41,977 nt of DNA from IMG/VR virus record IMGVR_UViG_3300021368_000878, positions 1 to 41,977 of that record. One strand, given 5' to 3'. The translations under genes and the position numbers were made by a program. Shown here piece after piece: positions 1 to 41,977 of this stretch (within the stretch, counting starts at the first letter, position 1; every line of letters starts with the position of its first letter). This DNA is from a virus. The notes under the pieces are model-generated. The model saw only the letters and a list, made by a program, of their open reading frames with translations, made no database searches and was not told the DNA's origin.

Positions 1-28
1 TTCCCTTGACGACTTCTATAGAATACAT
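1..28 (-). CDS. Start of a gene cut by the window edge
   Basis: An ATG at 26-28 overlaps the TGA stop of the upstream 60-residue gene in a TGATG arrangement, the tight coupling seen at many junctions here. Only nine residues are visible (MYSIEVVKG), so no function can be given. The coupling is the only support for this start. Confidence 0.55.
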
Positions 29-210
29 CACTGAGGGTCCTGTGGGGCAGTTGGTAGACAGTTCTGCAACTGGTTGTACAAGGCACTGGCACTGACCTTG
101 TGATGGTAGGAATACTGTTCAGTGTGACCCAAGGGACACCCCATCATCATGTCCAGCAGAAATCGGATCTGTGAGGCGCTCAGTGGCACGTTAGCAGTCT
201 GGTCAGTCAT
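28..210 (-). CDS. Small hypothetical protein, 60 aa
   Basis: I do not recognise this protein. It is short, mixed in composition, without a signal peptide or membrane segment, and has a His/Tyr-rich middle (QYSYHHK). Its start overlaps the stop of the Dam-type methylase by 4 bp (ATGA), and its stop overlaps the next start (TGATG), so it sits in a translationally coupled series. That tight packing on both sides is the main reason to believe it is expressed. Confidence 0.6.
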   Translation of the reverse strand: MTDQTANVPLSASQIRFLLDMMMGCPLGHTEQYSYHHKVSASALYNQLQNCLPTAPQDPQ

Positions 211-1073
211 AGGTAATTCAGGACGCTTGTGGACGCTTCTGGAGGGGTCTCAGGCAGTGCATCATAGTTGGTGATGTACAGGTGCTGGACCTTGGCACCT
301 CCATGGTCCTTATTTTTACCAAATCGCTGAGCATATGTAAAGTCCTTTGTCATGATATTAAAATCTTTATACTGCTCACGATAGAACTCATGATCACTGT
401 GTACAATCATCCACTTGTATGGTGCATCCTTCAAACGAGCAACCAACCTACTGTGTACATCATCACCTCCATCACCGCTGTGATACCCAAGGCGATCAAG
501 ATAAGGAGGATCAATGAATACGAAGTCATCTGCTGTTGCCTCATTCAGTGCTAGTTCAAAGTCACCATGCAACACTGTAGAGTACAACAGCATGTCCCAA
601 TATTGTCCTGAATTCTCATATTTCAGGTTACACGCAAACTTCTTGTAGTGACCAAATGGTACATTGAACTCACCACTTGCGTTGTATCGTTCCATACCAC
701 TGAAACACAACTGCCTCAGTGTGATATAACATAATGCACGTGACCAATCTGTTGGGTCAGTCTCATGGATCGGTTGATTGATGATATATCTAGCGTCATA
801 ATACATTTCTTCCAGTTCATCATGTCCCTTAAGTTTCATTTCACTGACATGATTACAAATGCGACGCAATCCTTGCTGATCACCCATGCATTTGTATACA
901 TTGATGATGTCAAAGTTAGTATCACATAGCACTGCTGGTTTGCCTACACTGAATGCAACAGCAGCGCCACCACAAAATGGTTCAACCACACGATTGAACT
1001 CTTTGGGCATCATTTTGGTGATAGTCTTCAGTTCACGAGACTTACCACCTTGATACTTAACTAACGGTTTCAT
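207..1073 (-). CDS. dam: Dam-type DNA adenine N6-methyltransferase
   Basis: Predicted D12-class adenine methyltransferase, which moves a methyl group from S-adenosylmethionine to the N6 of adenine in a short DNA site. Near the N-terminus is KYQGGKSREL, matching the usual K-x-x-GGK-x-x-L opening. It is followed by EPFCGGAAV (SAM-binding FxGxG-like loop, residues about 33-37) and FVFIDPPYLDR, whose DPPY catalytic motif is at about 188-191. The length of 288 residues suits the family. I chose the ATG at 1073, just before the conserved opening; an in-frame ATG at 1118 would add 15 residues and lengthen the overlap with the upstream gene from 17 to 62 bp. Cyanophages often carry orphan Dam-type enzymes, thought to protect phage DNA or mark it for expression. 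Target specificity cannot be read from the sequence. The next gene upstream is nuclease-like. Confidence 0.88.
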   Translation of the reverse strand: MKPLVKYQGGKSRELKTITKMMPKEFNRVVEPFCGGAAVAFSVGKPAVLCDTNFDIINVYKCMGDQQGLRRICNHVSEMKLKGHDELEEMYYDARYIINQPIHETDPTDWSRALCYITLRQLCFSGMERYNASGEFNVPFGHYKKFACNLKYENSGQYWDMLLYSTVLHGDFELALNEATADDFVFIDPPYLDRLGYHSGDGGDDVHSRLVARLKDAPYKWMIVHSDHEFYREQYKDFNIMTKDFTYAQRFGKNKDHGGAKVQHLYITNYDALPETPPEASTSVLNYL

Positions 1074-1701
1074 AGATCTTGCTGATGTCAAATCCTTCTT
1101 GCATGAATACTTTCTCACATTCTACCACAGCACGCTCTTGCCTGCGACGATCAAGTTCATTGAAGTCAATGTCATAGCGATTGTAGAGATATTCTTCCGT
1201 GTTGTACACTCTTACACCATTGTCGTTGAGGTAATGATACACATTCATACGTGCATCATTGGTGCTGTACTCATCTTTGAGGATAATATAGCGCACCTCT
1301 TTGCCTGGATACTCTTTCTTAAGCGCAGCAATATACCATTTGTACTCAGACAGTTCACTGTCTTCACTCTTGGTGTTGTTAAATGACTTACCTTTGCTGT
1401 TGATAGCAGTCACACGATCCTCATCAACGACAAGAATATCTACATGGTGATGCTTACGCTTCTTCTTAGGATTACGAAGCGGAACAGGATGCTCCTGTGT
1501 CACACTGATGTGCTTCTCGCTATCACGAATTGCCTTGAAGATCTCGTCTTGAAAATAATTTCCTCCTTTGATGTTGATGTTAGCATGTGCGATGCGAGCA
1601 AGATCGCGGAGGAGTTCGTACTTGTTCACGTTTGTTTGTTGACCTACAGTAATTGTAGCAGCTCCTGGTCCCTGTTGAATGGCAATGGTGTGCGGTTTCA
1701 T
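1057..1701 (-). CDS. Hypothetical protein, possible PD-(D/E)XK-like nuclease
   Basis: A soluble 214-residue protein with no confident family. Residues about 80-105 run through a basic patch (KKKRKHHH) into VDILVVDEDRVTAINSKGK. An acidic residue on a beta strand (D88), then about 13 residues later a strand ending N-S-K (K103), with a helix carrying E53 before it, resembles the core of PD-(D/E)XK nucleases. The usual second acidic residue would be Asn101, which is not canonical, so catalysis is unproven. A strand KEVRYIILKDEYS follows, as in many such folds. The gene lies directly upstream of, and overlaps by 17 bp, a Dam-type methylase, so a linked DNA-processing role is possible. The fold reading is my inference. 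Confidence 0.55.
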   Translation of the reverse strand: MKPHTIAIQQGPGAATITVGQQTNVNKYELLRDLARIAHANINIKGGNYFQDEIFKAIRDSEKHISVTQEHPVPLRNPKKKRKHHHVDILVVDEDRVTAINSKGKSFNNTKSEDSELSEYKWYIAALKKEYPGKEVRYIILKDEYSTNDARMNVYHYLNDNGVRVYNTEEYLYNRYDIDFNELDRRRQERAVVECEKVFMQEGFDISKIYETVS

Positions 1702-1707
1702 AACTGT

Positions 1708-2217
1708 CTACTGGAAGTTCATTGCCCACGTAATACGTGGTTCAGTGTTAGTGCCACGTTCAACACCATGCATTACATATGAGGGGAAGAAAATAGCAGA
1801 TCCTTCAGTCTGTTTGTTTAGATCCATTTCCTTACCCTCAAATGTAAATGGAGCAGAACCTTCTGGCATTTTATTGAAGTATACTACGCTGAAGATGCCT
1901 GGGTTGTGTGTATGCTGCTCTTGATACTGTGTATTGTCATACACATTGTACCAAAACTCTGTTGGTTTGACTTTATATTCCATATTCAAACCATCACAAA
2001 TTTGTGACATAGCATCACACAACCTATCAGACAAGTGTCTGGCAATATCAGGATACTCAATATCAGGCATAAACCATGAGTTTAGAGGACTGTCTTCACC
2101 AGACATCCATCTTTCTGCTGCTTTTGTTCCTTTGTATTGTTTAGACAAGGCAATGGTGGCATCTGCCAACTCATTGTTCATCTTCCTTGTCATGATACCG
2201 CCAACGTAGTAAATCAT
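1708..2217 (-). CDS. 2-oxoglutarate/Fe(II)-dependent oxygenase-like protein
   Basis: Phage-type 2-oxoglutarate and Fe(II) dioxygenase, 169 residues, of the small cyanophage group (PF13759-like). The metal-binding pattern is visible: QEQHTHNPG gives H102 and H104, FFPSYVMHGVERG gives H150, and R161 in EPRITWAMNF is placed to bind 2-oxoglutarate. These enzymes couple 2-oxoglutarate decarboxylation to oxidation of a substrate; the phage substrate is unknown. The start at 2217 overlaps the upstream stop by 4 bp (ATGA), which favours it over the internal Met9. It is one of three oxygenase-like genes in the window. An HxH instead of HxD first motif occurs in this subgroup. Confidence 0.82.
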   Translation of the reverse strand: MIYYVGGIMTRKMNNELADATIALSKQYKGTKAAERWMSGEDSPLNSWFMPDIEYPDIARHLSDRLCDAMSQICDGLNMEYKVKPTEFWYNVYDNTQYQEQHTHNPGIFSVVYFNKMPEGSAPFTFEGKEMDLNKQTEGSAIFFPSYVMHGVERGTNTEPRITWAMNFQ

Positions 2218-2369
2218 TCTCCAAAGATAGGAATAATGTTAGTGCGACAATGCTGCGTCTTGTTTATGTGCTGTTCCCATAGAGCGGCATCTTCCAAATT
2301 GTAGAAGATCGCTTCTTGGCGGGAAGTGCCTTTCTTCTTGTTCCTCATCCACACAACTGCGTACTTCAT
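2214..2369 (-). CDS. Small hypothetical protein, 51 aa
   Basis: A short soluble protein starting MKYAVVWMRNKKKG and running through an acidic segment (NLEDAALWEQHI). It reads like small cyanophage proteins whose N-terminus forms a beta strand. I chose the ATG at 2369; the longer in-frame reading up to 2510 gives an unlikely hydrophobic extension over the gene upstream. It overlaps the 3' end of that upstream gene out of frame by 131 bp, and ends with ATGA coupling to the oxygenase gene. No clear Shine-Dalgarno is visible. Function unknown. Confidence 0.65.
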   Translation of the reverse strand: MKYAVVWMRNKKKGTSRQEAIFYNLEDAALWEQHINKTQHCRTNIIPIFGE

Positions 2370-2550
2370 GCCAAAATTCAGGGTAAACAACAATGTTAAC
2401 ATAGTGACGACCCCACCGTGAGTTAGCACTCTTGGGCAGTGGGATGTCTTTGAAACAAATAGTGATATAGTATTCACTAATGAAAGAAATATAACCTGTA
2501 ACGTGCCCATAGGTCACAGGTTGTAGAAATTCAAAATCAGTCTGCATCAT
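2239..2550 (-). CDS. Hypothetical protein with an overlapping C-terminal tail, 104 aa
   Basis: The body runs MMQTDFEFLQPV, then GHVTGYISFISEYYITICFK, to YPEFWHEV. It has strongly alternating beta-strand character and reads like a conserved cyanophage hypothetical protein. I chose the Met at 2550, inside an 11-14 bp overlap with the upstream stop; 2610 is an unlikely arginine-rich extension. The last 43 or so residues are charged and low in structure, and overlap the next gene out of frame by 131 bp. The real protein body may end near residue 64, with the tail a read-on after an ancestral stop was lost. Function unknown. Confidence 0.62.
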   Translation of the reverse strand: MMQTDFEFLQPVTYGHVTGYISFISEYYITICFKDIPLPKSANSRWGRHYVNIVVYPEFWHEVRSCVDEEQEERHFPPRSDLLQFGRCRSMGTAHKQDAALSH

Positions 2551-2770
2551 CGAATAGTTTCCTATCCTTATTCTCAGGTTTAGGGAGACGGAACATCTCC
2601 TTGAGATCATTCAACTCAGATAGTTGTTTCTCCAAACGATCAATCTGCGCTTGGAGGATCTGAAAGTTTCGATCGTTGTTGTTCTGCATCATCAACATGT
2701 TGTTGATTGCCGAGCGAAAGTCCTCTTCGTTCATCTTGTCTAATAAGTGATAGTTGTCGTTCAAGTTCAT
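2537..2770 (-). CDS. Small coiled-coil hypothetical protein, 77 aa
   Basis: A short helical protein. Residues about 35-58 (QILQAQIDRLEKQLSELNDL) have leucine and isoleucine at heptad positions, so a coiled-coil dimer or trimer is likely. The C-terminus is charged (KPENKDRKLFDDAD). It overlaps the upstream gene by 131 bp in another frame and the downstream gene by about 14 bp. No enzymatic motif. Function unknown. Confidence 0.65.
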   Translation of the reverse strand: MNLNDNYHLLDKMNEEDFRSAINNMLMMQNNNDRNFQILQAQIDRLEKQLSELNDLKEMFRLPKPENKDRKLFDDAD

Positions 2771-2891
2771 ACTCTACCACACCCAAGTGTTGATGTAAAT
2801 ACTGTCTCCACTTGTTGTCTTTGGTGAGTTTCTGGACGTTATTTATCTGCATCATGGCAAGAAGCAGACGTTCTTTTTCAGTGGATGCCAT
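2640..2891 (-). CDS. Small helical hypothetical protein, 83 aa
   Basis: The N-terminal part (MASTEKERLLLAMMQINNVQ, then a tryptophan-containing helix and HLGVVEYELERQLSLI) is mainly helical and reads like a small conserved cyanophage protein. The last 28 or so residues are low-complexity and polar, and overlap the next gene out of frame by 131 bp, so the ancestral stop may have been earlier. Start overlaps the upstream stop by 1 bp. No known domain. Function unknown. Confidence 0.65.
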   Translation of the reverse strand: MASTEKERLLLAMMQINNVQKLTKDNKWRQYLHQHLGVVEYELERQLSLIRQDERRGLSLGNQQHVDDAEQQRSKLSDPPSAD

Positions 2892-3139
2892 TAAAATCTG
2901 TCAGGGACTTCACGATATCCATGCATAAGAGTTCTTACACTTTGAGCACGATCAAGTTGTGCTCTATGATAATGAATTACATCATCGATGCAAGATATAA
3001 TCTCTTCATATACCTCTCTTGAAGAGATTTTGTCATCTTGGAGGTAATCGTCGATAGCATCCTGCATACGACATTTGCGTTGTTCTTCATAAGTTTTGTC
3101 AGGACTTGCGTAAAATGGACGAGGTTTAGTGTCAGTCAT
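2891..3139 (-). CDS. Small helical hypothetical protein, 82 aa (paralogue of 31042-31239)
   Basis: An all-helical, charged protein. Residues 17-74 align by eye with the small protein at 31042-31239: both have an E-x-x-R start, a D-x-A-I/E-A-I-x-x-Y segment, a DD turn, an (I/V)xxxI(D/E)xYxR-like helix and an end close to VMDG/LMHG. They are probably diverged copies of one cyanophage family of unknown role. It overlaps its upstream neighbour by 8 bp and touches its downstream neighbour by 1 bp. Confidence 0.68.
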   Translation of the reverse strand: MTDTKPRPFYASPDKTYEEQRKCRMQDAIDDYLQDDKISSREVYEEIISCIDDVIHYHRAQLDRAQSVRTLMHGYREVPDRF

Positions 3140-3845
3140 TGTCTATAAGGTCGAAGAAAAAGACTTGGAACAGACGCTCACCAGTATACTTGGTAGCACA
3201 GTGGTAGCGGTCAGCATCGAAGATAATGCAACGATTGTATACATTACCAATTCTATCAATCTCCTCCCACAGGTCTGGGTCATAGCAATCATTTTTATCA
3301 GCATCAGAGAATACTCCCATCTTAGTAAGACCAGTCTCTTTATGTCGATAGAATGATGTGCCAGTGTCAAATGGTGCATCAGGTGTGAGATAGATTACCG
3401 CAGCAAGTGTGTTTGGTTTATCATTATGAACACGCCATAGACTGTTTTCATCAGTCATAGCAAACGTACCATTAGATACAACATCCATTGCTAGTGTGAT
3501 CTTAGTATCTCTGATCACTGGTTGCTTTTTATCTTGATCGAAGACAACCATCTTAGGATCAAGATTGACTGATGGCATGAAACACCAGCGATCTGGGTCA
3601 ATCTCACAACCTACAACACGTTGCATCATGTCATAGTTCCATGCAAGATTGCCCATCTCTGCTTTACATCTGGTGCCAGGATATGGTTCCCACTTAGGAC
3701 CATAATCCCTCATACTTTCCAAACTACGTTTGGATGCACCAGTTGTACCATCTGCTTCGATACGCATCAAAGCGTGTCTACGAACAGCATCAGGATTATC
3801 ATACCAATTGTCAATAACAATGGTGCTTACTGCAGCATCAGACAT
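3132..3845 (-). CDS. DUF6445-like putative 2-oxoglutarate oxygenase
   Basis: A 237-residue protein with a 2-oxoglutarate-oxygenase metal site. WRVHNDKPNTLAAVIYL supplies H140 and D142 in the classical HxD arrangement, NRCIIFDADRYHCA supplies H215, and R224 in TGERLFQVFF fits as the 2-oxoglutarate ligand. The segment between them (TPDAPFDTGTSFYRH) is typical of the DUF6445 group. The likely reaction is an Fe(II)-dependent oxidation; the substrate is unknown. The stop overlaps the next gene by 8 bp, and the start is coupled to the upstream stop by TAATG. Family assignment is from memory of these motifs. Confidence 0.78.
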   Translation of the reverse strand: MSDAAVSTIVIDNWYDNPDAVRRHALMRIEADGTTGASKRSLESMRDYGPKWEPYPGTRCKAEMGNLAWNYDMMQRVVGCEIDPDRWCFMPSVNLDPKMVVFDQDKKQPVIRDTKITLAMDVVSNGTFAMTDENSLWRVHNDKPNTLAAVIYLTPDAPFDTGTSFYRHKETGLTKMGVFSDADKNDCYDPDLWEEIDRIGNVYNRCIIFDADRYHCATKYTGERLFQVFFFDLIDND

Positions 3846-4036
3846 TAATTAAATTCCTCGTTACGTCGTTTGTCAAGATAGGCAATAATCTCACCACGCC
3901 ATTCTAACAGTTCATGATAGCAGCACTGATCATGTGCATCTTGGCGGAGTTCATGGTCTGGCTTCAGTACACTCTCGTAAAAGATGTAGAATGCATCTTT
4001 ACGTTTTTCATGTTTGGTGTTGTCGTTCCAGTCCAT
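3845..4036 (-). CDS. Small charged hypothetical protein, 63 aa
   Basis: A short, highly charged helical protein (starts MDWNDNTKHEKRKDAFYIFY, ends YLDKRRNEEFN) with two adjacent cysteines (DQCCYH). Its stop is coupled to the next start by TAATG. No membrane segment or known domain. The 69 bp before it (4037-4105) hold no gene and no convincing promoter. Function unknown. Confidence 0.6.
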   Translation of the reverse strand: MDWNDNTKHEKRKDAFYIFYESVLKPDHELRQDAHDQCCYHELLEWRGEIIAYLDKRRNEEFN

Positions 4037-4105
4037 GTCAGTTTAGCGTGGTTCAATGTATTTTAGATTGTTTTGTGAGCATATTGAGATATACTCATGA
4101 TTTCT

Positions 4106-4375
4106 TTATGATTGAGGTCCCCAACCATCATTCTCAGGGACAACATCGTCATCATCTACCTGATCAATGGATGCAATGTCACACACTGGCACCTCATGTT
4201 CACCACCAATTAGATACCAGTGCATCATCTGTCCATGATACTCAGGGTGTGCTTGATACTCTGTGGTATACTCACGTTCGCCGCAATACATTATTTCGCT
4301 TTCTGGAATATCGTGATCGCGTAACATTGCTTGAAACTGCAAGTGTATCAACTCGGGTTGCGTTGGTACTTTCAT
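4106..4375 (-). CDS. Hypothetical acidic protein, 89 aa
   Basis: I chose the ATG at 4375 (MKVPTQPELIHLQ) because a good Shine-Dalgarno, GGAG five bases before the ATG, sits in front of it; the in-frame ATG at 4417 lacks one. The protein has a helical N-terminus, a His/Tyr-rich centre (YQAHPEYHGQMMHWYLI) and a very acidic end (DQVDDDDVVPEND). It overlaps the 3' end of the DUF4385 gene by 104 bp in another frame. Family not recognised; function unknown. Confidence 0.68.
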   Translation of the reverse strand: MKVPTQPELIHLQFQAMLRDHDIPESEIMYCGEREYTTEYQAHPEYHGQMMHWYLIGGEHEVPVCDIASIDQVDDDDVVPENDGWGPQS

Positions 4376-4829
4376 TAGCTCTCCATTGTTTACGAAGTTG
4401 TTGGTATTCTGGGTCATATGCTGCTTTATCTCTTATGCCTTTGAAAACTTTAGCAGCAGCGGACTTTTCACAGTGTAGCGCATCTGTCTCCTGAGGTCTA
4501 ACTTCACCAGTTTCAGTGTATTTTCTCCCGTCATGATGATTTGCATATCGTCGGGCGCGAGTAAACCCCATCTCAAGGAATTTCCTCGCCATGTCCATAC
4601 CAATGAAGTCTCCATGCTCTCTATATTCACAGAACATGGAGTATATTTTATTAGCAGATTTGCTAGCAGCATTTTCATTTACAAACCTCCAATGAGCGCA
4701 TATATCGTTAGTGTAAGGGCGCACCAGTAGAACCCCTTGTTCCCCTCTTCCGATCCGATAGAGCGGGCGAGTGTCAGGGTCTGTGAAATCAAGTTCCTCA
4801 TAAGGGAGTTCATAGCAAAATTCAAGCAT
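4272..4829 (-). CDS. DUF4385 family protein
   Basis: Matches the DUF4385 pattern: YRIGRGEQGVLLVRPYTNDI, then AHWRF, then IYSMFCEYREHGDFIGMDMA and FLEMGFTRARRYANHHDGRK. The family has no established function. The recognisable domain ends near DPEYQQLRKQWR (about residue 150). The remaining 35 residues are basic and serine-rich and lie over the next gene in another frame, so they may be a secondary read-on. A strong sigma70-like promoter (TTGACA, 17 bp, TAGTAT) lies just upstream at 4851-4879, inside the 3' end of the preceding gene, suggesting this gene and those after it can be expressed early and apart from the fibre operon. No Shine-Dalgarno is evident. Confidence 0.8.
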   Translation of the reverse strand: MLEFCYELPYEELDFTDPDTRPLYRIGRGEQGVLLVRPYTNDICAHWRFVNENAASKSANKIYSMFCEYREHGDFIGMDMARKFLEMGFTRARRYANHHDGRKYTETGEVRPQETDALHCEKSAAAKVFKGIRDKAAYDPEYQQLRKQWRANESTNATRVDTLAVSSNVTRSRYSRKRNNVLRRT

Positions 4830-4850
4830 TGTGGTGTGCTCGCTCTTGCT

Positions 4851-4879
4851 ATACTACCAGACCGTCAGACCAGTGTCAA
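4851..4879 (-). promoter_or_regulatory. Sigma70-like (early-type) promoter
   Basis: On the minus strand a perfect TTGACA (4874-4879) is followed by a 17-bp spacer and TAGTAT (4851-4856). Transcription would begin about 15 nt before the DUF4385 ATG at 4829. The -35 box overlaps the stop codon of the upstream gene. This form suits recognition by the unmodified host RNA polymerase. Confidence 0.72.
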
Positions 4880-5232
4880 GGGGTTGCTGGGTCTAGGTTC
4901 TCGAATATGATCTCTGCGTTGTTGTCGAAGACCAGTGTTCTGAAATAGTGGTCAGCATCAGGGCATGATGCACGTGGTGGGAACCACTCTGATGCATTAA
5001 GAACTGCTACTTCTTCACTAGTATACTCAACACAACAATCTCTCTCACCTCTAATTGCTTCTACAACGTCTTCATCACAATAATCTGACAACCATGTCAA
5101 TACTTCTGTCTTCTTAGCATCAGTAAGTGTTGCCCAGGTTGGATGCTCCCAATAGAGCAGGCATTTATTGTTCATCACACAGTGACTACCTGCTAGTTCA
5201 TATACTGATAGAGTTTCGGTTACAATAATCAT
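4876..5232 (-). CDS. Hypothetical acidic protein, 118 aa
   Basis: A soluble acidic protein with six scattered cysteines, including the pair in ERDCCVEY. It has a tryptophan-rich helix (WEHPTWATLTDAKKTEVLTW) and ends FDNNAEIIFENLDPATP. No family recognised. Its start overlaps the stop of the upstream tail-chaperone-like gene by 4 bp (ATGA), so it is probably co-translated with it. Its stop codon carries the -35 box of the next gene's promoter. Function unknown. Confidence 0.68.
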   Translation of the reverse strand: MIIVTETLSVYELAGSHCVMNNKCLLYWEHPTWATLTDAKKTEVLTWLSDYCDEDVVEAIRGERDCCVEYTSEEVAVLNASEWFPPRASCPDADHYFRTLVFDNNAEIIFENLDPATP

Positions 5233-6134
5233 GGCGTCTCTCCATTATCAAGTCTAGTAATTAGTTCATCTAGTGATGCTTTGATATCATTTAAGTTTTC
5301 ATGACCACTAGACCATGCTGTTGTACCATTGAGACCAATGGCAACAGGATCTGCTTTCAATGCTTGAATGAATGCATTATTATACAATCTATCAGTTAGA
5401 TCTCTTACACACAGATAACGTGCCATTTTATCTCTGAACTGTGCAAAGAAGAACGAACTCAATGCTACCCATTGATCTTCTGTGTCAAGATATACTGCAT
5501 CAGGTTGATTAACTTTAAATACTGCTTCAAATGCCTCTGGAGACATTGGGAACTTAACTTGACTTAGTTCAGTAACATCAGCAAATAGTGCAGGTAGATC
5601 TCTCAATTTCTGGCGATATGTTTGATACATCGCTTTCTTTTCATCAGACATCGTAGGTAGATCACTAACAGAGAAGATAAAATCTGTCTCTTGTAGCAAG
5701 AAATTACGTGCAAGTCTGATGGACAACCAACTTTCAGATCTCACCTCACCATACATACGTCCCATTTCTTCTTGGAACTCAGCATTCTGTAGTTGTTCAA
5801 TATTGAGGAAAGTATCTTTTAAGAAGTTGTAGAAACTAGTCGCTTCTTCAACATCATTCTGCTCCATCTCATAGTCTTTCCACTCATACTCACCAGTCTT
5901 GAAGTTTTTAATGTGCTTCCTTCTGGCGCAATGGTATGTACCATTGTCGTAAAATGTGAATTCGACTAGACGATCTTTCTCACTGTCCCAGTGAGGGTAA
6001 AGTCTAGGTCTAACAGTATCAGTCCAATATTGATCAGGAACTGTCTTTAGCATCCCTCTATAAACAATAGAGCGATCCATTAGATTGAGTTGCAAGATCA
6101 AATTAGGGACGTTTGCGTCTGCTACAATACCCAT
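5229..6134 (-). CDS. Tail-fibre assembly chaperone-like protein
   Basis: A 301-residue soluble protein. Residues about 135-190 (ARNFLLQETDFIFSVSDLP, then SDEKKAMYQTYRQKLRDLP) match the phage tail assembly chaperone domain (PF16778-like: RxxLLxxxD...LSDEKKxxWxxYRQxLRDLP). Such proteins assist folding or trimerisation of tail fibres. Its place directly after the fibre and collar genes fits that role. The N-terminal 130 residues (FTFYDNGTYHCARRKHIKNF and onward) and the C-terminal 100 residues are of unknown fold. A late-type CTAAATA lies about 30 bp before the ATG. It overlaps the next gene by 4 bp. Confidence 0.75.
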   Translation of the reverse strand: MGIVADANVPNLILQLNLMDRSIVYRGMLKTVPDQYWTDTVRPRLYPHWDSEKDRLVEFTFYDNGTYHCARRKHIKNFKTGEYEWKDYEMEQNDVEEATSFYNFLKDTFLNIEQLQNAEFQEEMGRMYGEVRSESWLSIRLARNFLLQETDFIFSVSDLPTMSDEKKAMYQTYRQKLRDLPALFADVTELSQVKFPMSPEAFEAVFKVNQPDAVYLDTEDQWVALSSFFFAQFRDKMARYLCVRDLTDRLYNNAFIQALKADPVAIGLNGTTAWSSGHENLNDIKASLDELITRLDNGETP

Positions 6135-6163
6135 GAGAGGTAAAAAATATTATGTGCTAAGTC

Positions 6164-6170
6164 TATTTAG
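6164..6170 (-). promoter_or_regulatory. Possible late promoter (CTAAATA)
   Basis: CTAAATA on the minus strand, about 30 bp before the ATG at 6134 and overlapping the stop codon of the polyglycine protein. It resembles the T4 late consensus TATAAATA and matches copies at 32123 and 41797. Suggestive only. Confidence 0.4.
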
Positions 6171-9100
6171 AATGCTTTGATTAGATACTTGACCAACATA
6201 TATGGTTCGATCAATGGTATGACCTGATCAGGATCCAAAGAAGCAACTGGAATAATTGGATTTGCCGATGACAATGTAATTGTCAAGTCATTAGCAAATA
6301 TGCCAGATGTATAAGTGGAACCAGCAGCACCCTGAACATTATAACTTTGACTATCATTAACGATTGCCATCTTACCTTCAGATGGGACAAATACTAGTTC
6401 AGTTGTCTGTATATATTCATATCCAATCTCAACAATACCATAGTTATCAGTATTAGCAGCATTGTCATTAGCACCACTAGCAGCACCTCTGTTCTGTCTG
6501 ATAGAGAACCTGACGTTCTCTTGCTGTTGAGATGGTGCTAAATCAATCCAATATGTATACCAATTTGTTGCATTGTTTCCAGTACCATCACCATCGTAAT
6601 TACTTGATAGTTCAGATGCAGTAGGAATGGGAACCATCGTGCCAATAAAACCAGATGATGGGAAATTCAAGTCTTCAGTTGTATTGAAATACAATAGCAA
6701 TTCATCACCACCGTTTTCTGGTGTATCACCACCATTACTACCATTACCTCTTGCTACTTTTACAAATACACGTTTAATTTCAGATGCATCAGTTGTTGGT
6801 AGAACGACATTTCTGTCATTTTGTGTACCACCAAACTTCAAATAATGAGTTGGTGCTTCACTTGTGACTAGTGTAAGGTTCTCTAATTCACCAGTATCAG
6901 CATCAAATCCAACTACTGCATGGTTTCTAACACCAGCGCCATTAAGAATACGAACTCTAGGTGCTTCTGTGTATCCACTACCACTGTTTGTTAGTGAAAT
7001 ACCAGTAATTTTATTATTAGATACAGTAACACTTGCTGCTGCACCTGATCCACCACCACCGCCTTCAAAGACGACTGTTGGTGTTTGTGTTGTTGCCAAC
7101 TTAAATCCAGAGGAAGAACCACTACCAGAACCACTCTGGAAGAAGTTTACGCCATTGTCTGCGTTACCAGAACCACCCTCAAATGGTGATGCTGTGGTTG
7201 GTGTCTCTGTTCCACCTTCTGTTCCCGTTTGTACTTGCCATTCAATCTTAGCATATCCATCACTACCAGCAGCAGAAGATGTACCAGACTGTGATACACC
7301 AGAACCACCTTCACCAACAGTAATAGAAACATTTGACTGTCCAGTCAATACACTTGCTGGAATTTGGACCTGATAGAAACCACCTGATCCACCGCCGCCA
7401 CCGCCTGATGTCCAGTATCCTCTCTCTTCAGCAACAACAACTTTTGCTTTACCATTTGTACCAGCAGGGTTAGAGTTACTTTGAGAAATAACATCACTAA
7501 TATATTGAGTTCTTACAGCAGATAGTCCACGCTTACCACCATATCCTTGTTCGTGACCACCTGATCCACCGCCACCTGCGCCTGGCTGACCGCCTTGAGT
7601 GTCACCGTTACGACCGCAACCGCCGCCGCCTCCGCCGCCTCCGCCACCAGTACAACCATAGCGACCGCCAGTTGCACCAGTACCAGTAAACAATGCCTGT
7701 GATGTTTCAATAACGTTGTTACCTGGAGAGTTTGCAGATTGTCCATTTTGTCCGCAGGATCCTTCACCAAATCCACCTCCACCACCGCCGCCACCAGCGC
7801 CAGCGATTGTAATGTTACCAGATTGTAGTTTTAGAATAGTAGCAGCACCACCGCCGCCACCGTTGTTACTACCATAACCTTCACCTGCTCTACCACCCTT
7901 ACCAGAGTGTGCGGCAGCTGCCTGACCATTATATGCTCTACCAGATTGTCCAGTTTGAACTTGGTATGTTGTTCCTGCTGTTGGGTTTGCAATAGCAATC
8001 TTCATATAAGATCCACTACCACCTTCACCAGCAGCACCACAACCATTACCACCAAAGTTACCACAATCGCGACCACCGCCGCCCCATAGTTCCCATGTGA
8101 TACCATTAATACCGTAGTTAGTATTACTTACAGCAGCAGTCCAGTTTTGAGTGCCAGAACTGTAACTAAACTCAGTAGATACATTACCAGTGGCATTGAC
8201 AATTCTGGTTCTACCTTTAGTTCCATTAGCACCAAAAAGGTTTGTGCCAGGAGTTCCTTCTGAGTTCTCTGGAATTGCAGATGGATTTTCTAGAAGTTTC
8301 TTCCAAAATGGTCCGCTGCCACCGTCTCCACCGCTTCCACCAGTTCCTGGGTTGTTTTGGATGACTTGAACATCACCACTCGCACTACCAGTTTTAGATG
8401 TAGATCCTTGGTTTCCACCTTCACCACCTGAGTTAGTGGAAGCAGCGCCACCTCTGGTGCCACCACCACAATTTAGACGTAAGATACTACCATTAGATCC
8501 AACATCAAATCTAGAAGCTGTACCATTATTACCTTGTTTGCTATAAACAGCACCAGATGCGCCACCACCAACTAAACTGACCGTTGCTTGGTCAATACCT
8601 GAAGGAACTGATGGGTTGTAACTACCAGCGTTGGTATATTCAACAACAGTGGTTTCATAAATTGGTACACCACCACCAATGATAGTTCTACCAGCAATAC
8701 TACTAGTAGAAGTGAAAGTATAGAATACTGGCGTAGCATATCCAGTTTGCTGAACAAATGAACCAGCACCTGCACCACCTGATGCATAGTAGAAACCTGG
8801 CTCTTTAATAGAACCAGAATCTTGGTCACCACCACTCCAGTTGTAAATGTCATATGTACCAACACTATTGTCTAGAATTGGTGCTTTGGATAGAACGTGA
8901 GTGTGGTTGTATGCAATACCGCCTGGTGGTAAGAAACTATTAACCTTACCTGTGCCAGGTTTATATGATACGATATACCTATCACCAGATACTGCCTGAG
9001 GCATACCAGTATCCTGTGGTGCTTCACAGTGCAGCAAGAAGTGAGAGTGTTGTGGAGCACCTGAGATCTTCTTCTCCTGCATTGTAACTTCAATGACTTG

Positions 9101-9988
9101 ACCACCAATGATAGATGCTTCTACAGTATCAACAACACCAGAATAGTTTGCGGTAGTGATATTACCTAGTGAGAACTGACCCTTTTGGGCGTTCTTGTTC
9201 ATGTACCAATTACCATCGATAGTATTAATACCAACGCCTAGTTCAGAGTTACCTACGTTAGGAGTATTTGGACCATAAACAGGACCATTACCAACAATTC
9301 TTTTTGCTTTTAGATCAGGAACTTTAAATGTTCCCATGTTTTCATCTGGCCAATACAACCAAACATTATTTCTATTAATAGATGCAATCGATCCAGCATT
9401 TGGATTAATTCTGACTGCATATGTTACAGTGCCTGTGGTTCCAGTTGTTGAGAATGTAATATTTGGAGGATTTTCTGGATCATATCCTAATCCTGGGTTT
9501 AATACTTCAACACCAGTGATTTGACCAGACGCCATAGAAACACTACAGGTTGCTTGGGTTGGTGTTATACCTTCAAATATTGCATTAGCACCAGTAGGTG
9601 GAGCATCAATTGTTGCAGTAACGGTTCCTGACCAGTTACTACTAGTTGTTAAAACATCAATACCATCACTTGCAATACCACCATAATCATTACCGATTGC
9701 TTCATACAAGGCAGGGTAATCATGGATATAATATTCAGATCCATCACAGTAGATATAACCAGGATATTGATACTCTGGATTATTCTCTGGTTCTGCATCA
9801 CCAGCAATTTCTACATATTTTGTAGTGCCACCAGGACCTGCAGATGAAGTAGGAATGAAACTGTGATCATAAGACCCCTCAGTTGACTTAAGGGTTGTAA
9901 TGATAGTTCCAATACCCTGACTGTCTGGATGCTTGTCAGTGTAATATAGTTCTCTCGTATTTCTATACGTGGGGTTAATTGCTACCAT
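6167..9988 (-). CDS. Tail-collar fibre protein with polyglycine-rich domain
   Basis: A 1273-residue virion protein, probably receptor-binding. The N-terminal part holds a phage tail collar signature (PGYIYCDGSEYYIHDYPALY, then EAIGNDYGG, about residues 75-105). HxH pairs as in metal-binding short tail fibres occur in APQHSHFLLH and AYNHTHVL. Residues about 465-990 are extremely glycine-rich, with runs of 5 to 10 glycines and little hydrophobic residue, resembling the polyglycine-II sandwich of gp38-type adhesins. About residues 980-1040 carry a GGSGAAASVTV...GSGYTEAPRV module also seen in the gp5-like protein. It ends YMLVKYLIKAF, like the two collar proteins upstream. Placed 5 bp after the previous gene. 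Adhesin function is inferred. Confidence 0.85.
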   Translation of the reverse strand: MVAINPTYRNTRELYYTDKHPDSQGIGTIITTLKSTEGSYDHSFIPTSSAGPGGTTKYVEIAGDAEPENNPEYQYPGYIYCDGSEYYIHDYPALYEAIGNDYGGIASDGIDVLTTSSNWSGTVTATIDAPPTGANAIFEGITPTQATCSVSMASGQITGVEVLNPGLGYDPENPPNITFSTTGTTGTVTYAVRINPNAGSIASINRNNVWLYWPDENMGTFKVPDLKAKRIVGNGPVYGPNTPNVGNSELGVGINTIDGNWYMNKNAQKGQFSLGNITTANYSGVVDTVEASIIGGQVIEVTMQEKKISGAPQHSHFLLHCEAPQDTGMPQAVSGDRYIVSYKPGTGKVNSFLPPGGIAYNHTHVLSKAPILDNSVGTYDIYNWSGGDQDSGSIKEPGFYYASGGAGAGSFVQQTGYATPVFYTFTSTSSIAGRTIIGGGVPIYETTVVEYTNAGSYNPSVPSGIDQATVSLVGGGASGAVYSKQGNNGTASRFDVGSNGSILRLNCGGGTRGGAASTNSGGEGGNQGSTSKTGSASGDVQVIQNNPGTGGSGGDGGSGPFWKKLLENPSAIPENSEGTPGTNLFGANGTKGRTRIVNATGNVSTEFSYSSGTQNWTAAVSNTNYGINGITWELWGGGGRDCGNFGGNGCGAAGEGGSGSYMKIAIANPTAGTTYQVQTGQSGRAYNGQAAAAHSGKGGRAGEGYGSNNGGGGGAATILKLQSGNITIAGAGGGGGGGGFGEGSCGQNGQSANSPGNNVIETSQALFTGTGATGGRYGCTGGGGGGGGGGCGRNGDTQGGQPGAGGGGSGGHEQGYGGKRGLSAVRTQYISDVISQSNSNPAGTNGKAKVVVAEERGYWTSGGGGGGSGGFYQVQIPASVLTGQSNVSITVGEGGSGVSQSGTSSAAGSDGYAKIEWQVQTGTEGGTETPTTASPFEGGSGNADNGVNFFQSGSGSGSSSGFKLATTQTPTVVFEGGGGGSGAAASVTVSNNKITGISLTNSGSGYTEAPRVRILNGAGVRNHAVVGFDADTGELENLTLVTSEAPTHYLKFGGTQNDRNVVLPTTDASEIKRVFVKVARGNGSNGGDTPENGGDELLLYFNTTEDLNFPSSGFIGTMVPIPTASELSSNYDGDGTGNNATNWYTYWIDLAPSQQQENVRFSIRQNRGAASGANDNAANTDNYGIVEIGYEYIQTTELVFVPSEGKMAIVNDSQSYNVQGAAGSTYTSGIFANDLTITLSSANPIIPVASLDPDQVIPLIEPYMLVKYLIKAF
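7020..8590 (-). repeat. Polyglycine-coding low-complexity region
   Basis: Inside the collar protein gene the minus strand codes many glycine runs (on the plus strand seen as repeated ccacc/ccgcc units). The runs are separated by short polar stretches such as CGRNGDTQGGQPG and HEQGYGGKRG. The composition differs sharply from the flanking Thr/Asn/Ser-rich regions. It is a protein-level pattern, not a perfect tandem DNA repeat. Confidence 0.8.
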
Positions 9989-9993
9989 TGTCT

Positions 9994-11379
9994 TTAATAC
10001 TTAATGAGATATTCCATGATGATATAAGGACTTGTGACCTGATCTAACGCTGCAACTTGATCAGTTTGCAATGTTAATGTGGTCTGCAAGTTATCAGGTG
10101 ATAACAGAAAACCGTTAGTCTTAATTTTATATGTATGTGTGTTCTGAGTGAGCAAAATCTTGTGGTTATGGATCGTAGGATCTGCTCCTGGTTGATAAGC
10201 TAACTCATCAATTTCAGTAAATGTATTATTGACCTGTGGATATGATGTCTGTGATTTACTGTTAGAGTTGACGTTGAGTGGGACAACATCATACAAACTT
10301 GCACCCTTCCAGTCATTAGGTACACCCTGTCCACCTTGAATATAAGTTGCGGGAACAGTACCATTATCTGAAATGCTACCAGAGTTTGTTTCTACACAAC
10401 CAATCAATGGAACGATCGCGTGTGAAATAAAGTTTGGTGGAGCATAGAAATCAACATCGTCTAGATCAAAGTTTGTTGCTGAGTTTAGCAAACATTGATA
10501 TCTCAAAGAGTTTAGACCACTAGCACCTGATAGGTTATAACAATAGTTTGAGTAGACAACTTCAGCAACACCTGCCTGGTTGTCAACCTGAGATGATCTA
10601 GAAGTAATACCAGATGCAATTGCCCAACATGGTTTTTGGTTTGTACCTGCACCTTCACTATTATTATACTGAGTATTATCCATCCATTTTTGAATTGGAA
10701 TGGTCGATGCAGTATAATAAGATCCTATGCCTTGTCCTCTAGGTCCACCAGTTTCATTGGTAGTCTTAAGTCTTAGTCTATTTGTAGTTGCAAAGTGCAT
10801 GTGAGAATGCAATGCTAGACTGTCAACTGCTTCTTGATCTGTAAAACCAGTATTATTAGTTCCTTTTGTCCATGCTGGTTTACCTTTCAATGCAATCTCT
10901 TGAGAGGGCACAGTAAAATTACCAGTGTAACTAACTGGAATAACTGTTGTATTACCTGATGTTGTACCAGCAGTAGCAGTTGCTTCAATACCCATACCAG
11001 ATCTGCGTCTCTCTGTACCAGACTGGTCATTTTTTACAATATTAATGTATGTACCTGCAGAACCACCTGTAGTTGGTTTTGGGAATTTAGAACCTAGATC
11101 AGGTACAATAAACTCGTCATCATCTACATCGTCAATAGGATCATTACTAATGTCACGCCTAATAAACTTAGATGCACTCCCAACGCCAAGTATTTCAGCG
11201 AGTTGGGGATAGTCTTCCGCTTTGTATACTGTTCCATCACACTTTAAGTATCCTGCAGGTAATCTTTTGATATTATCCTCAGCATTAGGACTTAAACTGG
11301 TTAACTCCACTGGCCATATAATGATACTACCAGTACCAGATCCGTATTTAGATTTTTCTTTTCCTAGGACTACAGGCAT
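9994..11379 (-). CDS. Tail-collar fibre protein, 461 aa
   Basis: A T4 gp12-like structural protein. Residues about 20-65 carry the collar domain (IIIWPVELTSL, then LPAGYLKCDGTVYKAEDYPQ, then LAEIL). This is followed by beta-rich, Thr/Asn/Gly-rich sequence. HxH motifs occur in LALHSHMHFATT and in TIHNHKILL, comparable to the metal-coordinating His pairs of gp12. The C-terminus, PYIIMEYLIKY, matches those of both flanking collar proteins. It starts 1 bp after the stop of the 532-residue paralogue. Probably part of the fibre or baseplate-rim adhesion apparatus; host-binding specificity cannot be inferred. Confidence 0.85.
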   Translation of the reverse strand: MPVVLGKEKSKYGSGTGSIIIWPVELTSLSPNAEDNIKRLPAGYLKCDGTVYKAEDYPQLAEILGVGSASKFIRRDISNDPIDDVDDDEFIVPDLGSKFPKPTTGGSAGTYINIVKNDQSGTERRRSGMGIEATATAGTTSGNTTVIPVSYTGNFTVPSQEIALKGKPAWTKGTNNTGFTDQEAVDSLALHSHMHFATTNRLRLKTTNETGGPRGQGIGSYYTASTIPIQKWMDNTQYNNSEGAGTNQKPCWAIASGITSRSSQVDNQAGVAEVVYSNYCYNLSGASGLNSLRYQCLLNSATNFDLDDVDFYAPPNFISHAIVPLIGCVETNSGSISDNGTVPATYIQGGQGVPNDWKGASLYDVVPLNVNSNSKSQTSYPQVNNTFTEIDELAYQPGADPTIHNHKILLTQNTHTYKIKTNGFLLSPDNLQTTLTLQTDQVAALDQVTSPYIIMEYLIKY

Positions 11380-11380
11380 G

Positions 11381-12979
11381 TCAATATGCTTTAATTAAGA
11401 ACGTACAAATTAAGGCTGGCATTGAAACCTCAGCAATAATATTTAGCGCATCATTGATGTTTTCTGGAGAAACTGTACCTAAACTCACGTTATTTACTGG
11501 GTGAGTTGTTGGTGCTGCCAAAGATCCTCTACCTTGGTTCAATTCAAAACTGCCGTGGTTATGACCCAAGAAGGAAGAACTATTTGGATCTAACTGAGAG
11601 GTAATATTATTTGTAGTTGTTGGATAAGTTGCGTGTTTGAAACTTAATGTTTGGTTTGATAATGCAGTGGTATTAGCACATGGTTGTGATAATTCAATTG
11701 TATAAACATAAGTTGCAGTTGAGTTTCCTTCTCTACTGATACCAGTAATTTGTGTACCAGGGCGTACAACACCATTTAGATATACCCACATAAATGGTAC
11801 AACTTCATCTAATTCATATGCACTACCAATGTTAGCACCTGCAGGTAAATCAATAGAACTAGCATTAGCGGGAATAGTTACACCACTAACTGTAAATGCT
11901 GATGCTGTATCAGGATCATAATTTGTAGTTGGACCAAAGTGATTTCTTCTATTACCAACTTCAATTGGTTTTGGAAATAGTCCTGTCCACGCATCCATTG
12001 CGTGTGTTTTAACTACATCACTATCAGTAACAGTAAATGTATTTGTAGAAGAAGTACCATTATAAATGTAAGACAAATCACTAGCAGCAACCAATCCAGA
12101 TGGGTGTGCTTGTGTAGGTGGCCAGTTCTGTGCAGGAACTTTTGCCCAATAATCTGATCCTTCAAAATTATAAAATCTATCACCACTTGGTAGTGTAAAC
12201 TCGTGTTGTTCATCACCATAGTATGTTGCTTGCACTCTACCATTTTGCCAAGATGGTGCAGTTGCTGCATCCTGCAACTGACATTCAGAGTAACCAAAGT
12301 CATTAACACAACTACCAGAAACACCACCACCAGTTACAATATTAGATGGTTCAAATAAATGAGGACCAGAGAATTGAGCAGTTGCTTTACTATATGTACC
12401 AGGGTGCGAGTGACCAGGAGTGTGGTTGATACCTAGTTTTCTATTAATCGTATAGACTGTAGTTGAGAAGTCTGGTGGTGCAATAGAGATGTTTGTCATC
12501 TTTGCATTCATCACCAATGATGGATCAACAGTAAAATCAATGTCTGTGTTAGCAGAGATTGTAATTGGAATTGGACTTGTTAGACTGATACTACCAAATC
12601 CACCAACTAAAGCATTTCCAGTGTAGCTATTAGTGACCAATACATTATATGCATCTGACTGTCCATATTGATATTCTGATTGTGCCAAATAATTAGGTTC
12701 TAAGTCAATCGGCATCTTCAATGTCATATTTGGCATACGAATTGATCCCTCATATTCGGGGAAATTACCACCAAACTCATCATTAGCACCATATGTGTCA
12801 CCAATAATAGATGTTAGTAGTGGATACCTAGATGCATTTTCTAGTTGTCCACCACAAACAATCCATCCTTTGGGGATATTGGAGAGGGAGAAACCATCGT
12901 TTCCATCCCCACTCCAAGGCATGATAGTGCCAACTTTGGCACTTTTCATGAATTTGATTATTCCGTATCTTACTGCCAT
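11381..12979 (-). CDS. Tail-collar fibre protein, 532 aa
   Basis: Collar-domain protein. Residues about 15-70 read VGTIMPWSGDGNDGFSLSNI, then PKGWIVCGGQLENASRYPLL, then IIGDTYGAN, a textbook tail-collar opening. The rest is Asn/Ser/Thr-rich beta structure with HxH pairs (HTPGHSHPG, FLGHNHGSFEL) and ends MPALICTFLIKAY. It begins 3 bp after the stop of the giant structural gene, so they form one operon. The first Met at 12979 is taken; an internal Met11 is possible. Likely a trimeric fibre or adhesin component. Confidence 0.86.
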   Translation of the reverse strand: MAVRYGIIKFMKSAKVGTIMPWSGDGNDGFSLSNIPKGWIVCGGQLENASRYPLLTSIIGDTYGANDEFGGNFPEYEGSIRMPNMTLKMPIDLEPNYLAQSEYQYGQSDAYNVLVTNSYTGNALVGGFGSISLTSPIPITISANTDIDFTVDPSLVMNAKMTNISIAPPDFSTTVYTINRKLGINHTPGHSHPGTYSKATAQFSGPHLFEPSNIVTGGGVSGSCVNDFGYSECQLQDAATAPSWQNGRVQATYYGDEQHEFTLPSGDRFYNFEGSDYWAKVPAQNWPPTQAHPSGLVAASDLSYIYNGTSSTNTFTVTDSDVVKTHAMDAWTGLFPKPIEVGNRRNHFGPTTNYDPDTASAFTVSGVTIPANASSIDLPAGANIGSAYELDEVVPFMWVYLNGVVRPGTQITGISREGNSTATYVYTIELSQPCANTTALSNQTLSFKHATYPTTTNNITSQLDPNSSSFLGHNHGSFELNQGRGSLAAPTTHPVNNVSLGTVSPENINDALNIIAEVSMPALICTFLIKAY

Positions 12980-12982
12980 GTA

Positions 12983-15900
12983 TCAGAGCTCCATTAACCA
13001 CCAACCGCGTAGATCTGTTGGAATTTCAGATGCGTTTGGATCGCCTACAGCATCACTCGCGCCAACATAAACCAGACCGAAGGATGCATTTCGGGTTTGA
13101 ACGATTAGTTCACCGCTGTTCCATGCGACTGCTGATGCTGCACCCGATCCTGCTACTGCCTTTGTACCAGTGCTATCACCTTGAATTGGAACTGCTGTAG
13201 TTCCGATAGGTAGAGCACGGACAATTAGGTTAGCATTGTAGGATAGGTTACCAGTAATATCAATGAACCTGATCATGTCACCTGTTTGTGCGTCAGATGG
13301 TAGATAAACAACCATGTTGCCACTAGATGATGGGTTACAGAGATAGTTACCATTAGGTTGTAGTGGGTTGTCCACAACCTGTCCAAATCCTGTGGTAGAT
13401 GCTGCGAGATATGTCCAGCGGCGACCACCATTGGAGTTGAGGTATCTGCTAATACCGAAGGCATCGATAGATCCATCTTGATACATGATGAAGTCCTTAG
13501 GACCAGCACCAGTATTACCAGCAGAACCAATATTATCTATATGTACTAACTTATCGCTAGAACTTTCATTGGCGAGGATCTTACCCTTATGATAGAGGGA
13601 AGCACCCATTTCGACAGATCCGTCTTGATTATCAACTTTGAATACATTATCATTGGTGCAAACACCATTTTCTTGACAAACCTGCTTGAATACTCTCAAC
13701 TGACCGTAGATGTCTGCTCTACCATTGAGGTATAGACCAGATCTGCCAGTGACAGGATCAAGAATTGCACCATCACCAGGGTGACCATCATCGTTAGCAA
13801 CACTAAAGATGAGTGTCTTGGCATCTGTGCCAAACATTCTGAGGTTACCACTTGTGAGGTTGAGGTCATCATGGACCCTCAATCTACCACCACCAAAGTA
13901 TCTTCTGATATTTGCTTCTGGTTCATCATTATCATAACTGTCTCTGATGCTCTTAGGCATCTTGACACCAAATGCAGGGTCAACATTACCGTCAATGCTA
14001 TCAGGTAGGAAGAATTCACTACCAATTCTGATAACCTGTGGGTAGTCGAGTTTTTGTGCAACCAGATCACCATTGACCAGTTCGATCTTAATTCGATCTG
14101 GATTTGTGTTAGGTGAAGGTGCCTGTGTTCTACCAGTTGCAGGTAGTGCTGTTGCTAGTTTGGTTGTTCTAGTGTCTTTCTGAACCTTAACGACGACTGC
14201 ACCAACAGTGAAACTTTGAGCAGTTGTTGTTTCCTGAGCACGACCACCACTTGGATAATCAACACTTGTGCTGAATGGAATACGTGGTTCATTAGAACCG
14301 CTATCAACGTATGGAGCAGCAGTAATTCTAATGAATTCTGCCTTAGTTGTACCCTGATAGATTAGAACCAAATCACCTGCACTAAATCCAGTGATGCTGT
14401 TAACAACTAAGAATTGGGTTTGACCACCAGAAAGTGTAGAAGCAAGTAAGGTCTTAGGACCATCAGCTTGAATAGTCTGTGGATCTTCAGTATAGACAAT
14501 TACATCTTCACTTGTGGTATGTGCCGAAGCACTAGACTGATAGTGTGCTTGGAGCGCCCAAACATGTCCCCACTGATTACCAATTACAGTGTCACCCATA
14601 CAAGTGTTAACTTCAAATGTTGGGAACACTCTGTTGGTAAGTGTCAGTTTCTTATCATCTGATGTACCAGCAAATTCATCGAAGATGTCGTTAACAACAG
14701 ATGATGTAGTAGCACCACAACCACCCTCTAGTGTCAGAGAACCATAGATGTTAAGTACAGAATCTTGGTCTGTTTGATCACCAATCGTGATATCACCAGT
14801 TACACTATCGACAATGAATACATTGGTCTCTGTTGCAGTATCACAACCTCTAGTAACAATTAGTTTCTTAGATACCTGATCAAGTTGAGTTACAACCTTG
14901 ACAATCTCACCTTGGTTGAAGTCACCGTCGTCGTTGGTGTCTTCACGATCAACAATAACATAATCATTAGTTGTTAGACCACCACCAAACTGAGAGAGGT
15001 AGAAGTTATCACGAGGACCAGTTGCATCAACAACAGTTGTGGTCCATGTAGCATCAAATGCGATGTTACACTTCCAAACGTTGGTTGCATCTAGGTGATT
15101 ATCAAGATAATCCTTAGCAGGATTTAGTTGCTGTAACTTATACTTGGTAAAGGAACCAAGTGGATGACGCTTAACCTTGAGGTAGTAAGGAGCAGATTCT
15201 GCACCTTGTAGACCATCTTCAGTAATTCTGACAAGTTCAGGATAACGCTCAGAGTTACCAGATCCAGTAGGAGCAGTATCAATGAGTAGATAATCACCTG
15301 CTTGGAAGTAAGGAGTTGGTCTATACTTCATTGGGAGATAGAACTCATCACCAGTGATTGCTGGTAGATCAGCACCTTCAGCGCCTGCTCCACTCTTGCT
15401 CTCTTGGAAGTTGGTTCCACCCCATACACCAGCACCAGCAGTATCAACTCTGTTGAAACCAGCAGCGAGTTCTGCAGTTGTTGGAGCGTTAAAGTCAGCG
15501 ACTGTAATTACACCAACGTTGATGATATCGATGTTGCTGTTAAATGTGTTCTGACCGAGAACACCGCTAGGATGAGCGAAGTCATCAGTACCAAGTTGTC
15601 CTCTATCACCCTCAAAGGAGTAAGAAGCATTACCACCACAGAGTTTGATGTCAGCATTGAAACGTGCATTAGCATCAACAACAAAGTTATTTCTAACTGT
15701 TGTAGTACCACCCTGACCACCAATAGTGATTAGAGATGCGTTGGTAGCAAAGTTAACTGTCTGTGTCTGAGTGGTGAAGAAGTTAAGAACACCTGCTTCA
15801 GATCTTACTGTGACAACCTGATCAGGATTAGTTTCATCACCACCAGTTGTTCTGTTAGCACCGATTAGTAGATCACCAGCAAGACTTGTCTGTCTGGTTC

Positions 15901-18900
15901 CGATCAGTGTGTAAGAGTTAGAAGAGTTGTTGCCATATGCACCACCAATTTGAACCTTAGAGATGTAAGTTGCTGTATCAGCAATGTCACCAAGGAAGAT
16001 GTTGGAGTGATCAGCAGAGTTACCAAGTCTGAGGAATTGATCACCAGTGCAACTATCACCAATGTAGATCCACTGATTTGCAGTGGTGCCACTACCGATC
16101 TTAATTGTCTTCGCCCAACCAGCGAGGTTCATGCCAGCAGTGTTGTTACCACCAACAAATGTGCTATCGTTGAAGAGGTTGACTGTACCAGTTGTCTGAG
16201 AAGTTCTTACCTCAGCAACAGAACCATTGTCACCATTGACTTCGATGTCATGCTCGAAGCGAGCATCATCAGTAAATCTAGATAGACCGTCAACAACCAG
16301 AACTCTGTCTAGTTGAGAGTTAGGTACGTTAATACCAACACGACCACCATTTGTAGTAGCAATACGGAATACTGCCTCATCATTAGGAGCAGCACTGTCA
16401 CCACCAACTAGGAATGCATTATTTTCTGCATTCTTATCGCGATCAGCGAAGTTAGCATGGTTGTTGAAGTCATCAGTCGTTCTACCACTGATGAATGCAG
16501 TACCAACAACATCGAGGTTTGCACGAGGTGTTGTATCGTTGCTAGTCCATGCATTTTCAAATGCACTGTGTGCAGCACGAGCAACAGTGTTAATACCAAG
16601 TTTGAAGTTACCAATAGTTTCTGTCTCAGTTCTGAGTGCCTCAGCACCTAGGACACCACACTCTTTCCATAGTGAGTTAGAGAACTCAACTGTTGGAACA
16701 GAGCCATTTCCGTTATTTGATGCAGCAGCACCAGCAATGACACTGCTCCAGTTTGTAGTTCCAGCAGGAACTGGATCAACTAGTTGAATATGAACATAGC
16801 TGTTATTGACAGAGAAGGCATCACCATCAGGAGATACAATGAACCATGTACCATTTAGTGATGTATTAGGATAGTAATCAGTAATTCTGATTTGAGAATT
16901 ATCCGAAATACCAAGTGCGCTGTTTAGTACAGCAACACCAGATGCTCTCCAAGAAATCTTAATGCGGTTAGAACTATCAGAAATGATCTGATAAACAGTA
17001 GCGTTAGGAACTTGAGTATATCCATCAGCAAAGACCCAACCAAGAGAACCAGTTAGGTTAACTTGAGCACCCTTGAATAGGAAGTCACCTGCAACAGGTA
17101 GAACACCACCGAAGTTTGCCTTCTGTTGTGTTACAATATCACCAAGACTATTGGTATATGTTAGTCTAGTACCACCACTAGTTGGGAATACGTTAGCAGA
17201 CTGGTTTGGTGTCTGGTTAGAACCAAATGCGCCAATAGCATGTGTAAAGAACTTATATCCTCTTGCTCTTGGGTATCTGATTGGAGTAAACTCAAATACA
17301 GCAGCCTTGACCTTGTTCTTACTGAGAGTGATGTCACCAGCAGTAGGAGGTGTAAATTCAACTCTGTTTAGTCTCTCATCTTGTTCCTTACCGTTTGTTA
17401 GACCGTTCTCGGTGCTAGCAACGTTGGAACGAATGATCAGGGAATCCTTGACCTGAGTAAAGTCACCATCCTGAACAGAGATAACGAAAGGAGATTCAAT
17501 CGAGTTGACTAGGGATCCATCACCACCAACGATTGTAATGTTCTGGTTGAACGTTACAGGTGTATCGAAGGTAGTAACGAGACCGCCAATTACGTCATCC
17601 TCGTCTCCATCATCTGCAAGTGTTGCTCTGTCGATGAATGTCTCTTCACCAGTAATAGCGTTAATTCTTCTATTACCAATGTAGAGGTCACCCTGAGAGT
17701 TAATACCTGTGTAGAAGACGATACCACCGTCTTGTTTCTTACTTTGTGCGTAGAAGTCCTCATCAGGTGTTAGGACAACTTCCTGACGCGCTGGGAGACC
17801 AGTGGAGTAGTTACCAGGACCGAAACCAAGGTATTCAAACGTGTGGTTACCAGCACGAGCGATAGATGGTCTTCTAAGTTCAACATAGTAACGCTGATCT
17901 GCAACAACTAGACTATCACCAGCGATAGGAATACGACGATCTTCAGAACCTGAAGTTGCATTACCTTGCTGTGCTCTAATCTGATTGTCACCAGTGTAGG
18001 TGTTGTAGATGAACGCTGGGTTGTTGATTAGATCTTCGACGAGTTCTCTGGTTGTCGAACCCTTGAAGTCGTTAACCGTAACTAGACCGTGGACATAGTT
18101 GTCAGCAGCAGAATATACTTGTGGTGGGTCAATTAGGTTAGCGTAGTAATCTTTCTCAGATTGCGTTGTACCATTGTTCTTGAACCAAAGAGGATCGTTT
18201 CTGTAGTTCAGAGGATACAGTTTGCTGACTGGTTGAGAGAACTTAAACTTCTTGAAGTTGTTAGTTACACCAGCACCAGTTGGGAATGGAGAGATGTTAC
18301 CACGTAGTGCAGTTAGATAGTAGATACCATCTTGCTGACCTGCAATTCTGCGCTGTAGTGTCTCATAACCAAAGATGTAGAAGGTATCTTCGATGACACC
18401 TGCATCTTCGACGCTATCAACATAGTATTCAACACCTGCGCTATCCTGAATACGATCACCAGGGGTGATGGTGTAAACGTTAGCGCCGTTTTGCTTGTAA
18501 AAATACTCAGGATAATTTTTTCTGATATGTGTTTTCAGAGGTAGCGATTTGCCCATATCCTGGTCTTCCAGCATATCAGCAAAGACGTTGCCCTGAGTAA
18601 ATCTGGTGTTAGTGAACTCACTGTACTCAAGAATACCATCGCGGATATTCTTGATGATTAGATAGTGCTCACCGTTAACAGTGTAGTATGCATGAATACT
18701 GCAGTTACCAGAAGAATTACCAGCAAAGGAAGCAGCATTATCATCTGCAGCACCGTTTCTAGTCTTATTAGCAACAAAGATGCCACCCTGAGGAGCAGTG
18801 ATCTTAACTGTGGTTAGGATTTCGTTGCTTAGACCAGAGAAATTGAGAGTATCAATTGTGTGATCAAATAGGGTCAGTTCTAGATACTGAATGGTAGGAT

Positions 18901-21900
18901 CTAGATCATCTGCAACATAACGACCAGATTGGATCGTTGCCTGAACACCAGAAGCAAAGCGAGCAAATGCACGATACTCAGTACCTGCACCTGTTTGATC
19001 CTTCTTATATGGATCATATGCATTATCAGTGTTGAGAGTATTAGTAGTGAAGTCTTCCTTAACAAAACCAATACGCTCACCTGCTTGGACTGGGTTCTCG
19101 AAACGAGCACCATAGACAGTACCAGTTACAGGTTTGAGTAGGACTTTCTGAGGAACAAGTCTACGTGTGTCGTCAGTTCTTGTCTTAAGAACGAAACCAT
19201 TGATAGGATCTCTAGCGTTCTCAAGATACTTAGGAATGACGAAACGGATCTTATATGTTCTCTCATCTGCCTCACGAGTGTCATCGAGACGCTCATACCA
19301 CATGTCAGTGGATCTTGGAGTGTCTGCATAATCACTCTGGTTAATTCTCCAGAAGATATTGTTCTTCTTGACACTATCTAGTTGACCAGTAACCTGATCC
19401 TTACATTGGATGTACCACTTACCTGCATCAGTTACACCATCAGTGAATGATGGGTCGAAGCGCATTGGCGAACGACGCTTGTTAGCATAGACCTGGAAGT
19501 CTGCAGATGTTACAACAAACGAGATTGGGTTAACGTTGTTGATTGCATCAGAGTGTGACAGGTGAATTGTGAAACGCTTATTGGTTTGATAGCGAGCGAA
19601 GAACTCTTTATTTGGATTGATCTTACCGAAGTTGCTAGAACCACTGTCGATAACAGCAACATCAGCATCGTTTGCATAGGTTGTAGAAACTGCAGGTAGT
19701 TGACCACCTTCAGATGCTCTGAAGAATACCTTTTGAGGTGTAGTAGATGCAGATGGTAGGTCAAAGACGTGAGATACATCAGTCTGAATAAACGTTGCAC
19801 TTGCAAGTGTGCTAGTGTAGTTGTGTAGATCGTACTTATCATCCAAGATGAACTGATAGAGATCGATCTCAACATCCTTATCGATGCTGTCAGTCTCAGA
19901 TGCATAGATGTAGATACCTGCTGCAGCGTTCTCTTTAGAGGTTGCGAGCATCAACTTCGTCTGGTCAGCACCATTAAAGAAGCTAGTACCACTGAAGTCT
20001 TCTGGTTGTGTTACTCTACCAGGAGCAATTACATAGTAAGTTCTGTTTGTCTCGAAACCATTAGGTAGTCTGACAAGACGCTTATCAACGTCAACATACT
20101 TACCAGTTACGCTATCGAAACGTGGACGTGGAACCAGTCTGACTGGTGTACCAGTTTCAAAGTTGTGTGGGTTAGAAGGTCCAAGACCAGTAGTATCAAT
20201 GGTGAATACTGTAGCTCTAGATGCTAGAAGTGCAGTGTTAACTGTCTGTTCTTGTAGGGATACAGTTCCAAGACCACTGTTAATGATAGTCGTGATGCAA
20301 CCGATTAGAGTTTCAATAGCATCAGCAGTACCAGAGCACTCTCTGTAAGTTGCGGATGTTAGAGTATCTTGGATAACATCAGGACCTGTGTTCTCAGGAC
20401 CAACAGTGACTGTTGTAGGTAGTGTATCTGCCCAGATGCCTTCTTCGTATACAAAGTATAGTTCAGTTGTGCTACTGGTCAACTGTGCATTGACAGTGTT
20501 ACCTTCGTTTAGTCTAGAGTTCTTAACACCAAGTTCGATCTGAGTGTTGCTGACGATACGCTTAACGTATGCACCTTCAGGAATATTGTTGTATAGTGCT
20601 GTTGCACCATCCTGTAGCAGACCGTTGACATATGCAGGATCGACGTTGCTGGAGTTATCATACTCCTTAACGCTCATGCCAATGACAATACCACGAGTGT
20701 CATTAACATCAACGATTGCAGAACCAGCGGTTGTAGAGCAGTTGTATGCGAGAACATCAAAGTTACGCATTGCAGCGGTTGCCAACTGTCCAACGTAATC
20801 CCATGCATCTAGGGTTTCAGTCTTCTCACCATCGATGTAGGTGAGGCTGTTACCAACATAGTATGCTTCACCTGCCTGGATGCTGTTCTGGTTACCACCA
20901 AGTCTCAAGTCATTGACAACAGCGTCAACGATATAGGAAACGTCACGGAAACACTTGGATGCTTCATTGTTAGTGGTAAAGTCACCCTTATTAACAGGTG
21001 GTAGGTTATCGATTGTACCGTTGCCAATAGCATCAGTAAAGATATCAAACAGGTTCTCAATGGTAGAGCGGACGTTTGCACAATCCCAGTTACCATTGCT
21101 GAGAGGTGGTAGATTGTCTAGGTTACCTGCATAGAGTGCGTCAGAAACAATACCGACAAGAGTATCAACTGTCTGAAGAACATCAGCACAGTTACCCATT
21201 GCATATGCAGTAGGTTGATTTGCTCTAGAAGCACGAGGATAAGAGTGAGTTGTTACACCTTGATCCTTAGTGCATCTGAATGTTAGACCTTCAGTTTTGA
21301 TCTTGATGCTAGTGTTAGCAGTGAGGTTATGTGCAGCAGATGTAGTAACAACAACTAGACCAGATGCTGGATCGTAAGTTGCTCCAGTTACATCATGCTC
21401 AACTAGTGGAGATGTACCAACGTTGATTGTGAATGAAGTTGATGTTGTTGCAGTAACCGCAGTGTTCTGACCAGAAATAGGATCGGAACCAGCACGAGGA
21501 TATGTCTTGTTAGCAGTATATCCATCCATTGCACACTTGAATGTGAAACCATTATCATCGAGAGATACCTGATCAGAGGTGGTTACACCGTGTGGAGATC
21601 CGAAGTACATGGTGAAATCACCAGTAGCAGGATCGTATGTTGCATTGGTTGGAGTTAGTTGAGAACCACCAACAACATTAACAGAGTTAGCAGCAGCACT
21701 TACAAATCTGTGATCATATGCACCACCAGATACGATTGCACCAGCAAGAGCAGATACAAAGGTGTGTGGGTAAATGTGAGTAGAGGTGCCAACGTTGAAG
21801 GATAGTGTATCAGTAGTGACTGCAGTTAGATTGACTGCTGTGTCATATGCAGGGTCAGCAGCAGGGTTGCCAGTAGTTCTAGTAGCAGTTAGTGTACCAA

Positions 21901-24900
21901 CACCACTGTCAGTGCCGATTGCCTGAATGATCATACCCATTAGGGTATCAACAGCAGCAACAGCAGAACCACAACGTGGAAGTAGTTCACCTGCATCCCA
22001 GTCTTCTACCATCGTAGGATCTTTGATCTGGGAGAGAGGATTACCAGCAGAAACTGTTACAGTCTCATTATTGATAACTTGGATTGCAATGTTCTTCGCT
22101 TCAGTGAATACTCTTGCTGCTTCATCACGCTCAGCGTCGATGAATGTCTCAACAGTAACACCATTGAATACGTTAGTAATATAGATCTTAGCACTGTCAT
22201 AAGTCTTGGAGTTACCACCAAACTTAACGTCCCACATGACTTCTTCAAGAACATCCATAACATCATCCAAGCAATCTTGCTTAGTGTTACCAGTTCCTGG
22301 TGTGTAATTAGGATAGACAGCAAGCATACGTCTGTATGCTTCTTCAGCGATGAATGCCTTGTTAAGTAGAACAACTCTGTGTGCATCACACTCGATGTCA
22401 CCAACGATAGTTGGATCGCCAATAGCATCTAGAGTGATGTTAAGATCGCGATCATAGTATTGGTTGTTTGCTGCACGGTTCATTAGATCTGCAGCACGCT
22501 TAAATGCAGTGATAGCAGGTCCAACTTCGTTGTCAACACCGTTGGTGATTAGGGAATTGCCATTAAAGTATTCCTTAGTTGCAGCGAGAGTATACTCATT
22601 ACCACCGAACCAGAGATCTTGTGCGATAGCATCAACAACGTGACCGATATCTCTGCGACACTTAGCTTCACCAGTGATGAATGTTCCAGTGTTATCAGCA
22701 GAGTTCCAAATACCACCAGTGATGTTACCATTAGTAATTGCGTCAGTAACAATCGTTCCTAGTGTATCAAGTGCTGCTTGTACATCAGAACATGCTGCTG
22801 GATCTTGTCTGTCAACAGGAGAAGAAACAACTTCTAGGACAGCATCAGTAGCAGCACTTACAAATGTATGAGTGTAGTTACCACCAGATCTTACAGCGCC
22901 TGCAGTTGCAGATACAAATGTATGTGCAGAAAGAGGACTGTATCTAACAGCATTTGCGGTAGCAGATACAAATGTATGTGCAGATGTATCAGACGATGTA
23001 CCTACATTAACTGTAATGGTAGTAGCGGTCTTAGCAGTAATGCTGATAGATCTACCAGCGTATGGATCAGTGCCAGGACGTGGATATGTGTGCTGAGTAG
23101 CATTGTTATCCAGAGCACATGTGAATGTGAAGGAGTTATCAGCAAGAACAATACCTTCACCAACATCTAGACCATGGTTTGCACCGATAGTGATCTCCAT
23201 GAGACCAGTGGTAGGATCGTAAGTAGCAAATGTTGGAGAGAAAGTACGGTTAGAATCTGCAGGACCAACGTTGATCTTAATTGTGTTAGCAGTTACAGCA
23301 GTGATAGGTACAGCAGTGTCATATACTCTATCTTGCTTCTTCTTAACACCATTAGCAGTTGCGCTAACAAATGTATGTGCATATTGATCATTTACACCAG
23401 AAACACCAACCTGAACTCTAAATCTGTTAGAAGTTACATCATAGATTGGGATCCACTTACCAGCGAAAGGATCAGTTCCTGCACGTGGATATGAATGCTG
23501 GGTCTGGTTGTTATCTTGAGTACAAGTAAATGTGACAGAGTTATTATCAAACTTAATTAGATCACCATTCTTCCAACCATGATTTGGGATGGTGCAAGTC
23601 ATTACACCAGTCGCAGGATCATAGTCAGCAGTAGTGATTGTATCCTGATCAATTAGAGTTCTAGGATATGAATGCTGGGTCTGGTTGTTATCCTTAGCAC
23701 AAGTAAATGTGAGTGATTCATCTACAAGTTTGATGCTCTCACCAACAACTAGAGAGTGACTACCAATTGTTAGTTCTACATCACCAGTAGAAGGTTCGTA
23801 GTCAGCAGCAGTAACGTTAAATGGAACGATTGGTGATGTACCAACGTTAACATCAAATGTATTTGTAGTTACATTAGATACTGTCATTGCAGTATCGAAG
23901 TTACCATCACCTTGACGTGGATATGTCTTCTGAGAGACATTACCATCCATGTCACACGTGAAAGTAAAGGAGTTATCCTTAAACTTGACTTGATCACCAT
24001 TGCTTAGACCGTGGTTAGCAATTGTAATCGTAGAAACACCAGTTGCAGGATTATAAGTAGCGGCAGATGGTGTGCCTACAGCAGGGTAAGAACCATTGTA
24101 GTTTGCATTACCTTCAGTAACAGTGAGATCCTTATAATACAGTCCATTATAGACTGCTTTCTTCATCTCATTAACTGCAGTTTGGAATGCAGTTACGCTC
24201 TCCGCTTCTTCACCCACAAGACCATTGCTCAGTGGTGTAGTAGCATTAGTAAAGTATTGTCTGGTGAATTCCTTGGAGTGTCTGTTACCCTCTGTGAACA
24301 TGTCAACAGAGATAGCATCGATGAAGTAACCGATGTCACGAGCACACTTGCTTTCGCCAGGACCCATGCCATAACCGTAGTTAACCTCGGTAGGCATTGT
24401 GCTAAGGTTACCTTGAGTAAAGACAGTCTGAACAATACCATTGAGAGTATCGATTGCTGCCTGAACGTCAGAGCATAGTGCAGGTTGTGCTGTGATTAGT
24501 TGATTTGCAGTGTTACCAGCGAAGGTAACAGCATCTGTAGCAGCACTTACAAACGTATGATTGCTGAAGTTTGTGTTACCATCACCAACATTAACTGTAA
24601 TGGTGTCAGTAGTAGCAGCAGTAATTTCAATGTACTGACCCGCAACAGGGTCAGTAGCTCTTGGATATGCGGTTGCTTGAGTATTACCATCTAGATCGCA
24701 AGTGAAACTTAGCGAACCAGTAGCAAGGGTGATATAATCACCAACAGATAGATCATGGTTAGCAATGCTAAGAACCGTAATACCAGTGTTTGGATCATAA
24801 GTTGCGCCGTGTGGAGTAAAGCTTCTTGTTACTTGACCATAGTCGCTGCCAGGTGCATTGTCAGCAGTAATGGTTAGATCTTTTTCATATAGTTGGTTGC

Positions 24901-27900
24901 TGACTGCCTTCTTCATCATCTCAGCAGCTTTAGCGAATGCAGTCTTAGAAGGACCTTCTTCGCCTGCTAGACCATCACTGATCTGAGTGGATACATTACT
25001 GAAGTATTCTGCACAGAACCTCCAAGTATATACGTTACCTTTTTTGAATAGGTCAAGTGCTAGAGCGTCAACAAAGTAACCGATGTCTCTACGGCACTTG
25101 CTTTCACCAGGACCAGCAATATAAGAAGTCTCTGCAGGTAGACCAGATAGATTACCAGCAGCAACTTGTGCGGTAACAATGTCAGTCAGTGTTACAATAG
25201 CAGACTGAACATCATCACAAGCACCAGAGTCAGTTCTGGGGATGTCATTACCGCCACCACCATACTGAGCAGGACCCTCAGTGACTGAGAGATCTTGAAT
25301 AGCAAGTTGGTTAGCAACTGCTAGTTTCATCTGATCTCTTGCCGAGTTAAATGCGGCAATACTTTCTGTTGTCTCACCTTGTAGACCACCAGTAATCCAG
25401 TTGTTACCAGTTCCGTCAAAGTATTCAGAGATAAACTTACGAGCGTACTTGTTACCACCAACAAACAAGTCAAGAGAGATAGCATCAACAAAGTAACCAA
25501 TATCTCTACGGCACTTATCCTCTAGATTAGGAGGTGCTGGGTTTGGTGGAGCAGCGTTGACTACACCCCATGCGGTGTTAACAATATCAGCTTTGTTCTG
25601 CTGGATCAAACGATATGCGTCAGCATATCTAGAACGTGCATCAGTCTCTTGATCACCTGGGATATAGAAGTCAGGATGTGCAACAGCAATCTGTGCTAGA
25701 CCAGTGTCAACAATCTCATCTCTGTTCTGTTGGATGAGACGGTATGCATCAGCGTATCTAGAACCGTCATCGGTCTGATTATCACCAGGGATATAGAAGT
25801 CAGGGTGAGATACTGCAATAGATGCAAGTGCTTTGTCTCTAATCTCAGAAGAGTTACGACGGATCAAACGGAAACCGTCAGCAAGTCTGGATTGAGAATT
25901 AGTTTGAGTGTCGCCAGGAATGTAGAAGTCAGGATGATATACACTGATCTCTGCCAGTGCTGCGTCGAGGATGAACTCTCTATTGGCGACAATTCTGTTA
26001 CGTGCGTCCTTATAACGACCAGCAGGATCTTGCTTCTGCGAGATGTCAATAGTTACGCCATTGGTTGTTAGTCCTGCTTCTTCTGCTGCAGAACCAGTGT
26101 AACCAGCGTTGATACCATATGGTGTTAGGTTGCTATTAGGATCAGGATCATAAAGGTCTGCCTTAACCGTTAGAAGGTTAGCGACTGCCTTCTTACAAAG
26201 ATCTCTTGCTCTATTAAATGCAAACAGTGATTGTGCTTCTTCACCAACCAAACCATTGTTGATTGGATCACCATTACCATCAAAGTAGAACTTAGTAGCA
26301 TCAATAATGTTGGAGTTACCACCATCTCTGAGGTCTTCTGCGATAGCGTCAACAATGAAACCAATGTCACGCTTACACTTACCATCAGCAACACCTTGGA
26401 TATTACCAATACCAAATGTTTCGACCATCTGGTCGAATGCTGTGTTGACAATCTCCTGACGGTTTGCAAGGATTAGGTTACGTGCGTCGAAGTAACGATT
26501 ACCTGCAGGATTTAAACCAGGGTTGACATAAGAAATGTTCTGAAGTCTAGGATACTTCTCTAAGATGTAACCGAAGACTTCCTCCTGGATCATGCGGCGG
26601 TTGCTTTCGATTAGGTTAGCAGCGTCAGCATAGACACTGTTAACAACACCACCAGATGGGTTTAGAATAGCACCCTTAGCAAGATACTTGACGAAACCTG
26701 TTGGTTCTAGAGCAACATTAAAGAACTCATCAGTACCAGCAGCAGGAGATAGTTTAACGTATAGTTCTTCGTTAGACTTAGCACCAATTCTGAAACCGTC
26801 AATTGTAGCAGCAGGACGATCAGTTGGTGTGATAATATCATCACTACCTAGGAACAGTTTGGTGTAGTTGTCAGTCTGAGATAGTGTTCCTTGGATGTCA
26901 ACAGTGTAGTAAGCAACTTTCTTAGTTGCTGCCTCAGTATCTTGTACCTGCTTAGGTGGAATAATGTCAGTAATGTAACCACCCTTATCTTGGTTAAAGG
27001 CGAAACCTTTGAAACCAATAGCATGAAGTGATGTATTACCGAAGTTGGAGTTAGAGTTGGTGATAGACATGTCACCACCACTTTCCATCAGGAAGTGATC
27101 AGCGAAACCAACAGCGAAGATCGAAACGTTCTGGATGAATGCGTCGTCAGATGCACGAACGTGGAAGTTTCTCCACTCATCCTTCCAATAACTATCACCC
27201 TTGGTGTGATAAGGAACCGTAGCAAATGCGTCTGCTAGTGATGCTTGGTTCCAAGTGTTAGAATACTCGTCGTAACGGATGAATGCTCTGTCGTCCTTCT
27301 GCAACGAAACACCCGTGTACTGCGCGATAACCATGGATTTGAATCCAGTGGCTTTCAGACCATTTGCCCAGATACCACAAATACCCCATGTAGATCTGAT
27401 CGATACGTTAAAGACATATGGCGATGCAGATTCGACACTATCAACTTCTGCTAGGGTCTGTGCGTTCTGTCCTAGCGTAGGTTGAGAAACTGTCTCTCCA
27501 GAAGAAAGGTTGGTGCCAATCGCACTGACAACAACAGGAACTTCGTAAGTAAACTTACGTGGATTGTTTTGATCGATCTCCTTAATCTGGAAGATACCTT
27601 CAAGGACTGTATCGATCTCAGTGTTAGCAATAGCAACGAACTGACCTTGGAAGTAACCATGGTCAACCTTTGTTGTTACTTCGATCTCAGAAGTAGATGC
27701 TGCAATACTGCTGTCAGTAGTAGCATCAGTGAACTTCAGACTTTCAATAACTCTACTGTCAGACAGAGGTCCAACAATTCTGTTCTCTTGGATATTAAAG
27801 TCGAATTCACCTGGATCATCAATTGTAGGTTGATACCTAGAGAATGCTTTAGCAATCTTTCTATAGAATAGCGCAAGTTCTTCCTTGTCAGCGTATTCAA

Positions 27901-28573
27901 AGACTGTCAGTTTGTGGTGAGAGAAGTTAGGTGCTGCTAGTCTAGTAAAGTCAGTAGGATCGTAGTAAACCTTACCAGTGCCTGCTGCAGAATCATATAG
28001 AGGAGATTCAGATGTAGTTTGACCATCTTTGATGGTGAACTGCCAGAAGTAACAACCACCAGTTACGTTGAAGATAGCAGAGCGAGGAATTTCACGTTCG
28101 GTAGTTGCAGGATCAGGCACATACATTGGTCTGATCGTGGTTCTTCTTAGGTCATAACCTACGAGAGAAGAACCTCTAGGGATGATAGCACCACCCTCAG
28201 TGTTGTTAAACTTATAGAGGACGTTATCTGGGTTAGAGATATCGAGAATAGGATCAGCACCCCATGCCTGAGTAACCTGATCAAATGCGAATTCATCAAT
28301 TCCAGTGGTATCTACTAGACCAGGACGGTTGTCGATGTAGTGAATACCAGGCATCAGCATGATGCTGAACTGGTCAAATCTATCATTACCAAAACCAGGG
28401 AGGTAAGAGAATCTTGCGATTTCTAGGAATGCACGCTGAATACTCTTAAATGGCGTGATTGGTGAATTACCTCTGTTAGATAACGCATCAGTTGCGTTAA
28501 AATCATCTGGTGAAACATAGAGATACTTACCAGTCTTTGAACTAATAAGATTATCTAAACGTGTTAGTGGCAT
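12983..28573 (-). CDS. Giant virion structural / fibre protein, 5196 aa
   Basis: One uninterrupted reading frame of 15.6 kb, over a third of the window. The N-terminus (residues 1-170) has ITPFKSIQRAFLEIARFS, then FSIMLMPGIHYI, like the start of right-handed beta-helix proteins of DUF1565 type. Residues about 640-1100 hold about six copies of a helical unit (ADAYRLIQQNRDEI, then HPDFYIPGD). Residues about 730-2560 hold about seven copies of a helical unit opening KCxRDIGYxVDAI. Residues about 1240-2450 hold about seven copies of a beta unit (TYDPxTG, TFTC, SYPRxGxDP, HTFVSA). The C-terminal third has fibre-like GRVGINVPNSQLDRVLVVDG segments and ends in a tail-fibre-like domain (MIRFIDITGNLSYNANLIVR to RGWWLMEL). 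A perfect late promoter lies 40 bp upstream. It is probably the main fibre or a baseplate-anchored structural protein; the exact T4 counterpart is uncertain. Confidence 0.88.
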   Translation of the reverse strand: MPLTRLDNLISSKTGKYLYVSPDDFNATDALSNRGNSPITPFKSIQRAFLEIARFSYLPGFGNDRFDQFSIMLMPGIHYIDNRPGLVDTTGIDEFAFDQVTQAWGADPILDISNPDNVLYKFNNTEGGAIIPRGSSLVGYDLRRTTIRPMYVPDPATTEREIPRSAIFNVTGGCYFWQFTIKDGQTTSESPLYDSAAGTGKVYYDPTDFTRLAAPNFSHHKLTVFEYADKEELALFYRKIAKAFSRYQPTIDDPGEFDFNIQENRIVGPLSDSRVIESLKFTDATTDSSIAASTSEIEVTTKVDHGYFQGQFVAIANTEIDTVLEGIFQIKEIDQNNPRKFTYEVPVVVSAIGTNLSSGETVSQPTLGQNAQTLAEVDSVESASPYVFNVSIRSTWGICGIWANGLKATGFKSMVIAQYTGVSLQKDDRAFIRYDEYSNTWNQASLADAFATVPYHTKGDSYWKDEWRNFHVRASDDAFIQNVSIFAVGFADHFLMESGGDMSITNSNSNFGNTSLHAIGFKGFAFNQDKGGYITDIIPPKQVQDTEAATKKVAYYTVDIQGTLSQTDNYTKLFLGSDDIITPTDRPAATIDGFRIGAKSNEELYVKLSPAAGTDEFFNVALEPTGFVKYLAKGAILNPSGGVVNSVYADAANLIESNRRMIQEEVFGYILEKYPRLQNISYVNPGLNPAGNRYFDARNLILANRQEIVNTAFDQMVETFGIGNIQGVADGKCKRDIGFIVDAIAEDLRDGGNSNIIDATKFYFDGNGDPINNGLVGEEAQSLFAFNRARDLCKKAVANLLTVKADLYDPDPNSNLTPYGINAGYTGSAAEEAGLTTNGVTIDISQKQDPAGRYKDARNRIVANREFILDAALAEISVYHPDFYIPGDTQTNSQSRLADGFRLIRRNSSEIRDKALASIAVSHPDFYIPGDNQTDDGSRYADAYRLIQQNRDEIVDTGLAQIAVAHPDFYIPGDQETDARSRYADAYRLIQQNKADIVNTAWGVVNAAPPNPAPPNLEDKCRRDIGYFVDAISLDLFVGGNKYARKFISEYFDGTGNNWITGGLQGETTESIAAFNSARDQMKLAVANQLAIQDLSVTEGPAQYGGGGNDIPRTDSGACDDVQSAIVTLTDIVTAQVAAGNLSGLPAETSYIAGPGESKCRRDIGYFVDALALDLFKKGNVYTWRFCAEYFSNVSTQISDGLAGEEGPSKTAFAKAAEMMKKAVSNQLYEKDLTITADNAPGSDYGQVTRSFTPHGATYDPNTGITVLSIANHDLSVGDYITLATGSLSFTCDLDGNTQATAYPRATDPVAGQYIEITAATTDTITVNVGDGNTNFSNHTFVSAATDAVTFAGNTANQLITAQPALCSDVQAAIDTLNGIVQTVFTQGNLSTMPTEVNYGYGMGPGESKCARDIGYFIDAISVDMFTEGNRHSKEFTRQYFTNATTPLSNGLVGEEAESVTAFQTAVNEMKKAVYNGLYYKDLTVTEGNANYNGSYPAVGTPSAATYNPATGVSTITIANHGLSNGDQVKFKDNSFTFTCDMDGNVSQKTYPRQGDGNFDTAMTVSNVTTNTFDVNVGTSPIVPFNVTAADYEPSTGDVELTIGSHSLVVGESIKLVDESLTFTCAKDNNQTQHSYPRTLIDQDTITTADYDPATGVMTCTIPNHGWKNGDLIKFDNNSVTFTCTQDNNQTQHSYPRAGTDPFAGKWIPIYDVTSNRFRVQVGVSGVNDQYAHTFVSATANGVKKKQDRVYDTAVPITAVTANTIKINVGPADSNRTFSPTFATYDPTTGLMEITIGANHGLDVGEGIVLADNSFTFTCALDNNATQHTYPRPGTDPYAGRSISITAKTATTITVNVGTSSDTSAHTFVSATANAVRYSPLSAHTFVSATAGAVRSGGNYTHTFVSAATDAVLEVVSSPVDRQDPAACSDVQAALDTLGTIVTDAITNGNITGGIWNSADNTGTFITGEAKCRRDIGHVVDAIAQDLWFGGNEYTLAATKEYFNGNSLITNGVDNEVGPAITAFKRAADLMNRAANNQYYDRDLNITLDAIGDPTIVGDIECDAHRVVLLNKAFIAEEAYRRMLAVYPNYTPGTGNTKQDCLDDVMDVLEEVMWDVKFGGNSKTYDSAKIYITNVFNGVTVETFIDAERDEAARVFTEAKNIAIQVINNETVTVSAGNPLSQIKDPTMVEDWDAGELLPRCGSAVAAVDTLMGMIIQAIGTDSGVGTLTATRTTGNPAADPAYDTAVNLTAVTTDTLSFNVGTSTHIYPHTFVSALAGAIVSGGAYDHRFVSAAANSVNVVGGSQLTPTNATYDPATGDFTMYFGSPHGVTTSDQVSLDDNGFTFKCAMDGYTANKTYPRAGSDPISGQNTAVTATTSTSFTINVGTSPLVEHDVTGATYDPASGLVVVTTSAAHNLTANTSIKIKTEGLTFRCTKDQGVTTHSYPRASRANQPTAYAMGNCADVLQTVDTLVGIVSDALYAGNLDNLPPLSNGNWDCANVRSTIENLFDIFTDAIGNGTIDNLPPVNKGDFTTNNEASKCFRDVSYIVDAVVNDLRLGGNQNSIQAGEAYYVGNSLTYIDGEKTETLDAWDYVGQLATAAMRNFDVLAYNCSTTAGSAIVDVNDTRGIVIGMSVKEYDNSSNVDPAYVNGLLQDGATALYNNIPEGAYVKRIVSNTQIELGVKNSRLNEGNTVNAQLTSSTTELYFVYEEGIWADTLPTTVTVGPENTGPDVIQDTLTSATYRECSGTADAIETLIGCITTIINSGLGTVSLQEQTVNTALLASRATVFTIDTTGLGPSNPHNFETGTPVRLVPRPRFDSVTGKYVDVDKRLVRLPNGFETNRTYYVIAPGRVTQPEDFSGTSFFNGADQTKLMLATSKENAAAGIYIYASETDSIDKDVEIDLYQFILDDKYDLHNYTSTLASATFIQTDVSHVFDLPSASTTPQKVFFRASEGGQLPAVSTTYANDADVAVIDSGSSNFGKINPNKEFFARYQTNKRFTIHLSHSDAINNVNPISFVVTSADFQVYANKRRSPMRFDPSFTDGVTDAGKWYIQCKDQVTGQLDSVKKNNIFWRINQSDYADTPRSTDMWYERLDDTREADERTYKIRFVIPKYLENARDPINGFVLKTRTDDTRRLVPQKVLLKPVTGTVYGARFENPVQAGERIGFVKEDFTTNTLNTDNAYDPYKKDQTGAGTEYRAFARFASGVQATIQSGRYVADDLDPTIQYLELTLFDHTIDTLNFSGLSNEILTTVKITAPQGGIFVANKTRNGAADDNAASFAGNSSGNCSIHAYYTVNGEHYLIIKNIRDGILEYSEFTNTRFTQGNVFADMLEDQDMGKSLPLKTHIRKNYPEYFYKQNGANVYTITPGDRIQDSAGVEYYVDSVEDAGVIEDTFYIFGYETLQRRIAGQQDGIYYLTALRGNISPFPTGAGVTNNFKKFKFSQPVSKLYPLNYRNDPLWFKNNGTTQSEKDYYANLIDPPQVYSAADNYVHGLVTVNDFKGSTTRELVEDLINNPAFIYNTYTGDNQIRAQQGNATSGSEDRRIPIAGDSLVVADQRYYVELRRPSIARAGNHTFEYLGFGPGNYSTGLPARQEVVLTPDEDFYAQSKKQDGGIVFYTGINSQGDLYIGNRRINAITGEETFIDRATLADDGDEDDVIGGLVTTFDTPVTFNQNITIVGGDGSLVNSIESPFVISVQDGDFTQVKDSLIIRSNVASTENGLTNGKEQDERLNRVEFTPPTAGDITLSKNKVKAAVFEFTPIRYPRARGYKFFTHAIGAFGSNQTPNQSANVFPTSGGTRLTYTNSLGDIVTQQKANFGGVLPVAGDFLFKGAQVNLTGSLGWVFADGYTQVPNATVYQIISDSSNRIKISWRASGVAVLNSALGISDNSQIRITDYYPNTSLNGTWFIVSPDGDAFSVNNSYVHIQLVDPVPAGTTNWSSVIAGAAASNNGNGSVPTVEFSNSLWKECGVLGAEALRTETETIGNFKLGINTVARAAHSAFENAWTSNDTTPRANLDVVGTAFISGRTTDDFNNHANFADRDKNAENNAFLVGGDSAAPNDEAVFRIATTNGGRVGINVPNSQLDRVLVVDGLSRFTDDARFEHDIEVNGDNGSVAEVRTSQTTGTVNLFNDSTFVGGNNTAGMNLAGWAKTIKIGSGTTANQWIYIGDSCTGDQFLRLGNSADHSNIFLGDIADTATYISKVQIGGAYGNNSSNSYTLIGTRQTSLAGDLLIGANRTTGGDETNPDQVVTVRSEAGVLNFFTTQTQTVNFATNASLITIGGQGGTTTVRNNFVVDANARFNADIKLCGGNASYSFEGDRGQLGTDDFAHPSGVLGQNTFNSNIDIINVGVITVADFNAPTTAELAAGFNRVDTAGAGVWGGTNFQESKSGAGAEGADLPAITGDEFYLPMKYRPTPYFQAGDYLLIDTAPTGSGNSERYPELVRITEDGLQGAESAPYYLKVKRHPLGSFTKYKLQQLNPAKDYLDNHLDATNVWKCNIAFDATWTTTVVDATGPRDNFYLSQFGGGLTTNDYVIVDREDTNDDGDFNQGEIVKVVTQLDQVSKKLIVTRGCDTATETNVFIVDSVTGDITIGDQTDQDSVLNIYGSLTLEGGCGATTSSVVNDIFDEFAGTSDDKKLTLTNRVFPTFEVNTCMGDTVIGNQWGHVWALQAHYQSSASAHTTSEDVIVYTEDPQTIQADGPKTLLASTLSGGQTQFLVVNSITGFSAGDLVLIYQGTTKAEFIRITAAPYVDSGSNEPRIPFSTSVDYPSGGRAQETTTAQSFTVGAVVVKVQKDTRTTKLATALPATGRTQAPSPNTNPDRIKIELVNGDLVAQKLDYPQVIRIGSEFFLPDSIDGNVDPAFGVKMPKSIRDSYDNDEPEANIRRYFGGGRLRVHDDLNLTSGNLRMFGTDAKTLIFSVANDDGHPGDGAILDPVTGRSGLYLNGRADIYGQLRVFKQVCQENGVCTNDNVFKVDNQDGSVEMGASLYHKGKILANESSSDKLVHIDNIGSAGNTGAGPKDFIMYQDGSIDAFGISRYLNSNGGRRWTYLAASTTGFGQVVDNPLQPNGNYLCNPSSSGNMVVYLPSDAQTGDMIRFIDITGNLSYNANLIVRALPIGTTAVPIQGDSTGTKAVAGSGAASAVAWNSGELIVQTRNASFGLVYVGASDAVGDPNASEIPTDLRGWWLMEL
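20890..26400 (-). repeat. Protein-level repeat A (KCxRDIGYxVDAI unit), about 7 copies
   Basis: A helical unit of about 75 residues with the pattern K-C-x-R-D-I-G-Y-x-V-D-A-I, D-L-x-x-G-G-N, Y-F, N-G-L-x-G-E-E, A-F, K-K-A-V-x-N. Copies centre near 26365, 25495, 25085, 24330, 22645, 22255 (degenerate) and 20930. The units alternate with repeat B rather than lying in tandem. Confidence 0.8.
21220..24860 (-). repeat. Protein-level repeat B (TYDPxTG ... HTFVSA unit), about 7 copies
   Basis: A beta-rich unit of about 60-100 residues: TYDPxTG, HGLxxGDxIK, DNSxTFTC, TQHSYPRxGTDP, TxxTINVGTS, HTFVSAxxxAV. Five copies lie between about 24860 and 22900 and two between about 21650 and 21220. Extra isolated HTFVSA tails sit near 22950, 22860 and 21750. 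Some copies are partial. Confidence 0.8.
25560..26640 (-). repeat. Protein-level repeat C (RYADAYRLIQQNR ... HPDFYIPGD), about 6 copies
   Basis: A helical unit of about 40 residues: S-R-Y-A-D-A-Y-R-L-I-x-x-N-R-x-E-I, A-L-A-x-I-A-V-x-H-P-D-F-Y-I-P-G-D. Four near-tandem copies lie at about 25565-26025, and two more diverged copies (VYADAANLIESNRRMI and RYFDARNLILANRQEI) lie upstream. The tandem copies are also similar as DNA, suggesting recent duplication. Confidence 0.78.
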
Positions 28574-28612
28574 GATTACTCTGACCCTGCTTTTGAACTT
28601 TATCCTCGGGTT

Positions 28613-28620
28613 TATTTATA
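28613..28620 (-). promoter_or_regulatory. T4-type late promoter (TATAAATA)
   Basis: A perfect TATAAATA on the minus strand, 40 bp before the ATG of the giant structural gene. This is the T4 late promoter consensus recognised by the gp55-type sigma factor with the sliding clamp. It marks the start of the fibre operon. Confidence 0.8.
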
Positions 28621-28680
28621 CCACAAAACGACTGAAAATACTGTAAGGTTCTATAATTTCAATGAGTAAAGATTTGAACC

Positions 28681-29031
28681 CTATGGCATGACAATGAGTT
28701 CAGGTAGTTCAACCAAACCATTATCTAGTAGTCTGTGACAGTTTGCACATATAGGAGCACACTTGTCTATCTCTTCTTTTAATGTCTTGTAACTAGCGCA
28801 CTCTAGTAACTTAGATACACTGTACAATTTTGGTGATGGATCCACATGAATAAGATCCATTTGTACAGGATGAAACTCTTTATTGCAGATGATACATGGA
28901 TGCTTCTTTGCATCCTCTACTATCTGCTTTCTCCTCTTATGACTAATTTGATTTGCTTTATAAGTCTTAGAATTCTTTCTCGCCCACTCGCGCTGATACT
29001 TGCGATTTTCTTCTTTATCTTTGTAAGGCAT
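28681..29031 (-). CDS. HNH endonuclease
   Basis: A 116-residue HNH nuclease, probably homing-like. It has a basic N-terminal helix region (KYQREWARKNSKTYKANQ), then a zinc pair C46-x2-C49 (PCIICNKEF), the catalytic-loop histidine H62 (DLIHVDPSP), and C95-x2-C98-H99 (PICANCHRLLDNG). The family nicks or cuts double-stranded DNA with one metal ion. It lies between the late fibre operon and a tRNA cluster, a usual setting for free-standing phage homing endonucleases. Cleavage site unknown. The 107 bp after its stop hold the late promoter of the giant gene and nothing else I can identify. Confidence 0.83.
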   Translation of the reverse strand: MPYKDKEENRKYQREWARKNSKTYKANQISHKRRKQIVEDAKKHPCIICNKEFHPVQMDLIHVDPSPKLYSVSKLLECASYKTLKEEIDKCAPICANCHRLLDNGLVELPELIVMP

Positions 29032-29095
29032 ATCAGAAATACTTCTTTAAAACATATGTAGATGTAGTAGAATTGTTCTTTCCACGTTACCATAA

Positions 29096-29167
29096 CTCCC
29101 CTTCCTGGGATCGAACCAGGGACCAATTGATTAACAGTCAATCGCTCTACCGCTGAGCTAAAGAGGA
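29096..29167 (-). tRNA. tRNA-Asn (GTT)
   Basis: A 72-nt cloverleaf. The acceptor stem TCCTCTT pairs with AAGGGGA, with discriminator G. The D arm contains AGCTCAGCGGTAGAGC, the anticodon loop ACTGTTAAT gives GTT, and the T arm is CCTGGTTCGATCCCAGG. CCA is not encoded. Confidence 0.93.
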
Positions 29168-29174
29168 TTGTGAG

Positions 29175-29247
29175 TGGAGAATAGGAGACTCGAACTCCTG
29201 ACATCCTGCTTGCAAAGCAGGCGCTCTACCAACTGAGCTAATTCCCC
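29175..29247 (-). tRNA. tRNA-Ala (TGC)
   Basis: A 73-nt cloverleaf. The acceptor GGGGAAT pairs with ATTCTCC (one G-T), discriminator A. The anticodon stem CCTGC/GCAGG encloses TTTGCAA (anticodon TGC), and the T arm is AGGAGTTCGAGTCTCCT. CCA is not encoded in full. It lies 7 bp from tRNA-Asn. Confidence 0.93.
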
Positions 29248-29250
29248 ACA

Positions 29251-29324
29251 AGCCACATGTCGGACTTGAACCGACGACCTACGGTTTACAAAACCGTTGC
29301 TCTATCCAACTGAGCTAAAGTGGC
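29251..29324 (-). tRNA. tRNA-Thr (TGT)
   Basis: A 74-nt cloverleaf. The anticodon stem ACGGT/ACCGT encloses TTTGTAA (anticodon TGT), and the T arm is GTCGGTTCAAGTCCGAC. The acceptor GCCACTT against ATGTGGC has one T-T mismatch near its base. The discriminator is T, and CCA is not encoded. It lies 3 bp from tRNA-Ala. Confidence 0.9.
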
Positions 29325-29336
29325 GGTGGAGAGGCA

Positions 29337-29858
29337 TCACTGCCTCTTGAATTCAAAAGCACCCCAGTCAGATCCCCATACTTTTTGATGAGTTTCTGCA
29401 TGTAGTCCTTTATCAACAACCTTGTAATCTGTCTCAGAAATAGTAACCTCGTTTTGAACGTAGGTTCTAGTTCCTTGCCAGTTGACCCAGCAGTTGCAAG
29501 TAGAGGTTCCACCGTGGTAGGTTTTCTCCCCTATCTTCTTCATAATAATATCACACCCATCTCTGTAAGTCAAGTCCTGATCAGTGATTTGATCGATGTT
29601 CTTGCACTCAGCGAACCGTAGAGCATCCTTGACTTCGTAGTTTTTGAGACGATAAGCATCCTCGCCTTCATCCACTACTTCAATAACAAACTGACGATAA
29701 GGTCGGTTTTTTAGATAGTTGTATGCTTGCTCGCCATAGAAGCGATTATCAGCAATCTTTCTGTGTTGTACTCTGATATGTGCATAACGAGTAGGATGGG
29801 ACTGTGCTTGAGTTTTATTTGCAAATGTCCCCTCTAACAAATCAATAAACTCATTCAT
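29337..29858 (-). CDS. cpeT: CpeT-like phycobiliprotein lyase
   Basis: A 173-residue member of the CpcT/CpeT T-type lyase family. It begins FIDLLEGTFANKTQAQSHP, then AHIRVQHRKI, then FYGEQAYNYLKNRPYRQFVI, then a conserved YRDGCDIIM, a Gly/Cys segment (GGTSTCNCW), YVQNEVTISE and the signature C-terminus HQKVWGSDWGAFEFKRQ. Host members attach phycobilins to, or chaperone, phycoerythrin or phycocyanin beta subunits. The phage copy is a known cyanophage auxiliary metabolic gene presumed to sustain light harvesting during infection. It is somewhat shorter than host proteins but keeps all these blocks. Start coupled to the upstream stop by TAATG; it ends 12 bp before tRNA-Thr. Confidence 0.87.
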   Translation of the reverse strand: MNEFIDLLEGTFANKTQAQSHPTRYAHIRVQHRKIADNRFYGEQAYNYLKNRPYRQFVIEVVDEGEDAYRLKNYEVKDALRFAECKNIDQITDQDLTYRDGCDIIMKKIGEKTYHGGTSTCNCWVNWQGTRTYVQNEVTISETDYKVVDKGLHAETHQKVWGSDWGAFEFKRQ

Positions 29859-30115
29859 TATGGTATAAGTTCTGGGTTAACAAGGTCTAGTTCAAATAGT
29901 ACGGGATGGCATTCTTCAGCAATTAGATAATCAGAGTACCTAAAGATATCTTCTAGTATATACTCTTCGTTCATTGCTGCTTCAGACAAGATCCATTTGT
30001 CTTGTTTTTGTTCTCTCTCAAGAACATCAAATGCAAATGGCATGTTCTCAATAAAGTACATTAAAACAGGTTCATTGTCAACAAAGACATGTCGCTTGCT
30101 AATCGTGTACTTCAT
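29858..30115 (-). CDS. Small hypothetical protein, 85 aa
   Basis: A soluble acidic protein beginning MKYTISKRHVFVDNEPVLMY, rich in aromatic and acidic residues. The ATG at 30115 looks natural, but an in-frame ATG four codons upstream (30127) is also possible; neither has a clear Shine-Dalgarno. It is coupled to the CpeT gene by TAATG, so the two are likely translated together. No family recognised. Function unknown. Confidence 0.66.
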   Translation of the reverse strand: MKYTISKRHVFVDNEPVLMYFIENMPFAFDVLEREQKQDKWILSEAAMNEEYILEDIFRYSDYLIAEECHPVLFELDLVNPELIP

Positions 30116-30148
30116 TGTCCGTTGCATGATTGTCAGCGTTTCCCAATA

Positions 30149-30811
30149 CTATTTAACATTTATGCGAGATGTTTCTGTACCGTATTCGTTGATTGGATGG
30201 AAGTTCATTACAATGCTGTAACGTGGATCTTCTCCATCATAAGGAGGGATTTGATGTTTTAACCAAGCAGGTAAAACCAAGATTGAATTCTTTGGAGTGG
30301 CAACCATGACACTGTTGCATGTGTAAGGAGAGAGTTCATACACAGGAAACAGATAATGTTGATAATCCCAAAATGGGTTCTCAACGATCAAACGATTGTC
30401 ATCCTGAAGATAAAGAATTGCAGACATGTAATAGTTCTTGTGATTATGCATCACACTATTCTGTCCCTTGGTTGTCTTAGTACACCAAGAACTCTTGATA
30501 TCAAATCCCTGACTGTTTTGTTTCATAATTTGAAAGGAAATATCTTGCATAAGAGTTTCAAAATATTCCTTCATGTCAGGAATTCTATGAAGCACAACTT
30601 TATCTTCAGATACAGATGATGACTTATCATCTTCTCCGTCGTCTACACCAACTGTTGTGGTGTATTTTTGTGCTTCACAGAATTTCCTTAATGCATCAGA
30701 TTGTTCATCTGAAATAGCGTCTTTGTATTGAAAGATTGGGATATGAAAAGGGTCAACCCTCTCAATAATACCACCAACTGTTTGTTCTTCTTCTTGAATA
30801 TCAAATTCCAT
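30149..30811 (-). CDS. 2-oxoglutarate/Fe(II)-dependent oxygenase-like protein
   Basis: A 220-residue PF13759-like oxygenase. The metal and co-substrate residues are visible: SVMHNHKNYYMSAILYL supplies H122 and H124, VLPAWLKHQIPPYDG supplies H186, and R197 (EDPRYSIVMNFHP) is the likely 2-oxoglutarate ligand. The N-terminal 100 residues contain IPIFQYKDAISDEQSDALRK, typical of the group's leading helix. I start it at the ATG at 30811; a TTG two codons earlier is possible. It lies between tRNA-Leu and the CpeT pair. The substrate of the phage enzymes is unknown. Confidence 0.83.
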   Translation of the reverse strand: MEFDIQEEEQTVGGIIERVDPFHIPIFQYKDAISDEQSDALRKFCEAQKYTTTVGVDDGEDDKSSSVSEDKVVLHRIPDMKEYFETLMQDISFQIMKQNSQGFDIKSSWCTKTTKGQNSVMHNHKNYYMSAILYLQDDNRLIVENPFWDYQHYLFPVYELSPYTCNSVMVATPKNSILVLPAWLKHQIPPYDGEDPRYSIVMNFHPINEYGTETSRINVK

Positions 30812-30825
30812 AGTCAACCATTAAG

Positions 30826-30907
30826 TAGGAGTGGCGAGACTTGAACTCGCACGACCAAAGTCAACAGATTTTAAGTCTGGTGCGTCTACCTATTCCGCCA
30901 CACTCCC
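30826..30907 (-). tRNA. tRNA-Leu (TAA)
   Basis: An 82-nt class II tRNA. The acceptor GGGAGTG pairs with CACTCCT (one G-T at the end), discriminator A. The anticodon loop CTTAAAA gives TAA, followed by a long variable arm (TTGACTTTGGTCGTGC region) and T arm GCGAGTTCAAGTCTCGC. CCA is not encoded. It stands apart from the other three tRNAs. Confidence 0.92.
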
Positions 30908-30908
30908 A

Positions 30909-31049
30909 TTATGTAGGTCGAACAGGAGGAGCAGAAAGTTTAGTGATAGACTGTTGTTTAATCCACTTTTTTAGTTCGGGAGTTTCTTCCCATTCCCAAA
31001 TTTCTTCCCGACCTTTGCTGTCGGTCTTCGTTACACTGCGCTTAGTCAT
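30909..31049 (-). CDS. Small hypothetical protein, 46 aa
   Basis: A short frame found by reading the gap. It starts MTKRSVTKTDSKGREEIWEW, continues EETPELKKWIKQQS and ends SAPPVRPT, with a TAA stop 2 bp from tRNA-Leu. The balanced charge, the W-E-W-E-E motif and an 8-bp overlap with the stop of the upstream gene argue for a real gene; it reads like small conserved cyanophage proteins. Function unknown. It fills what would otherwise be a gap between a tRNA and the next gene. Confidence 0.7.
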   Translation of the reverse strand: MTKRSVTKTDSKGREEIWEWEETPELKKWIKQQSITKLSAPPVRPT

Positions 31050-31239
31050 TGTTAATACCGTCCATTACTTGTTGTAGATCGTCAGCACGTCCCCTATAGT
31101 AATCGATCTCCTCAGCGAGGACATCCCGAATATCGTCAATCACAATACTAGGATCAACGTCATCGTTGAAGTAGGACTTAATCGCTTCGGATAGATAGCG
31201 ACGCCTATTCCACTCCATACTATACGGTTTGTAATTCAT
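31042..31239 (-). CDS. Small helical hypothetical protein, 65 aa (paralogue of 2891-3139)
   Basis: An all-helical charged protein (YSMEWNRRRYLSEAIKSYFN, then DDIRDVLAEEIDYYRGRADD) of the same apparent family as the 82-residue protein at 2891-3139. A strong sigma70-like promoter lies just upstream (31261-31289), so this gene probably begins an early-expressed unit with the 46-residue gene and perhaps tRNA-Leu. No Shine-Dalgarno visible. Function unknown. Confidence 0.72.
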   Translation of the reverse strand: MNYKPYSMEWNRRRYLSEAIKSYFNDDVDPSIVIDDIRDVLAEEIDYYRGRADDLQQVMDGINND

Positions 31240-31260
31240 GATAAAAGGTCATATGATTTG

Positions 31261-31289
31261 ATTGTACATGATCTAGGGTTGTTTGTCAA
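31261..31289 (-). promoter_or_regulatory. Sigma70-like (early-type) promoter
   Basis: On the minus strand TTGACA (31284-31289), a 17-bp spacer and TACAAT (31261-31266, 5 of 6 to consensus). The ATG at 31239 follows 21 bp after the -10 box. The -35 and spacer overlap the 3' end of the glutaredoxin-like gene. Host polymerase should recognise it. Confidence 0.8.
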
Positions 31290-31527
31290 GCATACCTAAT
31301 CTCTTAAGGTATTTCAAGGTTTCATTCATGTTACCAATGTGCTTGTCATTTATTGCAATCTGGGGATATGATGCATCTCCACCAAATTCCATCTGGAACT
31401 GTTGCTTTGAGAAGTGTCTATCTAACTCATATCTGTGAAAGTCAGAAACACCTTTGAGATTTTCTAAGAGTGCTGCCATACGCTCACACTCTTGACTGCC
31501 GTTGCTGTAAATTACTGCTGTGGACAT
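31273..31527 (-). CDS. Glutaredoxin-like protein with altered active site
   Basis: An 84-residue thioredoxin-fold protein. VIYSNGSQECERMAALLENL aligns with the glutaredoxin opening V-I-Y-S-x-x-x-C-P-Y-C-E-R. The cis-proline loop is SYPQIAIND (P55), followed by KHIGNMNETLKYL, the usual GG-x-x-x glutathione-binding turn and last helix. The first, normally nucleophilic cysteine of CPYC is Ser11 here, and only the second (C14) remains, so ordinary dithiol or CGFS-type chemistry is doubtful. It might bind glutathione or act as a reductase by another route. Cyanophages often carry glutaredoxin-like genes near nucleotide or late genes. It overlaps the upstream gene by 16 bp. Confidence 0.78.
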   Translation of the reverse strand: MSTAVIYSNGSQECERMAALLENLKGVSDFHRYELDRHFSKQQFQMEFGGDASYPQIAINDKHIGNMNETLKYLKRLGMLDKQP

Positions 31528-31676
31528 TTACTCGTGTGGTTAAATTCAATAACGATCTTTTCATGTTTGGTAGTTCTATCAGAAACATAGTAATGTTTTG
31601 CTTCACCACCCAAGATCTTACAAATATTATCTAGTTGAGTTTTAACAGCAAATTTTCTAAAGTCGTCATCGATCAT
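31512..31676 (-). CDS. Small hypothetical protein, 54 aa
   Basis: A small protein beginning MIDDDFRKFAVKTQLDNICK, with a predicted helix followed by two strands (KHYYVSDRTTKHEKIVIEFN). The ATG at 31676 leaves an 11-bp overlap with the upstream small gene; an in-frame ATG at 31694 (MSGKIKM) is an alternative. It ends with a 16-bp overlap into the glutaredoxin-like gene. Function unknown. Confidence 0.62.
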   Translation of the reverse strand: MIDDDFRKFAVKTQLDNICKILGGEAKHYYVSDRTTKHEKIVIEFNHTSKCPQQ

Positions 31677-31797
31677 TTTGATTTTGCCACTCATCAATTT
31701 CTTCTTGAGTAGGAACTTTGATTGTAAAGGCAGTACCTTCTTCCTCAAATTCCTTATTCATTTTTTCGTATGTTTCTGGTGTGATCTTCTCAGTCAC
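31666..31797 (-). CDS. Small hypothetical protein with GTG start, 43 aa
   Basis: A frame of 43 codons that fills the space between two genes. It reads M(GTG)TEKITPETYEKMNKEF, then EEEGTAFTIKVPTQEEIDEW, and stops at a TGA at 31666-31668. The GTG is chosen because a GGAGG Shine-Dalgarno (31802-31806) lies 4 nt before it, within the last codons of the upstream gene; an ATG 12 codons later has none. Charged, helix-forming, no domain. Function unknown. Confidence 0.62.
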   Translation of the reverse strand: MTEKITPETYEKMNKEFEEEGTAFTIKVPTQEEIDEWQNQNDR

Positions 31798-32101
31798 GTT
31801 GCCTCCAATCATCAGGTTTATCTTGTTTGAACCAGTCTACGATTTCGTCTGCACCTGAGAACCCTGTACGATGATTAGATGGGTCGGGATCTCCTAGTCC
31901 CATCTTATTCATAAAATCATCCATACTGCCCTCCTCAATCCCTTTGGATTGTCTGCGTGCTTTTTGCAACCAGTCCCTAGCAGTAGTATGTGCCTTTGCA
32001 AGTTTCTCTGCCCAAATCATATCGGACAGTTCTACCACATCGTTATTTGCAATTTTTTTGCAAATGCCTTCTAAACGTAGTCTATACTGAGTAGATAGCA
32101 T
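31790..32101 (-). CDS. Conserved cyanophage-type hypothetical protein, 103 aa
   Basis: A helical N-terminus (TQYRLRLEGICKKIANNDVV), then ELSDMIWAEKLAKAHTTARD and KARRQSKG, and a polar acidic C-terminus (MGLGDPDPSNHRTGFSGADE, ending DDWRQRD). I recall proteins with this N-terminus as common in cyanomyoviruses, without known function. Its GAGGA Shine-Dalgarno is followed by ATG at 32101, and a CTAAATA late-type element lies 22 bp upstream. It begins a run of short overlapping genes. Confidence 0.75.
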   Translation of the reverse strand: MLSTQYRLRLEGICKKIANNDVVELSDMIWAEKLAKAHTTARDWLQKARRQSKGIEEGSMDDFMNKMGLGDPDPSNHRTGFSGADEIVDWFKQDKPDDWRQRD

Positions 32102-32122
32102 AAATTCCTCATCATCATGTGA

Positions 32123-32129
32123 TATTTAG
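32123..32129 (-). promoter_or_regulatory. Possible late promoter (CTAAATA)
   Basis: CTAAATA on the minus strand, 22 bp before the ATG at 32101 and just after the terminator of the beta-barrel gene. This is a sensible place for a new transcript to begin. It matches the elements at 6164 and 41797. Confidence 0.45.
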
Positions 32130-32132
32130 AAT

Positions 32133-32157
32133 AAAAAAGGGGGACCGAAGTCCCCCC
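32133..32157 (-). terminator. Intrinsic terminator
   Basis: On the minus strand GGGGGAC-TTCG-GTCCCCC forms a 7-bp GC-rich stem with a UUCG tetraloop followed at once by a run of T. It stands 27 bp after the stop of the beta-barrel gene and is a textbook factor-independent terminator. Confidence 0.92.
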
Positions 32158-32183
32158 GTTATTATATCACACTATATGTGAGA

Positions 32184-32555
32184 TCAGAAGCTCCAAGTTG
32201 CTCCGATCTTGGTTCCATAACCGTTGTCAGCATCGTCGATGCCACCAGCGAAGGAGAGTTCGCCATAGACAGAAAGTGCTTCAGTAGCAGCAACGCTACC
32301 ATAGACCTTACCAGACAGAACGGTATCGGATTCACCGCCGTCAGTGACAACGAAGCTAGGACCGATTTGAGCACCGTAGGAGACAGCGCCAGCTTCTCCA
32401 GCGTAGCCTACGTGAGCGTCGGTCGTCGTTCCAGTGTAGTCAGAACCCGTGAAACCTGAGTTTGCCTCTACGTTAACGTAGGGACCTGCAAGAGCAGCAC
32501 CTGGAGCAGCGAAAGCGACAGCTGCGGCAGCAGCAGCGAAAGCAGTTTTGATCAT
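32184..32555 (-). CDS. Secreted small beta-barrel (porin-like) protein
   Basis: A 123-residue protein with a clear signal peptide (MIKTAFAAAAAAVAFAAPGA, cleavage probably after ALA). The mature part has alternating strands rich in Gly/Tyr/Ala (VNVEANSGFTGS, DAHVGYAGEAGAVSYGAQIG, LSVYGELSFAGG) and ends in an aromatic residue (IGATWSF), the signature for outer membrane barrel insertion. It is about half the length of common eight-strand barrels, so it could form a small or multimeric barrel. The form is familiar from cyanophages, where its role is unknown; altering the infected cell's envelope is one possibility. The leader has AAAGGA nine bases before the ATG and several hairpins. It has its own terminator, so it is probably a single-gene transcript. 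Confidence 0.82.
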   Translation of the reverse strand: MIKTAFAAAAAAVAFAAPGAALAGPYVNVEANSGFTGSDYTGTTTDAHVGYAGEAGAVSYGAQIGPSFVVTDGGESDTVLSGKVYGSVAATEALSVYGELSFAGGIDDADNGYGTKIGATWSF

Positions 32556-32581
32556 TTTTGTTTTTCCTTTGTTAGTTTACT

Positions 32582-32667
32582 TGCGGAGTGGTTACCCGCA
32601 GATGTTGGATAGGGTTTTCCCCATCGCATGAATACAATTTATCAGGGTTGCAAGGAAAAAACAACCC
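32582..32667 (-). promoter_or_regulatory. Hairpin-rich leader of the beta-barrel gene
   Basis: Within the 158-bp gap before the beta-barrel gene, the minus strand can fold three hairpins in a row. GGGTTG/CAACCC uses arms at 32662-32667 and 32645-32650. GATGGGG-AAAA-CCCTATC (32608-32625) has 7 bp with one G-U. TGCGG/CCGCA spans 32582-32600. A GATAAATT element between the first two could be a degenerate late promoter. No known riboswitch was recognised. Confidence 0.5.
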
Positions 32668-32713
32668 CCCTTGTGCCAGTTTGCACCCATTTACATTTTG
32701 TATTACTTATGAC

Positions 32714-33760
32714 TTAGTTAAGATAAATTAATGCACCAGTAATTCTGACGTTTGCACCAGTAATCTCAACATCTCCACTACCTGTAATATCCACTGCTGC
32801 TGCGTCCACAGTAAGATCTGCTGTGGTAATCGAAGTTGTAGCAAAATCTCCTGTGAAGTTTGCAGTTGTTACTTCAGTGTCAGTTGCTGTAATACTCAGT
32901 TCTGCTGTAGTATCAATATCAATAGGTCCAGAACTATACAAAGCAGATGATTTCACACCACCTACAGCAAAGTCAGTTCCTGTCTTCATCGCAATACCAA
33001 ACTCACTGTCTTTAATTAGACCCCCTGGAGCACCTGCAGCAGTCAATTGATACCTACCACCAACACGCTGAGCATAGTCTTGCGCTACATTCCACTGCAT
33101 ACTACCAGGAGTGTTGATAACAGTAGTTGCACGAGGATCAAACTGCTCAGTAGTGTTCTCACCAGATCCTTGCGACTTGCTCTGACCAGTAACAATATCT
33201 TTTTTGTTTACCTGTGCTGTAGTGATGGAGGTTGCTGCCATTTCAATATCACCATCAGACTGCAACTTAATAGATCCACCTTCTAAAATTAGTTCAGCAG
33301 TTGCACTGAGGATAATTTTTGTAGCATAGACATAGCGTGTTGATCCCTTTACGTTCTCAACATAGTCACCATAACAAATGACATTCAGCGCCTGTCCATC
33401 TTCATCGTCTCCAGCACAATACTGAAGATCAGATCTATTCTGGTGGAGTTGCTGCTGCCCAAACGTTTTGATACCAAGGAGACCACTTTGAGGTCCTTTG
33501 TTTTTATCCTTGACACCTGTAAGGATCCTAACAGATCCGTCATGCCTGATGGACATGAAAGCATCACCAGGACCATCAATACGAAGTGCGCTTACTTCTT
33601 GTTCCCCAGGTAGTTTTCTCTCGTAAATTCTGGATCTAGTTAACCAACCCTTGTGCCAAGTATTAAACCTAAGATTACCTTCCAATTCCTGAGTTTCATC
33701 AGGAGTTGTTTGGGAGAATATACTATTAGGATACTCTTTTGCTGCCTTTTGATGTGACAT
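32714..33760 (-). CDS. Beta-helix-like spike / hub structural protein, 348 aa
   Basis: Probably the membrane-piercing spike section of the central hub. The N-terminal 110 residues (LRFNTWHKGWLTRSRIYERK, then SALRIDGPGDAFMSIRHDGS) lead into a long regular beta region. Residues about 150-180 (KIILSATAELILEGGSIKLQ, SDGDIEM) and 265-348 (IDTTAELSITATDTEVTTAN, ending DVEITGANVRITGALIYLN) have the short valine/isoleucine/threonine periodicity of the gp5 C-terminal triple-stranded beta-helix and of VgrG-like needles. It directly follows the gp5-like gene, whose product lacks such a needle, so the two likely assemble together. Equivalence to the T4 gp5 C-terminal needle is inferred. Confidence 0.72.
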   Translation of the reverse strand: MSHQKAAKEYPNSIFSQTTPDETQELEGNLRFNTWHKGWLTRSRIYERKLPGEQEVSALRIDGPGDAFMSIRHDGSVRILTGVKDKNKGPQSGLLGIKTFGQQQLHQNRSDLQYCAGDDEDGQALNVICYGDYVENVKGSTRYVYATKIILSATAELILEGGSIKLQSDGDIEMAATSITTAQVNKKDIVTGQSKSQGSGENTTEQFDPRATTVINTPGSMQWNVAQDYAQRVGGRYQLTAAGAPGGLIKDSEFGIAMKTGTDFAVGGVKSSALYSSGPIDIDTTAELSITATDTEVTTANFTGDFATTSITTADLTVDAAAVDITGSGDVEITGANVRITGALIYLN

Positions 33761-33771
33761 GATTTATTCTC

Positions 33772-36624
33772 CTATGGGCAATCGATGTATTCGCCAGTAC
33801 CAATTCTGGTAGAACCGACAGTTGCCAATGCATCAGTATCTAGACATGCTAGTGATGGTAATAGTTTAGCACCATAACCACCGCCACCAATGATATCAAT
33901 TGCAGGGAACCTATCAAATGTTCTTGTTCTGTCTAACATTCTAGCACCAATGACAAATCCATCATCATTAATTACTGCTTCTGCTACACCAAGTTCTCCA
34001 TTTACATAGAGATCAGGAACCTCAGTATATCCAACGCCTGGTCTCAAGATTGTAAATGCATCAACAATACAACGAACACCTTGATCTTTTGCTAGGTTCT
34101 TCTTATAACCAAAACCATTAGACTGTAGTCTGATTTCTGTTAGGAAACCATCTCCATCTAGCAGAGCAGTTCCTACTGCACCAATACCTTCGCCGCCAAT
34201 AAAGACATATGGTGGTTCTGCCCATGGATCTCCTGGTTTATCAACAGGGATTTCAATGATACCTCCATTCTCGTCAGTAATGATCTTACTAGGATCAATA
34301 GTTGGGAACTCAAACTCTCTGTAAGTATTTTCTGGTGTCTCACCAGTTCCTGTATCATAGTCATCAATACCAAGATCATCTGCAGTAGTGATGAGAACAT
34401 CGGCAAATACACCTTTACCATTCAAAGTAAATCTGAGTGTCTCTGCATCTTCTACAACATCGTCATCTTCAATACCAACAGTCACTTTTGCTTGGTTGTC
34501 AGTAATGATAATTTGTCCTGTCAATTGACCACCAACAATATCACCACTAGTAATACCAGTTCCATTTAGAGTATAGAACAGAACTGTTCCATCTACTACA
34601 TTAGTTGTGGTAATCGTGTAGATGATAAACTCACCTTCTGGACAGAAAGATCTATTGGCGGTTATGTTATATGTTGGTGTTGTATTTGTAGTTTCGTCTA
34701 CACCACTCACAGGTGTGCTTGGGAAGTTAATAGTGTTGTCAGGAACATCAGGAATAGGTGTTAATGGATTGGATGGTTGTGTCAAGTATTGATCACCATC
34801 ATCTGGGGAAGTTACATTACTCTCAGTAATAGTACACTTACCAATGTTCTTAATAAAGTTTGTACTAATTCCACTACCTTCTTGAGGACTATTCTTGCTT
34901 AGTGAGATAAAGAAGTCTTCTGACGGTTCTGCTTGATCATTGTATAGTGTCTGGACTGGAATAGTCTTACTGGTTTCATTAGGAGCAAATCCTAAGATAC
35001 CAGAAGTTTCTTGATAATCTACTCCTGTCGTAGCACTTCCTTGATTATTGAGTGTTTTATAATTAATTGAAGATGCCTCTTCTGTAAATCCAGACCTTGT
35101 TACTGTAAATGTTGCTGTCTCCCCTTCTGATACCGTAATATCACCAATATTGTACTTAATGATTGGTTTTGTGTTGTTACCTGTGCCTAGTGCAGGAACA
35201 CCACCAGTAAATCCTACAGTTGTAATATCTAAACTCTTTCCTTTGTAAGCGTCATCGCAGACATATTGTGTATAATCAGCAGGTGTGTCTCCAAAGAGAT
35301 TGTCAATATCACCCAAGAGATCATCTAAGAAGTTCTTATCATCATCATCTTTCTTCTTCTCACCAGTTGTGCATACTTTCTTGTACTTTGCACATGTGGT
35401 ATCAGGACCAGAGCAAGAAATACCTAATAGTTTCAATACAAAGTTGATTGCATCACCAAGAATATTCAATGGTTCAGCAATAGCACCTAGGATTTCTTGT
35501 AGAGGACCTAGAATGCTGGATAGCAACTCACTCATCAATTGATTGATCTTAGACATGATGCCATTAACAAGTTCGTCAATCTGACATGCAATTGCCTGAT
35601 AAATTTGATTGATATAACTCATCAACACATTGGTCAACCACTCTGCTAATCTAGTGCCAAGATCTTCCATCTGACAGTTAAGATCTTTCAGTAGATTATT
35701 GAACCACTCTGTTACTGGTGTCAGTGAATTACCTGTCTCATCTTGTCTTAGCAGTGCTTTTGTTAGATCATTGACACCTGCAGCAAGTTTTGTCTTGATA
35801 TATCCTTTTACTCTAGCAATAAATTCAGATACTACAAGGTTTGCTTTGTTGATTTGTGTTCTAACTTGACCGACTGCTTCATTTAGTCCACCAGTTACTT
35901 TGTTAACATAGAATGTACCAAGTTGTCCGTCATTCTCTTGAATAGTTGCTAGCATCCCACTTACGATGCCAGTCATCTGTGTCTTTAAATCAACATCCTT
36001 ACACTTCTCTGCTACTTCTTGGCACCACTCTTCCTGTGATTTAACTAGTTTTGGATCGTTAACGTTTGGACCAGGAACTCTTTGGTTACCATTACCATCT
36101 GTACTTCCGTCTGACTGACCACCACCAGTTTTAGCGGTCTTATCACTCTCTCCACCCTCTCTATTTTCTGGACTTTCTTGTCCATCTTTAGCAGGGTTAG
36201 GTGCATATGCACCTGATCTAGTTCCATGAGTAAAACCAGGATCATCTGGTCTTACATTTTTAACTACTGTTGTTGAACCAGGGGTCTGTCCAATAGACCC
36301 TAGGATCAATGGTTTCTGCTTCATGTTATCCATGTAGAAACCAATAACCCAACAACCCTCTACGAGTTGTGGGTCACCACCACCAATATTGCCAGGCATG
36401 AAAGGAACATTCACAGGCATCATTACATTTGCCCATGGGAGTTCACTCGTTTGTAGCAAGGACTTATCTTGAGGATGATCCCCAATAATCCTTACCTTAT
36501 AACGATAACCACCCTTATTATTTGCTTCATCCGAAGCAGTTCCTTCGATTTGCCCCACCCACCAAGAAAAACCGTCATGACCAGTCCTCTCAATGGGTAT
36601 CAATGCTGATAGCGCCTGATCCAT
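33772..36624 (-). CDS. gp5: Baseplate hub protein, gp5-like with OB fold and Calx-beta-like domains
   Basis: A 950-residue protein. Residues about 12-115 (GFSWWVGQIEG, YRYKVRIIGDHPQDKSLLQT, LPWANVMMPVNVP, EGCWVIGFYMDNMKQKPLIL) match the T4 gp5 N-terminal OB fold that connects hub and spike. Residues about 195-400 are helical and amphipathic. Residues about 485-597 (VSEGETATFTVTRSG, GVDYQETSG, EPSEDFFISLS) form a Calx-beta domain, and 645-745 (EGEFIIYTITTTN, VEDAETLRFTL) a second, weaker one. The C-terminus has GYTEVPDLYVNG and GGGGYGAKLLPSL modules shared with the polyglycine collar protein. T4 gp5 has a lysozyme domain after the OB fold; none is visible here, and a lysozyme-like domain lies in the 852-residue protein upstream. 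Confidence 0.82.
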   Translation of the reverse strand: MDQALSALIPIERTGHDGFSWWVGQIEGTASDEANNKGGYRYKVRIIGDHPQDKSLLQTSELPWANVMMPVNVPFMPGNIGGGDPQLVEGCWVIGFYMDNMKQKPLILGSIGQTPGSTTVVKNVRPDDPGFTHGTRSGAYAPNPAKDGQESPENREGGESDKTAKTGGGQSDGSTDGNGNQRVPGPNVNDPKLVKSQEEWCQEVAEKCKDVDLKTQMTGIVSGMLATIQENDGQLGTFYVNKVTGGLNEAVGQVRTQINKANLVVSEFIARVKGYIKTKLAAGVNDLTKALLRQDETGNSLTPVTEWFNNLLKDLNCQMEDLGTRLAEWLTNVLMSYINQIYQAIACQIDELVNGIMSKINQLMSELLSSILGPLQEILGAIAEPLNILGDAINFVLKLLGISCSGPDTTCAKYKKVCTTGEKKKDDDDKNFLDDLLGDIDNLFGDTPADYTQYVCDDAYKGKSLDITTVGFTGGVPALGTGNNTKPIIKYNIGDITVSEGETATFTVTRSGFTEEASSINYKTLNNQGSATTGVDYQETSGILGFAPNETSKTIPVQTLYNDQAEPSEDFFISLSKNSPQEGSGISTNFIKNIGKCTITESNVTSPDDGDQYLTQPSNPLTPIPDVPDNTINFPSTPVSGVDETTNTTPTYNITANRSFCPEGEFIIYTITTTNVVDGTVLFYTLNGTGITSGDIVGGQLTGQIIITDNQAKVTVGIEDDDVVEDAETLRFTLNGKGVFADVLITTADDLGIDDYDTGTGETPENTYREFEFPTIDPSKIITDENGGIIEIPVDKPGDPWAEPPYVFIGGEGIGAVGTALLDGDGFLTEIRLQSNGFGYKKNLAKDQGVRCIVDAFTILRPGVGYTEVPDLYVNGELGVAEAVINDDGFVIGARMLDRTRTFDRFPAIDIIGGGGYGAKLLPSLACLDTDALATVGSTRIGTGEYIDCP

Positions 36625-36629
36625 ATTAG

Positions 36630-36857
36630 TCAGTTGTCATGAATTTTACACTCTGGTGCGCCTGGTTCTTGATCACAATAGAGTTCTAGAGGGGAAGGAT
36701 CATGGTGATCTCCTTCTTCGATCTCTTTCTTATGATGCTCAACATATTCTTCTAGATCATGCAGTTCGCCTTCAATGTGACGACGCATTTGTGGTGAGAC
36801 AGTGGGATCATGCAAGATCTCCTTATCCTTCTCGATATGTTGTTCGATGCTATCCAT
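36630..36857 (-). CDS. Small acidic His-rich hypothetical protein, 75 aa
   Basis: A helical, strongly acidic protein with many histidines (IEGELHDLEEYVEHHKKEIE, then EGDHHDPSP) and a distinct end, LELYCDQEPGAPECKIHDN, with two cysteines that could pair. I recall similar endings in other cyanophage small proteins. The Shine-Dalgarno AAGGAGGT, nine bases before the ATG, is the strongest in the window, and an AATAAATA late promoter lies about 20 bp upstream. High expression late in infection is likely. Lying between two hub genes, it may be an assembly factor. Confidence 0.75.
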   Translation of the reverse strand: MDSIEQHIEKDKEILHDPTVSPQMRRHIEGELHDLEEYVEHHKKEIEEGDHHDPSPLELYCDQEPGAPECKIHDN

Positions 36858-36876
36858 GTGTTAGTACCTCCTTGGA

Positions 36877-38316
36877 TTATTTATTGCCGTGATTAGACTG
36901 TTCTCCCTTCATTCCATAAGAATCTCGGGTCAGTTTAATGGTTGTAGTAAAGTTACCATTGTTGCCTTTTGTTCTATCATACGTGTGTGTTACCTCTGCA
37001 GCGAGATAGAGACCGCTACTTTCTACGTCTACTTCATTTTTTAGTGTCTCGGATGATGGTGCTTTATTGATCAGTCTAATGTCAACTCGGTCACCTGCAC
37101 AAATTTCTGCATTTCCTGGTATTACGACTTGACATTGCTGTAGTTGCAACAATCTATATCTAGCAACTGACTGTGCAGCATAATATTTCTGCCAGTCAGC
37201 AAACTTTGTTGGGTCTTTGCCTCCATCCGTAGGTTCTGGTGATGCTGGTTCAGGTTCATTATACCATGTTTCATGGTCCAATAGAATAGACATCAACTTG
37301 CTAGGAGTTTTAGACAGATCTTTTCCTGTAGCACTTACTTGGTTTAGTGACTGTTGTCCACCCAAGTGTGCCATATTGTCAAAGGTATCTGTCAAGACAT
37401 AATCATACTCTTCATACTGTCCAGTGGAATGATTGAAGAATACAATTTTAGATCCATACTGACCTTTTCTAAGACTAGTCATTAGATCTAGGTCAGATTT
37501 GAATGTTGCTGATTTAATAGTAAATCTATTGTCACTATTATCACTTACATTGACCGCTCTTTCAACATATGGTCCCCATTCCTTGACATTCCATTTCTTA
37601 GATTTTAGTGGACTTTCTTCATCGGCGCATAGACTATCAACGGCAAAGAAATTATATCCTCTATGTGTTTCCCAGAAGAAAAACCCACTACTTCCCTTAA
37701 CTTTCTTAGTTGCTGGGTCAGAAGATGCTGATGAACTAGAAGATTTAGCAGTTTTATCTCCACTATATTTTGCATGTGGAGAAACAGATTTTGCTAGCAG
37801 TTTGCTGATGATATCAAATGGTCTTTCTCTTGTAGGTAGATAACTTACCTCAAACAAAGAGTTTTCAGAAAAAACTTGTTTAGCAGATCCTAGGTATGAA
37901 CTATCAGAAAGCAATTTACTGACAATACTTTCTGGATTGCCTTGCAGTCTAGCAGTAACTCTTACAGTTTCATTGAGTAGTGCTTCTTCTGATACTAGTG
38001 CAATAGTGTATACTTGAGTATTTTGTTGCGTGTATCTGTTGGCAACTTTCCAAACTCTAAAGTTATACTCAAAATTTTCTTCTCTAATATTAGTCTTGAC
38101 AGCGATTTTTACTTTTTCCATACCTTGAATAGGTAGGTTCTGTAATAATCCACCACTATCAACTGTTACCATCGTAGCAGATACAAATGGCATGTATACA
38201 CTTTCAACATAATCAACGCTGGATATCAATGCCGTAATATCAAGTGTTTCACCACTAACAGACGTTATTTGAACTCCAGACAGTCTAAAGTCAGTTGTAG
38301 ATTGAAAAGTTTCCAT
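36877..38316 (-). CDS. Baseplate hub protein, gp27-like
   Basis: A 479-residue protein. Its N-terminus (FRLSGVQITSVSGETLDITA, then SSVDYVESVYMPFVSATMVT, then GMEKVKIAVKT) has the beta-barrel hub pattern of T4 gp27 and related tail-hub proteins, which form a trimeric ring at the end of the tail tube and hold gp5. The C-terminal part (VVIPGNAEICAGDRVDIRLI, SSGLYLAAEVTHTYDR, FTTTIKLTRDSYG) resembles the late barrel of gp27/gpD-type hubs. It has a Ser/Lys-rich insertion near residue 195-210. Start coupled to the upstream stop (TAATG); it precedes the gp5-like gene with one small gene between. The gp27 identity is by pattern and context. Confidence 0.75.
   Translation of the reverse strand: METFQSTTDFRLSGVQITSVSGETLDITALISSVDYVESVYMPFVSATMVTVDSGGLLQNLPIQGMEKVKIAVKTNIREENFEYNFRVWKVANRYTQQNTQVYTIALVSEEALLNETVRVTARLQGNPESIVSKLLSDSSYLGSAKQVFSENSLFEVSYLPTRERPFDIISKLLAKSVSPHAKYSGDKTAKSSSSSASSDPATKKVKGSSGFFFWETHRGYNFFAVDSLCADEESPLKSKKWNVKEWGPYVERAVNVSDNSDNRFTIKSATFKSDLDLMTSLRKGQYGSKIVFFNHSTGQYEEYDYVLTDTFDNMAHLGGQQSLNQVSATGKDLSKTPSKLMSILLDHETWYNEPEPASPEPTDGGKDPTKFADWQKYYAAQSVARYRLLQLQQCQVVIPGNAEICAGDRVDIRLINKAPSSETLKNEVDVESSGLYLAAEVTHTYDRTKGNNGNFTTTIKLTRDSYGMKGEQSNHGNK
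36878..36885 (-). promoter_or_regulatory. Late promoter (AATAAATA)
   Basis: AATAAATA on the minus strand, 7 of 8 to the T4 late consensus, lies inside the last codons of the gp27-like gene and about 20 bp before the ATG at 36857. Confidence 0.6.
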
Positions 38317-40874
38317 TATGCAGTCCTCGGGATAACAAACGCTTGTAATCCTTGTCCTTCAGATCCTGCTGCTGCTGGTTCTATGACTGGTACACCACTA
38401 GAACCTCCATTTGCTGCACTAGCAACTTCTGGCATTACAACTGTTGTTGTTTTTCCATTGAGTGCTCTATCTGCAGATGCAACATCACTAGAAGCACCGC
38501 TCACTGCTGCTGCTTGATCTTTATTTGCTGGATTTAGTCCATCTGTAGTTCTACTCTTATACCTCCTCATGAATTCTTGTTCTAGTCCCGCAGGAATTTC
38601 ATCTGGTTTAAGTTCCGTATTTCCTTGAAATATGTTACCTTTTTTCAAAACTTTCCATCCGTCATCTGTTTTGACGACTCTATACATTTGACCACCAATA
38701 CCAACATCAAGACCTTGACCAGTTTCTAGTCCGTAATTTCTATTACCCAAGAAACTAGGAGTAATTCCTGTAGTTTTAGTATCATCTATTGGGGTTTCAA
38801 TCGGTGCCGCTTTAGTTCCTCTAATTTCATCTAAAACTGTGCCATATGCACTATTCAATCCATCATTATCATAAACACCTGACCCATCAGCTTTTTTAAT
38901 TGAAGCAAATTGACCTGCTAGTCCATCATTATATTGCTCTGCAGTGATTTTTCCACTTAGATAATCTTGCTGACCTGCCATGTTTAGATAATATTCAGCA
39001 AGTTTATCTTGAGTTTCTTGATCGAATTTAGAATTTAAATCAATACCAAGTGCTCTTGCTGCTCTATCTGGATACAACATTTGATATGCACCAACTGCAG
39101 CACTTCTATGTTCTTTTTTAATGCCCAATCCTCTTTGATGAGCAATGTAATCTTTCTGATATTGAACAACCTGATTGATTGTCATTTTGGTAATATCTTC
39201 ATCTTTTCTTGAGAAACCACCAAGATACTTCTTAAAAGTAGATCCATAATTACCGCCAGATTCTAGTGATCTAATCTTTCCTTTCAATGTGCCATCAGAA
39301 GCAGTGTATTTTGGACCGCCACCGCCCCTGGGTCCGCGTCTAAAGCGTCTTCTGTCGTCGTCAACGCCTTTAGGTTTTTCCCTTTTAGATACAAATTCCT
39401 TTAATAAAGGAATATTACTAAAGATATTATACAAAGCATCACTAATGAAAGTTCCTATAGAAGAGACAACTTCTTTGAACTTTTTAACAAATTTGTCCCA
39501 CCCACTCTCTTTATCATAATATTGGGTCATACCCTCCGCTGCAAACTTAGCGAAGTCTTTCTTATGTTTCTTACGGTTAAGGAACATACCTTCACCAAGA
39601 CCTTCACCAATTTTAACTGTTTCTCTTGACTTAGTACCACTCAATGTCAACTCTGTTCCATGCATCATGGACAGATAACCTGTTTTAGGACCACTTGTAA
39701 GTCCACCACCTGACATTGATGGCATACTAGCATCTCGTGCCATCAATGCAGCATCAATACCTAGAGATGCAGCAGTACCAAAACCAGGGATCATACTTGC
39801 TCCACCTGAAGCAAGTTCCATGCCAGCACCAGCAAAGTCGCCTGCCATTGCTCTCTGTCCAGCAAATAGTGCTGCAGCACCAAGTCCTAAGAATGGGATT
39901 TTCTTGATACCCATTTTAAGACCACCCTTAAGTAGTCCTTTGGTTGCACCTTTTGCTGCTCCTTTACCTAGGAGTTTACCACCAAGTCCTTTTAAACCCT
40001 TTAGTGCTCCACCAAGTCCTTTAAGACCTTTCAGTCCTCCTAGCAGACCACCACCTTTACCGCCCAGCAATCCACCGAGCATACCCATGATGCCGCCACC
40101 ACCAGCTTTGCCACCCGCTGCGTCTGGTCTGAGAGTGCTGCTAAGGTCGCCACCCTTCTCCATGGCATTCTCTTTCGCAGCAGCAAGTTGCCTAGTGAAC
40201 ATTGCTTCACTAGACTGAATTTCCTGAGTTGCTAATTGTGTATCATTTGCAGTCTGTTCTCTGATCGCATTTTCCATGCGAACAATTGCTGCCGTATTGG
40301 CATTAAGAGCAGAAACAATATCACCACCATTGCCACCACCACTGAAATCAAGACCAACTTCAGAAGTTTTTTCTGGTCTACCAGCTTTAAATGCTGCAAT
40401 CCTTGCTTCTTTGCTTAGATATTCACCAGTATCGGCATCAATACCATCAGTAACCGCTTTACTAAAGAAATTATTACTATTAAGTCCTCTGGTAATAGAA
40501 CCACCCATGTCAACGGTAGATCCGCCTTTTGCCCCAGGAATTCTAGGTCCACCAGGAGGAAGCGCAGGACCACCACGCTGCACCATATTTGATAAAGCGC
40601 CACCCATGGCATTCTTTATCGCAGATGCTCCACGTTTTGATAGAGCACCACCTTTGCTGACTTCTTCTTGTACTTTTACTTCCTGAACATCTGGTTCTTT
40701 GTAGATGTCAGTATTTTGTCCCTTTTTGACAATAGCAAGAGCACCACCAGTCTCTGGAGGTGGTCCATTATCTTTTCCACGCTTACCCATCGCCTTCAAT
40801 AAGTCACCAATCGTCTTAAAAAGACTTAGGTCCTTATTGTTTGCTGATTCAGGTGTAAGATATCCGTGTGCCAT
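38316..40874 (-). CDS. Tape-measure-like hub protein with lysozyme-like domain
   Basis: An 852-residue protein. Residues about 195-250 are helical. About 250-390 is a Gly/Lys/Leu- and Ala-rich hydrophobic stretch (LLGGLKGLKGLGGALKGLKG, LGLGAAALFAGQRAMAGDFA) that could enter a membrane, as in tape-measure C-termini. Residues about 528-690 form a lysozyme-like muralytic domain: KIRSLESGGNYGSTF supplies the probable catalytic Glu near 535, followed by DITKMTINQVVQYQ and AAVGAYQMLYPDRAARAL. It would be ejected or exposed to open a path through peptidoglycan. It starts at the stop of the frameshift frame (TAATG) and is followed by the gp27-like gene, the position a tape measure occupies in many long-tailed phages. 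Whether it sets tail length is not shown. Confidence 0.72.
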   Translation of the reverse strand: MAHGYLTPESANNKDLSLFKTIGDLLKAMGKRGKDNGPPPETGGALAIVKKGQNTDIYKEPDVQEVKVQEEVSKGGALSKRGASAIKNAMGGALSNMVQRGGPALPPGGPRIPGAKGGSTVDMGGSITRGLNSNNFFSKAVTDGIDADTGEYLSKEARIAAFKAGRPEKTSEVGLDFSGGGNGGDIVSALNANTAAIVRMENAIREQTANDTQLATQEIQSSEAMFTRQLAAAKENAMEKGGDLSSTLRPDAAGGKAGGGGIMGMLGGLLGGKGGGLLGGLKGLKGLGGALKGLKGLGGKLLGKGAAKGATKGLLKGGLKMGIKKIPFLGLGAAALFAGQRAMAGDFAGAGMELASGGASMIPGFGTAASLGIDAALMARDASMPSMSGGGLTSGPKTGYLSMMHGTELTLSGTKSRETVKIGEGLGEGMFLNRKKHKKDFAKFAAEGMTQYYDKESGWDKFVKKFKEVVSSIGTFISDALYNIFSNIPLLKEFVSKREKPKGVDDDRRRFRRGPRGGGGPKYTASDGTLKGKIRSLESGGNYGSTFKKYLGGFSRKDEDITKMTINQVVQYQKDYIAHQRGLGIKKEHRSAAVGAYQMLYPDRAARALGIDLNSKFDQETQDKLAEYYLNMAGQQDYLSGKITAEQYNDGLAGQFASIKKADGSGVYDNDGLNSAYGTVLDEIRGTKAAPIETPIDDTKTTGITPSFLGNRNYGLETGQGLDVGIGGQMYRVVKTDDGWKVLKKGNIFQGNTELKPDEIPAGLEQEFMRRYKSRTTDGLNPANKDQAAAVSGASSDVASADRALNGKTTTVVMPEVASAANGGSSGVPVIEPAAAGSEGQGLQAFVIPRTA

Positions 40875-41065
40875 TATCGTTGTTTAGCGATTGCCTCTTG
40901 TTCTTTTTTGACTTGATCTAAGTATTGAAGCAACAAAGTTGTGTAAACTTGTCGCTCCCAAGGCATCATATTTTCAATCTCTGTCAAGCTATATTTATGG
41001 TGCTGCATCAAAGCAAAGTTAGTCTTAAAATACCCCTCCAAACTATTGTGGAAGAGTGCTATCCG
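40874..41065 (-). CDS. -1 frameshift extension of gp26-like protein (gpT/gp51-like)
   Basis: An open -1 frame of 63 codons continues from the slippery site near the end of the gp26-like gene to a TAA that overlaps the next ATG. It reads RIALFHNSLEGYFKTNFALM, then QHHKYSLTEIENMMPWERQV, then YTTLLLQYLDQVKKEQ and onward. Frameshifting would make a 299-residue fusion (236 + 63). The HHKYSLTEIENMMPWER segment looks conserved and resembles small tail-assembly proteins of phages whose chaperone is made by frameshifting. Independent initiation at the ATG at 41008 would give a 44-residue protein; no Shine-Dalgarno is evident there. Confidence 0.72.
   Translation of the reverse strand, partial: RIALFHNSLEGYFKTNFALMQHHKYSLTEIENMMPWERQVYTTLLLQYLDQVKKEQEAIAKQR
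40992..40999 (-). promoter_or_regulatory. Possible late promoter (CATAAATA)
   Basis: CATAAATA on the minus strand within the -1 frame, about 118 bp before the tape-measure-like ATG. One mismatch to TATAAATA. It could be chance, because it lies in coding sequence. Confidence 0.3.
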
Positions 41066-41071
41066 AAAAAA
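41032..41071 (-). promoter_or_regulatory. Programmed -1 ribosomal frameshift signal
   Basis: On the minus strand the slippery heptamer T TTT TTC (41071-41065) is in the zero frame of the gp26-like gene, two codons before its TAG stop. A 7-nt spacer GGATAGC precedes a 9-bp stem (ACTCTTCCA with TGGAGGGGT, two G-U pairs) around an 8-nt loop. Slippage by -1 enters the open frame described for 40874-41065 exactly. Confidence 0.75.
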
Positions 41072-41772
41072 CTTGCTAATCCCTCAATCACGAACTCTGA
41101 TTCTTCACCAGTATTTGGATTTGTGACAGAAAATGTGTGTGAGAGCGTAGGAGCAGTTTCAAAGAATTTCTGCAATTCTTCAAATTGAGAATTAGTCAAA
41201 TTTTCTACAAACTGAACAAATTCCTTCTTTGTCGTGGTAGAACTGTCATATACGTCATCACCATCATAGATTTGATCAATACAACTTGCAACAACACTCA
41301 ATACATCAGTTGCATCGGGTTGAATACCAGCAATTGAAGATTTCACGAATTCCTTCAATGAAGGATATCTCATAACGATGCCCATTTTATCAGAAAGTTC
41401 GATTTTGTTGGTATGACCTTCTGGGAAGTTTACCTTTACATCAGCTAGATTGAGATTATACTTAACTTGCGTTTCACCATCATCTTTGCAAGTTACGTTC
41501 ATTTCAACGATTTCACCAACAGAGACAGCACGAATTTGAAGGAAAATGAATTCCAAATCAAAAATTGGTAAATCTTCGATTTTTACACGACTTAGGATAC
41601 AACCTTTTAATAGTTGTCTGACAGCATCTTCAATATTCTTCTCATCCTGAGATTCTAGTGCTATCAACAGTAATTTTTCTTCTTTTACGACAAATGGGCG
41701 AAATTTGACTTTTTTGCCATTTGAAGGAATTGTTAACTCATACGTTGGTAGAGCAACCTGTGGTAATGCCAT
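41059..41772 (-). CDS. gp26: Baseplate hub / tail assembly protein, gp26-like
   Basis: A 237-residue protein. LPTYELTIPSNGKKVKFRPF, then VVKEEKLLLIALESQDEKNI, matches the opening of the T4 baseplate family (PF12322-like, gp26), followed by FDLEFIFLQIRAVSVGEIVE. T4 gp26 is needed for hub assembly. The C-terminal part is helical (KKEFVQFVENLTNSQFEELQ) and ends EGLASFFG. Its place just before the tape-measure-like gene, and the frameshift signal at its end, match gpG/gpGT tail-assembly chaperones. A late-type CTAAATA lies 25 bp upstream. No Shine-Dalgarno visible. Confidence 0.85.
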   Translation of the reverse strand: MALPQVALPTYELTIPSNGKKVKFRPFVVKEEKLLLIALESQDEKNIEDAVRQLLKGCILSRVKIEDLPIFDLEFIFLQIRAVSVGEIVEMNVTCKDDGETQVKYNLNLADVKVNFPEGHTNKIELSDKMGIVMRYPSLKEFVKSSIAGIQPDATDVLSVVASCIDQIYDGDDVYDSSTTTKKEFVQFVENLTNSQFEELQKFFETAPTLSHTFSVTNPNTGEESEFVIEGLASFFG

Positions 41773-41796
41773 TATGTTTAGACCAGATCATATGTA

Positions 41797-41803
41797 TATT
41801 TAG
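41797..41803 (-). promoter_or_regulatory. Possible late promoter (CTAAATA)
   Basis: CTAAATA on the minus strand, about 25 bp before the ATG of the gp26-like gene. It lies in a 104-bp gap (41773-41876) that also holds an A/T-rich inverted repeat (GGAAAA/TTTTCC) and no gene. Confidence 0.45.
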
Positions 41804-41876
41804 CGCGACTTTCAGAACCAAAAATTAGCGGAAAAAATTTTCCCACTTTCATGGAATTGAAAAGTCAATTTTGAAA

Positions 41877-41977
41877 TCAAGCAAATGGTGATGTTGAAGT
41901 TACATTTATAGGTAGATCATTCGCTCCAAGTGTGAGGTCGGGTTTTTTATCTGTAACTACTGGTCTCTGTGCTCCCT
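41877..41977 (-). CDS. C-terminus of a gene cut by the window edge
   Basis: Only one minus-strand frame stays open from the window end to a TGA at 41877-41879. It gives about 32 residues (GAQRPVVTDKKPDLTLGAND, then LPINVTSTSPFA). The Thr/Pro/Asn-rich beta-like composition suits a virion protein, but identity cannot be fixed. In T4 the gene before 26 is 25; the visible residues are too few to test that. Confidence 0.6.
   Translation of the reverse strand, partial: GAQRPVVTDKKPDLTLGANDLPINVTSTSPFA

Follow-up and report, generated by a model that had tools for sequence, protein, structure and literature searches.

The junction between the gp26- and gp51-like coding sequences of a T4-like marine phage very probably carries a programmed −1 frameshift site, which would give a short chaperone (237 amino acids) and a minor long form (299 amino acids) with a C-terminal gp51-like domain. 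Comparative sequence evidence shows a conserved site, a conserved coding frame at −1 behind it and selection on three signals around it. The predicted short and long forms are homologous to T4 gp26 and gp51.

The gp26 junction in the window

The window analysed was a complete IMG/VR record of 41,977 bases, itself a fragment of a T4-like marine phage. All features of the junction lie on the minus strand. The gp26-like open reading frame (41059–41772, 237 amino acids; PF12322, 4.5e-75; phrog_150, 6.1e-83), the predicted short form or TAC-N, ends in AGT TTT TTC GGA TAG, with its stop codon at 41061–41059. An earlier reading of the window from the sequence alone had proposed an in-frame T TTT TTC near this stop and a 9-bp stem 7 nt downstream of it. 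The candidate slippery heptamer was located at 41071–41065 and, after a 7-nt spacer (41064–41058), the stem-loop at 41057–41032, with the arms ACTCTTCCA and TGGAGGGGT (41057–41049 and 41040–41032) and a loop of 8 nt. A Shine–Dalgarno (SD)-like element, GAGGGA (41085–41080), predicted from its duplex energy with the anti-SD (aSD) sequence, lies 8 nt 5′ of the heptamer. It was absent from the sequence-only reading and is added here.

The −1 frame from the heptamer onwards (41065–40874; phrog_634, 2.9e-26) comprises 63 codons and a TAA, and its translation at the junction reads FF-RIALFHNSLEGYFKTNFALMQHHKYSLTEIENMMPWERQVYTTLLLQYLDQVKKEQEAIAKQR. The TAA (40876–40874) overlaps the ATG at 40874 of an 852-amino-acid open reading frame. 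Joined to gp26 residues 1–236, the extension (gp51-like, TAC-C) gives a product of 299 amino acids, so that the proposed 63-residue extension, 299-residue product and stop/start overlap all hold as numbers. The −1 frame had also been described as opening exactly at the heptamer; this is the case in a number of relatives, whereas in the window it opens four codons earlier.

The window taken alone is suggestive only. TTTTTTC occurred in it 8 times against 7.9 expected, as often as in shuffled sequence, and the mere presence of a heptamer was therefore given no weight. The folded part of the stem had an energy of −9.4 kcal/mol (z −1.5), and 15 of 200 shuffles folded equally well, which for this single sequence is not significant.

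Conservation of the heptamer

To place the junction among its relatives, 195 sequences were gathered from IMG/VR and annotated phages. The gp26 stop was readable in 192 of them, and the homologous loci formed 112 clusters at 85% nucleotide identity. Of the 192 loci, 183 had an in-frame T TTT TT(C/T) at the 3′ end of gp26, a conservation that makes chance untenable. T TTT TTC was equally far from the stop in 176 loci, and the T TTT TTT variant also occurred. The carriers included Kyanoviridae, KVP40-type vibriophages, Aeh1, Sinorhizobium phage phiN3, Caulobacter phage Cr30, Delftia phage PhiW-14, Desulfovibrio phage 7757 and Methylophilales phage Melnitz. The nine exceptions were seven T4-type loci and two Ackermannviridae. 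A slippery heptamer of the form X XXY YYZ, as in chaperones of the G/GT type, is thus conserved among the gp26 homologues.

When 101 gp26 genes were aligned by codon, the two phenylalanine codons of the heptamer (codons 235 and 236) retained 0.0 and 0.09 of the expected synonymous diversity, and of the 237 gp26 codons they were the only ones below 0.1. The codon before them varied between Ser, Asn, Asp, Ala and Gly, always with T as its third base. Aligning the junction in relatives, as the sequence-only reading had suggested, showed conservation of the heptamer, the spacer and the −1 frame, frozen synonymous sites in the heptamer and a recurring stem. Homologues without a slippery site, or with stops in the −1 frame, had been named as evidence that would count against a frameshift; the heptamer was kept as given above, and the −1 frame was never interrupted (182 of 182 readable loci).

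In SFP10-like Ackermannviridae (L190, L199–L213), the gp26 3′ end lacks T TTT TTC and carries a conserved GA[G/A] ATT TTC ATT TAA TTTTTGAAATTGATTTA, where a −1 frame opens that encodes a TAC-C-like extension. The SFP10 annotation leaves this extension as intergenic. The conserved 3′ end is possibly a non-canonical shift site instead of a standard heptamer.

Predicted stimulatory signals

Folding downstream of the heptamer was conserved across the 112 clusters, with a mean z of −2.45 compared to −0.4 to +0.2 in seven control windows. Permuting synonymous codons among the sequences abolished the structure (Z −19.5 at the junction, 0 to −6 elsewhere), although this Z overstates significance since the loci are phylogenetically related. 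The stem had z < −1 in 71% of clusters and was not detected in every lineage. Two main clades had different stem sequences (ACTCTTCCA/TGGAAGGGT and ATGGCTCA/TGAGTCAT); in the clade of the window, the stem began 7 nt 3′ of the heptamer in 25 of 29 clusters.

The best SD-like site ended 7–9 nt 5′ of the heptamer in 109 of the 112 clusters. The mean energy of the aSD duplex over all clusters was −6.0 kcal/mol, compared to −3.9 kcal/mol when these amino acids were encoded with the codon usage of the whole gene, and GGG was chosen at this site in 32 of 112 cases versus 50 of 793 glycine codons elsewhere. The element is too far from any ATG of the extension and is thus presumably not the ribosome-binding site of the latter. 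Together, the predicted elements fit the dnaX-type layout, with its SD-like element roughly 10 nt before the heptamer and its hairpin 5–9 nt after it.

The run of six or seven T could also invite slippage of RNA polymerase on T6, adding one U, so that the −1 frame would be reached from edited transcripts. We consider this extremely improbable. Polymerase slippage needs no in-phase heptamer, ribosome-spaced hairpin or SD-like element, yet all of these are conserved, and six T is a short run for slippage by bacterial RNA polymerase.

The extension as coding sequence

The extension was open for 58–71 codons, the two phenylalanine codons included, in all readable loci, and the other two frames contained stops in 112 of 112 clusters. 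Over the 17 codons after the heptamer, dN/dS was 0.135 in the −1 frame versus about 1.4 in the other frames, as determined for the 49 clusters without an ATG within the first 20 extension codons. The sequences hence predict a short open reading frame that is extended, through a −1 shift close to its 3′ end, by a C-terminal domain, which is the arrangement of G/GT-type chaperones.

The database records annotate the extension as a separate small gp51 gene, and among the annotated records examined none had the gp26 and extension frames joined. Translation from an ATG of its own, either internally or through reinitiation once gp26 has been terminated, would make the heptamer incidental. Such a start is conceivable where an ATG lies just after the gp26 stop (S-PM2, S-RIM32, S-H9-2) or overlaps it (Vibrio phages V09 and YC). 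As a general explanation it is very unlikely. The first ATG of the extension was found at codon 4, 5, 6, 8, 10, 11, 20, 21, 34 or 35, or was absent, and is thus not conserved in position. Purifying selection acts in the −1 frame on the residues encoded before this ATG, which an independent gp51 start cannot explain. A separate start also leaves the frozen TTT TTC, the SD-like codons and the stem unexplained, and T4 gp51 is a full-length fusion (see below). Some clades have an ATG 4–8 codons after the heptamer, and there part of the product could come from separate initiation in addition to the proposed frameshift. In Vibrio phage YC (L194, 4690–4917), the heptamer is absent and the ATG of the extension overlaps the gp26 stop (TAATG), which suggests translational coupling in place of a frameshift.

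Relationship to T4 gp26 and gp51

The phrog_634 family matched by the extension is named baseplate hub assembly catalyst (gp51). A comparison with T4 gp51, also suggested by the sequence-only reading, indicated homology to its C-terminus: a hidden Markov model built from the extensions matched T4 gp51 residues 200–246 with 22 bits. A second, in-frame gp51 was sought in the same 41,977-base record, a fragment, and was not found. T4 gp51 as a whole matched phrog_150 (residues 13–280) and phrog_634, that is, the gp26 family and the extension family, and is therefore laid out like the fused long form. The T4 gp26 3′ end reads GAG TTC TTT GAG, without the heptamer. Judged by these matches, T4 gp26 has the layout of the short form, and T4 makes short and long forms from divergent, separate genes. 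The T4 genes 26 and 51 thus belong to the same families as the junction described here, with the gp51 C-terminus homologous to the extension, but differ in being two divergent genes without a heptamer.

Cyanophage and vibriophage gp51 have been described as lacking the first ~200 residues, and Aeh1 as lacking gp51 (Sullivan et al. 2010, PMC3037559). In Aeh1 (L094, 4717–4884), the extension is present, unannotated, as the −1 frame of gp26. The frameshift would explain the remark of Sullivan et al., as the "missing" ~200 residues would be supplied by gp26.

Fold of gp26 and role of the two forms

An AlphaFold model of gp26 (pLDDT 88.5) was ranked against the Foldseek candidates listed. The best three matches among these were the HK97 tail assembly chaperone (TAC; 2ob9, Z 6.8), YqbN (3klu, 6.5) and RBSTP2171 (3fgx, 5.9), all three of which are called tail assembly chaperones in PMC9603447. 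According to the model, gp26 carries a tail-assembly-chaperone (TAC-N) fold, with structural Z values of 6–7 being moderate.

The frameshift might be real and gp26 and the fusion nevertheless be structural parts of the baseplate hub, not chaperones of the tape measure. The annotation of gp26, which calls it a hub subunit, would agree with this, as would earlier T4 genetics, which put gp26 in the hub (PMC3004832). However, T4 particles contain no gp51 and gp26 also counts as a chaperone of hub assembly (PMC3004832), three solved tail assembly chaperones rank first among the matches listed in the fold search, and the locus, in the order tail tube, gp26/gp51, large open reading frame, resembles the lambda region that contains G/GT and H. 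A structural role is thus unlikely. The frameshifted tail-assembly chaperone pair that the sequence-only reading had proposed gained support from the conservation of the junction, the frozen synonymous sites, the gp51 homology and the chaperone-like gp26 model.

The downstream gene and gene order

The 852-amino-acid open reading frame (38316–40874, minus strand) matched phrog_18972 and endolysin families. Genes at the same position in S-PM2, Cr30 and phiN3 matched tape-measure families, weakly and partly via a lysozyme-like domain. From its position, its overlapping start and these weak family matches, the product is a probable tape-measure protein with a lysozyme-like domain; it is called only probable because the matches of the relatives run partly through that domain. 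A function as endolysin only was rejected, as the relatives' genes at this position match tape-measure families as well. A tail tube gene lies upstream of gp26 in phiN3 and D485, and the upstream gene of the window is cut by its end.

Elsewhere on the minus strand, the window contains a single open reading frame of 5196 amino acids (12983–28573) with matches to short-tail-fibre and tail-fibre families (phrog_4527, phrog_529). Its weak Pfam Phycobilisome match, without a single significant stretch, is probably an artefact of repeats. A gp5-like hub/tail lysozyme with a Calx-beta domain (PF03160, 7.4e-16) is encoded at 33772–36624.

Discussion

In the proposed mechanism, most ribosomes would stop at the TAG and release gp26, the short form. 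A ribosome with two tRNA-Phe on TTT TTC would pause between the SD-like contact 8 nt 5′ and the hairpin 7 nt 3′; both tRNAs would slip to TTT TTT, and reading would go on with CGG ATA GCA. We infer that host ribosomes slip in this way, at a rate that lets a minority pass the gp26 stop and make the long form (TAC-NC), which would end at the TAA overlapping the tape-measure ATG. Both forms may coat the tape measure, the probable product of the next gene, while the tail is being built, and TAC-NC may guide it.

This mechanism is similar to that of lambda gpG/gpGT. The lambda heptamer is GGGAAAG and differs from the one found here, the likeness proposed being one of layout. The E. coli dnaX cassette consists of an upstream SD-like element, a heptamer and a downstream hairpin. 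The junction has the same three elements, but the dnaX heptamer is A AAA AAG and the gene is unrelated.

Frameshifting is reportedly conserved in several groups of T4-like phages, with genes 26 and 51 serving in T4. The TAC genes of T4-like phages were identified by Vladimirov, Gautam and Davidson (Virology 2022, 566:9–15), a study covered here through papers that cite it. According to PRFect (PMC10885494), which cites it, certain T4-like phages have, in place of a frameshift, both a short gene and a fused longer one; poly-T frameshift sites in T4-like TAC-N genes are described, again with reference to it, in the Adele paper (PMC12846349). As conveyed by these papers, the published principle shares with our junction the gp26/gp51-type TAC-N and TAC-NC, some groups having a poly-T site and others two distinct genes, one short and one long. 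The suggestion that a gp26/gp51 frameshift might be undescribed was consequently mistaken, the principle having been published for T4-like phages in 2022. In the literature searched, which included the 2022 study via its citing papers, no explicit mention of a cyanomyovirus frameshift was found. Relative to that study as conveyed by its citing papers, the SD-like element, the stem and the synonymous-site tests are added here. The TAC locus of Vandenendeviridae and Andersonviridae (PMC12846349) is also poly-T, with a −1 extension annotated as a hypothetical gene; its motif is GTTTTT, versus T TTT TTC at our junction.

We tentatively propose, as a plausible rather than a probable generalization, that a dnaX-like three-part cassette (SD-like element, U UUU UUC, hairpin) is under selection in almost every T4 relative sampled that does not belong to the T4 group, that T4 escaped it via separate short and long genes, and that the −1 fusion has been retained in Kuttervirus-like Ackermannviridae, though at a site of non-canonical type.

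The proposed frameshift would correct the annotation of gp51 in hundreds of marine T4-like phages, in which it is missing or given an arbitrary start. T4 would be the exception, its gp26/gp51 pair resembling the same two chaperones made without a frameshift.
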